Shown one piece after another: positions 1 to 64,000 of a stretch of DNA of 64,000 nt (position 1 is its first letter; each line of letters starts with the position of its first letter). The stretch is taken from the NCBI RefSeq assembly GCF_020520425.1, contig NC_079490.1, positions 1,922,001-1,986,000 on the forward strand, given 5' to 3'. The notes below the pieces were generated by a model. The model worked only from the letters and a program-made list of their open reading frames with translations. It was not told the origin of the DNA and ran no database searches. Made by a program: the position numbers and the translations under genes. Source of the stretch: Spinacia oleracea. Its lineage: Eukaryota > Streptophyta > Magnoliopsida > Caryophyllales > Amaranthaceae.

Positions 1-1480
1 GATTTTTTCGGGCTGAGAGCCCGGCATATTTTGAGCAGCTATAGCATCACCACACACCTACAACTTGTTTTGTTGGGACCTATATATGTTGGCTAAACTT
101 GAGATAGATTCCAAGGGCTCCCCTCCCCACCTTTTTCCCCTAGTCCTACCCTTTCAATTTTAAAAAAAATGAATAGTTGACCTTAGAGCTCAACATAGAG
201 CCACCATTTAAATGACAAGTAGACTAGTCTAGTAAAGAAAGGGTACGGAAAACGAGAATTAAGTTATTCCGTATGACGTAGTATTAAGAGAAGATTATCC
301 TAACTTTGCGTTTTTATAGATTTTTTTTAATTAGGGTACGAGAATGAGTAACATTTCTCTTGTTTTATGGCCAGCCCTAAATATTTGACTGAAAATAGAT
401 GATTTTTTTCTTTCTTTTTGGGGTTAGAATTACGTCCAGGTTCATTCTTCAGCATTCATTTGCTATTTTTGCTCCCCCACTAAAAACGCCAGACGCCGAA
501 ACCAAAAAATCAAAAATAAATATTGGCTTTGGCTCTCACCTATCAGTATCTTTGTCTGATAGAATCTGACGCGCCTTGTAAGCGCGTGGCATACCTTACC
601 TGATTTTGCAACGTAACCTCTTACGTCATTTTCCTCCTCAACCCCCTGAAGAATTCGTGCAGCCTTCTATAAAAGGATACAAGGAAAATGAAAGTTGATT
701 TTAAATTGAAAAAAATAAAAATCACTATTCTTAAAATTATTACTACTTCATATTGTTATCTTATCGACTATTAAGATTAATCAGCTACTTACAATACTGA
801 TTTCAAACTGTTTTTTTTTTTTTTAAAAAGGTACGACAAAATACATTAGAGCATAACTTAACATAACAATCAATTTAACATGCTGATATAAATGAAGTTT
901 GACTCTTTTTTTGACAAAGCTTGTAAGAGGAACAAACTAAAGGTCTTCTCTACACTCGTTGTCAAGTTATGGGCCTTTGCAACAAATAAACTAGCAACAT
1001 TCTCTCCAATACGATACAGGAGTTAAAAACTTGAAAAGTTTTTACTTTTTTTTTTTCTTGAAATCACATGTGATAAGTCTGGTTTCTTTGGAAGCCTTAT
1101 CCTCGTCGATCAACCCCATGAATGAGTTGAGGGGAGTCCGCCCAAATTACAACGGTAATGTCATGTGGCATAAGAACAACACAACTTGTGGCATGATGTC
1201 ACGTAGACTCAAGCAATACCTAGACTATCGGACAAATCTTTTGAAAATTGTGGGACAAGTGGACAACGTGATACAAATACATAACTATTAAGCTGGATTT
1301 TAGGCTACGCTAACTAGCTACAAGTCACGTAATACGGCACGACGCCCCCCACAAGTCACATAATACGGCACGACCTAGAGCCATCTGATCTAGTCCGGTA
1401 TAGCTAAGAAAAAAAATTGTTTTCTCCTCTCAAATTGAGCGCGTGTGATCCAACCTAGATAGGCGATTCATATTTGTCTT
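1..1480. other. Upstream region without a convincing gene
   Basis: AT-rich sequence with no long open frame. An 86-codon frame at 1031-1291 starts at TTG and matches nothing I recognise. Two promoter-like spots are visible: a TATAAAA at about 668-674, preceded by a TACGTCA-type motif near 623, with no frame behind it; and a 24-bp near-perfect direct repeat at about 1319-1342 and 1352-1375 upstream of the sulfite reductase promoter. Confidence 0.5.
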
Positions 1481-1488
1481 GTGTTAGG

Positions 1489-1512
1489 CACGTGACGGCA
1501 CAATATAATAGT
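1489..1512 (+). promoter_or_regulatory. Probable core promoter of the sulfite reductase gene (G-box and TATA-like)
   Basis: A palindromic CACGTG G-box core at 1489-1494 is followed at once by an AATATAATA TATA-like stretch at about 1502-1510. The start codon is about 180 bp downstream, after a pyrimidine-rich leader typical of a plant 5' UTR. G-boxes are bound by bZIP and bHLH factors. Regulation by light or nutrients is inference only. Confidence 0.45.
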
Positions 1513-1690
1513 TTCAGATTCCTCATTTTTTATTTTTTCTCAACCTTTTTCTGAACTTCATCACCACCATCCAACAACACCACTTCCTATCTTCCCCATT
1601 TTCTCTCTCCAACAAATATATATCTGCTCAGACTTCTGAACCCTAATTACTCTGATTTCTTTTCTGGAGTTTTGTTGTTTTGATTTGGGT

Positions 1691-4600
1691 ATGACGACGT
1701 CGTTTGGAGCTGCCAACAGCGCCATTTTCATCGACCCAAAGCTTCAAATTCAGAGCTTTAATGGGTTGAAGCCATCTGGGTTGATTCCTGTGCACAAAGG
1801 TGTTCATGGGGCTTCTGTATCTTCTTCTAATTCTTCCACCATAAGAGCTGTCTCTACGGTAATGAATTTTTTATTATTTTTTATTGTGCTGCCAATTTAT
1901 TGCTTGGATTCTTATTTTTTGATTGAATGTTACTGCTGCATTTCTTGATTTTGGTAAGTGGTTTTCGAATTGGGTTTTTGTTGATTAGAAATGGGTTATT
2001 GGAAGATACCAATGAATTAAATTTGGCTGTGTCGTTTGCTTAATATTTGCAGATCTTGTAAAATTTGAGATATTTTTCTTCTGGTTAGGAATTTGTGCAC
2101 AAATAAGTTCACTAATTTGTTAAGATTTTTTTTGGAGGGAATTTTGTCGATGATTTTGAGGAGACTGTTAAGCATGTTGGATCCAGATATCATTTTTTTG
2201 CATTTTAGTTCTGTATGGAGTGAAAGAAATTATGATTAATGCTCCATAGTGTTTTTAGAATACAATTGTTTGACATGAATGCAAGTTATTAGCCAGTCTT
2301 TCCCAGGATTAAATTTCTGGAAATGTTTCTTGATTTTCCACAGAAAAGTAGTGCATGTAATTATGTATTAATGATGTAGTATTACTGAATTGGTATTGCA
2401 TAATTTGCAGCCAGTGAAGCCTGAGACTGTTGTTGCGCCTAAGCGTAGTAAGGTTGAGATATTCAAGGAGCAAAGTAACTTCATTAGGTATCCTCTTAAT
2501 GAGGAGATGGTGAGTGATGCTCCTGGCATAAATGAGGCTGCTACACAGTTGATTAAGTTTCATGGGAGCTATTTGCAGTATAATAGAGAGGAGAGAGGTG
2601 CAAAATCATACTCGTTCATGCTTCGAACGAAAAACCCGTCTGGTAAAGTGTCCAACAGATTGTACTTGGTAATGGACGATCTTGCTGATCAATTCGGCAT
2701 TGGAACTCTTCGGTTGACTACAAGACAAACTTTTCAGCTACATGGAGTTTTGAAAAAGGACATGAAAACTGTGATGGGAACTATTATTAGAAACATGGGT
2801 TCGACTCTTGGTGCTTGTGGGGATCTCAACAGAAATGTCCTTGCTCCACCCGCCCCACTTGTTAGGAAAGATTATTTATTTGCTCAGGAAACAGCTGAGA
2901 ATATTGCTGCTCTCTTAACTCCACAATCAGGTTTCTATTATCTGCATTTTTTGATTTTGTTACGTGGGTTTTGAATTGGGATTTTGTTGATTAGAACTGG
3001 GTTATTGGAAAAGATCATGATTAAATTTGGCTGTGTCATTTGCTTAATATTTGCATATCTAGTAATTTGGATTTTAGATTTTTTTTTTCTGATTAGGAAT
3101 TTGTGCAGTAATAAGTATGCTAAGTTGTTGAGAAATTTTTATTTTTGGGGGAATTTTGTGGATGATTTTGAGGAAACTGCTAAGCAGGTTGTGTTGGGTA
3201 CAAGATATTATTTTGTTGCATATTAGTTCTGTATGGAGTGAATAAATTAGAATACAATTATTTGAATGTGAATGTATGTTATTAGCCGTTAGATAACTCC
3301 TTGATGTTTGTGTTTAACGAACATATATGTAACTCCATAATCAGGTTTCTATTATGATGTGTGGGTCGATGGAGAGCAATTTATGACAGCTGAACCTCCC
3401 GAAGTGGTGAAAGCTCGTAACGATAATTCACATGGTACAAATTTCCCGGACTCTCCAGAACCCATTTATGGAACTCAGTTCTTGCCTAGGAAATTCAAAA
3501 TTGCTGTCACGGTTCCCACTGATAACTCAGTGGACATATTCACAAATGACATTGGTGTTGTTGTTGTGTCTGATGAAAATGGCGAGCCACAGGGTTTTAA
3601 CATATATGTAAGATTCTTGGCTGTACTCATCTGTATTTTTAATCATCAATGCCTTTTTTCTTTTCTTCTGATTAGCTTGAATTTTTGTGTTAGGTTGGAG
3701 GTGGCATGGGAAGAACACACAGGTTAGAAAGCACATTTGCACGTATGGCTGAACCGATAGGCTATGTGCCGAAGGAAGATATATTATATGCTATCAAAGC
3801 TATAGTAGTTACTCAGAGAGAGAATGGTAGAAGAGATGACCGAAAATACAGCAGGATGAAATATTTAATTAGTTCATGGGGTATTGAAAAGTTCAGAAGT
3901 GTTGTAGAAGAGTATTATGGAAGGAAGTTTGAACCAATCCGTGAGTTGCCGGAGTGGGAGTTCAAGAGTTTTCTGGGTTGGCATGAGCAGGTGTGTTTTT
4001 CTCCCTGATGTGTGCTACTATCATTTTGTGCTATTCTGCTAATTCTTCTTGGAAATAACAGTTCTCTTCAGATATGTTTAATCCTCCTCTAAGAAAAATT
4101 GGGAAAGGACTTTCTTCATGATGGAACTGTGTGATTTGCCTTATATAAACTATCTACAAATGCCTGATTGAAGAGGCGTATGATTTTAAGTTGCAAATTC
4201 ATATTCTTTATCTGAATACTTGGGCAAGTTATTGAAACAAAATGAGCGTGTATGTCAATGTGCAGAGCTTCTTACGCTTAGTGCCATGATCTATTGTAAT
4301 GGTTGAAGGAAAGAATATTTTGCAGTAGAAATTCTTGCAATATCAAGGAAAGATTATTCTTTGATATTCTGCTAATTCTTCTTGGAAATAACAGTTCTCT
4401 TCAGATATGTTTAATCCTCCTCTAAGACAATATTAGAAAGGACTTTCTTATCGAACTGTACCTTATATAAATCATCTATAAATGCCTGATTGAAGAGGCC
4501 TATGATTTTAAGTTGCAAATGCATACTCTTTATCTGAATACTTGGGCTAGTTATTGAAACAAAATGAGTATGTATGTCAATGTGCAGAGCTTCTGAAATC

Positions 4601-6808
4601 AGATGTTGTGGAAAAACAGATAGTTTTACTAGCAAAATGTCTGTTTTGCTGAAAGTTTCATTGTTGTAACACCTAGGAAAAGTCCTTTCGCTAACTATAT
4701 TGTTTATTTTCACAGGGTGATGGAAATTTATTTTGTGGCCTTCATGTTGACAGTGGCCGTGTTAAAGGCGTGATGAAGAAAACATTGAGGGAAGTGATTG
4801 AGAAATATAATTTGGATGTGCGTATTACAGCTAATCAAAACCTTATTCTGTGTGACATTCGCCCTGCATGGAAACGTCAAATCGGCACAATGCTTGCTCA
4901 GGGAGGCCTGCTGGTATGATCTTGTTGGAGTACTATGATTACCGTTGTATACCTTCTATCTTTGTGACATGAAAGGGGTGGGGGTGAACTAGACCTGATC
5001 GCGTGAGCCCGGCCTGAAAAATAGTGGGTTTGTGCTATATTTTAGGCCCGTTTTCCGGGCCCTGCCCGAATTATATATTTTTTTGGGGTGGGTTTTGGGC
5101 AACTCAAAGTTGCAATTTTTTGTGTGTAAATTTACCCGGCCCGAAAGCCTGCTATTTGGCCCGAAATAGCGGGTTTTGGCAGAAAAATTCGTCCAGAAGT
5201 TCGGCCAGACCCGACCTAATGGGCAGAAATTTTAAGGTGTGGCCCGGCCCGCAATGTGATCAGATCTAGGGTGAACTTGGAGACTTCGTTTTCATAGCAC
5301 ATTCATATTTGTATACTTTATTGCTTACATGAACATTTGTCAACTTCAGGAACCCAGGCTAGTGGATCCCCTTAATGTAACTGCGATGGCATGCCCTGCT
5401 TTACCTATGTGTCCATTGGCTATAACTGAAGCCGAGCGAGGAATCCCCGACTTACTGAAACGTGTTAGAACTTCGTTTGAGAAGGTATGCTGTTCTTTGA
5501 CAATTTCGTCTTTTTGGTTTTTTTTTCATAATATAAAAGTTAACCAAAACATAGTTAAAGTTACAAAGAACTAGTTAAAAGTTACAAAAAAACTGGATAA
5601 AAGTTATTTTGGTGTACGATAAATTTATTGTACACCGTGTGCGTGCAAGACCTTTTGATTACGGATTGCAACAAGAAGTTCCCTTACTAGCACAGAATGT
5701 TGTTTCCAGGTTGGCCTCAAGTACAACGAGTCTATTGTAATAAGGGTTACTGGCTGCCCTAATGGATGTGCTAGACCTTACATGGCTGAGCTTGGACTTG
5801 TTGGTGATGGTCCCAACAGTTATCAGGTACTTACACTGTAGTAGAAACATTATACTTGTGTATATAAACATGCTGAATTGTGAATGGCTTAAATATTTTA
5901 CTCCATATCTTTTGCATGTGAAATTGTGTGTTTATGTCCTATGAAATACAAGCTGAATTCAATTTTGTGTCAAAAAACAGATATGGCTAGGTGGAACGCC
6001 CAACCAAACATCCTTGGCAAGGTGCTTCTTGAACAAGGTCAAAATCCAAGAACTGGAGAAGGTGCTAGAGCCTCTATTTTATCACTGGAAACGAAATCGG
6101 AAAGCCAGGGAATCGTTTGGCGATTTCTCAAACCGCTTGGTGAGTATTGAACCCAAGATAGAAAATGATATTTTTTTCCCTTCTGGTTGCCTAGGTTTAA
6201 AGATGGTTGTGGACCAGGCTGGGATTCGGGCCGAGTCTGTGGGCCTGAACGGATCCATGCCAAGCCCACTCTACATTGGGTCGGGCTGATTTTTTTTAAA
6301 ACAGGGTCCAGACCCACGGGCCAGCTGTAATACCTAAGCCAAATTTTACTAAATTTAGCGTGCTTTGTCGTGCCATGCCATGTGGTGCTTTTTCCAAAAA
6401 ATCTGGCCCGCCCCACGACTACGTGCTCGTGCCGGGCTTTTTTGTGGCTGGTCGGACCGGGCTTTTGTGTCGGGCTTTTTCGCCCCACAACTATCTTTAC
6501 CTAGGTTGAAGCATTTAATACCCCTCATTTTGTTTAAAGAATTTATAGTCATCGTGTTTAGAAGGTGAGTGTTGAGCAAATGTGATATACTCTTGTAGGG
6601 TTTCGAAAAACTTCAAGAGATGGTGGACAAGTGGGACGGTATACCGAAATCATCCGGTAAATTCAACCTGAAGCTTTTCGCTGACAAGGAAACGTATGAA
6701 GCCGTAGATGAACTTGCACAGCTGCAAAACAAGACAGCCCATCAGTTGGCCATGGACATCATCCGCAATTATGTTGCTGCCGAGCAAAATGGCAAAAGTA
6801 TCGAATGA
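1691..6808 (+). CDS. SIR: Ferredoxin-dependent sulfite reductase, chloroplastic
   Basis: Reduces sulfite to sulfide with six electrons from ferredoxin in plastids, using siroheme coupled to a 4Fe-4S cluster (known for the family). Exons: 1691-1858, 2411-2930, 3345-3607, 3694-3990, 4716-4913, 5350-5484, 5710-5826, 5981-6139, 6599-6808. All junctions are GT-AG, phases agree, and the product is 688 aa, normal for plant SiR. The first about 60 residues are Ser/Ala-rich, as in a transit peptide. The [10 protein letters not shown] siroheme-contact motif lies near residue 160. The cluster cysteines are in CPALPMC (C497, C503) and TGCPNGC (C543, C547), which fit SiR rather than nitrite reductase. Translation starts at the ATG at 1691; an in-frame TTG six bases upstream is not needed. 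Introns 5, 6 and 8 carry transposons; intron 2 looks recently gained and intron 4 contains an internal duplication. Confidence 0.96.
1937..3287. repeat. Paralogous introns 1 and 2 of the sulfite reductase gene
   Basis: About 1937-2295 in intron 1 aligns collinearly with about 2943-3287 in intron 2. Shared runs include GATTTTG, TTGATTAGAA, TGGGTTATTGGAA, TTAAATTTGGCTGTGTC, GGAATTTGTGCA, TTTTAGTTCTGTATGGAGTG and TTATTAGCC. The two copies have diverged by substitutions and small indels. The exon between them is single-copy. Confidence 0.85.
2917..3355 (+). repeat. 25-bp exon direct repeats bounding intron 2
   Basis: Positions 2917-2941 and 3331-3355 are the same 25 bases with one difference (C/T at the seventh base). 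Each contains AATCAG|GTTTCT. The left copy provides the GT donor of intron 2 and the right copy provides its AG acceptor, so splicing restores a single copy of the exon sequence (Gly codon G|GT). Confidence 0.9.
4031..4592 (+). repeat. Tandem duplication inside intron 4 of the sulfite reductase gene
   Basis: About 4031-4272 and 4367-4592 are near-identical, both starting with TTCTGCTAATTCTTCTTGG and ending with ATGTCAATGTGCAGAGCTTC, with about 95 bp of unique sequence between. Each copy ends with a TGCAG acceptor-like motif, but the acceptor inferred from the protein frame is at 4715. Confidence 0.85.
4990..5268. mobile_element. hAT-like non-autonomous element, family I, in SIR intron 5
   Basis: Ends are TAGACCTGATC and GATCAGATCTA (inverted). 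It is flanked by perfect 8-bp target duplications GGGTGAAC at 4982-4989 and 5269-5276. The 279-bp interior is built from degenerate words such as GGCCCG, CGGGTTT and GGCCCGAAA. No coding capacity. The same ends recur at 43020, 43952 and 50897. Confidence 0.85.
5530..5660. repeat. Dispersed repeat with palindromic tip in SIR intron 6
   Basis: Contains repeated AAAGTTAC words and a stem-loop around ATAAATTTAT with GTAC/GTAC arms, then GTGCAAGACCTTTTGAT. The same block occurs at about 44480-44593, so this is a dispersed family, possibly one end of a MITE. No target duplication was identified. Confidence 0.6.
6198..6499. mobile_element. hAT-like non-autonomous element, family II, in SIR intron 8
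   Basis: Ends TAAAGATGGTTGTGG and CCACAACTATCTTTA are inverted repeats. Perfect 8-bp target duplications CCTAGGTT lie at 6190-6197 and 6500-6507. The 302-bp interior is rich in GGGCC, CGGGC and GGCCC words. A second copy with the same ends lies at 41732-42241. Confidence 0.85.
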
Positions 6809-6998
6809 GTTCGAACACAAATTGCATCTTGATTTTCCAGATGTATGTATTTTCTACATAAAAGTCCAGGAAAAACAGCCACAGTTGCCTGGACATGATT
6901 TTTTAGTAATCTTCTCTTCTTTAACCTTCCTTTCTCAACCCCCTTTTGTTTTGATTAGACGTCCTTTTGTGTAATTTTCTATGTGGAGAGTTTTGGTT

Positions 6999-7135
6999 GT
7001 AACTGCAATCGGGATTTACGCTGCCTTTTTTCTGGTGGCTGTGTGAACACGACACAGGTTGCTATTGTAACTGCAATTGGGATTTAGGCGCTGCCTTTTT
7101 TATGGTGGCTGTGTGAACACGACACAGGTTGCTAA
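6999..7135 (+). repeat. Tandem duplication in the SIR 3' region
   Basis: Two head-to-tail copies of about 70 bp start with TTGTAACTGCAATYGGGATT and contain GGTGGCTGTGTGAACACGAC. They differ at a few bases and lie 190-330 bp after the stop, probably in the 3' UTR or just beyond it. Confidence 0.85.
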
Positions 7136-7374
7136 TGAGAGTTGTAATTTTGACAGTTATGAGAATGCAATATGATCTCAATTTGAGGAGGACTGCTATA
7201 TGTTGTGTGCAATTTTACAGGAATTTAACCAATAATGGCTGAACTGTTACATGTCGGAATTTAACCATGAAACTTTTACGGGGTACATAAATGTATCCGG
7301 TGAGCTTAAACACGAGATGTTAGGATGATCAGAGAGGCATGAATAGTGTTAGATCTTGCCATCTCGGTGGCGGG

Positions 7375-7869
7375 TAGAGGTGGGCATGTTCTGGGCCGTG
7401 TAGGCCCATGTGATGGGCCTCCGGTGCTTTAATGGGCTGTGGCTAAACGAGTTAGAGGTGATCAAATTTTGGGCCGGGCTGGGCTTTAACCCAAAAACTC
7501 GTGCCCAGACCCATAAATTTGGTTCGGGCTTTTAGAATCGAAATGGGTTTAAAACGAGCCAGAGAAAAGTCTTGTCGTACTGGGCTTGCGCCTCTCTTCA
7601 ATAATGGGGCTCATGTACACATTGCACAGCTCGTCCCGCGTGCTGTGTGTTAGCGTACTCTTCTTATTTTAAAATTTGTTATTGTTAGGAAAAAAAGAAA
7701 AAGATTCACCGACGTGCGAAATTTCTAAAATGATGTCAATGCACGGCTCATTGCCCATCATCGTGCTTTCATGTCGTGTCGGATTTACGACGTGGCAGTA
7801 TCGTGCCAGACCATGTCAAGCTCGGCAGCCTGCATGATGGCCCGCCTATGCCACAAGCCCACAACTCTA
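7375..7869. mobile_element. hAT-like non-autonomous element, family IV
   Basis: Left end TAGAGGTGGGCATG; right end, read inverted, TAGAGTTGTGGGCTTG. Flanks are GTGGCGGG (7367-7374) and GTGGTGGG (7870-7877), an 8-bp target duplication with one mismatch. The interior is dominated by GGGCC, GGGCTT and GCCCG words. It sits only a few bases from the next element. Confidence 0.7.
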
Positions 7870-7889
7870 GTGGTGGGTTTACTTGTTTC

Positions 7890-8423
7890 TATGGGTGGAC
7901 ACGAACAGAACTGTTCGTGAACAGTTCAGAATCAGTTCGATAAATGTCCGGCTCGAGCTCGATTCGTTTATAAATGAACCAAGCTTGAGCTTAAATTTAT
8001 GGTTCGAAAACTAAACGAATCAAACTCAAACTCAATGGCGTTCGGCTCGAAAGCTCGCTAGCTCGTAAATTTAAGAATACTAATGCAAATTAATGAGATT
8101 TTATATATCGTGTAATACCATTGTCCAAAGTATTAATTAAATGATAAATAAGGGATATTATTTTACGTAACTTGTCCAAGAATAATACTATTATAATATT
8201 AGTTTAAGAAAATTATTAGTAATATTATTGTAGTTGTTGGTAGAATATGATTTATCAGTTTATTGAATCAAGGCTCGAACTCAAAGAATTCTTATCAAGT
8301 CTGGCTCGATAAGGATATTTAAGCTCGAGGTAAGTTCGAGCTCGAATTCGAAGTCGGAAAAAAATAATCAAACCAAGCCGAGCCTATTTGAGTTCGGCTC
8401 GGTTCAACTCGTATCCACCCCTA
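7890..8423. mobile_element. hAT-like non-autonomous element, family V
   Basis: Ends TATGGGTGGACACGAACAG and, inverted, TAGGGGTGGATACGAGTTG. Perfect target duplications CTTGTTTC lie at 7882-7889 and 8424-8431. The outer thirds carry repeated GCTCGAG and GGCTCG words (for example GGCTCGAGCTCG); the centre is AT-rich. 534 bp, no coding capacity. Confidence 0.88.
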
Positions 8424-8789
8424 CTTGTTTCACAGGACCCTCTTCAATATCAAAATTGCTTAGAAGTTATATTTTTTACTTAAGATATGCTTTATTTATT
8501 ACATGTAAAGTCGTAATTACAATCACTTCATTTTGCAAATTTTTACGCCATATCTTTGTAAAGACTTCATCCGCAACAATGATAGATGTAATATCTATTA
8601 ATTATCGTAGTAATTATAATATGGTTTCCTAAACTAATGACAGATTTTGTCAAATCCCTTTTACGAAGTGTGACACTATTCACAAACGGAGAGAATTTGA
8701 GCTAATTCTTTTCCCTTTCTTGAAGAAGCCGAACCAAAAAGCCCCCAAGTCTTCAACTATTAATTTCAACTAATTGAAATCTTCATCAT

Positions 8790-9095
8790 TCATCATCATT
8801 ACCCCCATTACCTTCAAAGAGGCTCCCACAACAAGCAGGGTAAAGGGAGGGTCGGGCGTAAGTAAGATTGTCAAAAGTTATCCATACGATTTCTGACAAA
8901 AACCGAAGTGATCACAAAAAAAAAAATCACACATTCGATCCGCATAAGCACAATGACCCAGCATAACTACTTTATCCAATTATACCCGGACCGATTATAC
9001 CCATAACCGACCGATGACCTGGTTTGACAGCCCCTTACCCTTGCAATTGCTCAGAGGGTGTTTCCAATTGATCCATAAGCGATAACACGAATGTC
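8790..9095 (+). repeat. Short interspersed repeat (SINE-like), interrupted
   Basis: Starts with a TCAT-rich microsatellite, then AAAGAGGCTCCCACAACAAGC, and ends near CAATTGATCCATAAGCG. Shares its core with copies at about 13376 and 16978. The GTACGCAACCTTACCCC...AGAGAGGTTGTTTCC core of the intact copy resembles sequences often annotated as Au-type plant SINEs, from memory only. A foreign segment (about 8863-9037) splits the core. Confidence 0.5.
8863..9037. mobile_element. Small element with TGTCAAA ends inside the SINE-like repeat
   Basis: Comparison with the uninterrupted copy at 16978 shows an extra segment beginning near ATTGTCAAAAG and ending near GGTTTGACAGCC. The interior words (AACCGAAGTGA, CGATCCG, GACCGATGA) recur at about 35938-36068. 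Exact ends and target duplication are uncertain. Confidence 0.5.
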
Positions 9096-9346
9096 ATCAA
9101 AAAAGCTCTGCAAACCTGTTTAATACTTCCTAATATAGTACATAGTAATATATAGATGGATGCAGCCATTGATTTCTCATCGCACATTTCTCCATACAAA
9201 CATTAAAACAGAATAAAGAACGATTAAGTTTTGGCGAAAAATGAACAATGCATTAAGGTAGCATAATAAGTTTTGCATGAAGATTACAATTGTAATAATA
9301 TCGACATAGTTAAAACTTCTGCTACTGATAACAATATCAAAAGTTC

Positions 9347-9646
9347 TCACTTGTAACAGATCCTTGCTGACGGCATAGTGACGCAAACTGGTGCATACTT
9401 CTTCTTAGCTTCTGGTGTTCCTCGTTTAGGCTCTTCTGCCATGGCAATTCTTGCTACGGAGCACGCCGCGGCAGCTGCAACGGCAAACACCAAATCCCTT
9501 CTCTTTGAACTGGTTTCTTCCTTGGTGGTGGTGGTGGTTTCTGGCATCGCCTTGGCCATCACTACACCACGGCGGAGGTGGTGGGTGGGTGGCTGTTTCG
9601 ACACGGTGGTGCCGAGGAATGAGGCTGTCATAGTGATGGAAGCCAT
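9347..9646 (-). CDS. psbTn: Photosystem II 5 kDa protein (PsbTn), chloroplast lumen
   Basis: A 99-aa precursor with no intron. Residues 1 to about 48 form a Ser/Thr-rich chloroplast transit peptide. Residues about 49-70 (KRR followed by an Ala/Val-rich stretch ending AMA) look like a thylakoid lumen-targeting signal. The mature part of 29 residues begins EEPKRGT and holds two cysteines (PVCVT and RICYK), a pair conserved in this lumenal subunit. It matches the nuclear-encoded 5 kDa PSII-T protein of plants, a small extrinsic or lumenal subunit near CP47. The first ATG (9644-9646) begins the conserved [10 protein letters not shown] start. It is transcribed towards the sulfite reductase gene. 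Two other open frames over this region are shadows. Confidence 0.95.
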
Positions 9647-9793
9647 GGCTCAACTTTTTTTCTTACTTCAGATGTTTCAGAAAAAAAAAAGTTGGTTAAT
9701 CTTTAGTAATCCAAGTTTAGAAGAGGGGAGAACTTTTATGTGATGCTGCAAAAAAGAAAAGGTGATGATTTTATGGCATAAAATATCCATTTC

Positions 9794-9800
9794 CTTATCC
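9794..9800 (-). promoter_or_regulatory. I-box (GGATAAG) upstream of psbTn
   Basis: On the minus strand the sequence reads GGGATAAGGA about 150 bp upstream of the psbTn start. GATAAG I-boxes are typical of light-regulated nuclear photosynthesis genes. Function here is inferred from position and gene identity. Confidence 0.5.
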
Positions 9801-9877
9801 CAAGAAAAAGATGTGGACAAATGAGTGATCACCATGTGTCGACATTTTATCTTTTTCAAGGAATTGGTGGCTCCCAT

Positions 9878-10479
9878 GATCTTTGGCTAGAATAAGCTGT
9901 AATTTTTCTTTGGCTTCCAGTGGATGTGGCTAGAATAAGCTGTTTTTACAGTATGTATCTAATACTAACAATTAAGGCTCAGTTTGGTTCGACGGAAAAC
10001 ATTTTACACCAATCGAACACTCTCTAAAATCAAAATAGCTGATTTTCTACTTCTACAAACCTTTGAATTTATAAATGGTAGCTAAATACACATAGAGAGC
10101 ACCTTTTCAACACTTCCTGTGGCCTATGACAAAACAGAATGGAGCGGGGAAAGTATACTACGGATTTACCCTGAGGTCAATTTTTTTTTAAATGAGTCAA
10201 TTTTTTTTAAATGATGATAAAAATAGTGAGCAATTGAATTCTTCTTGGTTTAAAAATTAAACAGCATCAAATAAGCCAACAGAAGTTCACAAGAACAAAA
10301 GAAAGATATACTTTGTTCCAAAATAGTTGCAAACATTGAAATTTTTTATTATTTGCCACACCAATGCAAGCATACCAACAATGACAGCAGTAAATTCTAC
10401 TCATTTTAAAGAACTGAGAATTGAGAGGCAATTTAACATATGAAGAAATTTTCATATCAAAGTCTTAGAATACTAAGAA
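9878..10479. other. Intergenic, no gene seen
   Basis: AT-rich sequence between psbTn and the duplicated locus. A decayed TTTGGTTCGACGG-type transposon end may lie near 9980, without a matching partner. Confidence 0.5.
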
Positions 10480-11161
10480 TGGAATAAACTCAACAGACAC
10501 TAAATGAACCATCAAATTGTACGCAAGGCTCTTACATTCAGCCTTTTTTCGGCTGAGATTAGATATACTGCTAAACTCCAGTAACTACAAAATTGCTGCT
10601 TCCGATAAACTATTGGCAAAAAATACATCAGTGCTATATAAGCAGAGAACCATGTAGAAAAAAAATAAAAATTTAGCAGCTAGTCAGCTACACAAGCTAG
10701 CAAGAACAAACATCAATGTTCAGGCTGACTAAAATTTAGTTTCAAGTTTATTGTTATATTCCAATTTAGCCATTTTGATAGGAATGTGCATTCTGACTTT
10801 AGTTGTTTATATGAGCAGTCCCAGGCATCTATCATTCGCGACAAGCTAAATCTACATTATAACAATGATGCCTCCGTAAAGAGGCAGGGTACGTTTATCA
10901 TCAACACCCTTGTTGTTTACATTTCACCCTAGCATGCAACAACTCTGGGGTACTTCACAACTGATAAGAGGTGCAACAATTTCATAAGCTAATTCAGTTG
11001 CTACCATATTATCCAAAGCAAAAGATTAGGAAATCTTTTGACTCCTTTCGACATGGACAGGAAGAACTGAATAATAATTCAGCAAAACAAGCTAATAGGA
11101 AGAAATATTAGCTTTGACTGACAATACATAAAAGGTCTAAGCTAAATAACATATTCCAAAT

Positions 11162-11358
11162 AAGCTATGTTACTTCGGCGTACACTCTGGTTGACGGAGG
11201 GTGTCGGTTGTCGGATCATCCGATCCTTCAATACGACACCCAAATATATAATGACCTTGTATGAAATTTATTATAGAGTATAAGAGGAGAATCGGATCTT
11301 CCGATCCCTTGTCGCCTTGTCGGACATGACACCCAAATAGGAGTCTGAGCAACATAGC
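11162..11358. mobile_element. MITE with CTATGTTRCTYSG ends, present only in copy A
   Basis: Ends CTATGTTACTTCGGCGTACAC and, inverted, CTATGTTGCTCAGACTCC. The middle carries an inverted pair TCGGATCATCCGATC / GGATCTTCCGATCC and GTGTCGG/CGACAC arms. The paralogous site in copy B (after 19199) lacks it. The ends resemble a MITE common in other plants that begins with a TATGTTGCTCGGACTC-type terminus; no name is assigned. Confidence 0.75.
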
Positions 11359-12829
11359 AATTACATCTACAATCTCCTAGGACTGTTCAACTCCAAACTG
11401 TACTTGACTTTTCGTTCTTCAGATTTTCACCAAACTACTCATAGAAAACCCATTAATATTTATTGTTTTCATTTCATATCTTACTACTTGATAACTGATG
11501 CATGAAAGAATTTTCACCACATAAAGTACATAATGCATGTATTTGGTGCTTTTCATGACAGAGAAAAGGCAAAGTAGCAAAAGAAAACGAACCTTGTATT
11601 AATCAAAGAATTGTATTTTATTAAACCGAAAAGCCTCAGATAATCTTGTTCTCTATCAGGCACCCCAGCAAGACATTGCTTTTGTCTAAATTCCAAGCCT
11701 GAAGCAGTAGAGAACTTAGTGAACAACACATCATTTAATAAAAACTGAGTTTGATGACAGGAAAAGAAGATACGAGAGAAATGCGTAATTAGGAATTAAA
11801 GCTGATGAACAATTTCCCCAGCCCCTAAGGGTCATATAAGTGCTCCCTTAAGTAATGGTTAAGAAAGACCATTTGCTATGAATTAGCATAGATAACAGAT
11901 CAAAACAGTAGATTAATGAAGATTTGATTAATACACTGAAACTACAACCAGTAACCAATATTCAAGCATTCGAAAGGCTTGATTTCTCTCCCAAGTGAAC
12001 TCTTAAAAGCACAATGCAAAACAGATCAATATTCAACATTATCTCTCCTTCTCATATAAGCTCTCTGTATATAAAATACTTCTTCCCTAACTAACCCCCT
12101 TAACTTATTCCCCAAGATACCCATACTAACTTTCAAAGCTATTTCCTAAAATACCCCTCTCCATAATATCAGTTCCTTCCAGACCTGCAATAGTATGGAA
12201 TAAGCTCATGGGACATTTCTAAGGCCTACACCAACAGCAAGGTGTATCAGAAGCTGATGAGCAACATGCTTAAGGTACGCTGGGCATCAGTAGTCTGGCA
12301 TAAACACTATAATGCAGAGCAGACTGCAGACTGACTGAAGATGGGAATTTATACTGATGATAAGTGCTTAATTTGTGACTCCTACCATGAGTCTCAACAA
12401 CATTTATACGCAACCATATTAATTCTTAGGAAATTCTACATGGTTGCCTTGTGTTTTGCAGAACTCTAAATGGGAGAAAAATGGGAGGCTAGAGTGACCC
12501 AAAAAAACCTCAAACACGTTAGGGTGGATGGAAATCTGTAAACTTTTGTTTTAAAATAGACCCACAAAGTAATTTGATTTTTTTTTTTTTTTTTTTGCAA
12601 ATTTGAAGTTTATGATAAATTGGATGGAAAACGCACATAATGTCACAGTATTGTGTTTTACAGAACACAGCGTCATTTTTTTCCCCACCATATTAAATTT
12701 CGCAAAACACAGGGACACCATGAAGAACTTCCCTTTATTCTTTAAATGCACACATGACACATAGAAAGATGTGCATACAACAACCTCTAGACTCGCTGGG
12801 TTTACAGCATCATTCATCATCATTATCAT

Positions 12830-13366
12830 TAGGGGTGAGCAAAAAGTCAGGGTACCCTGAATCGGAACCGGAACCTGTTGTGCAGGTTCCGGTTCCGGGT
12901 AACAAATTTGGGAACCTGTTGCAACAGGTTCCGGTTCCGGGTAACAATTTTTTAGAGCGGGTACCCTGTTGGGTACCCTGTACACACTAATTTTAACGTG
13001 GAGTACCCAAAATAAGGAACTGGGCCATATGAAAATGCTTCATATGCCCAAAATATAAAACAATCCAAGCTAATTTTTAGAAAATATAAATATAGAATTA
13101 CAACTTAAGCCCAAACTATAAAACAATCAAAGCCCAAACCATAAAGTAGATAGTTTTTCAATAAAATATAAATATTTTACTTCAATTTTCAAAATTACAG
13201 GGTACCCTGAATCGGAACCTGTTGCAACAGGTTCCGGTTCCGGTTCTTATTTTCAGGAACCTGTTGCAACAGGTTCCGGTTCCGGTTCTCATTTTAAGGA
13301 ACCTGTTGCAACAGGTTCCGGTTCCGGTTCCTGGAATTTCAACAGGGTACCCTGTGCTCACCCCTA
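12830..13366. mobile_element. hAT-like non-autonomous element, family VI
   Basis: Ends TAGGGGTGAGCA and TGCTCACCCCTA are perfect inverted repeats. The 8-bp flanks ATTATCAT lie at 12822-12829 and 13367-13374, although they fall in an ATC-rich microsatellite. The interior has GGGTACCCTG near both ends and tandem GGTTCCGGTTCC with GGAACCTGTTGCAACAGG palindromes repeated at least five times. Confidence 0.85.
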
Positions 13367-13374
13367 ATTATCAT

Positions 13375-13480
13375 TATCATTACCCCATTGCCTCAAAGAG
13401 TCCCCCGCAAGAAGCGGGGTAAGGGGGGGTCGGGTGTACGCAACCTTACCCCGCCAGTACAGCACACAGTTAAAAATATT
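13375..13480 (+). repeat. SINE-like repeat, 3' truncated
   Basis: TATCATTACCCCATTGCCTC, then GCAAGAAGCGGGGTAAGG and GTACGCAACCTTACCCC, matching the copy at 16978. The family VI element inserted in its microsatellite head. Confidence 0.5.
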
Positions 13481-15219
13481 TTGCAGTTCAGCAGTTGGGT
13501 TCAAAGGATCGACAGTGGCTTCCAAGCAAGAAGGGGTCATTCTGGCAAGTAGCAGCATTGGTGAGCCAGCCATGGAGGGCTAGGAACGACTCCTATCGGA
13601 GTGCAAAGTTCCAACTGTACAGAGTATTACATAGAAATGGGGAAAGTCGTTAGTTAGATAGATAAGGATTAATTGCTTAGTTTACTGTATAGTGATACAG
13701 TGCTATGTTTAGGGCCAGCTTGGCATTATTGTAAAGATCAGAGAAGTATATCAGGGAGTCCTTCCTAGAAGGTTTTCCTGTGCTTCACTGATCTATTGGA
13801 GATTGTATTCACATGCTGTTTGTGGAGAAATACAAAAATTTCTTACCAACAACTAAACCATGTATATATGATACTCCTATAATCTATAGTAGGCTAGAGG
13901 ACCACCTTCAACAACTGAAGAGGTGAATAGGGCTGCTACTACTAAATAATGGCATGAGTCAACGAAACAGAGATTGGTTTTTGAGAAGCACAATCATCAA
14001 AAATAATTAGTCATACACAACGCAAAGGGTGAACCTGATTAAGAAAGAGTGCCACAAAGATCTTTTGAGCACTCAGTGACTTTGAAAACTTCATAGGAAC
14101 AAGAAATCTGAAAATGATAAAGCATACAAGCTGCTGTTGTGACCATCTACAAAAGGAAAGATAGTAATTACACCTACATGGCCAAGAAAATAGACAATGT
14201 TTATTATCCACTCTAAAACAACACCGGTCGTATGAATTTATAATGCTTTGTCCTGTTACTATTGTGATTCTTGTGAAGGTGCAAAACAAATGTGTAACAA
14301 ATATTGAAAAAAACGCACCAACTGAACAAGAGTATGGCCTAGACGGCTGAAAAGATTAAATGATTACAGCACAGAAATCACGTGTCACCAGTGAGTCCAA
14401 ACAGTAAACACAAAAAAATGATGTAACTAATGAAACAAGATAAAAAACATCTATATATGGTGCACTCGACAAAAGATACACGCAATCTAGCAAATACGTA
14501 ACAAAATCAAATCAAATAGGTTTCAGCATAACAGTGATCATTTCATATCGAACATTCTTTATGCCTTATTTCATATTGTTGTTTCATATAGCCTTTAACG
14601 AGGTGTTCTATCAATTTGTTGAGCCGTGAAAATAATTTCCATCTGATTCATATGCTTGTAAGTTGTAATTGAAAATTTGACATATTTTCTGTTGCCGCAA
14701 AAATATTCATCAAGGGATCAATTTGTATTCTTTTAGACTCAGCTAAAACTAAACTCACTATAGAGGTGCTCAGAAACAAGAACTGACTACACTTGTAACA
14801 TGTAGATTTATTGAAAAACTAAATTAAACAAAGATATAGAGGAGCATAAATAGTCTAATTTTCCCCTAAAAAAATAGTCTAATTTCCAGTTTCCGGCTTA
14901 ACAAAATCAAAAATTTGAAACCTTAGAGAGAAAGAAAAGATGGGGAGAGGAGGCGGCGGCTTAGCACATTTTGTGACAACCCTTCTTATTCAATGATTGA
15001 TAGAAAGGTGACATACACTAAGCAAGAATGAAAATACAACCAACATTAATATCACTGAGTGAGTATTGATGTGTGGATCTCTATTCTATGTGGCTTAATT
15101 AGCCGGAGATACCTAAGCTAGGATTCCAAGGTTTCTCTAGAATGCTAGAGCAAGAATAGGGTGTTTCTTCTAAAGGACCCCACTTTGTGACGCTCGATAA
15201 GGGAAAACCATAATGACCA
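13480..15219. other. Non-coding part of copy A
   Basis: No supported exon. Aligns loosely with 19.5-20.6 kb. Probably the 3' flank or introns of the minus-strand gene. The short open frames on both strands do not match between the two copies. Confidence 0.4.
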
Positions 15220-15753
15220 CTAGGATTCCAGCGCATCAACTACTTCGTGGGACCAATTCCTGTATTGTTCAACAACTGCATCTAGAAGTTGTTCATTCAC
15301 TGGCTGAGGGTTGTTGGATGAGATCTTGAAGTCTGCAGTGGATGCAATGGCATCATTTTGAACAGTCTGGTCGTGGGAAGAACCAGAAGAAACCCCATGA
15401 CATTTGGCATTCTCAACTTTAACAGGCGGAAGACAATGACTTTCCTGTCATGGGAACATCAACATTTGGTATGACAGAAGAATGGCCAAAAGGGGTATCT
15501 ATAAGCCCTAAAAAAATGCTTCCACTGATTCCACTAGTGGAATTGATGGGTTTCCCATGACATCAGATACGCAGGAATCATCAAGTATAGAAGTAGGGTA
15601 TGGCTCTAGTTCTATTTGGTCAGAAACGTCAGAATGGGCAACAAACTCTTCCAACAACCATGGGCTAGATATGTTTGGGAAAAAAGGTTCTTTCCCAGGA
15701 AGGCCGGAACCTTTAGACAAATTGCTGTCATGTTTCTGGGAATTACCAGCCAT
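15220..15753 (-). pseudogene. Unrecognised protein, copy A, frameshifted
   Basis: I do not recognise the family. It starts MAGNSQKHD at 15753 and shares with copy B the stretches LEEF, SDQIE, ILDDSCVS and PSIPLVESVEAFF. After SVEAFF the frame hits TAG because a T run is one base short relative to copy B. Further on, four bases are missing (ATGACAGG against ATGATCAAACAGG). The net shift of five is not compensated. A third segment is open again, from KVENAKCHG to DALES before the stop at 15220-15222, and has no close counterpart in copy B. It also has one rather than two copies of the VPM(IKQE) repeat. It could be rescued by splicing, which cannot be excluded without transcripts. Confidence 0.6.
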
Positions 15754-16977
15754 GGAGTGAACAAGTGCTATTGTGCAAAAGAAAACGAAAAGCTTTGGGG
15801 GGTGAACTAGAATTGGGATGAATTCTCTAGGGTTAAAATATAAGGTTCCGTTGAAGGATTGGACCCTCCTTTTAACCTACACATCAATTATAAATATTAC
15901 CATAAAAACTTCGTCAAAATGATTATTGGCACCAGATAAGAGTGGTGACACGACACCAAATAACCAAGTACAATGTTTTTGCAGATACGCTTTCCTCAAA
16001 TAGATACCTTTCCCTATACCTTTAGAGATGTATACAACCTACATTGAACAGACTGTGAAAACCCCAAATTATACGGTCAAACTGCCATGTTCTAACCGAT
16101 CACCTCAGTTTTGTCCTTCAATCATCCACTATTGCTTTTGGAGCTCAATATCACCAGTCAGACACTGGTATAAGTGTGAAAATAAATGACAAAGGGTGAA
16201 TTAGGCAACATATCCTAATGCCTAAGAGAGAAATTCTGGATATTAAAATATATAAAGAATTAAAGATATGTTCAATAATTATCTTCCTGCATAAAAAATA
16301 TGCATATCGGCGTGACCAACCGCGACAATCCATTGTATTAAATTCCCATAAGATATCAAACCTGACTATTCTAATTTACAGCAAAATGTAAAGTATGTAA
16401 GTATCGAGAAACATCCATCCCCTTCCTAGATGCCCACCCTTGGTTTACCTATTAAAATATTAAATTACCTAGTTTACTCTATAAACTCTCCTAGTACTTC
16501 TCATAAAAAGTGCCTCCACCGGTGAGCAAGAACAGAAGAGGGTCATGGTAGTGCAACGTGCAAACGGTAAAGTGTTCTGGCTGTATGATATTTAGTAACG
16601 CGATAATGGACACATGAAAGAAAATCAACATTATGAGAAGCTTCCAAAAGAATTATTTCCTTTGTCATTTCTGGGCCCTTTTCCCATTTGTAACATAAGG
16701 AAATGGGAAGAGAAAAAAAACAGCAGGGCAACTAATGTACTTCTGTACTGTAAATATCAAAGGAAAAACGGGTTTAAATGTTGAATAACAGTTAAACCAA
16801 GAAATAGTAGTCACTCATGTGACAACAGACATCTAGAAGGCTAGAAGTGCATGAAGGAAATAGAATTCGGTTCTTGCCATCTATTGCTGACATTGGCATG
16901 CATAAAGTGCATGATGAAAAAACATACAAACAAAATCACACTAATATCTCTCACAAGCTCAGCTGTTTGGTCAATCA

Positions 16978-17110
16978 ATATCATTACCCCATTGCCTCAA
17001 AGAGGCTCCCGCAAGAAGCGGGGTAAGGGGGGGTCGGACGTACGCAACCTTACCCCTGCAATTGCAGAGAGGTTGTTTCCAATTGACCCAAAAGCGATAA
17101 CAGGACAACA
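16978..17110 (+). repeat. SINE-like repeat, most complete copy
   Basis: ATCATTACCCCATTGCCTCA, then GGCTCCCGCAAGAAGCGG, GTACGCAACCTTACCCC, AGAGAGGTTGTTTCC and CAATTGACCCAAAAGCG. Serves as the uninterrupted reference for the copies at 8790 and 13375. No A/B box pair was identified, so the SINE label rests on resemblance. Confidence 0.5.
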
Positions 17111-20100
17111 ACGGGACGACCATCTTCTACTTCATGGAAAGGAAGCGAAGAGGTATTAAGAGCCATTTTGATTTAGTCCATCACATCCCACAGCCAAACG
17201 AACAAATGAATCTTTGGCTCCATCGGAAATGGACAAAGCTCAGCTGTTTGGTAACAGGTAACTTTACGGCCACACAATTGGCATAGGAAAATAAAACCAT
17301 TTCCATAATCCTGAATCCTGATGATCATCATGTATAGTTAATCCTCCAAGAAATGAATTTGTGAGTGGCATCGGCAACTTAGATTCCACTCATTCCAAAG
17401 TGACCAAAGAAAGTATCCTAAAACTCTCCAAGCCAATAAAACTAACATTCAAATATAATGCAAGTATAAATTTTTTGTTATTGATGTCATTACTATGGAG
17501 TAAAGGAAATCAAACAAAGGAAACTTGAGAAGAAACATCCAAAGGTCACCATCCCCCTGCCACCTCCCCAGTCTACACAGGTCAATGCAATATCATTCGA
17601 CAAAAGTAGTCTTTGCAAACGACTTAGAACTGAAAAAAAATTCAACAATTACAATCCGAAAGCTTCATTAATAACACACAGACATGTATAAGCATTGCCC
17701 TACAAAGAAACCAAATCAGCCAGCGGCTGAAGCTGCTTTTCTATTTTGAAAATAATTCAAGTAAACTTGATACATACCAGTATAATGTCCCCTAGCAATG
17801 TTATTAGCAACATCCTCCTTTCCAAATAAGCTGCTCCAGGATGAAAATACTGGTGATAGGTTCAAGTTCTAACCTCATGAATAACAATAGGTTCGAGTTC
17901 GACGAAGATGGCATGGAGAACATGCTTTCCAGCACTAATCTCGCTGACGAATGTGTTAGAAGCATCATGTCCAACTCCAATTTTGCTGTCATTCATATAC
18001 CAAAGTAATAGAAAGTGAATAGATAGCTTTATTTCCCAGATCTAATGAAATACTAACTTTGTAATTCAAATGAAAATTAACTATCATTTACGCAGCATCA
18101 CAGAAGTCCGCGGAACAAAGGAAAGCATGTCATTTGTGACAATACAGACATAATCCACAAAACATTCATACTAATGTCTTACAATACTAGTAATGATGTA
18201 AACTCCAGAGACACCTTATTGTATATTAAGCTTTTGCATTTAGCCTTTTTTGGACCAGTAATACCAAATTCCAGTAATCGCATAGCTTCCAGTAAACATA
18301 TGCAAGAAATGTTAAGACTACCATGCTAGTACACAAACAAGTAAGAAGCAACTTAACCTTTTGATTATAAACTATTACAATCCATAAGCAACTTCAATAT
18401 CCCCAATCAGCAGCTACCCAAGCAAACAAGGAAAACATAAATGTTCACAGACTAACTTATATAGAAGCTTCAAGCCTATTCAATATTCATATACTCCAAG
18501 TAAGCCTACGGCCTCATAGGAATTTTCACATAAACAACTACCATCAGATTGCACAATCCCTAAAAACTAAACACTTGCTTTTTGAAGCCTTATAAAACCG
18601 ATAATAATGCCAACTTCGAAACACCAATTCATCTTTTTGGGGGGGAGGGGTTTGGAGGAAGTACATAGATAAGATACATGCATTCTTACTATGGTTATAG
18701 CACGGTGGTATCTTCCAATAAACCTTAGAAATATGTTGACTATCCAACTACTGATTAGCAACAAATCAAAAGAAAACAACTTTGACAAGTTTTCTTTTTA
18801 CTTGGTTGATTACAGTTTATAACAAACTGCATTAACCTTCTAAGACAGTTATCATCAGTAAGACAAGCTACATCGACACTACTCCAATAGCTCCAATCCT
18901 CCAAAGAGGGACGGGGAGACTCATGTTTTCCAACAACAGCAATTTCGTTTCCATTTGACCCTTAATCCAGTATGCAACAACTCTGCTACTTCACGATAAA
19001 TAAGAAGTGCAAAAATCTATTACGCTAATTCATTTACTTCTATATAATCCAAAAACCAACCAGTAGTAAACTTTTGACTCCACTCAAAATAGACAGGAAT
19101 TATAAATTTATAATATAACAACAGAAGCTAAGAACATAGTACCAGATTCTAAAAACATAAGTAAAAAAAAAATGCACTTAATAACATATTCCAAATAAGT
19201 CTACAACCTCCAACTTCTAACTTTCAGTTCTTCAGATTTCTATCAAACTACTTGAACTCATTAATATTTAATGCTATTAATGCATCTTAAGAGTCAACGA
19301 CTGATGCACGGATGAACCTCAACCACGTAAAGTAAATTTACTGCATGTATGTGGGGGGCGGGGGTTCTCACAAGGGCTAAACGGGAAACTAGCAAAAGAT
19401 GATAAACCTAACATTAGATGAATTAAATGAGAATATTACATTGATGTGTGAAATTTGACCTTACATGACAGGAAAAGAAAATAAAAAAGGAATGCATAAA
19501 TGAAAATTAAGGCAGACCAACAATTTCCCCTTAAGGTCTCTAATATCCTCTCAAGATCAGGAAACACTCATGGCCATTCCTTAGCTTAACAATAGTGAGC
19601 TAAGCAACCCATAAGCAGTCGTCAAATAGGTGACTAAGGATGCTAAGTTTCAAATAATGACATGCAGTCAATGAAACAGAGATCAATTTTTGAAAACCAC
19701 AATCATCATTGATCATACATCACTTATCAATTGTCATACACAACTACACAAGGGTGAGGATGAACCTTGGTTATTAAGAGTGCATCATAAAGATCTTTAT
19801 GAAAACTCAGTAAGTTTGAAACCTTCGATAAAACAAAAAATCTCATAAACAAACAAAATTAAATCCTCTCCCTATCTAGATGGGGTATGAAACAAGCCAC
19901 AGTTTTGAACATCTACGAGAAGGAAGATAGCAAGTGGATCTAAAATTCTAAATGGCAAAAAAGAAACTACACAATGTCTATTCTACTCCAAAACACCACT
20001 AACATTACAATGATTTCTACTGCAGTGCAGGCGCAATTCAAAAGTGTAATGGAGATTGAAAAGTTAGAACTTCGTGTTCACTTTGATAAACAAAATGTAC

Positions 20101-20633
20101 ACTTCGGAAAAGCTGAAGATCACAACGTAGCAAACTACAGAGAAATCAATGCATCACGGGTGAGTGAAAACAGTAACGATGTTTGTATCACTGATGGAAC
20201 AAGAGAATAAATATTTAGGGTAAGCTCGACCAAAAATTTATGCAATGTAACCGACGGTACAGCTGAAATTCTAAGTGTACTCTAATAGAAGATTCATAAA
20301 ACTTGAATAAATGCTTCCAATTAAGTTTTCAATATAAAATGAACTTGCTCCTTGTACAATAGAAAGATCACATGTAATCTATCTATAGTTTAAGACTCTA
20401 CAATGGAGCAGACAATAATATGGACTTAATTTTATTGAGTAGGAGTATTCCATAGGAGGATATACTTCTATGTGGATCTCTATTCTATATGGCTTAAAGA
20501 AGGAAAATCTAGACTCGATTACTAAGGTTTTACTAGTACGCTAGATAATGGAGCATTTGGTTGTTTCTTCTGAAAGGACCTCACTTTCTTATGTTCAACA
20601 AGGGAAATCCATAAGAGCTGGATCTCCATTAAA

Positions 20634-21149
20634 TCAATTTCTTGGAAGACAAATCCTTGGTTGTTTAACATCTTCCGCTGGAAGTTGTCCATTCACTAAG
20701 GACGGATGAGGGTTGTTAGATGGGAGTTGTTCATCAACTTCGGCTTTCTCAACTTTAGCAAGCTGAAGAGCATGACTTTCCTGTTTGATCATGGGAACAT
20801 CAACATTTGGTATGACAGAAGAAACAACCAAATGTTCCTGTTTGATCATGGGAACATCAACATTTGGATCTAAATGGCCAAAAGGGGTATCTCTAAGCCC
20901 CAAAAAAAATGCTTCCACTGATTCCACAAGGGGAATTGATGGGATGCTCATGACTTCAGATACACAGGAATCATCAAGTATTTTTGTAGGATATGACTCT
21001 TGTTCTATCTGATCAGAAACGTCAGGATAGACAACAAACTCTTCCAAAAAATATGAGCTAGACATGGTTGGGGTATCTTTCCCGGAAAAGGGGTGACCTT
21101 CAGCACGGCCCTGCGGCCTACAAGCGCGTCTCTGCCGCTTATCAGCCAT
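20634..21149 (-). CDS. Hypothetical protein, copy B of the duplicated locus
   Basis: 171 aa, acidic and low in predicted structure; family not recognised. Residues 1-28 are basic and differ from copy A. Residues about 33-83 are conserved with it (LEEF, SDQIE, ILDDSCVS, PSIPLVESVEAFFLGL). Then a 16-residue unit containing NVDVPMIKQE occurs twice in tandem, at about residues 94-103 and 113-122. MIKQE fits the psi-K-x-E consensus for SUMO attachment, so there are two candidate sites. The open frame, similarity to copy A and ATG context support coding, but no domain, transcript or intron structure was confirmed. The C-terminal tail after PAEDVKQ may be a shifted frame or part of an unspliced intron. 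Confidence 0.5.
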   Translation of the reverse strand: MADKRQRRACRPQGRAEGHPFSGKDTPTMSSSYFLEEFVVYPDVSDQIEQESYPTKILDDSCVSEVMSIPSIPLVESVEAFFLGLRDTPFGHLDPNVDVPMIKQEHLVVSSVIPNVDVPMIKQESHALQLAKVEKAEVDEQLPSNNPHPSLVNGQLPAEDVKQPRICLPRN

Positions 21150-21912
21150 GGAGAGAACGAGAGCTTTGTGCAGCAGAAAACAAAAGGCTTTTTAGAGTAA
21201 ATTAGAGATGGGATGAATTCTCTAGGGTTAAAAGATGAGGATCGGCAGAAGGACTGGACCTCCTTTAAATATATACATGAATCATAAACATTACCATAAA
21301 AGCCTCATTCAAATGATTCTAGGTGCCAGATAAGAATTGTGGCATGGCACCAAATTACCAAGTACAATGTTTTTATAGATGATGTTCTCTTGAAATGGAG
21401 ATCTTTCCTGATATACTTAGGTGTGTATGGAATCTACATTGACGAGAATGTAAATCATAGGATCAAACTGCCACGTTCTTTCTGAACACCTCAGTCTTGG
21501 ACTGCGAACACCCACTCATGCTTTTACACTTGGAACTCAAATCACTAATTTGATAGTGGTATAAGAAAGTGTGAATAATGAATTGAGGCAAATTTGGAAA
21601 CATATCAAAATGCCAAGGAAACAAATACTGAATATTTGAAATCCATAAGGATATTTTCCATAACTACCATTTTTAGACTAAATTTATGCTCAAACAGTAA
21701 TATATTTCTACATAGGCATGATGCATGAGAAACCGTATTTACCCATTGTAAAAAATCACATAAGATATCAAGCATGACTGCTCATATTTGCGGCACCATG
21801 AACGGTACTGTATTGTTCAACAATTATTTTCCTTTAATTCTATTATTTTGAGCAAAATCTTTCATCCTATTCAGAGATCCCCAGCCTCAGTAGTTTACCT
21901 ATTATAGAGATA

Positions 21913-22165
21913 TACTTCCTCCGTTCTTTTACTTGATCTGTTTTATTTATCACGCTTGCCAATGCATAACTATAACCATTAACATCATAATTTGTCTTTA
22001 AGTAAAACTTATAAAGTTGGTATTTTGATAGTAACCATTGAGCCGAATCTAACAAGATCCATATGACTATTTTTCCTTACATGAAAATTACAAAAGACAA
22101 TGAAATGAGAGTGTGTGAATAGTGTAAAAGTCAAACCGACTCAAGTAAAAAGAAACAGAAGAAGT
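21913..22165. mobile_element. Stowaway-like MITE (CTTCCTCCGTTC ends)
   Basis: Begins TACTTCCTCCGTTCTTTTAC; ends with a partial inverted match AAAAGAAACAGAAGAAGT. TA target dinucleotide at the left. The inner words CACGCTTGCCAATGC and GAATCTAACAAGA also occur in the related element at 26133. Confidence 0.65.
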
Positions 22166-22928
22166 TTTACTCAATTTAATATCCTAGTTCACTTCCTAGA
22201 AAGCTCTTCCACCTGTGGCAAAAGAGAGGGAGGCCATTCATAATTTATAAGTGCAAACTGTTATCGGAGCAGGATGTACATTAGTTCATATTGCCATAAT
22301 GGACACGTGAAAGAAAATCATTATCCATGAATCTCGTGAAGATGCCAAAAGCATTTCTTTATTTATTATTTTCTACCCCTTATTTCCCCATCTCTAACGT
22401 AAGGAAAAGAGAAACAATTACAATTGACCAGCAAGTGTATCTCTATACTGCCAACACCAACGGAAAAACAACTTTAAATACTGAATAATTGCACTACTAA
22501 AGTCAAGAAATGTTGGAAACCTCCTCTAGTTGATAATAACAACAGCAAAAAATATGGACACTATGCATTTGACAGCCAACACCTAGAAGTGCAAGCAAGA
22601 AAAAGTAGGAAACAGAAATCCATCTTTGCAGTCTATTCCTGATATTGGCGTGTATAATAAGTTAACAACACAACTTGCAAACAAAATAAAACTAGCGTCC
22701 CTCACAAGCTCAAGCTGCTCAGATCTTAACGAATATGCCCATGGTCCTCATGATGAAATATCAAGCATAATTGATATTCAAGGAAATAAATTGGTAAGTG
22801 GCATTATAAACTTAGATTTCCATGTGACCAAAGAAAACATCCTAAAACATTCCAAGACAATCAAACCAAAATTTACAAAGATTGTATGCATCACTGTTTC
22901 AACATTAATCTTATTATGGTAAAATAGG

Positions 22929-23560
22929 AAACTAAAACAAAAGGAACTTAAGAAGAATCATGCACACCCCGCCTTCACCCCACCACCTCTCCAGTCCCTA
23001 CACCGTGTGACTGCAATACTTTCCCATTATACAAAAAAAGTATGTCTACATGTTTTGAACAGATAACCAATTCAACCATTACGACCGAGAAGCTTCATCA
23101 TAACCATTAACAAGCCACAGACATGTATAAGCACTGACACCATATTCATCCCGCTAAGCTCTCTTTCACGCACAACAAGGAGTTAAAAATACTTAACATG
23201 AACTGGTATAAAACTATCAACCCCGTAAAAAAAGAAACTACTCGTAAACCAAAGGGAACTTAAGAAGAATCAAGCACACCGCGCCTTCACCCTGCCAGCC
23301 CCTATACTGCAATACTTTCCCATTATACAAAAAGAGTATGTGAAAATGACTTTGAACAGATGACCAATTCAACATTACGGCCGAAAAGCTTCATCATAAC
23401 CATTAACAAGCCACAGGCATGTATAAGCACTGCACACCATAAACACCATATCATCCCGCTAAGCTCTCTCTCACGCGGCGCACGCGCGCGCACACACACA
23501 CACACAAAAAAGAGCTAAAAACACTAAACATGAACTAGTATCAAACTATCAATCACATAG
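22929..23560. repeat. Local tandem duplication (about 310 bp) at the end of copy B
   Basis: About 22945-23225 and 23252-23555 share GAACTTAAGAAGAATCA, CTGCAATACTTTCCCATTAT, AAGCTTCATCATAACCATTA, ATGTATAAGCACTG and TATCAAACTATCAA in order. The second copy holds a purine/pyrimidine microsatellite at 23476-23506. Confidence 0.85.
23476..23506. repeat. CG/CA dinucleotide microsatellite
   Basis: Alternating GCGC then CACA run, a sequence type able to adopt Z-DNA. It occurs only in the second of the two tandem copies around it. Confidence 0.8.
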
Positions 23561-23793
23561 AAAGCTATTCAGAAAATGGCATTTTAATAATATGTCTCGA
23601 TTATAATTCCTAACAAAACACACAATTGAAGAACAATTAACACAACAGAATTGCAATAATTATCATAATAGCATGCTTCGTTTTTTTATAGCTTTGACAG
23701 ATTTCACATAAATAAGCAACAGAATTAAAGTATTTGATTATTTATTCACTTACCTCATCATGAAATTAGAAACAATTCAAAGTAATGCACATG

Positions 23794-24016
23794 CTAATCA
23801 GGCTGCTTAATTTCTGATTCCTCATTGCAAAGATCACCTGCAATATGAATTAATTGCGCATTAATGAACAACAACGAGATGAAATTATTCATAAAATATC
23901 CCCAAAAAATGCAGAAAATTGAGAATTAAGCTGAATTAGAAACCTAACTTTTTTCCGACGCAGTAATCAATATCGGGAGGAAATTCGAAATATGAACTTC
24001 GAGAATTCGACTGCAT
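23794..24016 (-). CDS. Possible 38-residue peptide or upstream leader frame, two exons
   Basis: On the minus strand an ATG at 24014-24016 opens MQSNSRSSYF and runs to a donor after 23944 (AAGTTAG|GTTTCT). A consensus acceptor, TATTGCAG, precedes 23837. Joining gives a short acidic tail ending IKQPD and a stop at 23794-23796. The same second exon ends at a strong donor (GAG|GTAAGTGA) after 23754, so the transcript continues downstream towards copy B. It may therefore be a 5' leader with an upstream frame rather than a protein gene. No homology recognised. Confidence 0.3.
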
Positions 24017-24171
24017 TTTGTTCAACAAATCAATGGAAGAACGACTGATTTCTGGAATTTGATTGTGAAATTTCAGGAAGTGGGAAGAACAGGGAAAACA
24101 ATTGGAAATTTTGGGCGATTTCAATACGAGGTGTCTGACGGTGTCGTTTAGTTTTTTTTGAGATTTAGTAT

Positions 24172-24230
24172 GGGCCTTAAACTCGAAGAATTGTAAGAAT
24201 TTCAATTATTTTCCTTTTGGGCCTTAAACT
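24172..24230 (-). promoter_or_regulatory. Paired GGGCCTTAAACT boxes
   Basis: GGGCCTTAAACT occurs at about 24172-24184 and again at about 24217-24230, each within TGGGCC on the plus strand. TGGGCC/Y Site II-type boxes bind TCP factors in promoters of housekeeping genes. They lie 150-210 bp upstream of the small minus-strand ATG at 24016, consistent with a promoter. Confidence 0.4.
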
Positions 24231-24274
24231 TCTTTTTCATGTTTCATGAAATTATCAAAACAAGTTTAATTCTT

Positions 24275-24447
24275 AAGGGCTCGTTCGGTGTCATTGGCAG
24301 TTTAGTTTTTGATTTTTTTGGTTTTGAAAGTCATATGATTTAGATTGATATAACTAAAAAGTAGTCATAGCTTATAGTAATCATGTTGATTTTGAAAATT
24401 GACAACAAAAAACTGTAATCAAAAAGTGATACCGAACAGGGCCTTAT
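24275..24447. mobile_element. MITE with GGGCTCGTTCGGT ends
   Basis: Left TAAGGGCTCGTTCGGTGTCA; right, inverted, TAAGGCCCTGTTCGGTATCA. TTA/TAA at both edges suggests a PIF/Harbinger-like 3-bp target. Interior words (CATGTTGATTTTG, TCATAT GATTT) recur in partial copies near 36990-37150 and 49160-49340. Confidence 0.65.
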
Positions 24448-25528
24448 ATATCTAGAGTCTATCAAACAAAAAGAATGATCATAGTGTGGTTCAAATATTT
24501 TATAATGACAAGGAAAAAAAACATCGCAGGTTCATCAAATTAAGTTTTATCAGATAAAATAAGTTGAGTAATAATGCAGGTAGCTTTTAAGGTAAAGAAT
24601 AACGTTTTGACCAAACCAAAACGGTACTTGCAAAAATTTATAACTTTTGGCAAAGTAGCGACTTATGTAGTGGTTAGCGGATGTATAGCTTTTCTCAAAC
24701 ATTTAAAAAAAATTATCGTTCAGAAGTAACAAGAAGCGTTTTGTAAAATTATGGTAAACTTTTAAACAATATACTATATAACTTTCATTATATGTTACAA
24801 TGTCAACCACTACTTTTACTGAACGCTCATACTAATTTCTCGCTGCTTTGACAGTTACCCGTCACACGCTACTAGTCCACTGTTGTTCGATACTCTGACC
24901 GCTACCCGCTATTCAACCGCTAAAAGCTACCCTCTATCGCTAATTTTTTCGAACAAGGTCCCATACTAGCTAATTGTTAATCACTACTTGTTCACCGCTA
25001 CCTGCTACTCAGCCAATAAAAGTTATCCGATATCGTTAATTTTGCCGAACACGGCCAAAATCAGATGAACCAAACAAAATCAAAAGAGAAATGACAATAC
25101 TACCCTTACTACGTGTCCACTGTCCAGTGCCTCCAGGGTGACTCCAAGCCCAACTCTGAAGTCCAGCTATACTATTGGCAATTACCCAATGCGTCTATTT
25201 GGTCATATTTTAGTCCATTACATAATGATGTCAAGGACAAACGACGTCGTTTTCTTTGGATTTGGCAATTTGGCAGTGTATATTCGCCACGTATTCAACT
25301 GACATAAGAAAAATCAGAAATTCTTCTTCCATGTGGGACCCAGTTTTCCAGCTTTTAAATTTTGTCTACCACGTGGCATGTCAGGGTATTCAGGAATGGC
25401 ATTCTTTGGACAGTTGGAATACTTGGACTGGCCCAGCACTTTTGTCAGTTTGTAATCCAAGTCATCAAATGTCATTATTTGTTAATTAGTGATTTTAATT
25501 AAAAAATATTAACTTGTTTGAAATGATA
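24448..25528. other. Gene-free stretch with degenerate CGCTA words and G-box motifs
   Basis: 24.85-25.05 kb repeats ACCGCTACCCGCTA-like words. 25.1-25.4 kb has ACGTGTCC, GACGTCG and CCACGTGGCA motifs typical of promoters, but no gene begins after them. The short frames at 25113 and 25256 are not recognised. Confidence 0.4.
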
Positions 25529-25860
25529 TACTCCCTCCGTCCCGGAATACTCGACCCGGTTTGACCGGCACAGAGTTTAAGGGACTTGAATTGACTTATT
25601 TATTTTAATAGGTAGTAGTTGATAGTGGGGTATTATTTTAATGTAGTTAGTGAGAGGTGGGTTAAAAGGTGGGGTTGGGTGAGAGTAGGGGTTGAATTTT
25701 TAATTATTTTTTGTATGGAGTAGGGGGTAGGTGGGTTAATTGGGGTGGAGTGAGAAACAATATAATATTGTTAGAATATTTCCATTTTTAGAAACAGGTC
25801 AAGTATTAAGGGACGACCCGATAAGGAAAACAGGTCAAGTATTCCGGGACGGAGGGAGTA
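25529..25860. mobile_element. Stowaway-like MITE, uninterrupted copy
   Basis: Ends TACTCCCTCCGTCCCGGAAT and ATTCCGGGACGGAGGGAGTA are perfect inverted repeats bounded by TA, typical of Stowaway/Tc1-mariner MITEs. 332 bp. It is the empty-site reference for the interrupted copy at 30392. Confidence 0.93.
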
Positions 25861-26132
25861 GGTGGAGTTAGTATGTGTTAAAATTATCTAATTCTCACTT
25901 ATTTTTTCTGAACTTATTTTATCTGAATAACACTGAATTTAAGAGAATTTATCTTAACTTATAACTGAAGAACTTATCAAAAAAAAAATTGATTATAATT
26001 ACACTTAGGTAACCTTTATTTTTCAGAACTTATCTTACTTCAACTTATTTGAACGTAATTCTCATGAAATGGGTGGACATAAGGTGAACAAAACATATCC
26101 TTTAGACAAAAGTAGAGTGGCTCCTAATGATA

Positions 26133-26394
26133 TACTTCCTCCGTTCTTTTTAAAATAACACAATTATTTAGGCACGTTTGCCAATACACGATTTCAAACA
26201 TTAATATCTCTAATTGTGGATCGGAAAAAATTATAAAAAGTTGATATTTAAATAATAATTACTAATACGAATCTAATAAGACACCACACGACTATATTTT
26301 TTCTTATGTATAAAGCACAAAAGGAAGTCAAAGGTGTTTGTGTGAATAGTGTCTAAAACTCCATTGTGTCATGTAAATAAGAACAGAGGAAGTA
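26133..26394. mobile_element. Stowaway-like MITE (CTTCCTCCGTTC ends)
   Basis: Left TACTTCCTCCGTTCTTTTTA; right, inverted, TACTTCCTCTGTTCTTATTT. TA at both edges. Related to 21913-22165. Confidence 0.85.
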
Positions 26395-28867
26395 TGTCTT
26401 ATAAATTTTGGTTTATTTACTCAATAGACGATGTTCTATTCACCTTTTAAGTCTAACAGTACGGAAACCCTTTCAACAAGTCGCCTTAATTTAAAATATG
26501 GACATGATATGGAGTATCGACCAATTCAAATTAGTTTAAAAATCTCGTGTGTGAAATCCTGTTTATTTGTATGCAATTTCAACTTTAACTTGTTTGTTGA
26601 TGCCGAGAGTTGGACAGTTCGGCCTACGTACAATTGTTCTAATACAATTTTAGCATCATTCCATCATAGAAGGTTCACGAGAAAAACAAATCTTATATTT
26701 ATAATACGAAATAGTATAATAAAGATCAGAGAAAACAGGCTACTGTATTTGTTACATAAGTACGTAACATTTTCTCATGTGGTCGAGCAACCATAAATGC
26801 ATACCAAATACGAGATACATATATTAAAAAAAATCTTAATATCCTAAAAACGTCATTTTTACATTATATTCAAATATGTGTACCCTTAAAAACACATTAA
26901 AACGTCCTTTTTACATTATATTTAAATATATGTACCCTTGAAGAACACATTAAAAATAACCATGATGCATGGTCTCGAACTCTCGATACAATCCAAAACT
27001 TGATATAAATTATAAAGTACACAATATCTCCATTTAATCCCTTTTTTTAAACCATCAATTTGACATTAAAATAACATGTTAACATCCACATGTGGTGCAC
27101 TAAGCTAAGTACAATCATATACAGCCAAATTATTTCTTTAGATTAGGTGGGAATCATAATGTTCATAATTAATCTACCTATATATAGCTAAGGTCAAGCA
27201 ATAGCTCCCATCATACAAGCCAAAGCCACCACCATATATATCTTTTTCCCTTTTTTTTTATTTTTTTTTTTCGAATTTAGTACTGGCCCGTTCGATATTA
27301 TTTTTTATTTTCATTTTTCTAAAAACTTAAAAGAAATATGAAAACTGCAAAAGATAATTACCAGTTTTGTGTTGTTCGTTTTCAAAATCAACATGATGAT
27401 AATTATAACTTTAATTATCTTTTAGTGCATGGTTAAATTTAAGGTTTTGTTCCTTAAATTTCTTAATATCATAATCTATAAGAAAAAATTCAAAACAATC
27501 AGATCTGACCAGAAAAGTCAGATCATACTACAAAAGTAAAAAAAAAAAAACACTCACAGAAATACATACAAATTAGAAAATTTCAAACAAAAAACTAGAA
27601 AAATCAGACTAAACCAAGTCAACACAATAAAGCTAACCTAAAATTATGAGTTTCAAAATCATAAAATTAACTTAATTTTGTTCCTTAACTTTAACTTTTA
27701 CCTATAATCTTAATCAAGCACGATCTCATTAATTACTACTCCATGAAGAACAAAAGTAAAAAAATACGGAGTACAAAAAAAAAAATTAAAAAAAGTTTTC
27801 ACCTAAATTTGAGGAGCAGTAAAAAAAAAAGATCATGGGAACTTGTAGTTACTCCATGAAATTCACTGAATAACACAGCTAGATAGACAGCCAGTGGGAC
27901 CCAAATTTACTACGGTAAATTCTATCATGATTGGGGGGAACTATTACTATTAACCTAACTATTGTCCTTTGTGTTTGCACTTCAATTCAATTCGTCTACT
28001 TTCAATTTGGTAAGTTTTGTTTTTAGCAATTTAGCATTATGCCATTTTGCAGTGCTTATTATTGGCAAACCATTTTCATTGTAGATGTACATGCAAGTTT
28101 TTCATAGAGAAAAATGGAAGTTATTATAGCCTATCTACTTTGAAAATTTATGCATTCTACATTTCTACCAATTATACAGGGGATTGTACGTAGAAGTATT
28201 TATGATATTTTCAAAACTCGGCTCATATAGATTGAGCTACCTCGATAAATGGTCAATTAAGTGTGGATCGATCAGTTGATCACTATGCCGTATCTAATAG
28301 GACCAAAGCATGGGTGGGTACGTGAAATGATATTTGAGGATATATAAATGCCTAACAAAGTTAAGTTGTTGAGGTGAGTGTAATATGTCATCTTTTATAA
28401 GTTTCAAAATTTCAAGATTACCTTAATTAATTAAACACTAATTTAGTGACAGAGTAAAAAGTCTAAGGGAGGATCAGGGCACCCGACACACCTCCCTATT
28501 TTAAGTTGTTAAAAGTAGATACTCCGTAAAATATTGACTTGATATCCCTTAAATTTAAAAACAAAAATAAATTTTCTGGTCCCGCTTGATTTAGCAAAAG
28601 ATAGCCTTCAAAGGATTTTCTCAAAAAAACTTCAAGAGAATAACAAATTATAACCACTTGTATTAAACTAATACGGAGTATATCCTATGTATAGCTAAGA
28701 TTTAATTACCACAAACCTCCAAAACTCCATCCTACCTATTCTATGCAATCCATTTTAAATATTATTATTTTTTTTTAAAAAAAACAAAGAACTTTCCTAA
28801 GAATAACCACCACCATACTAACTTCTCAAAATAATTAAAAAAAAATCCTACAAATTAATAACTAACT
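26395..28867. other. Gene-free AT-rich stretch
   Basis: The frame at 26431-26796 is not recognised. A 60-bp tandem duplication lies at about 26850-26955 (TTTTTACATTATATT and ATGTGTACCCTT words). A TATATATAG box at about 27178-27187, followed by a leader-like AGCCAAAGCCACCACC, looks like an orphan promoter. No hairpin typical of a miRNA precursor was seen by eye. Confidence 0.4.
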
Positions 28868-28878
28868 AGCTACTAACT

Positions 28879-29415
28879 CCCTCTTTTATCTCTCTTTTTA
28901 GGGTTTACAAAAATTAGGGTTTTATAGGGCGGAAATAGCCAATTTTCTTCGGAAATTTGGTTATTTCTGCCCCTTCTCTTTCAATTCCGTTGTGTTTTTG
29001 CGTTAGATCTCAATAAGTACCCCTATGGTGGGTTTGATTGTTTCGGTGTAGTAAGTACCCCTATGGTGGGTTTGTTTTTAGTTATGTTTTTGTGTTTAGT
29101 TTAGTTCAGGTTGTTTCTTTGGTAAAGATTTATGCGGGATCGAAGAATATGTCAATCTTTCGACTACAATCAGACGAATCAGACGAAAATCATATTTGTC
29201 ACGGCTACAACAGATCTATAGACCCCCTCGTCAATGAAGGCTGTAAATCACAGCGATATAAAAGAGGGTATACAGAATATTTGATATACTACGATCGTAG
29301 CTATGGTGAAAAGAAGTTTTTATTTGATTCGATTGTTATGTATTTGTTAGATTTATATCTTTATGTAGATGTCGTATGACTTTTTATCAATGAATTAATT
29401 TGTTTATAAAAAAAA
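28879..29415 (+). mobile_element. Short poly(A) retroposon (LINE- or SINE-derived)
   Basis: Flanked by perfect 11-bp duplications AGCTACTAACT (28868-28878 and 29416-29426) and ending in a run of A directly before the right copy. The 3' end TTTTTATCAATGAATTAATT resembles plant L1 LINE tails. The body contains AAGTACCCCTATGGTGGGTT twice (about 29015 and 29050). A 113-codon frame inside is not recognised. 537 bp, so either a 5'-truncated LINE or a distinct retroposon. Confidence 0.8.
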
Positions 29416-29610
29416 AGCTACTAACTTCTCATGTAACCATCCAGTCATGCACCCCCAATAATAATCAATTCCTTGCATTAGTACGAGTACATTCTAGTAT
29501 ATATTCTATAAATAAGTACTATGATTATACGCGGCTACTTAGCAATTGCACCAATTAATCCCGTTTAGTGTTTCACTTAATTAATTACCCTACAAGACAT
29601 CCTAGTCATG

Positions 29611-30119
29611 GTTTAATTAACACATCAAAGTATCAAACCAATGCATGCCATGTTATGTATAGTTACATGTTTATATTGTTTTAGCTAGTACTTATAGATA
29701 TTAACATGAAATAATTAAGTTTAAGCTAGCTAGGTTTAATTAATACATCAAAGTACTATATCAAATCAATGCCATCTATATATAGTTACATGTTTATATT
29801 CTTTTAGCTAGTACTACCTCCGTTTCAAAAAGATCTTTACAATTACTATTTGCACGGACTCCAATGTAATATTTAACTACTAATATATCCAATTTCGTAT
29901 GGAAATTTTTTATAAAAATTTGATATTCTGAAAATACATTCCGAGACCAAACTAACAAGATCTTACATGTAAAGTTTTGATGTATATAATGGTGAGAATT
30001 TACGGTCAAAGTTTTTATACTTTGGACACATTTTCCAAAGCGTAAAGAATTTTCTGAAACGGAGGTAGTACTTAATTATAGATATTAACATGAAATAATT
30101 AAGTTTAAGCTAGCTAGGT
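29611..30119. repeat. 123-bp tandem duplication, second copy split by a MITE
   Basis: Copy 1 is 29611-29733; copy 2 is 29734-30119 and contains the MITE 29812-30070. Shared runs: ACACATCAAAGTA / ATACATCAAAGTA, ATAGTTACATGTTTATATT, TTTTAGCTAGTACTT and AATTAAGTTTAAGCTAGCTA. Confidence 0.9.
29812..30070. mobile_element. Stowaway-like MITE (CTACCTCCGTTTC ends)
   Basis: Left TACTACCTCCGTTTCAAAAA; right, inverted, TACTACCTCCGTTTCAGAAA. TA target. Same family as 30479-30737 and 60772-61121 (shared TTACTATTTGCACGGACTCC, ATATCCAATTTCGTATG and GAGAATTTACGGT). Confidence 0.93.
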
Positions 30120-30391
30120 TAATTTAAATGTATTATTTAGGGAGAATTGAAGAAGAGCCATAATTTTGAATTTTAAAAAGAAAACTAAGAAGATCATAAT
30201 TGGTGCATGTGCAGAGCGGGACATGCAATGCAACTCCAATGCATTGGCTTCCATAAAGCTCATTCCATTATATTGTAAGACTTTGTTACCAATTCAATTA
30301 TCAACCAAAATATGGACCACGTATGTCTCTTATATGAAACACTAGTACGTATGTAGTACAATTAATTAAATCCCTATTCATTGCTCCTAAT

Positions 30392-30980
30392 TACTCCCTC
30401 CGTCCCGGAATACTCGACCCGGTTTGACCGGCACAGAGTTTAAGGGACTTGAATAGACTTATTTAATTTAATAGGTAGTACTACCTCCGTTTCAAAAAAA
30501 TCTTTACAGTTACTATTTGCACGAACTCCAATGCAATATTTAACTACTAATATATCCAATTTCGTATGTGAAAAATTTATAGAAATTTGATATTCTGAAA
30601 ATATATACCGAGACCAATCTAACAAGATCTTACATGTAACGTTTTGATGTATATAATAGTGAGAATTTACGGTTAAAGTTTTTAATATTTGGATACATTT
30701 TCCAAAGCGTAAAGAACTTTCAGAAACGGAGGAAGTAGTTGATAGTGGGGTATTATTTAAATGTAGTTAATGGGAGGTGGGTTAAGAGGTGGGGTTGGGG
30801 GAGAGTAGGGGTTGAATTTTTAATTATTTTTTGTATGGAGTAGGGGGTAGGTGGGTTAATAGGGGTGAAGTGAGAAATAATATAATATTGTTAGAATATT
30901 TCCATTTTTAGAAACAGGTCAAGTATTAAGGGACGGCTCGATAAGGAAAACAGGTCAAGTATTTCGGGACGGAGGGAGTA
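30392..30980. mobile_element. Stowaway-like MITE interrupted by another MITE
   Basis: Same family as 25529-25860 (ends TACTCCCTCCGTCCCGGAAT and TTTCGGGACGGAGGGAGTA). It is split between TTTAATAGGTAG and GTTGATAGTGGGG by the element at 30479-30737, with TA duplicated. Confidence 0.95.
30479..30737. mobile_element. Nested MITE (CTACCTCCGTTTC ends)
   Basis: Begins TACTACCTCCGTTTCAAAAA and ends CAGAAACGGAGGAAGTA. The empty site, GGTAGTAGTTGATAG, is seen in the sister outer element at about 25611. This shows a TA-target insertion later than the outer element. Confidence 0.95.
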
Positions 30981-31820
30981 ACTATTTATCTTGGTACCAT
31001 AGTTTGGACCTCATGCTATATATACTAGTTATTTTTTTGAATTTCACATTCAATTCGTATTTTATGTACGACTCGATCTTAATTATATTATAGGTAGTAC
31101 GTACGTAGTAAGGCTAGGAGAGCCTTCTAAAAGCAAGATATGCTCGGTTTAATATGATAGAATCCATGAATACCATAGTAGATCATGTCATGCTGTGTTT
31201 TATAAAGAATTGGAGAGTAATTAATTGTTACATGAAGGGGGTACGTACGTGGTCAACTAAAAGTAATCTATCTTCAATTACATACTTTTTTTATTAGCTT
31301 TACTGTCTAATTTCGATATATGAAAAAATCGCGGATGTAAGTAAACTGCTTATCTTATCATTATGGACTTGAGGCACCTGATGATATTGATATATACAAT
31401 TAAAGCTAGATCGACAAAGTTCATAAGAATCATAATATATATATGGACCAGATCGATCCCCTATCGACTCTCGTTTCTAGAAGTATCATGTTTAGTTAAT
31501 CCACATATATATCAATCACATTTTTACAATTTTACATATTGGAAGGAGACAAGGAAAATCAACAAGGGTGATCTTGAATTTTTTAAATTTTAATTTTTTT
31601 TTTATTATTTGATTAAACATGAAACAAGGGGTGCAAACCATGCAGAAACAGCAAGCTTTTTCATGAAGTACGTTACCCTACAATTAATACGCATGAGTAA
31701 ATATTCATGTCTTGTTATGTAATAATGCAGTGAAAAACACGAACATAGTGAACATTTATTTATTTGTAGTACTCGTACGTAAATACAGTTATATATTGAC
31801 AAAAAACATTAAAAAAAATA
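30981..31820. other. Gene-free stretch
   Basis: AT-rich with TACGTACGT words (about 31095 and 31245). The frames at 31363 and 31605 are short and not recognised. Confidence 0.5.
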
Positions 31821-32637
31821 GCACCCCAATTGTTATGTGATTTTGGTGCAGCCTCTGAAAATGGAAATATAATCACAGATCGGACGTGATTGGCCAATTT
31901 TTAAACCCCCATTTATGTGAATACAGACAGCCAAACAAGGGAATAGGGGACTGGGGAATGATTAATCGGGTTCGGGTCGAGTCATGTTCAATTTTGGATT
32001 TGGGTGTTATATAGTCGGGTTTGAATCGGGTTTTTATCAGCTAGTCTCGGGTTTGTGGTCAAGTTAGGATCGGATAATTTTCGGGTCGGTAAAAAATTAG
32101 GTCGGGTTAAGATCGAGTCAATAATTGATTTGGTCATCATAAAATAATCAAGCGCATCGTCAAATATTTACTCCACAGGTCGAGTCATTAATAGGTTATG
32201 TGATGAATCGGGTTAAGGTCATTGTCGGGTCGTGTACCGAATCGGGTTCAGGCCATGTTCGTTCAGGTCGGTTTGGTTATCGGTCATCTTTCGGTCGCCT
32301 GTCGGATTCGGGTCATACAACATCCGGTTAAAATTGGTTATCAATTTTTTCGGGTAAGATACAAGTAAGGCTTTGGATTACTTGTTATACCAAAATTTCG
32401 GATCATGATCAATTACGGGTTCGATCGGCTCACATCAGGTTCTCGGGTCATGTCAATTTTTGAGAGCTCTACTATTATGTATATAACTATATAGCACCCC
32501 AATTGTTATGTAATTTTGGTGCAGCCTCTGGAAATGGAAATATAATCACAGATTGGACGTGATTGGCCAATTTTTAAACCCCCATTTATGTGAATACAGA
32601 CAGCCAAACAAGGGAATAGGGGATTGGGGAATGATTA
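31821..32637. repeat. 144-bp direct repeats flanking a CGGGT-rich element
   Basis: 31821-31964 and 32494-32637 are about 97% identical (four differences seen), starting GCACCCCAATTGTTATGT and ending GGGGAATGATTA. The segment between them is the degenerate element below. The ends are not TG...CA, so these are not ordinary LTRs. Confidence 0.9.
31965..32471. mobile_element. hAT-like element, family III, left end missing
   Basis: Interior of CGGGTTCGGGTC, CGGGTCGGT and GGGTCATG words, ending TCAATTTTTGAGAGCTCTA at 32471. The right terminus matches that of the complete copy at 60053-60740. The left terminus TAGAGTTGTCAAAA is absent; sequence begins inside at ATCGGGTTCGGG, directly abutting the first 144-bp repeat. 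Confidence 0.65.
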
Positions 32638-32831
32638 GTGATATTTGTCAGATTACTAAATTGCATGTTGTCAAAATATTAATTAATTTAAATACTTAAT
32701 GATTTAATAAAGTATAATTAGTGTATGTCAATTAATATGTGGGTGACAATCGTGACATGCATAATTGGCGCTTAATTAAGTTGTCCTTCTACGGCACGTA
32801 CTCTTTAATTAATTATGTCATATAATTGCCA

Positions 32832-32835
<4 letters not shown>

Positions 32836-32880
<45 letters not shown>
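32836..32880. repeat. AT dinucleotide microsatellite
   Basis: About 22 uninterrupted TA units. Confidence 0.95.
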
Positions 32881-32884
<4 letters not shown>

Positions 32885-33009
32885 TATGTAACTATAAAAA
32901 AAAAATGTAATTATGTAACTAATCAATGTCGAATCATTGAAGAGTTGAAGGATATGGGACTGAAATTGTAGCACCATTTTCAGGCAGAAAAAACGGATTA
33001 ATATTTACA

Positions 33010-33110
33010 CCCGTTTCAAAATAATTACACCTTTTTAAAATGACTAAATGTCACATATATTATTAATGAAAATAAGAACGAAGTAGGCATTGTAATTGTT
33101 TTGAAACGGA
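33010..33110. mobile_element. Short fold-back MITE
   Basis: CCGTTTCAAAATAATTACAC at 33011-33030 and TGTAATTGTTTTGAAACGG at 33091-33109 are inverted repeats around a 60-bp loop. Confidence 0.75.
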
Positions 33111-34200
33111 TATACTGTAGCATCTTTTTAACTTTTTATAATAGGTAATATCTAAATTTATCCAATAGGTAGATTAATTACTGATTTATAGATATATTTA
33201 ATTTTAATAAAACCTACTGCAATTAATTTGTACTTTGTTGATCAAATATGTTTTTTTTGTGCGTGTGTGTGTTAATTAAAGAGAAAATGATATAAACGCG
33301 ATTCGATTTAACGTCTTAGACTCTTAGGTTAAGGCCGGTTGATATATGTTCACTTCATGACTCCCCTATATATAACTTTTGAATTTTGAAAATCATTGAC
33401 TATTATGTACTATCAATATGATGTGTTTTTAGTACTATATGGCTATGACGGATAACTTATGATAAAAACCACTGTCCATACATTGTTCGATAGTATTATA
33501 AGTTTTTTTTTGTTGTTTAAATGAGTCACGTGAGAAACACTCCATATAAATTACAAATGGGAAAAGAGAATTCAAACATTTAACCGTACACAAACCCTCA
33601 GTCGTAATTCTTAATTAACCATTATGTCAAGACATTATCAGTACTCAGTATTTTGATTATATTAAATGTAAACAATTGTTCCCTGACCATAACCCTTAGA
33701 GTCACATTTAATATATAGATCCCTAATAAAAAAATCATTAATTTCAAAAAAACTCAAAGTGTCAACTAAGAATAATTAAAAAGTTGCTTAATTAAGAGTA
33801 AAGTATTAACTTGGAAAGTGAAGAAATAACTAAAGTTTTCCCAAAAATAGGTGAGGGGTGAGAGTGGGGGCAGTGCCACTTACACAAAAGCATCATCGTA
33901 CACCAAAATCTAGGAACAACAACAACAAGGATCAAGTTCATCAATTTCTTCTTTCCAATTATTTTTAATTTTACATAAAAGTTAAAAAATAAAATATAAT
34001 TATAAAAATAAAAATAAAAATAAAAATGAAGGGAATCCATTAATTGAATTGCTTGCATTTCAAATCTCTGTTCTTTCTGGAAATCGAGGCTGCACGCCTC
34101 TCACTCATTTTCTGCGTTTACTAAGAACATAACCCTCTGTCATTGTGTTTCCTTTTCTCCCCCATTTTTTTGAAAAATTATAGGGTAAAAAAAATAAAAA
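33111..34200. other. Gene-free stretch
   Basis: AT-rich. The frame at 33792-34058 is AT-biased and not recognised. Nothing else supported. Confidence 0.5.
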
Positions 34201-34223
34201 TAAATCTAATAGTGGACTAAAAA

Positions 34224-34790
34224 ATAACAAATTTGAATATATGTACAAAGTGTTTTTTTTTTTTTAACTAAACTTAATTGAAGTTATTAGATTCGATTGG
34301 AATTTATGAAATCTGTTTGAAACTAAAAAAACAAATTTGAATATATGTATTAACTAAACTTAATTGAAGTTATTAGATCCGATTGGACTTTATGAAATCC
34401 GATTGAAAAAAAAAAACAAATTTGAATATATGTAAAAAGTATTTCTTTTTTTTAACTAAACTTAATTGAAGTTATTAGATCCGATTGGATTTTATGAATC
34501 TGATTGATTTTTTTTGGAATTTATGAATATTGATCAGACCTGATTGCAATACAATAACTCGAGGGAATAAACTTAATAGGTATTTGTGGACATTATTGAA
34601 TCTAGTTGTGTCTTATTGACTTGATTGAACGTGATTGTAACTTATTTGACCTGTTTGAACCCGATTGAAACTTATTGAAATCAATCATTACATGAGAATA
34701 TAACTTATCGGATCTGTTGGACCTAATTGAAACTTAGTCCGCTAATTAGACTTGATTGGAACTTGTTATAACTTATATATTGAACTTGAA
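34224..34790. repeat. Imperfect tandem repeats (85-105 bp, then about 11-bp words)
   Basis: Three copies starting AACAAATTTGAATATATG at about 34229, 34331 and 34415, each with AACTAAACTTAATTGAAGTT and TTAGATYCGATTGGA. These grade into 250 bp of degenerate CTGATTGAAACTTATTGA-like words. Confidence 0.8.
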
Positions 34791-35214
34791 ACTTTTTTTT
34801 TTCTTAAGCTGAAGAGAACGTCCTCTGAATCAATCTTTTTTTAACTCTAAAGTGAAGGATGGTGCATGTATGAAAACTTTTACCTATGAAGTGAAGATGT
34901 ATGAAAGCTTATCGATAATCATGTTAGATCCTTAACGATTCAAGACATGAGTCAACACATTTTATTATCTACTATTCCATTATTAGTTATGCAATTGATT
35001 CAAAATCTAACCATCATTTATGCATATCACCAAATCCCTTGACTAAGATCGATAATAAATTTAAGTGACATACTAAATACGACACATGAGACATTTAAGA
35101 CCAACTTATTCAAGTTTTATAAATAGAAATGAAATCAATTTGAGTCAAGGAAGGATGCATTGATCAAGTTACTTAAACTATCCATATCGAAAACAATGAA
35201 CTAGCTTCAATAAT

Positions 35215-35805
35215 TTAACTTTGCTCTACTAAATTCGTTACTTAAACTCGGCTCTATTCAACTCGTTATTTAAACCCACATCTATTTAACTCGTAACTTA
35301 AAGTCAGCTCTAGCTACTAACTCGGTACTGAAACTCGTTCCTACTCAACTGGTTTAAGAAACTTAGCTCTATTCAACTCGTTACTTAAATGCAGCTCTAT
35401 TTAACTCGTTACTTGATTAAACTCAGCTCTACTAACTCGTTACTTAAACTCGGCCCTACTCAACTGGTTTAAGAAACTCAGCTCGATTCAACTCATTACT
35501 TAAACTCGGACTCTATTAAGCTCGTTAGTTAAACCCGGCTCTACTCAACTCCTTACTCAAAATCATCTCTACTAATTCGTTACTTAAACTCGACTATAAT
35601 AAGCTCGTTAGTTACACTCGGCTCTATATATTCAACTCGTTACTCAAACTGAGCTCTATTTAACTCTTTACTTAAACACGGCTCTAGCTACTAACTCGTT
35701 ACTTAAACTCGACTCTATTAAGCATGTTAGTTACACTCAGCTCCATTTAGCTCGTTACTCAAGCACAACTCTATTCAACCCGTTACTTAAACTCGGCTCA
35801 ACTTA
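35215..35805. repeat. Minisatellite of CTCGTTACTTAAACTCGGCTCTA units
   Basis: About 20 imperfect units of 23-31 bp centred on AACTCGTTACTTAAACTCGG and GCTCTATTCAACTC, with frequent one-base changes and unit-length variation. Lies 550-1140 bp upstream of the coiled-coil gene. Confidence 0.88.
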
Positions 35806-35824
35806 GTACAGTGATACATGGTCC

Positions 35825-36150
35825 ACATGGACCTCGGCTAGTCAGGCCATCATCTCCACTATTGGTTTAGAATCCATGGGAATGTGAGAACGGGTCCACT
35901 TTCTCCTAAAACTGATCCTATCCAACTGATAACCAACAAAAACCGAAGTGACCCAAAAAAGAAGTTTAACATTCAATCCGTGTGGACAAAATAACCTCAA
36001 TAAAACATTATACGATTATACTAGAACCGAATACTCTTGATCAGTAACTGACCGATGATCCGATTGACACACCGGACCTCGGCCCAGTCGGTCCATCATC
36101 TCCACCATTGGTTTAGAATCCATTGGAATATGGGAATGGGCCCACTTTCT
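35825..36150. repeat. 85-bp duplication flanking a small element, in the promoter of the coiled-coil gene
   Basis: About 35829-35912 and 36066-36148 share GGACCTCGGC, CATCATCTCCAC, ATTGGTTTAGAATCCAT and CCACTTTCTC. Between them, 35938-36068 resembles the element at 8863-9037 (AACCGAAGTGA, CGATGA TCCG, TGAC ends). Confidence 0.75.
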
Positions 36151-36354
36151 CAAAGAAGTGGACCCCACATGATCCCCCTTCCTTCTTTCCCTCCTTCCTC
36201 CCCAAACCGTACCGTTATATCCTCTCTTTTCAAATTTTTCTCTCTCCTCCCCAAAAAACCCACACTACAAAACCCAAACCGGCACTAAACACAAAGCAAC
36301 AAAACCACCAAAAAAAAAAGAAATCAAATCGAGAGAAAAAAAAAAGACAAAGAA

Positions 36355-39300
36355 ATGACTACGGTGAGGAGACCCAAATGGCACCCACAACCACCACTAC
36401 AAACACCAAGAATCCTCCACCTTCCACGGCGGACTTCTACTTCTACTCGCCGGAAAGTGCCCACTACGAACGTGAAATCGAATTCCGACGTCAACCCTTT
36501 TCTCCGGCGATCTCAGAAGGGTAAATTAGAGAAACTCTTTGACCAAGAGAGGGCGTTTTCGTACACTCTTCCTCCGGTGCCGGTGGTGTTGCTAAATTCC
36601 GGCGAGAGGGGTAGAAATGAGAATGTGCCGGAAAGTGAGGGGGAGAAATGGCGGTTTCAAGCTGAAATGTTGAGGGCGGAGTGTAATTTCTGGAGAATGG
36701 AGAGAGAAATTGCTGTTAAGAAGATGGAGAGAGAAAGGGTAGTTTTGGAAAAGAGCTTGAAGTCTGCTGTTCATACACTACTCTCTGTTAGTTTCTTGCC
36801 ATTAATCTCAATGTCTGATTTTGTTATCGTTTTGTATTTTCAGTTTTCGTGTTATTTTCTTCAAAACTAAAAAAAAATAAAAATACTGAAAAACAGTTTT
36901 TTTGTTGTTGGTTTTTAAAATCTAACATGATGAACATAGAAGAGTGTTTTTTAGTATATTAATCAATCAAAATCATACGACTTTCAAAATCATAAAAACA
37001 AAAATTGAGAGCTGAAAGTGATACTGAAACGAGCTTAATCAATTTTTTTTTTTTTGAATTAATCATCTAATTCACATCATTTTTTTATGCCAACATAAAT
37101 CATCAAAATAAAAACTGAGAACTGAAAGTGATACTGAACGAGCTTAATCATTGATTATATTTTTTGAATTAATCATCTAATTCACATTATTTTTATGCTA
37201 ATATGATAAGTTTGAGTGATATTACTTTTGTGTCGATATCTATATGAGTCTGGATTGTTCTATGTCTTTTTCATCTGATTTTATGTGAATTTAAAGTTTA
37301 AATAAAAAGCAAAATCTTGTAAGTTGAATTTGATTTCATTTGTCTTATCTCATTTGGAGTGTGGTTAATTGTCTTATTATGTAACTCTACTTTTAAAACT
37401 TATGTGAAAAGACATGTTTTCTCTAGTTTAATTGTCTTTTTCTGCAATGCAAATAAGTTTGTTTGTTTGTCAAATAATAGGTAATTTTGTTAAGATCATT
37501 GTCTAATGATTGTATTAGATAATGATGGTTCATGTTTCGCAAACGGTTCCTCATTAAGGTTTATGTTAGCCTAATGATTAGATTAGATAATGATGGTTAA
37601 TGTTTAGCATGCGGTTCCTTATTAAGATTCATGTTAGCCTAATGATTGGATTAATATAATGATGGTTCATGTTTCGCAGACGGTTCCTTATTATTTTATT
37701 AAGGTTCAGGTTAGCCTAATAATTAGATTAGATTAGATAATGATGGATCATGTTTAGCAAACGGTTCCTTATTAAGGTTCATGTTAGTCGACCTCAATTG
37801 TTGTTGTTGCAGTGCTTTCCAGTTAATCTACAATTAACCCTTATTAATATACAGTTAATAACTATAAATACACCATCAAGTGTCAACAAATGGAATTACA
37901 CCACCTATGATTTTCCAAACTTATATTTACAAAATTGCCATTTGATCGAGAAACTTTCCCAATCACTACAATTAACTCGGAATTTCTCTTGTTTGTTGTT
38001 GTTGTTGTTGTATCTAATGATTGGACTAATTATTGATCAATGTATATAGGGAAAAAAGAAAATCCGGGAGGGTGAAAGCGGGAATTCAATGCTAGAGGAG
38101 GAAATTGAGGAGTTAGCAAAGAAGCTTATACAGTTACAAAAGAGCTTCAAGCATATAAAAAGCCCTGAACTTCATCATAATTGCAGCAGCAGCAGTAATT
38201 TTGATAAGCAAGCCTCTTTGCTTCAGAAACAACTCGAAAAATTCAGTGAAATGCAGGAAGAATGTTCTGTTAAGGAGATTTCAGAAGTATCAGAAGTTAG
38301 CTTACCTATCAATTCTACCACTACAAGAGATGGGAAGATTAAATGTCACGGTTCCAAACGTCGTCAGTCCACCAGGTTTACTGATGTAAGGGTTAATCTC
38401 TGCTTGTTTTTTATCGCGAATTTCATAATAATTTCGTTAATATATTAGCTATATCTAGTACAGGATTCACCATTTCACCAGGTTTACTGATTTAAGGGCT
38501 AATCTTTGCTTGTCTTTGTCAGAATTTCATAATCTTTTGTTAACATATTAGCTATATCTAGTACAGGATTTACCAGGTTTTCTGTTGTAAGGGCTAATTA
38601 CTGTTTGTCTTAAGGGCTAATCACTGCTTTTTAAGGGCTAATCACTGCTTGTCTTAAGGGCTAATCACTGCTTGTCTTAAGGGCTAATCACTGCTTGTCT
38701 TAAGGGCTAATCACTGCTTGTCTTAAGGGCTAATATCTGCTTGTCTTTTTCTCAAAACTTCATAATTTTTTGCTAATATATTAGCTATATCTAGTACAGG
38801 ATTCACCATTTCACCAGGTTTACTGATTTAAGGGCTAATCTTTGCTTGTCTTTGTCAGAATTTCATAATCTTTTGTTAACATATTAGCTATATCTAGTAC
38901 AGGATTTACCAGGTTTTCTGTTGTAAGGGCTAATTACTGTTTGTCTTAAGGGCTAATCACTGCTTTTTAAGGGCTAATCACTGCTTGTCTTAAGGGCTAA
39001 TCACTGCTTGTCTTAAGGGCTAATCACTGCTTGTCTTAAGGGCTAATCACTGCTTGTCTTAAGGGCTAATATCTGCTTGTCTTTTTCTCAAAACTTCATA
39101 ATTTTTGGCTAATATATTAGCTATATCTAGTACAGGATTCACCATTTTTACTGATGTAAAGGCTAATCTTTGCTTGTTTTTATCCCGAACTTCATAATTT
39201 TTTGCTAATATATTAGCTATATCTAGTACAGGATTTACCATTTTTACTGATGTAAGGGCTAATCTTTGCTTGTTTTTATCGCGACTTCATTATCTTTTGT

Positions 39301-42300
39301 TAATAGATTAGCTATATCTAGTACAGGATTCACCGGGTTTACTGATGTAATTAAGGGCCAATCTATCATAATTTTTAGTTAATATATTAGCTGTCTAGTT
39401 CAGATTCACCAGGTTTACTGATTTAAGGGCTAATCTCTGCTTGTTTTTACCGCGAACTTCATAATCTTTTGTTAATATAACAGCTATATGCCTATATCTA
39501 GTACACGATTCACCAGGTTTACTGATTTAAGGGCTAATCTCTGCTTGTTTTTATCGCGAACTTCATAATCTTTTGTTAATAGATTAGTTATATCTAGTAC
39601 AGGATTTACCAGGTTTACTGATCTAATTAAGGCTAATCTCTGCTTGTCTTTATCATAAATTTTCACTAATATATTAGATTATTAGCTATCTAGTACAAGA
39701 TTCACCAAGTTTGCTGATACAAGGGATAATCTCTGCTTGTTTTCATCTTGAACTTCATAATCTTTTGTTAATATATTTCGTATTAGTTATCTTAGTACAG
39801 GACTTCTTTGAATACAAAAATTTCGACTATGGACTTGAAATACTTGTTATCTAAAACTAGAACTTGGTACAATGTTGATTCATGTTCAATTTCAGTAGTC
39901 TAGAATAACATTTGCTGATGTATGAGCTAATCTTTGCACCTGTTTTTATGTGAATTTCGTAGATTTTCTGCTGATATATTAGTAACCCTGCATGAGTACA
40001 GATTTCCGTGCATACTAGAGGACTCGAGTTTCTTGTTTAAGTAGGTACAGACCCTGTTACAGTATTGATTTGTATATTAGAACATAATTCATTTGCAATA
40101 ATCATATGAACCTTAGTTTGATCTACACTGTTTTTCTAGAAATTAAGTGTGAAAATTTTCATTTCTATACAAAAAACTCGAATTTTATGAGCATTTGAGA
40201 TGATATTGAAGTAAATAATTGATATACAGGTGGAGATTTTGAGAAGAAAAATGGAAGGATTATCAAAGGGGAAATTGTTGAAGAGAATGGAAGAAGAGTA
40301 TGGATACATGTTATCAGGAACAGCTAACTATTCTGTTTCCAGTTCTGCTTCTACATCGAAACGATATGACTTTGCAGATTCATCTTCCTTTCCAATTCAG
40401 CAATCCTCATCACAGGCATGTTCATTCTTCTTTGGTGATTTGCCAACTTTTTATTTTGTGTATATGGTTCTGAGTTGCCTTAAATGATGTTGTTATACTG
40501 TGCTAGTAGTGTTCTTTGTTTTCAGTTGATCAGATTGTTTAGGGTGTGTTTGGTTTGAAGATAAAGATTTTGATTGGAAAATATATAACAGCAACAGAAA
40601 ACCAACTTTTGAACTTCGTTTTCTTTTGTTTGGTTCGTTGCTGGAAGTGTTAAGAGTGGCAAGGGAGAGGAAAGGAGGGCAATAGATGAATCCCTTAGTG
40701 TGCAACAGAGATCACTGACTGTTTAGGCTGTGTTTGGTTCGAATAAACACATTTTGACTGGAAAATATATAACAGCAACAGAAACCAACTTTTAATTTGT
40801 GAATATGGTTCTGAATTACCTCATCCGAAGTTGTTATACTGTACTAGTAGTGTTCTTTGTTTTCAGTTGATCAGATTGTTTAGGTTGTGTTTGGTTTGAA
40901 CATAAAGATTTTGATTGGAAAATATATAATAGCAACAGAAACCAGTTTTTGAACTTCGTTTTCTTTTGTTTGGTTCGTTGCTAGAAGTGTTAAGCGCGGT
41001 CAAGGAGAGGAGAGGAGGGCACGAGATGGAACCCTTAGGGAGTGTTTGGTTTGGTGTAAAACGTTCTCCTGGAAAATGATTTTCCTCTTTTCAATCATGT
41101 TTGTCATGACAAGGGGTGTAAAATAGTTTTCCAATAACGTACTCTCTGAAAGATGGAAAACCTTTTCCATTTGAAAGGATCATTTTTTCACTTTGCCTCC
41201 TTACCTATTTTTTTTGTAAGGATCCAAACAAATGAAAACTATTTTGGGATATTTTTTTCCCTTGGAAATGTAAAATCATTTTTACTAAAAACGTTTTTCA
41301 TCAAACCAAACGGAGCCTTTAGTGTGCAACAGAAATCACTGACTGTTTTTACTGCTGTCATTGATCATATTTTGTCAACTATTTTCTTCCTGAAAAGTGT
41401 TAATTTCACTTGTTTGATTGAATATAATACCAGTTTTGTGCTCAAACATAATTAATCTATACAGGAGGCAAAATCTGGGGAGCTCAAAATGTGTTCAGGC
41501 AAGTGTAAAGCAATAGTAAGGAGGATCATGGAACAGGTCAAAGCTGAGACAGAACAATGGTCTCAGATGCAAGTGATGTTGGGGCAAGTTAAGGGGGAGA
41601 TGGAAGAAGTGCAGGCTTCTCGCGATTTCTGGGAAGAACAAGCACTCGAATCCGAGCACAGAACCAAGAAACTGGATTCTGATGTAATTACAGCTCTCAA
41701 TCTCCATCTAATGTGCAGTTTCACTTGCTGGTAAAGATGGTTGTGGGCCCGTCCGGGTCGACCTTTGGGCCTGAACGGGCCCGCTGGGTAGGGCTTCGGA
41801 CCTGAACGGGGCCGGTCAAACCCACTATACTTCGTGCCGGTTGGGCCGAAGATTTTGAAACAGGGCCCATGTCCCCGGGGTCGGACGTCGTGTCCAAGCC
41901 TAGTTTTACTAAATATGTCGTGTTGTGCCGGGTTGTCTTGTCGTGCTTTTTCAAAAAAAAAAGAGACACAGGCCCATCCCATGGCCCACGACTTCGTGCT
42001 CGAGCCAGGCCGTGCATTTTTTTGTGCCCATATCGGGTCGGGCTTTTTCTTGTCGTGTCGGGCTTTTCGGGTCGGGCATCTAATTTACTAAATTTAGCGT
42101 GATATATTTGTCGTATTTTCCCCCAAAAATGAGGCACAAGCCTGGCCCACGAGCCAAGCCGTGTTTTTTTTGTGCTCGTGCCAGGCCGGGCCTTTCGTGT
42201 CGGGTCGGGCCTCGCCCTGGGTCGGCTCACAGCCATCTTTAGTTTCACATACTCATTTGCTGCATCTCTTCACATATTGACAGGACTGATCAATTTCCTG

Positions 42301-42710
42301 CTGTTTATGATCCTCAGGTGGAAGAATGGAAACAGAAAGCACTATCTCATGAAACAAAGCAAAATCAGCTACAGAAACAGGTACAAGAACTGCAACAAGA
42401 ACTCGAAAACTTAAAACTCAGTAAACATTCAGCACCACCAATTACACTAGGAGCTCAACTTGCAAGAGAAAAGAGAATGCTAATGTGTCGTGTCAAAGGA
42501 AACAGCAACAATCAGCAAACAAACCAGGAAAATGCTGATATAAAAGAGGTTGATGTTGATTACATTGAAGCAAAGAAAACGGTACAGAAATCCAGCATCA
42601 GACAACCATTCAAAGAGATCGGTAATTATAATAATAAGTCATCACCACCTTTGCTGAGGCAGAATAGTAGAAGATATGTATACCCTTTGCATAGTCCTAA
42701 TAACTCATAA
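36355..42710 (+). CDS. Plant coiled-coil protein of unknown function (myosin-heavy-chain-like annotation)
   Basis: Exons: 36355-36786, 38050-38385, 40230-40415, 41465-41683, 42318-42710; all junction phases agree, giving 521 aa. Residues 1-60 are basic and proline-rich; KGKLEKLFDQERAF marks the start of a conserved region. Heptad-like Glu/Lys/Leu stretches (about residues 95-190, 257-285, 319-440) predict long coiled coils. A basic CSGKCKAIVRRIMEQ segment begins exon 4. The C-terminus carries TLGAQLAREKRMLMCR. It looks like a plant-specific coiled-coil family sometimes labelled myosin- or USO1-like; I do not know its role. Intron 3 uses a GC donor (CAG|GCATGT) because only that junction keeps the frame. 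Introns contain tandem arrays and transposons. Confidence 0.82.
38371..39790 (+). repeat. Tandem array derived from the exon 2/intron 2 boundary
   Basis: A unit of about 100-115 bp begins with the exon end CACCAGGTTTACTGAT, then GTAAGGGYTAATCTYTGCTTG, CATAATCTTTTGTTAATATATTAGC and TATATCTAGTACAGGATT, and repeats about ten times to 39790. Within it a 22-24-bp subunit, TTAAGGGCTAATCACTGCTT, is amplified about six times at 38605-38740. That whole 336-bp block is itself duplicated (starting 38468 and 38804). Confidence 0.9.
40450..41035 (+). repeat. Tandem duplication in intron 3 of the coiled-coil gene
   Basis: About 40452-40730 and 40797-41035 share TATGGTTCTGA, ACTGTRCTAGTAGTGTTCTT, TTTTCAGTTGATCAGATTG, GATTTTGATTGGAAAATAT and TTTTGTTTGGTTCGTTGCT. 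Confidence 0.88.
41038..41318. mobile_element. MITE with GGGAGTGTTTGGTTT ends, in intron 3
   Basis: Left GGGAGTGTTTGGTTTGG, right AAACCAAACGGAGCC. The unoccupied site CCCTTAGTGTGCAACAG is preserved in the tandem sister copy at about 40692. Comparison supports a TTA target duplication (PIF/Harbinger-like). Confidence 0.82.
41732..42241. mobile_element. hAT-like non-autonomous element, family II, in intron 4
   Basis: Ends TAAAGATGGTTGTGGGC and, inverted, TAAAGATGGCTGTGAGCC. 510 bp of GGGCC, CGGGTCGGGC and GGCCCA words, with an inner CTAAATTTAGCGTG also found in the 6198 copy. No clear 8-bp duplication here. Several overlapping open frames inside are by-products of the repeated words. Confidence 0.82.
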
Positions 42711-43019
42711 GGAATTTGCTTAACAGAAATTTGTAGAACTTTGAGATTTGAGAAATGTTAATGAGGCTTTAGGTATAGAAAACTCCTTTTTTTGTTATAA
42801 TAAATTTGATTAAGTTACTAGCTTGATCATGTGAGAAAGGGGTTTGGGGAAGCAATTCATGGTATATGATTATTATTAATGGACATAATCGGTCAAACAT
42901 ATTACTTGCACCATTTTGACTTTTTGCACTATTCAGATAATTTACCCTGACCATACTTTTTTTGCTAGCATATAAAATTAAATTTTAGTGTAAATATGAC
43001 GTTGACTTTATCTTAATAT

Positions 43020-43242
43020 AAGACCTGATCAACATGAGCTCTGCCTCGAATTTTTGCGGGTTTGGCCAAAAATTTTCGGGCCGGGCCCGAAAATTTTAAA
43101 TTTTTTTTGGCGGGCTTGGGAAACATAAAACTACACCTTTTAGTTATAAATTTAACATGGCCCGAAAAGCCTGGTATTTTAGGCTCAAAATAGCGGGTTT
43201 GGGCACAATTTTTTGACCCGGCCCGTCAATTGATCAGGTCTA
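43020..43242. mobile_element. hAT-like element, family I
   Basis: Ends AAGACCTGATCAACATGAG and TTGATCAGGTCTA. Interior of GGGCCGGGCCCG and CGGGTTTGG words. Flanks CTTAATAT / ATATATAT agree at five of eight positions. Confidence 0.75.
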
Positions 43243-43401
43243 ATATATATTATCAAAATATTAACTTTTTCGAATTTTCGAATTTTTGCTAATAGACATT
43301 GATGGCCAACTTGGATTATTTCCAAAACTTTGTTCGTATATAAGACGGTTTTATGTATAAGACCACATTCTCATCAAATACTTATCCAACACATTTTAAT
43401 C

Positions 43402-43645
43402 AAAGAGAATGCTAATGTGTCAGTGTCAAAGGAAACAGCAACAATCAGCAAACAAACCAGGAAAATGCTAATATAAAAGAGGTTGATGATTACAACAATG
43501 AAGCAAAGAAAACGGTACAGAAAACCAGCATCAGACAACCATTCAAAGAGATCGGTAATTATAATTATAATAAGTCATCACCACCTTTGGTGAGGCAGAA
43601 TAGTAGAAGATATGTATACCCTTTGCATAGTCCTAATAACTTATA
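43402..43645 (+). pseudogene. Duplicated fragment of the coiled-coil gene's last exon
   Basis: Repeats 42470-42710 (AGAGAATGCTAATGTGTC, AACAATCAGCAAACAAACC, CAGACAACCATTCAAAGAG, AGAAGATATGTATACCC) with an inserted A (GTCAGTGTC) that breaks the frame, and some in-frame changes. The similarity continues through the 3' flank into the family I element at 43952, so the duplicated unit is about 930 bp. Confidence 0.88.
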
Positions 43646-43951
43646 AGGAATTTGTTTAACAGAAATTTGTAGAACTTTGAGAATTTGAGAAATGTTAATG
43701 AGGCTTAGATATAGAAAACTCCTTTTTTTTGTTATGATAAATTTGATTAAGTTACTAGCTTGATCATGTGAGAAAGGGGTTTGGAAGCAATTACAATTCA
43801 TGGACATAATCGGTTAAACAAATTATTTGCACCATTTTGACTTTTTGCACTATTCATATAATCCATTGTGACCATACTTTTTTTGCTAGCATATAAAAAC
43901 AAATTTTAGTGTATAATATGATGTTGACTTTATCTTAATATATACTCTGTA

Positions 43952-44058
43952 TTAGACCTGGTCAACATGAGCTCGTCCCGCCGTCCGGCCTGATTTTTTG
44001 CGGGTTTGGCCAGAATTTTCCAGGCCGTTTTTCGGGCCCGGCCCAAAAATTTAAATGT
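43952..44058. mobile_element. hAT-like element, family I, truncated
   Basis: TAGACCTGGTCAACATGAGC start, then CGGGTTTGGCC and CGGGCCCGGCCC. Lacks the right terminus and runs directly into a neprosin 3'-end fragment. It is the duplicated counterpart of 43020-43242. Confidence 0.75.
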
Positions 44059-44235
44059 TTTTGACCAGTCTCACAATAGCGAATCAAGTAACAATGATCC
44101 ATACACAAAAAGTTTCAATATTTTATTGAGTTACATCATACAAACTGAGATGTTCAACTATCAATTATAGCTTGGATTGCTGATTTCTCCACCCCATTGG
44201 ACTTGATTGGCAACGTTGCGTAGCTGTGAGGACGA
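44059..44235 (-). pseudogene. Neprosin gene 3'-end fragment, internally deleted
   Basis: Begins with the gene's 3' flank (AATAGCGAATCAAGTAAC, TTATTGAGTTACATCATAC, CAATTATAGC), then jumps to TTGGATTGCTGATTTCTCC, which in the intact gene is at about 48000, so about 200 bp of coding sequence is missing. Confidence 0.8.
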
Positions 44236-44274
44236 GATGAGGTCCATTTGCTTATGGGTATACACAAATTCTTA

Positions 44275-44593
44275 TTTATAATGGGTGTACAATAAATATT
44301 GTACATCGGAGTAAAAGTTGACTCAAAATGCTTAAAAGTTACATTTATTTATGTAAAAATTATCTATTTTTTAATGATATATTTTTTCATTTGAATAAAA
44401 ATTATTTCTTTAAAATCACTAATAATGTATAAATTAATCATTTAATCCTTTAAAATGTTTATCTATCAACTTTTTAATTTTATAATATAAAAGTTACAGA
44501 AAAATAGGTTAAAGTTACAAAAAACTGTATAAAAGTTATCTTGGTGTACAATAAATTTATTGTACATCTTGTGCGCGCAAGACCTTTTGATGT
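44275..44593. mobile_element. Dispersed element with TGTACAATAAAT palindromes at both ends
   Basis: GGGTGTACAATAAATATTG near 44281 and TGTACAATAAATTTATTGTA near 44548, then GCGCAAGACCTTTTGAT. Its right part matches 5530-5660. Interior repeats AAAGTTAC words. Confidence 0.55.
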
Positions 44594-44844
44594 GTATAAG
44601 CAACAAAAGTTGGTTAAACATATATAACCAAAAAATCTTGTAACTATACATTTACACATCTTCTAAACAACTTAGGTGAAATCTGAATAAATTGTAGAAT
44701 ATCATTTGTCAACGACTTGTTGGTCTTATTTGGGTGTTCTAATTCTATTTAGAATCGAATTTTTTTCACACCACCATGTTTATCAATGTATTTATAGTTT
44801 ATTACATGGACATCATGATATTCGAGGTAATCATGAACATATAT

Positions 44845-46465
44845 CATCTCAAAATTTACATTATTTGTGTTTTACTCTTACTTGTTAATTATCTAGTCAA
44901 ATTATTCTAGCTTTTGTTCACTTTTTTCTTAAAAAAATCTAGTCCAATAATCTGTTTGTTTGTTTGTTTTTTTTTCCACTTATTTTTTCATAATTTACAT
45001 TATTTTTGTTTTACTCTTACTTGTTAATTATATAGTCAAATTATCCTAGCTTTTGTTCACCTTTTTTCTTAAAAAATCTAGTCAAATAATATGATTCTTG
45101 TTTGTTCACTTATTTTTTCATAATGTACATTATTTTGTTTTACTCTTACTTGTTAATTATCTAGTCAAATTATCCTAGCTTTTGTCCACTTATTTTCTTA
45201 AAAAATCTAGTCAAATAATCTTGTTTTGTTTTTGTTTTTGTTAACTTATTTTTTCATAATGTGCATTATTTTTGTTTTACTCTTACTTGTTAATTATCTA
45301 GTCAAATTACCCTAGCTTTTGTTCACTTTTCTTCTTAAAAATTATAGTCAAATAATCTGTTTGTTTTGTTTGTTTATCTTATATGAACTTATATGAACTT
45401 ATCAAAACTTATTTTAGTTATAAGTTGTACTCGGTCAACCCTTATTTTTCCTGAACTTATTTTATCTGAACTTAATTTTCCTGAAATAAATGAAAATAAA
45501 GTGAACAGAACAAGGCCTTAGTTATACTATTTTATTTTATGGTATATTTTTACGAATGCTTTTTGGTATGTTCACACATTAAATATACACTTTACCCTTA
45601 TTAACATTTTACATTTACCATTATTAACTAGCGTGTTTGCCTTTTTTTTTTTTACGTTTGTTATTGTATTGAGAATTTTTGCATTTACCATTTTTTTAAA
45701 AAAAATTTATGTCCAGTTCAAATGGTGCAAGTAAAAAGCAAGTATTTAACAAGCAACAGGTTCTCTCTCCACTCTCCACTCTCCATATCTCCTCTTCTTC
45801 GTTTCCAAAATTTGCCAATCTTAATTACGTACACGAGATCACTAATTTCCATTTCTTAAAACATCTTTCTGCAGTTGTTGAATTCGTAAGCTCAATTCAG
45901 CGAATCGCACATTCTACAATCGAAGGTAAAATCTGGCTCATTATTCAAGCACTTTAAACTTTCGAATTCCTAAATTTTTGGTTAATTTTTTTTTTTTTTT
46001 TAAATTACTCATGCTTATGCGAATTTAACTAACGTAAACCTAAATCGATTGAGTATTTGAATCGCGATAATCTGTTTGTTTTTTTGTTTTGTTTTTGTTC
46101 ACTTAGTTTTTATAATGTTCATTATTTTTGTTTTACTCTTACTTGTTAATTATCCTAGCTTTTGTTCACCTTTTTTCTTAAAAAATCTAGTCAAATAATA
46201 TGATTTTTTTTTTGTTCACTTATTTTTTTTCATAATGTACATTATTTTTGTTTTACTCTTACTTGTTAATTATCTAGTCAAATTATCCTAGCTTTTGTTC
46301 ACTTATTTTCTTAAAAAATCTAGTCAAATAATCTGTTTTTTGTTTTTGTTTTTGTTAACTTATTTTTCCATAATGTGCATTATTTTTGTTCTACTCTTAC
46401 TTGTTAATTATCTAGTCAAATTACCCTAGCTTTTGTTCACTTTTCTTCTTAAAAATTATAGTCAA
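44845..46465. repeat. 145-bp tandem array, split and block-duplicated
   Basis: Four units occupy about 44845-45365 and three about 46070-46465, each with TTTTACTCTTACTTGTTAAT, AGTCAAATTAYCCTAGCTTT and CTTAAAAAATCTAGTC. The three right-hand units repeat the order and private variants of left units 2-4 (for example ATGTGCATT and CTTCTTAAAAATTATAG in the last). A set of three was therefore copied as a block around a 700-bp spacer. Confidence 0.85.
45700..45960 (+). other. Leader-like segment with a splice-donor motif, no downstream gene
   Basis: CT-rich CTCTCTCCACTCTCCACTCT followed by a short frame and TCGAAG|GTAAAATC resembles a plant 5' UTR and first intron. Nothing coding follows before the tandem array. 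Possibly a relic of a gene's first exon. Confidence 0.3.
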
Positions 46466-46734
46466 AGATATTGATGGTCAAAGTTGTGCATTGACGTACT
46501 TTCATTATATTCGGGAAGATTTTGTCAAATTTGTGCATTGACGTACTTTGGCGTTGTTTTCTTCACCTTATTTCTGCAACGCAAATTACTAAAGGGGGAG
46601 GAAGGGTTCGGTCTTTTGTTCTGCAATCCGTTCTATCACTAAAATTGAATAAATCAGCCACTTAATAACAATCCATACTAGCGTTACCTAATTCTCTAAT
46701 CACCCCCACGAACCGAAAAGACGAGTTATAATAC

Positions 46735-47148
46735 GAAGTTAGTCTTATTCAACAAATTAGACAACGAATCACAATAGTGATCTACATCACGAAAATTTCA
46801 ACACTTTTTTGAGTTATATTATAAATTGAGATGTTTGACGATCAATTATAGCAACCATAGAACACGAGACGGCCCCAATAATCATTGCGAACTCATACCA
46901 GTCTCACACTAGCGAATCAGGTAACAATGATCCATACACAAAGTTTCAATACATTATTGAGTTACATTATACAAACTGAAAAGTTTAACGATAAATTATA
47001 GCCTCCATAAAACATAAGACGACCCCAATAATCACCATGATGAGTGATGACCATTATCCAAAACGGAGTACAAATCAGGACAATTGAAAGCTTTATGTGT
47101 GCCTTGAGGCTCAACATCTTTAGAAATCTCAGTATCAACCGTCACATG
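46735..47148 (-). pseudogene. Two neprosin 3'-end fragments
   Basis: 46735-46890 holds 3' flank plus about 40 bp of coding end (CAATTATAGCAACCATAGAA). 46905-47148 holds the flank and about 155 bp of coding end up to ACCGTCACATG; its stop codon is lost (AATTTA in place of AATTGA) and an insertion near 47045 disrupts the frame. Confidence 0.8.
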
Positions 47149-47280
47149 TTTTTTTTAATTTTATTTTTGTTTTACATTGTATAAAAATTGTATGCTAAGT
47201 CACTCGATGTATAATTTTTGGTTCCGCCCCTGATGAACATGAAACAATTTTGGTCTAATTAACAAATTAAATAGTGAATT

Positions 47281-47545
47281 GCGAACCCCATACCCAGTCC
47301 CAAATTAGCAAATCAGGTAACAAGCAACAATGACACATACACCAAATTTTTAATATTTTATTGAGTTATATTATACAAACTGAGAAGCTTAACGATCAAT
47401 TATAGCCTCCATAAACCATAAGACGACCCCAATAATCATCCCGATGACCAAAATCCAAGACGGTGTACAGATCAGGACAATTGAAAGCTTTATGTGTGCC
47501 TTGAGGTTCAACATCTTTAGAAATATCAGTATCAACCGTCACATG
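47281..47545 (-). pseudogene. Neprosin 3'-end fragment with intact short frame
   Basis: Positions 47396-47545 encode the last 49 residues of the neprosin gene with only small changes (QGTHKAF for QGTYKAF, GHRDDYW for GHSGDYW) and the same stop. Similarity ends abruptly after CACATG. No splice acceptor is seen, so it is a truncated tandem copy. Confidence 0.85.
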
Positions 47546-47773
47546 TTTTTAAATTTTATTTTTGTTTTACGTTGTTATAAAAATTGTATGCTAAGTTCCC
47601 CAATGTATAATTTTTGCTTCTGCCCATGATGAACATGAAACAAAATTAAGTAGTGAATTGCGAATCCATACCGAGTCTCAAATTAGCGAATCAGGTAACA
47701 CGCAACAATGATCCATACACCAAAATTTCAATATCTTATTGAGTTAAATTATACAAACTGAGAAGTTAAACGA

Positions 47774-50700
47774 TCAATTATAGCCTCCATAAACCATAAG
47801 ACGACCCCAATAATCACCCGAATGACCAAAATCCAAGACGGTGTACAGATCAGGACAATTGAAAGCTTTATATGTGCCTTGGGGCTCAACATCTTTAGAA
47901 ATATCAGTATCAACCGTTACATGTCGTAAAAACGACGAAAACCTTGTGTTATAAACTGCCTTCATACCACTACCCATTTCAGGAGGTGGGCTTATTGGGC
48001 CTGGATTGCTGATTTCTCCGCCCCATTGAACTTGATTGGCGACATCCGCTAAGCTTGTAAATAGAGTTTTGGGCCAATATCCGATTGGATATAATCTACC
48101 ATTATTACTTATTGTGACCCACCAGTTTCCATCATCTGAATGCTGTATACAAAAGTTTATTATACACATGAATTAATCCAAATAAACAAAAACAACTAAG
48201 GGGTCGTTTGGTTCACACGGGGTAAAGGGAATGGAATCAAGAAAGGGTATGGAATGAGATGGAAAGCAAAACACTTTGTTTTCCCAACTTGTTTGGTTTA
48301 CAAAAGAGAAAAGGAAACCCCATGATACATAGCCATCCCTCTCTTTTGATCTACAACCACCACTCCTCCTTCAATCTAAAACCACCACTATTCCCCCTCC
48401 CCTCATCCGTCGGAACTCCGTCCCTCCTCCTCACTTCTTCGTCGTTGTTGCTCCCCTTCCCCGCCGTTGCGCCTCCACGTTCTCTGTTTCCTTTGTTTTC
48501 TCTTTCTTCTCCTTTATCTCCATATCTTAGATCTAGTGACTTTGTAGATTTTTATTTGTAATTGATGTTGTTTTTAGGGTAGTAGGTATGATTTTCAAGT
48601 GGTTGAAGTTATTTTTGGAGAGAGTGGGTTGTTTTTGGGGGAGGTTAGAGTTTAATACGGGTGTTGAGGTGGTTTTTGGTGGTGGCTTAGTGGCTTTCGT
48701 AGGTGGGTTGGTAGTTTCGTGGTGATAGGCTAGATTTCCGGTGATAAGAGGGTGGATTCGTGGTGGTAGGTGGGTGTTTGGTGGAGGTTGGGTAGTTTTG
48801 AGGGAGTTAGAGTAGGTTTTTGGTGGTGGTTGTGTAGTGTTGGAGGTGGTTGGGTGGTTGTCGGAGTAGTGCTAGCCGTGAATGTGGTCGGAGTGGTGTT
48901 AGCGGGCTGGTGGTTGACGGATGTTGTGGTGTCATAAATTGTCAAGGGTGGCCAAAGGGTAGTTAGGTAGTTGGGTGAAGAGGACTTTGGGAGTATGGAT
49001 GATTCCTTGGGGGGTGTGGGGAATCATGGTAGAGGTAAGTGGGGGAATCACGGGGGTAAAGAGAATGATTGATTTGGCCTAACAAACAACTTAAAGGGAA
49101 TCAAGGTAGTTGATTCCCTTTCCCTTTGACAAAGACCCCGAATCAAACGCTCCCTAAAGATTGTCCGTTTGGTATCGTTTTTTGTTTACAGTTTTCTGTT
49201 TTTTTTACAAAACTAAAAATCAAAATATTAAAACTGGCAGTTATAATTCAATCTAAATCACGTGACTTACAAAATTAACATGAATACTATAGGAATGACT
49301 ATTTTTTAATCCAAATTGAAAACTGACAGTTATATCGGATTATACCTTGAAACAAATCTAATAAGTAGGGATGACCATGTATCCAGTGGCGGATGTACAG
49401 TGCAACGTGGGTAGACACAATTTTTTAACTGAAAAATCATTTTAATAGGATGAGTATGTAAAAAAAGAAAAAATTTGGTCAATGTAGGAGTCGAACCCAT
49501 GATCGAAGGGGACAATCATAACTAGATTTCCTCACTAACCACTCTAGCATCTGCCTTTATGTTTGTTTGTTGTAGATTAACTATATAAACCTTATTTTTA
49601 AAATTCCAATTTTTTTTCTTTTTCGGGGTGGCACGTCATATTCTCATCTGATTTTTAATTTCTACTTCGTATATTTTTGAAATTTGCTTATATAACACAG
49701 AGTATTGCGTATACATATTTCTTGTATAATCTTTAAAATCTTAGAATTTATAAAATAACGGTGAAATTGATAAATTTTATGTAAACATTGTAATTAGTAC
49801 TCCGCAAATTATCATTATCATTTTATCTATTTTTTAAAAAAATTGTATTTTTTGTTTCTTTTAAAAGTGTCTACCCAGTTTCAAAATCCTGGATACGCCA
49901 CTGCATGTATCCATGACCCGACCCAGACCCTATTGAATCAGCCCCAACTATTTTATAGTCCAGGTCCAATTATTTGAGACTCATATGGGTCCATATTCTT
50001 TAAAATGGGTGGGTCCAATATTCTCTTAGACTCAGACTCGGTCTATTTTACCTGGTTTTCCATTGTTTGGTTAGTTTAGCGAGGAAAGTTGTTGAAATTA
50101 ATAAGAGAGTTTAAGATTTCTCTAACTTTTCATAATTTTCCCATCTATTACCAACGAAGTATTGGCATAGTAGTTAACATTGATGGTCTGTGTATGATGG
50201 GTTTCGTGTTCGAATCTCCCATTCCCAATTTGTAATGTTATTGGCTTGTTGCTCTTTATGGCTCATTCCCACACGAAAAGTAGTTTTTTCTTTGATTTTG
50301 AAAGGAAAACTATATTTCCCAATATAACTAAAAGGTTTTACAAATATTTCGCACAATTATTTTTTCATAGTTTTCTCTTCAACTAAACAAACACAATACA
50401 ATTGAGGATTTCGACATTTTTACAGTTATTTTACTCATTAAAGTCAAGTAACCAAATACACTGTTAATGGTCAAACTTTTTAAGAGACGGAGGGTTAAAA
50501 ATATACCTTTTCAACAGAAATGTTCCAAGTATATTGTACACCACCAATTGCTGAATATTTTTCCGGGACAACGCCTAGAGGTACATCTTTTGACACTTGA
50601 ACAAAACCTGGACATTGAAGATTTATGCATCCTTGTTGTCCAGCCTATAACAAACATAATAACATTTTTTACGTACAAATTTGTAATTTGTTTTGCTTAA

Positions 50701-53700
50701 TTAAAATATTAATATAAACACTAAATATATATTCTTACTGTAAACTTTGCATAGAGGTGGGTATCATGATCGATAAATAAACTAGGATTCACCTGAAAAT
50801 GAGAATTAAGCACCCTGATAAAGTGACAATAAACACACAATGAAAAAGAAGTACGAAATATCATACGCGGTAAAATGTACTTCGTAATAAATAACTTAGA
50901 CCTGATCAACATGAACCCAACACCCTGACCCAGAAAAAGATGAAGTTGTGCAGAAATTTAATGCCTGTTTTTTCGGACCAATTTTTTTTTGTGCGGGTTT
51001 TGGGCAATCCAAAACTGATCTTTAGTTATAAAAATTGGTCGTCTCGAAAATGGTTCAAAATCAATTTTTTTTTCTCCGAATTGAAATATATAGCCGGTTT
51101 GGGCACGAAGATTTGGCCCATATTTGATCCGGCCCGAGATGATGGGTTGACCTTTTGGTCATGACCCAATCCAAACCGGACCTGTCTATTAATCAGGTCT
51201 AGTATAACTTTGGCGGAACTTAATTTTTGCTTATAAAAATAAGGGGGTTTGGTAAATATACGAACCATCCATCCAGCTTCGATACTATCTGCCCCGTTTA
51301 ATAATTTAATTCGACTCGACGACCATTGAGTTGGTTGTACTTGCGGTCTGTAGATGGAGATGGCAGCATTCGATTTGAAGAACTTCCTATTTGAATCATC
51401 CAAGTTTGTTTGAATAACAGCACTCTGCATCAAAAAATAGAATTAATATCACAAATATAATTTAATATAAATAACATAAATTTGGAAGAAATAAATATTA
51501 TTTGCATGGTCACGTATATATAATTTATATAATTAACATAAAATTGGAAGGAAGATTATTCGTTTGGTCACATGTATATAATAAATATAATTAACATAAA
51601 ATTGGGATAATTCTACCAAAATAAACCATATTCCAAAAGGTTGAAATTCCCCTCAAAAATGGAAAAAACGCTCTCGACTGAAGAGTCGGATCTGGTTCAA
51701 AGAAGCAGCAAAAAGGTCAAACGTAAGGCGGTGGTACAACATGGACAGGAAGCAATGGCGGAAATGGTTCAATCCATGGAAACGGACGCTGGTGCAGAGG
51801 ATACACACCCCCTCATGGAAACGAGAGAACAGCAGATTCGCTCGTATAGTTCTGCTACAAAGGGACACCTTGGCCATCGTGGAGTGACTCAGGTCATAGA
51901 TGATGAGGATCTGGCTTCTGATGATGACTTGCAAGATGGAGAAGAAGATGAAGAAGGATGCCCTGTAATCCTGCTTTCGAAGGAAGAAAAAAGACGGCTT
52001 CGACTTCCGTGGAAACATTCGCTGATAATCAAACTATTTGATAAGAGATTGAGTTATGCGGTTCTGATAAGAAGGCTGAAATTAATGTGGAGCTTGAAAG
52101 GAGAAATTGCACTCACTGATGTTGGGTGTGCTTACTATGTAGTCCGATTTACTTCCATGGCAGATTACGATTTTGTTATGACTCAGGGTCCATGGATGAT
52201 TGGAGACAGCTATCTCACTATTCGAAAATGGGTGCCCAACTTTGTCCCAGATGAGGAACCAATTAAGACTCTCACAGCGTGGGTTCGCATACCAAACCTA
52301 TCAGTGGAATACTTCGATAGAATATTCCTCCATCGAATTGGAGAAAAAATTGGTAGAGTAGTAAGGATTGATAAGAATACAGAATCGATGGATCGTGGAC
52401 AATATATTCGATTCTGTATCGAAGTAGATCTCTCAAAACCATTGTTATCAAAATTCAGACTCAATGGACGGGTATGGAGGATCCAGTACGAAGGGCTTCG
52501 TCAGATATGTTTCAAATGTGGTCACTTAGGGCACAAAGATTCAGAATGCCCTAAGTTTAAACACACAAGAACAGATGAACATGCAGAAGGCCAATGTAAT
52601 GCGTTGCCTGTGCTAGAAACACAGGGTCCCAAGGTCCTGCGCCCAGAAGAGCAAGATCAATACGGCACTTGGATGTTAGTCCAAAAGTTACCAAGGAAGA
52701 CTCTAGCGAAGGCAAAGGGGGTCCAAACCAAGCAAGCCGATCCGAAAGCGAGTGAACAGAATAGATCGACGCCTAAAGTTGGGGTTGGAAACCAAAGATA
52801 CAGGGCGAGAAATCAGGAGCAGAATCATAATAATATTGACTTGGTCAAAAGCGGTTCGATATTTGCGGCTCTAAATCAAGTTACTGAAGATAACAACTCG
52901 AATGGAAATAATATGGAAACGGAGGAAGATTTCGAATTCGAAAGGAATATTATTAAGGAAACTATAGTAGACCAGTGCCAATATATGGAAGAGGAAATTA
53001 TTCGGGAGGAAAATATTTCCTTGGGAAGCAAGTCTATTAATGACAAACAGAATAATGAATCGGGTGACAATTTGGAATATATTCCCACAGTAGATTTGGA
53101 TGCAGACTCAAACTGCTCGGCCAAAGATAAGGAAAGTAGTATTAATTGGAAACTGGATATTCACTCGGAACAAGACCCTTCTGTTATTGGACTAGAGAAT
53201 CCTACCTTACCTCTACAAGAGAATAATATCCCGAGATTACCGCTTAACTTATCACGGGAAAGGAAGGTTAATTTAATTAAAGCCAATGTTACTGTGACTT
53301 CAGAAGGCAAAGAAAACGTTGTGGAAAAGAATTTTGAGTTAGCGAAACCTCCAGACGGTGAACATCGAACGAATCAAGTAGGCTACGATGGAACCATGGA
53401 TAACTCCGATAACATTGGAGATTCAAGCCCCTCCAGCCTACTCAAAATTCATAGATTACACCACAGAAGGACCTTTGATGGTCTCAATGCTCCCAATAGT
53501 GCACAAGGTGGAACTTCAGATCGATTCGTTCCTCCCCCCTCGCCGCAACCCACCGGATTTGATGGCAACAGTTCAACTCCCAATGGAGTTAGTTCACCCT
53601 ATGCGCGACCTTCGATCCGCATACATGGACATTCTGCCTAATATACCGTTGAATACGGTCGATAGATACCCTTCGTTCCCTATGTTTAATATGTCAATCA

Positions 53701-56700
53701 AGATCATGATCTGGAATGTCCAAGGTGCAGGCAGTCAAGCTTTCTTGACAATGATACGTGATTTAATCCGTATTAACAAACCAACAATTTTAGCTTTGGT
53801 AGAAACCCACATTAGTGGAGAGACGGCACAGAAAGTTTGCGATCGAATTGGCTTTTCGGGCCAATTTCGAGTCGATGCACAAGGGTTTAGAGGGGGGATT
53901 TGGTTATTCTGGAAGAAAGAGCTGATCACAGTCAACGTGTTGGACTCCCACACACAACATATTACTGTGGAAATTTCGAAGGTAGGGGAAGCACCATGGA
54001 TCTTCTCAGCCATCTATGCTAGCCCGGATTCAAGCCTGAAACGAGAACTGTGGGAAGCACTGGAAGAGGCTAAGCGTCGTTTCTCGGGACCCTGGATACT
54101 AGGGGGAGACTTTAACGATACCACTACGATGGAAGAAATAATAGGAGTAGGTGGAGCAGAGATGCAACGAAGGTGTCGGAAGTTTTCAAATTGGGTTGAA
54201 TCAAATGAACTGATTGACCTCAACTTCTCGGGCCCAAATCACACTTGGTCTAGGGGAGATACAGAAGACACATACAAGGCTGCAAGACTAGATCGATTCT
54301 TATGCAATGATGAATGGAGGGTGCAGTTTGAGAATGCAACAGTACGTCACCTACCTAAATGTAAATCGGATCATTGTCCAATCATCGTCAGTTCTGGAGG
54401 CTTTGCGCCTGTACCTGCATCTATAAAGCCGTTTCGGTTTCAAGCAGCATGGCTAAGTCATGCTAAATTTGACGAGTTCGTAACCACGAACTGGGACAAG
54501 TCCGCTCCGATCATTCCCTTTCAAACTGAATTTGCTTCTAAATTCAATAAGTGGAATCGAGAAATATTTCACAACATCTTTCGAAAGAAGTCGGAATTGT
54601 GGGCTAGAATCGAAGGAGTGCAAAAAAGGCTCTCGATTAAGTGGGAGAGGAAATTGATCAAGTTGGAGGCCAAACTTCGTCGTGAACTAGACGAGGTGTT
54701 GCAAGAAGAAGAGATGATATGGTTCCAGAAATCACGCCTTGAAGCCATTAAAGATGGGGATAGAAACACTAAGTTCTTCCACCTTGCAACAGTGATTAGG
54801 AGACATAGAAATAAAGTGGATATGTTGCAAGATAAGAATGGGGCCTGGGTGACAGACCCTTCCTTACTTAAAGGTATGGTTGTTCAATACTGGAACGATT
54901 TGTTTAAGGAGGAGAATCCAGATTACAACACGAGCAACTTCACTACAGGTGATTTCCCTTCAATGTCGACAGATGAGATGGAGTTAGTGAACCGCCCATA
55001 TGCTGCATGTGAGGTTGTTCGAGCTATCAAAAGCATGCAGGCGTTTAAAGCCCCCGGACCGGATGGCTTCCAACCGCTTTTCTACCAACGGTATTGGGAT
55101 GTTGTCCACAATAATGTGACTAAGCTTGTTATAGACGTGGTAGAGGGCAAGGAATTTCCATCTGATTTCAACAAAGCGTTCCTTGTTTTGATTCCAAAGG
55201 TGGACTGCCCGCAAAATGTGACTCAATTTAGGCCCATTGGGCTTTGTAACATCGTATACAAGGCAGCAACCAAAGTGATTGTTAATCGACTAAAGCCAGT
55301 GCTTCCATCACTCATATCTCCGACTCAATGTAGTTTTGTCCCTCGTCGTCAAATCACAGATAACATTATTATTGTACAGGAAATGCTGCATACAATGAGG
55401 AAAAAACAAGGAGCGGTGGGATACATGGCTTTGAAAATCGATTTTGAGAAGGCTTATGATCGTTTGAGATGGAGTTTTATTCGAAACTCTCTGATAGAAC
55501 TTCGCTTACCAATAAATATGGTTGATGTTATCATGAAATGTATTAGCTCGACGACACTCCAAGTCTTGTGGAATGGAGAAACAACGGAGAGCTTTACACC
55601 CTCAAGGGGAATTCGGCAAGGCGACCCCCTATCGCCATACATCTACGTGATTTGTATGGAGAGGCTAACTCATCTAATTGATAGAGCAGTCCAAGTGGGG
55701 ACGTGGAAAGCAGTAAGGGCGAGTCGACATGGGCCACAACTCTCGAATTTAGCCTTTGCAGATGACCTAATATTGTTCGGAGAAGCGTCGTTGGACCAAG
55801 CCAAAATTATAACAGCATGTTTAGATCAGTTCTGTGATATGTCTGGGAGTAAAGTCAGTATTGCTAAATCCAAAGTCTATTTCTCTCGCAATACCAATGA
55901 GGAATGTAGACAAGGAATTTGTTCTGAATTGCAGATGGAAGAGACGAGCGACCTAGGTACATACCTAGGAGTACCCACGATCAATGGGCGTACTTCCAAA
56001 CGAGAGTATCAGTTCCTAGTGGATAAAATTAATAACAAATTAGCAGGCTGGAAAACAAAAACACTCTCATTGGCTGGAAGAGCTACTCTGGTTCAAGCTT
56101 CACTCAGCTCCACACCTTACTACACGATGCAAACCACAAAGCTCCCCCGTACTACGTGTGATGATATTGACCGTATCTCTAGACGGTTCCTATGGGGAGG
56201 GTCCGAAGAGCAGCGCAAAGTTCACTTGGTGGCATGGGACACAGTCACAAAAGATAAGGAGAACGGAGGATTAGGAATTCGATCCATGCGCCAAGCCAAT
56301 GCGGCTTTTTTATCGAAGCTGGGGTGGAGAATTTTGTCTGAACCTGATTCTTTGTGGTCGAAAGTAGTAAGAAGTAAGTACTGTGATGGCAAATGCTCGG
56401 TTGATATGTTTAAACACAAACCGGGTGCTTCCAATGCGTGGAGAGGAATTGTAGATAATGTTGATGTGCTAAGGCAGGGAGTTAGTCTAGCAGTGGGTAA
56501 TGGCAAAAGTACTTTGTTCTGGTTTGATAGGTGGGCTTCCAAACACCCTTTGATTGAAGTGGCGACGGAAATACCCCCTGTCGATATACAAGAGATGAAG
56601 GTGCAAGACTTCTGGGACCCGAACACGGGCTGGAAGTGGGAAAGGTATGCGGATTATCTACCTCCTTCGATGCTCCAAACTATTGATTCCTTTGAGTTAA

Positions 56701-59448
56701 TCGAAGACGATGAAGCAGTTGACAAAATCTACTGGAATGGCTCGACAACAGGGCGGTTTACTATAAAATCAGCTCTTAAGATCATTAGGGGAGAGCAGGA
56801 TTTAGGTGTAACCAAAGAGTGGAAATATATATGGAGATTGAGAGTTCCACAAAGGTTAAGGTTTTTCTTGTGGTTGGTGCTTCACAACCGGGTTTTAACG
56901 AATGCCAATAGATTTTTGCGTCGTATGACAGACAACCCGCGTTGCCTTGTGTGTGGAGAGGTGGAAGAGAATATAGAGCACATTCTACGGACTTGCCCTA
57001 CGGCCATTTTAGTGTGGAGACAATTCCCGGCATTGAACGACTATGAACTGTTCCATAACACCTTTGATACATGGATTGAGAGAAATGTGCTGAATGATGG
57101 CACTAGGGATGAAGATTGGCCTATTGTTTTTGTCACAACTTTGTGGTGGTTATGGAAGTGGAGAAACCGCAGGGCCTTTGATATAGAAGCTGAAATACCA
57201 GTAGATCAAATTGGGTTCATAATGGCCAGGGTGCACGACATAAAGAGAGCCATGGACTTTCAAGAAGGTGGTGGTGGCAGAACAAGAACTAGAAGTGAAC
57301 TGTGGGTGAAGTGGGAGTATCCTAGGGAGGGATGGGCAAAATTGAATACGGACAGAGCTTCACGGGGAAACCCAGGTGCTGCAGGGGCGGGAGGTATTAT
57401 TCGTGGTGATCAAGGTGAAGTGATGGGCATGTTCGCTGCTAACTGTGGTATATCTACAAGCACAAAAGCTGAGTTCTTAGCAGTTTTACGAGGCTTATCT
57501 TATGCATGGAATAGGGGCTTGAAAAGGATAGTCCTTGAGGTAGACTCCATTGTAGTAGTCCAAAGTCTGCTAGGAGACTTTAAATCTAGCTCTCCAAATT
57601 ATCATATTGTTCGTAGATGTCACGAGATGATTCGAAGACAAGAGTGGAAGGTGGTGGTCCAACATTGCTACCGTGAAGCCAATAGGGCGGCTGATTGGTT
57701 AGCAAACTTTGGAATTGAGCACACCCCCAAACTGTCTATCATGGAGGCGGCCCCGGTGGGTCTTAGAGCCATTTTATTGGAGGAGCTAAGTGGTGTGGCG
57801 TTGCTCCGTAGAGTACCTGCAATTGCAGCATGAAGCTACGGAGTCAACTGGTGGTCTGCTTGTTTTAGTTATATGCTTTCGTCATTTTTATTATGTTAAT
57901 TTCGTCTGTCTTTTTGTTTACTCCTTTAGTTGTAATTTTTGCTCTTAATTAATGGAAGTCCTCCTCTCTTACACCAAAAAAAAAAAAACATAAAATTGGA
58001 AGGAATAATTATTATTTGCGTGGTCACGTGTATATAATAAATATTAACATAAAATTGGAAGGAATAATTATTATTCGAGTGGTCACACTTAAGGTTGACG
58101 TGACATGTGATTTGACCATTGACTAATTCAAGATAAGAAAGACTATTCGAGTATACCTTGAAATTATCGGTACACCTAAAGAACAAATTAGTGTACATTG
58201 ACATTTAAAGTCTTGTGAGTTGTGATTTAACCCACTTATTAAAGGTAGGTACTTAGTGCGAGTAGCTGTTTTCCTAGAGTTTTGTGACATTTAAAGTTCT
58301 CTTTGATACCGATATTTTCAAATATGTAATTTATATACCGCTCGTCATTCTCTTAAAATCTCATTTTTATTTTATTTAAAAAATATCTTGAAAAGTATTG
58401 TTTTTATGATTCACTATAAATCTATAATTATTATTGTTATTATATGCAATTATTACAGAGTATTTTTTATTTATTTAATAAATTTATTTTATCTAAATTG
58501 GTCAAAGTGCACAAATAAAGTACATGAGTTCGTAGCCGTTATTCAGTATTTTCTCATTTAGTTATTTGGAAAAAAGAATTTCTCATTCAGTATTTTCTCA
58601 TTTAGTTTAGGGAACAAAATTGATTGTAGATGCCATATGGCTTTATTTTAATGAAATTTCCAGAGTAAATAGAGATACAAAATACGCAGAGAAAGATTAA
58701 ATAGAGATACAAATAAGCAGATAAAGAGTAAATAGAGATACAAATAAGCAGAGAAATATTAAATAGAGATATAAATAAGCAGAGAAAGAGTAAATAAAGA
58801 TACAAATAAGCAGAGAAAGATTAAATAGAGATGCAAATAAGCAGAGAAAGAGTAAATAGAGATACAAATAAGCAGAGAAAGATCAAATAGAGATGCAAAT
58901 AAGCAGAGAAAGATTAAATTCTCACACAATGTTCTTGTGGTGCTGGTGGGGGTGGGGGTATAGGTTCACCGGGTTCTCTTGTATTAACCCTTAAAATTGG
59001 AACAGTACCGGGCGGGCAACCACCTTCCTTGAGTCCAATGTTCTTAGGTTTTGTTCCAAAATGAACCATGGGTAGTCTCACCTGTACATGTACACAACAA
59101 CACATGAATCAATACTCCGTATAAAGTAGTGCTGGTAAAAATCAACAGAACGTGTGTATGGTACCTTAGAAATATCATTTTTTAATGCAGGATGGTCGAA
59201 GGCTGGTTGCTTGTAAAAATCCTCACAATCATAAACTTGTCCATTTTTAGTCTGTGGTAAAAATGAAAGAAAAATAAAAACATAAATATACCAATGAAAC
59301 CCTAGAATTATAAAAAGGAATTATAAACGACTAATAAAAGAGAAAATACCTTGAGAGTTAGGATTGGTTGTTGAGACAATGATTTTCCAAGAACACCTCC
59401 CAAAAAAATTGATGAAATAATTAGACAAATAATTTGCATTGTTGCCAT
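47774..59448 (-). CDS. Neprosin-domain secreted protein (putative glutamic peptidase)
   Basis: Exons in transcript order: 59350-59448, 59165-59251, 58926-59081, 51266-51424, 50739-50792, 50507-50644, 47774-48142; phase 0 at every junction, 353 aa. Residues 1-21 form a signal peptide. Residues about 30-100 match the neprosin activation peptide (YDCEDFYKQPAFDHP, CPPGTVPI). The rest is the neprosin (DUF239) domain. E163 in SIEAGWM and E274 in QWGGEI are 111 residues apart, close to the 109 between the two catalytic glutamates (E188 and E297) of pitcher-plant neprosin; activity is inference. The paired cysteines INLQC and FNC are present. A TATA box (CCTATAAAAATG) lies about 50 bp upstream, at 59496-59507. 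Introns 3, 4 and 6 hold transposons. Confidence 0.88.
48200..49154. mobile_element. 955-bp element with GGGGTCGTTTGGTTC ends in neprosin intron 6
   Basis: Left GGGGTCGTTTGGTTCAC; right, inverted, GGGAGCGTTTGATTCGGGG. TAA at both edges (48197-48199 and 49155-49157) fits PIF/Harbinger-type 3-bp targets. Interior TGGTGGT-rich on one half and TTCCTCC-rich on the other. No transposase frame. Confidence 0.75.
49384..49903. mobile_element. hAT MITE with CAGTGGCGGAT ends in neprosin intron 6
   Basis: Left CAGTGGCGGATGTACAG; right GGATACGCCACTG. Perfect 8-bp duplications CATGTATC at 49376-49383 and 49904-49911. Subterminal GGGTAGACAC / GTGTCTACCC are also inverted. A classical hAT-type layout. Confidence 0.92.
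50160..50240 (+). repeat. tRNA-like SINE head candidate in neprosin intron 6
   Basis: TGGCATAGTAGTTAACA resembles an A box, and GTGTTCGAATCTCCC a B box, 40 bp apart, as in tRNA-derived SINE heads. No clear tail or target duplication was found. Confidence 0.35.
50897..51201. mobile_element. hAT-like element, family I, in neprosin intron 4
   Basis: Ends TAGACCTGATCAACATGA and TTAATCAGGTCTA. Flanks AAATAACT and GTATAACT agree at six of eight positions. Interior more AT-rich than its relatives. Confidence 0.8.
51470..51605. repeat. 68-bp tandem units around the LINE insertion site
   Basis: ATTAACATAAAATTGGAAGG with TGGTCACRTGTATATAAT recurs two to three times before the LINE and twice after it (57987-58090). 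The LINE therefore landed inside an existing small array in neprosin intron 3. Confidence 0.8.
51659..53641 (+). CDS. LINE ORF1, DUF4283 and zinc-knuckle protein
   Basis: 660 aa. Residues about 108-200 fit the DUF4283 domain of plant LINE/retroelement Gag-like proteins (WKHSLIIKLFDKRLSYAVL, VRFTSMADYDFVMTQGPWMI). A CCHC knuckle, CFKCGHLGHKDSEC, lies at about residues 284-297. The C-terminal half is Asn/Glu-rich and low in structure. ORF1 proteins bind the LINE RNA. The first ATG at 51659 is preferred over an upstream in-frame TTG. Confidence 0.88.
   Translation: MEKTLSTEESDLVQRSSKKVKRKAVVQHGQEAMAEMVQSMETDAGAEDTHPLMETREQQIRSYSSATKGHLGHRGVTQVIDDEDLASDDDLQDGEEDEEGCPVILLSKEEKRRLRLPWKHSLIIKLFDKRLSYAVLIRRLKLMWSLKGEIALTDVGCAYYVVRFTSMADYDFVMTQGPWMIGDSYLTIRKWVPNFVPDEEPIKTLTAWVRIPNLSVEYFDRIFLHRIGEKIGRVVRIDKNTESMDRGQYIRFCIEVDLSKPLLSKFRLNGRVWRIQYEGLRQICFKCGHLGHKDSECPKFKHTRTDEHAEGQCNALPVLETQGPKVLRPEEQDQYGTWMLVQKLPRKTLAKAKGVQTKQADPKASEQNRSTPKVGVGNQRYRARNQEQNHNNIDLVKSGSIFAALNQVTEDNNSNGNNMETEEDFEFERNIIKETIVDQCQYMEEEIIREENISLGSKSINDKQNNESGDNLEYIPTVDLDADSNCSAKDKESSINWKLDIHSEQDPSVIGLENPTLPLQENNIPRLPLNLSRERKVNLIKANVTVTSEGKENVVEKNFELAKPPDGEHRTNQVGYDGTMDNSDNIGDSSPSSLLKIHRLHHRRTFDGLNAPNSAQGGTSDRFVPPPSPQPTGFDGNSSTPNGVSSPYARPSIRIHGHSA
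53682..57833 (+). CDS. LINE ORF2, endonuclease-reverse transcriptase-RNase H
   Basis: About 1383 aa from the ATG at 53682, the first after the ORF1 stop. The open frame extends back to 53388 and overlaps ORF1, so an earlier start is possible. Apurinic-type endonuclease at residues about 4-245 (WNVQGAG, LVETHI, GGDFND, KSDHCPI). Reverse transcriptase about 440-780 with GIRQGDPLSP and FADD (about 692-695). zf-RVT domain with CLVCGEVEENIEHILRTC near residue 1088. RNase H about 1215-1350 with NTDRAS, KAEFLAV, LEVDS and AADWLANF, so all four acidic catalytic positions are present. Intact throughout, hence potentially functional. Confidence 0.93.
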   Translation: MFNMSIKIMIWNVQGAGSQAFLTMIRDLIRINKPTILALVETHISGETAQKVCDRIGFSGQFRVDAQGFRGGIWLFWKKELITVNVLDSHTQHITVEISKVGEAPWIFSAIYASPDSSLKRELWEALEEAKRRFSGPWILGGDFNDTTTMEEIIGVGGAEMQRRCRKFSNWVESNELIDLNFSGPNHTWSRGDTEDTYKAARLDRFLCNDEWRVQFENATVRHLPKCKSDHCPIIVSSGGFAPVPASIKPFRFQAAWLSHAKFDEFVTTNWDKSAPIIPFQTEFASKFNKWNREIFHNIFRKKSELWARIEGVQKRLSIKWERKLIKLEAKLRRELDEVLQEEEMIWFQKSRLEAIKDGDRNTKFFHLATVIRRHRNKVDMLQDKNGAWVTDPSLLKGMVVQYWNDLFKEENPDYNTSNFTTGDFPSMSTDEMELVNRPYAACEVVRAIKSMQAFKAPGPDGFQPLFYQRYWDVVHNNVTKLVIDVVEGKEFPSDFNKAFLVLIPKVDCPQNVTQFRPIGLCNIVYKAATKVIVNRLKPVLPSLISPTQCSFVPRRQITDNIIIVQEMLHTMRKKQGAVGYMALKIDFEKAYDRLRWSFIRNSLIELRLPINMVDVIMKCISSTTLQVLWNGETTESFTPSRGIRQGDPLSPYIYVICMERLTHLIDRAVQVGTWKAVRASRHGPQLSNLAFADDLILFGEASLDQAKIITACLDQFCDMSGSKVSIAKSKVYFSRNTNEECRQGICSELQMEETSDLGTYLGVPTINGRTSKREYQFLVDKINNKLAGWKTKTLSLAGRATLVQASLSSTPYYTMQTTKLPRTTCDDIDRISRRFLWGGSEEQRKVHLVAWDTVTKDKENGGLGIRSMRQANAAFLSKLGWRILSEPDSLWSKVVRSKYCDGKCSVDMFKHKPGASNAWRGIVDNVDVLRQGVSLAVGNGKSTLFWFDRWASKHPLIEVATEIPPVDIQEMKVQDFWDPNTGWKWERYADYLPPSMLQTIDSFELIEDDEAVDKIYWNGSTTGRFTIKSALKIIRGEQDLGVTKEWKYIWRLRVPQRLRFFLWLVLHNRVLTNANRFLRRMTDNPRCLVCGEVEENIEHILRTCPTAILVWRQFPALNDYELFHNTFDTWIERNVLNDGTRDEDWPIVFVTTLWWLWKWRNRRAFDIEAEIPVDQIGFIMARVHDIKRAMDFQEGGGGRTRTRSELWVKWEYPREGWAKLNTDRASRGNPGAAGAGGIIRGDQGEVMGMFAANCGISTSTKAEFLAVLRGLSYAWNRGLKRIVLEVDSIVVVQSLLGDFKSSSPNYHIVRRCHEMIRRQEWKVVVQHCYREANRAADWLANFGIEHTPKLSIMEAAPVGLRAILLEELSGVALLRRVPAIAA
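58100..58660. other. Rest of neprosin intron 3, no further feature
   Basis: AT-rich, with a duplicated TATTTTCTCATTTAGTT (about 58548 and 58589). No exon seen. Confidence 0.5.
58663..58918. repeat. 31-bp minisatellite at the 5' end of neprosin intron 3
   Basis: About eight units of AAATAGAGATACAAATAAGCAGAGAAAGAGT type, alternating GAGTAAATAGAGAT and GATTAAATAGAGAT. It ends seven bases from the exon 3 donor (GT at 58924-58925 on the minus strand). Confidence 0.93.
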
Positions 59449-59495
59449 GATATTGTAACTTTGTAAATTTGTGAGGTGTGTCATCTTCTAGGTTC

Positions 59496-59507
59496 ATTTT
59501 TATAGGG
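59496..59507 (-). promoter_or_regulatory. TATA box of the neprosin gene
   Basis: Minus-strand CCTATAAAAATG about 50 bp upstream of the start codon, implying a very short 5' UTR. Confidence 0.6.
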
Positions 59508-59694
59508 AAAAAGATCCCCAGAAATTAATAGAAAATCAATTTACTAATGAAACAAATATTTTATTACCTAATTAGGAGAAATAGTATCAAATCATACCAT
59601 AATTTGGAAGATAATATCATAAACAAATATGTTATAATAAATTCAAACTGTAAAATGATGTTGCCATCCAACTCCTTTGGTTTTGGATCCTCTA

Positions 59695-59914
59695 GAGTTC
59701 TAAAATAACTCTACAAGGTAGAGTTTGTGCAATATCAACCATTGAATGAAAAATCAATGGCTCATATGTTATCTTTCCAAAATCCTTTCAATTTTTTCTC
59801 ATCAATATTCACCCAAATATTTTCACTTCCCAATAATGTGAGCCATTGATTTTAAAACGTACGGTTTAGATACAACTCTATCTTGTAGAGTTTTATTAAA
59901 ACTCTAGAGGATCC
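59695..59914. mobile_element. MITE with GGATCCTCTAGAGTT ends upstream of the neprosin gene
   Basis: Left GGATCCTCTAGAGTTCTAAA; right, inverted, GGATCCTCTAGAGTTTTAAT. Subterminal AACTCTACAAGGTAGAGTT and inner AATCAATGGCTCA / TGAGCCATTGATT are inverted as well, so the whole 220 bp can fold back. Confidence 0.82.
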
Positions 59915-60052
59915 GAACTCAACTACTTTCAGGTTATAAACTTACAAGTTACACATGACCGCCCGTTTTTCCTAAAAAAAAAACTTACAAGTTACAACTG
60001 TTTCCTGCAAATAATGAGAATTTTTGGGCGTGTAATATTGATACCTATAGGC

Positions 60053-60740
60053 TAGAGTTGTCAAAACACGTCTGGGTCGGGTCATCTCAGGTCTTGGTCA
60101 TGAACTGGTCGGGTCGGGTCGGGTCGGGTCGAGTCGAGTCGAGTCACTTTATTAATCAGGTGTTGGTCGGGTTTGGACGGGTTGGTTTACGGTCAGGTCA
60201 TGTCGGATTTTTCTCATTTCGGGTACAAGTCGAGTTCGGGTCGAGTCATGTTCGGGTCGGGTTCGATTTCGGGTTTGGGTTTTATACAGTCGGGTTCGTA
60301 GCAGTTAATCTCGAGTTTTGGGTCAAGTTCGAAACGGATAATTTTCGGGTCGGTTAAAATGTGGACCGTGTTTACTCTCAGACAAAGGTTAAGACTGATT
60401 TAGTCATCTCAAATATTCAAGCATAAAATATTTACTCCACAAGTCGAGTCACTAACAGTTTATGTGGTAAAAGTCAGGTTAAAGTCGTATTGTCGGGTCG
60501 GGTATCGGATTCAGATCATTATTCAGTCGGGTCAGTTCCGTTATCGGTTATCTTACGGTCGAGTTTCGAGTTCGGGTTTAAGTCATACAAAATCGGGTTA
60601 AAATCAGTTACCGGTTTTTTCAGGTCGAGCACAGGTCGGGTTTCGGGTTACCTGTTTACTAGAATTATGGGTCATGGTCGGTTACGGGTTCGGTCGGTTC
60701 AGGTCGGGTTTTCGGGTCGGGTCAATTTTTGACAGCTCTA
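60053..60740. mobile_element. hAT-like element, family III, complete copy
   Basis: Ends TAGAGTTGTCAAAAC and, inverted, TAGAGCTGTCAAAAATTG. Flanks CTATAGGC (60045-60052) and CTACAGGC (60741-60748) are an 8-bp duplication with one change. 688 bp of CGGGTCGGGT, CGAGTC and CGGGTTT words with no coding content. Confidence 0.85.
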
Positions 60741-60771
60741 CTACAGGCTACAGTATTGAACTGCAAAATTA

Positions 60772-60839
60772 TACTACCTCTGTTTCTTAAAGTTTTTTAC
60801 ATTTACTATTTGCACGGACTCCAATGCACTATTTAACTA

Positions 60840-60938
<99 letters not shown>

Positions 60939-61121
60939 AAATTCGTATGTGAAAAAAATAAAATAAAAAGTTGATATTCTGAAAATACATACCGAGACTA
61001 ATCTAACAAGATCTTACATATAACGTTTTGATGTATATAATAATGAGAATTTACGGTCATAGTTTTCTTACTTTTGACATATTTTTCAAAACATAAATAA
61101 CTTTCAGAAACGGATGTAGTA
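60772..61121. mobile_element. MITE (CTACCTCCGTTTC family) containing an expanded AT tract
   Basis: Third copy of the 29812/30479 family, bounded by TA. The short TAATATAT of its relatives is here a run of about 47 AT units (60843-60936). Confidence 0.9.
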
Positions 61122-62259
61122 TGATTTATTTACCAAATGTATCAATTTGTATAAAAATATACTTCGAGGCGCAGTGCATTAAACATTTGCATATAGCATT
61201 ATAGAATTTATAGCCAAATTAGTACGTTTTATGGTGTAGTACGATTGTAGGTGTCTATTGTACTTACTCCGTTCTAGAATACCTACAACACTTGTTTTTT
61301 CGCTCGTTCCTGAATAATTGTAACATTTCTATTTTTTGGGAGGGATCATATTTTATTTTATTTTTTGTTAAGTAAAAAAAATATATTAACCAAAAAAGCG
61401 AATATGGTCCCTCTGATATTACCCCTCCTCTAATGGTCCCACTGATATTTAGTAAGTTGTGGAGCAGTAACCGTAAAAAAAACAATCTTACACCAACAAT
61501 AAGTATGGACCTCACTGTCCTTGTAAAACAATAAAATTAACCCTAGTTGTAATACCCTAATAATTCCTTGCTTTTTATACAATATTTTCCCACTTAAAAC
61601 AAATGAATTACCAAGATATTACCGCCACCGTGATAACGGTTAAGGCTATTTACCAGAATTACGCAGCGGAAATAACTAACTTTCAAAACACATTAAATAT
61701 ATAGTTAATGATTATTAAACAACTTGGAACCATTAAGGCCAAAACCAAAGTATTAAATAGTTTAAAATAATGATAGTAGTCATGACTAGAAATAAAAATA
61801 GAGTTTATAAATACGGAAGATGAAATAGTCTCTCAACACTATTCCCATGATAACTTCTCCCGCAAATTATCTCTACGAACCTGCTTATTGAAATCTACTC
61901 TCTAGCAATGCAAGTGCAATGATGGATCATCATAGGGCCATTAAGGAAAAGGCCATGACCGGAAGACATGAAGCACGAAGTCAGCAAAGTTGAGTACGAA
62001 CAAGCTAGAACAACATCCTAGTCTAACATGCTTCACTCGACAATGTAATAATCGATATGCAAAAGCCATTTAATTAAACAATTAATCATGGAGACAGACT
62101 CGATACTTGACACGACTCTTAACTCGCAGATTAATAAGAATTAGCTTCGAACGGGTAATACACAAAACCACTTGAGGGAATCACAAGACCACCGAGGGAA
62201 ACTGAGAGTGTTGGGAGCCCACCAAGCACCAAATAATTAAAGTTGGGCTTTCTACCGAC
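61122..62259 (+). other. Repetitive DNA, possibly the 5' part of another LTR element
   Basis: No gene. A TGTAATACCCTAATAATTCC start near 61548 resembles a plant gypsy-type LTR beginning. The TTACTCCGTTCTAGAATACC at 61265 looks like a lone MITE end. The sequence resumes after the solo LTR at 63718, which suggests an older repeat was the insertion target. Confidence 0.35.
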
Positions 62260-62264
62260 AGTCG

Positions 62265-63712
62265 TGAAGGAAATAATGCCCTTGGTCCAAGTATGCATTC
62301 AATGCTACTTCTAATAAATGCGGTTCAATATTAATTAATTATACAAGTTAATAATTCAGTGAGATCAAGTGAGTTGTATGCCTAGCTAGAGGCCGCTTCA
62401 GTTCAAGTGAAATTAATAATATTAATCCACATCTTACTCTTGACTGAACCCGTAGGGTCACACAAATAGTACGTGAACGGATCAAGTACTTAAGTGAATT
62501 AAATACTCCATTTATGGATATTCGGAATCGACGGATCTCGGTTCCAGTGGGAGCTGAAATCGTCAAAAGGCAAATTATGAGTACTCCGTAAACGATGATA
62601 TTGCCATAAACGGAAATATTGATCGTATGGGAAATATAAATATTATCCAAGTCGTAGATGTTGTCGGAAACGAAAACATGGTATGTATCGGAAAATATTA
62701 TTGGAAATGGAAATATTGCCGGAATCGGAAATATTGCCGGGAACGGAAATATTGTCGGAATCGGAAATATTATCGGAATCGGAAAATAATTCCGAAATCG
62801 GAAATATTAAATATTTGTTCGAAACGGAAAATAATTTCGTAATCAGAAATATTAAATATTGTTCGAATCGGAAATGAATTCCGGAATCGGAAAATTAAAC
62901 GGAAGCGCGTCGTACGAAATAAACATCGGACGAGCTTGCTAGACGCAAGGCCCAGCACGAATCCAGGCCTGCGCCTAGCAAAGCCCGCGCGCAGCAAGGC
63001 AAGCAAGCAGCCCGCCAAGCACCGCAAGGCCCAGCCAAGCAACACGCAAGGCCAGGCCCAACGAGGCTAGCAGGCTGGCACGCCCAAGCGTGACCTGCAG
63101 CGCTGCTGGGCCGAGCTCTCCGCGCACGCGCGCCCATCGCCCTTCGTGGGCTGTGCGGGTGTGTGCGTTGAGTTCGTGCATGCATCGAATCCTTAAGCGT
63201 TTAGGATTAGTTCGATTAAAGATTATTTTCCTAAAACTACTAGAGTTAGTTGTTGAATTAAACACTAACTTAATAGATTTAATTAGTATCTAATTCTAAT
63301 AAGATTAGGTTAATTAAATCCTAGTAGGTTTCTAGTTCCGATAATCCTACCCTATAAATAGGTGATGGCAATCACAATTTATAATACATCAAAAAGTATT
63401 CATATAGTTTTAAGTTAAAAACTAAAGTTAATAATTTGCCACAAATTATAATCGAATAAACATAAAACCTTAGGCTAAATTCTAGTTAATTGAATCTAAG
63501 GCGGATCCGAACGTGTTGTGGACTATCTACGGAGGACTACACTTGGAGTCCTAAACTTGTTCTTGTTCGGTTCGGGAGAAGCTAGGGAGGGCACACTACA
63601 AATGTATGCATCCTAAATTATGCTAATTGTTATGTGGCAATTAATTTGGATTCCCGGCTTTATGGTTTTTCCGCATGAAATATATATGTTTTATATTTGT
63701 CATAACCTAACA
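62265..63712 (+). mobile_element. Solo LTR of an LTR retrotransposon
   Basis: Begins TGAAGGAAATAATGCCC, ends ATAACCTAACA (TG...CA), and is flanked by a perfect 5-bp duplication AGTCG (62260-62264 and 63713-63717). 1448 bp. Contains a series of CGGAAATATT/CGGAATCGG words (62690-62890), a GC-rich stretch at about 62920-63160, and a TATA box (CCTATAAATAGG) at about 63351-63362. No primer-binding site or internal region follows, so this is an LTR left by recombination. Confidence 0.82.
63351..63362 (+). promoter_or_regulatory. TATA box of the solo LTR
   Basis: CCTATAAATAGG in the downstream half of the LTR, the expected place for the U3/R promoter of an LTR retrotransposon. Confidence 0.6.
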
Positions 63713-63717
63713 AGTCG

Positions 63718-64000
63718 GACCATACCGACAGAATTCCTGCGCATTTATAAGCGATAACCAAAAGAATGAAACAACGTCTTGTATCATTCAAGGAGTACGA
63801 GTTCTCTGACACGACTCCCCCCATTGTTCATACTCAAGGTGTATACGTTCAAAGAGTTTTGAAGCTCATTCGAGTACTTTACGTTATTTAGTATGTTATG
63901 TTCAAGCGACTCAAGACTCAACACAACACATAACATGCCAACAATTAACAAATCAATCAATGACACTTCATTTTAATCCTTTAGGATTTGTGATCAAACA
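63718..64000. other. Flank of the solo LTR, repetitive, runs off the window
   Basis: No open frame of note; continues the target sequence seen before 62260. Confidence 0.4.

Follow-up and report, generated by a model that had tools for sequence, protein, structure and literature searches.

A well-supported intron gain in a plant sulfite reductase gene: a copy of intron 1 between two copies of a short exon segment

Where introns come from is still debated, largely because the sources of most gained introns have not been found, and a strong case for a gain has to combine a known source with a clear phylogeny (PMC4974935). Seven mechanisms of intron gain have been reviewed, and the relevant part of that review gives five unambiguous events for the repair of DNA breaks (PMC3443670). 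In Daphnia, introns of this type consist of an insert between direct repeats of exon bases, attributed to a staggered break patched with filler (PMC3443670, PMC4202315): 33 exon-derived repeats measured 4–12 bp (PMC4202315), and a source was found for one of 21 new introns (as cited in PMC4974935). Around gained Drosophila introns, flanking repeats of at least 5 bp were not in excess (19 of 77, against 26 of 100 conserved introns; PMC3296678). The nearest plant relative found for the locus described below is an RdRp intron of potato, a new second intron built from intron 1 material in direct orientation; in the parts of the report that describe it, the acceptor, branch site and tract come from the copied intron end, and exon sequence was duplicated along with them (PMC4974935). 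A further route is the AGGT tandem-duplication model (Rogers 1989; ATP2A1), in which a duplicated exon AGGT gives both donor and acceptor and the body of the intron is itself duplicated exon (PMC4974935).

The locus considered here is the gene for ferredoxin-dependent sulfite reductase (SiR), at positions 1691–6808 on the forward strand of a 64-kb stretch of DNA (the window). Nine exons (1691–1858, 2411–2930, 3345–3607, 3694–3990, 4716–4913, 5350–5484, 5710–5826, 5981–6139 and 6599–6808, all on the forward strand) are separated by eight introns; in this exon model all eight introns have GT–AG borders, and the frame is intact over 2067 nt including the stop (688 residues). The best full-length database protein is identical at 652 of 688 residues (94.8%), a Beta vulgaris protein at 634 of 688 (92.2%) and an Amaranthus tricolor protein at 615 of 687 (89.5%), while a quinoa entry agrees at 253 of 262 residues over exons 2 and 3 plus the first codon of exon 4. 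By these identities the plant is most likely a chenopod. Exons 2 and 3 also match structure 5h8v, a chloroplastic SiR (E = 2.2e-137). Seven of the eight introns are in phase 0, and phase 1 occurs only at intron 2 (2931–3344, forward strand, 414 bp). Among the open-licence PMC matches listed for SiR and intron gain, there was no paper on this intron.

Intron 2 is associated with a direct repeat of exon sequence, with a left copy at 2916–2941 and a right copy at 3330–3355 (both on the forward strand). The copies are 26 bp long and identical at 25 of 26 positions, the mismatch being a C at 2924 against a T; the original prediction had recognized the duplication and its single mismatch but had set the length at 25 bp. 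Both copies contain CAG|GT, and both splice sites of intron 2 lie there: the left copy provides the donor with its AG|GT at 2930/2931, where 2930 is the last base of exon 2 (ATCAG|GTTTCT), and the right copy provides the acceptor with its AG|GT at 3344/3345, where 3345 is the first base of exon 3 (AATCAG|GTTTC). This assignment, too, had been proposed together with preservation of the frame, and it agrees with the exon model, in which joining 2930 to 3345 gives the intact 2067-nt frame. When intron 2 is retained in the translation, the product stops after 243 amino acids; since the enzyme is intact and conserved, intron 2 is presumably removed from the mRNA. A duplicated exon AGGT that provides donor and acceptor is likewise the core of the AGGT model (PMC4974935), but there the body is duplicated exon, whereas the body of intron 2 is mostly intron 1 sequence. 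The donor agrees with the consensus at six of nine positions and has a duplex energy of −5.6, against five to seven of nine positions and −4.2 to −11.1 for the donors of the other seven introns; the weak donor reported for some newly gained introns, and expected here, is not seen.

How much weight the exon repeat can bear depends on what else resembles it. An insert between direct repeats of exon bases is what intron 2 has in common with the Daphnia introns, although the SiR repeat is 26 bp long as compared with 4–12 bp (PMC4202315). The Drosophila result is a warning about short repeats. A match of 25 in 26 belongs in another class, even though the window has many longer direct repeats. There, 144 clusters of direct repeats matching at 25 of 26 positions occur at spacings of 60–1500 bp; nearly all of them, judged by eye, are parts of longer local duplications or arrays, and the exon repeat stands alone.

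The body of intron 2 at 2942–3287 (forward strand, 346 bp) is a copy, collinear and in direct orientation, of 1936–2294 (forward strand) in the interior of intron 1 (1859–2410, forward strand, 552 bp, phase 0). The two are identical at 291 of 329 ungapped positions (88.4%), with 38 substitutions and 48 gap columns when the block is aligned as 1936–2295; when gaps are included in the count, as in blastn, the identity is 82.6% over 311 columns and 85.4% over 41. Local alignment of introns 1 and 2 scores 351, whereas intron 2 reaches at most 39 in 300 dinucleotide shuffles, and introns 3–8 score 18–29 against intron 1, which is background (these scores were computed with intron ends one base off). 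The alignment of the two introns, offered with the original prediction as its check, is thus far above chance, and the collinear copy it had placed at 2943–3287 and 1937–2295 is found again with a slightly different extent. Base composition agrees as well: GC is 29.5% in intron 2 and 29.7% in intron 1, compared with about 42% in the neighbouring exons. A blastn search of the 64-kb window found no third strong match to the block, only introns 1 and 2.

The edges of the block indicate the direction of copying. Its left junction in intron 2 is seamless, exon base 2941 being followed directly by intron 1 base 1936; no filler lies between them, and neither side of the join has a base in common. The copy leaves out 77 nt at the start of intron 1 and 116 nt at its end. 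In intron 1 the block is flanked by further intron on both sides (the adjoining 40 nt on either side have no word of more than six bases in common), and in intron 2 it is bounded by the exon repeat. Because intron 1 extends past the block in both directions while the exon repeat delimits intron 2, intron 1 is most simply taken as the source and intron 2 as the product. Drosophila introns originating by duplication were reportedly described by Tarrio et al. in 1998, among them a new intron of Xdh whose sequence goes back to another intron within Xdh. In Daphnia one of the 21 new introns could be traced to a source (as cited in PMC4974935); in SiR the source is the neighbouring intron. The potato RdRp intron, too, is a new second intron in a plant gene, made from intron 1 material in direct orientation (PMC4974935). 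SiR is unlike it in that neither end of intron 1 is present and the exon repeat provides both splice sites.

Between the intron 1 copy and the right exon repeat lies a third piece, 42 bp at 3288–3329 (forward strand), which had been overlooked in the earlier account of intron 2, sound as that account was on the copy and the repeat. Aligned with exon 2, with the terminal part of intron 1 and with the region 1500–3287, it scores within the range of shuffles, and its top remaining blastn hit in the window has an E value of 0.22. A 7-mer, TAACTCC, that it has in common with the exon repeat was noticed by eye and rejected as evidence of a source because it is too short. The last 60 nt of intron 2 contain two motifs resembling a branch site, TTGAT (3301) and TTAAC (3314–3318), both inside the 42 bp, with the A of the motif 40 and 27 nt, respectively, from the acceptor end. 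The piece may therefore supply the branch site. It is tempting to see in intron 2 a composite made in one event from three DNA sources, with splice sites from the exon repeat, a body from the neighbouring intron and a branch-site region from filler, but this fuller picture is put forward tentatively, as something that could well be wrong.

Whether intron 2 is a gain depends on the state of the same site in other genes. Two protein searches together gave 179 different proteins among the matches listed: the first used exons 2 and 3 as query (best 120 of 710), the second exon 2 continued into intron 2 (best 120 of 229). Of these, 75 with at least 68% identity are unbroken through SG|FYYD or variants of it at the intron 2 site (the count excludes rows that are below 68% identity or do not cover the site, a threshold chosen to keep plant-like proteins). 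In 55 of the 75, one of which (P0066) is an annotated gene model, the reading continues from exon 3 into non-exon sequence, which is how unspliced DNA would behave. In 22 of these 55 it also comes into exon 2 from sequence whose last residue is Q, the residue that the CAG of an intron would encode. Two of the sequences, P0002 and P0003, correspond to A. tricolor SiR (P0189) at 261 of 262 and 262 of 262 residues; in both, introns 1 and 3 are unspliced and intron 2 is absent. The longest contigs behind these two Amaranthus-type open reading frames (ORFs) measure 2,365 and 1,645 bp, and those behind P0018 and P0040 measure 64.4 Mb and 862 kb. To judge by their reading into introns, most of the ORFs that cross the site are probably genomic, though for the short contigs a partly spliced pre-mRNA is conceivable.

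The remaining alignments contain no sign of the intron elsewhere. Three of the 179 end within seven residues of the site, and none of the three resembles intron 2: P0144 (54% identity) goes on into an apparent frame change, P0160 (45%) is a protein that ends at the site, and P0168 (49%), a radish gene model, crosses the site and departs afterwards. Another 27 alignments end before the site and are uninformative. Words spanning exon 2 and intron 2 occurred in none of 299 proteins examined, no second species with intron 2 appeared among the matches listed, and a scan of bacterial, archaeal and viral contigs for stray plant DNA confirmed nothing. Maize SiR is reported to have seven introns and eight exons (PMC6249382), compared with eight and nine here. 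With the site uninterrupted in Amaranthus-type and other plant-like ORFs, seven introns in maize and a phase out of keeping with the rest of the gene, a gain of intron 2 with intron 1 as source and with duplication of the target is well supported by these comparisons. The original prediction had claimed just such a gain, and it is upheld by the 55 of 179 proteins in which the site is empty, by the maize gene and by the odd phase; the check proposed with it, a comparison of SiR structure in other plants, gave no protein among the matches listed that reads into intron 2. A source is thus at hand for most of the length of intron 2 (42 bp remain), and the phylogeny is clear in part: the gain would date to some time after the split from Amaranthus, the proteins compared including no recognised chenopod genomic ORF.

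An age can be estimated from the two copies. The 38 differences in 329 positions correspond to a Jukes-Cantor distance of 0.125 (s.e. 0.021), which at assumed neutral rates of 0.5–1.0e-8 per site per year puts the gain at roughly 6–13 million years, a figure that gene conversion could make misleading. The gain had been called recent; with 88% identity between the copies, that word has to be understood as several million years.

The architecture of intron 2, its source and the uninterrupted site in other plant-like sequences can be read directly, and from them we infer a single event. The reading that we favour, with a probability of about 0.6, is that intron 2 was gained at the DNA level, after the split from Amaranthus, in one complex repair event at a break in exon 2. 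A break or collapsed replication fork in exon 2 would have started the event, and about 26 bp of exon would have been duplicated, either through fill-in of staggered ends or through re-entry of a polymerase 26 bp upstream. Repair synthesis between the duplicates would then have copied about 360 bp of intron 1, which lies on the same strand 1 kb upstream, after which about 42 bp of filler would have been added and the gap closed by end joining. The 2941|1936 junction, without shared base or filler, is a possible outcome of end joining or of template switching. Of the two copies of CAG|GT in the duplicated exon, one would have become the donor and the other the acceptor; the intron 1 piece would have formed a body that is rich in AT and resembles an intron, the branch site may have come from the filler, and the protein would have stayed as it was. 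Schiml et al. 2016 is said to be the plant reference for small duplications at breaks. In mouse embryonic stem cells, small duplications are produced at breaks with overhangs (PMC8355091). Of the two mechanisms originally suggested, staggered-break repair with intron 1 as filler remains the best account; intron transposition in the form of reverse splicing is contradicted by the missing 77 and 116 nt, and a third candidate, taken up next, had not been considered.

That candidate involves two steps: a tandem duplication of 1936–2941 (1,006 bp, comprising the end of intron 1 and exon 2), followed by deletion of the second copy of 2295–2915 (621 bp) with the 42 bp as filler. The duplication would have been tolerated since exon 1 could splice to the second copy of exon 2, and the 26-bp repeat would be the stub of that second exon 2. 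Such a history accounts for a source that is upstream, in the same gene and in direct orientation, as well as for the gapless 2941|1936 join, and the potato RdRp intron was gained through tandem duplication across an intron–exon border (PMC4974935). In SiR the acceptor lies in the exon repeat and is not inherited from the duplicated intron, and the ancestral form may have been deleted later. Direct pairs of at least 50 bp within 5 kb of each other also outnumber inverted pairs in the window by 67 to 3, and two such local duplications, in intron 4 and near 7000, lie in or beside SiR. Many of the direct pairs come from a few arrays, and intron 2 itself accounts for one; of the inverted pairs, two form one AT palindrome. 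On the other hand, two events are required, the second of which had to leave AG|GT intact by chance; exon 2 has left no significant mark on the 42 bp; and no intermediate is known. Both histories fit the end product, and a single repair event is ranked first because it is more economical, which leaves duplication followed by deletion as a genuine but lesser contender.

Insertion of a mobile element, or LINE retroposition, is a good deal less probable. The 350-bp block would then be an element residing in intron 1 that entered exon 2 as well and left a long target-site duplication there. Some introners produce a target duplication, and intron 2 has one; in addition, a LINE-type ORF of the window (53382–57830) encodes reverse transcriptase and endonuclease domains. 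Introners are likewise insertions into a gene that create an intron (PMC9860276), but introners multiply, and the SiR block gives no sign of a multiplying element within 64 kb, the 42 bp being unmatched and the block having no third strong match. Nor are there inverted repeats of at least 18 bp in 1000–6000, an A-tail ahead of the right repeat (the sequence before 3330 is GAACATATATG) or, in intron 1, a common word of more than six bases in the 40-nt flanks of the block. A route through the mRNA, in which intron 1 is reverse-spliced into it before reverse transcription and recombination, would explain why the new intron copies another intron of SiR. It is very unlikely because neither end of intron 1 was copied, the exon duplication that flanks intron 2 supplies both splice sites, and the neighbouring introns have been kept. 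Hardly more credible is an old intron that was lost in other plants and overwritten here by gene conversion from intron 1, a history for which no support was found: it is at odds with the intron count of maize and the uninterrupted site in Amaranthus-type and many plant-like ORFs, needs many losses and leaves the exon duplication unaccounted for. An assembly artefact might be suspected from duplicated sequence in a repeat-rich window, but with 38 substitutions and 48 gap columns between the copies, and with the spliced frame intact, it is negligible.

Intron 2 of SiR is a real and unusually legible intron gain, with relatives already published in Daphnia and in potato RdRp. In addition to its source it displays the duplicated target, so that donor, target and duplication are legible together. 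If intron 2 was gained by repair as we favour, the copying of an intron to a new place can be a matter of DNA-level repair, separable from reverse splicing. Were such events general, introns would seed nearby introns through ordinary DNA repair, a broken exon being patched by local AT-rich, intron-like sequence, and a part of what is called intron transposition would be accounted for without reverse splicing. As a single gene from a plant group with crops among its members, SiR also lends itself to testing.

Several further features of the gene and the window were noted. Two database proteins depart from SiR in ways that are likely gene-model errors: P0200, from quinoa, is missing 66 residues of exon 5, and P0197, from Bienertia, has 33 additional residues at the intron 7 site and is missing 26 at the end of exon 8. 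In intron 4 about 250 bp are duplicated locally and in direct orientation (4020–4272 and 4353–4594, spacing 322–333), with 88% identity over 253 columns by blastn and 91–93% in ungapped parts, and just downstream of the SiR coding region, at 6997–7137, there is a tandem duplication of about 70 bp in two copies with 94% matches. Local direct-repeat arrays lie at 38370–39805, 44849–46466, 46765–47924 and 58662–58919, with shifts near 336, 139, 394 and 62 bp. A LINE-type retrotransposon at 51611–57833 has two long open frames, one encoding a protein with DUF4283 and a zinc-knuckle and the other a 1483-aa protein with endonuclease, RVT_1, zf-RVT and RVT_3 domains; as both frames are uninterrupted, the element is perhaps young. 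Introns 5 (4914–5349) and 8 (6140–6598) have a GC content of 0.45 and 0.46, against 0.29–0.33 in the other six, and contain pieces resembling 43073–43208 and 41732–42067, which are therefore probably dispersed repeats.
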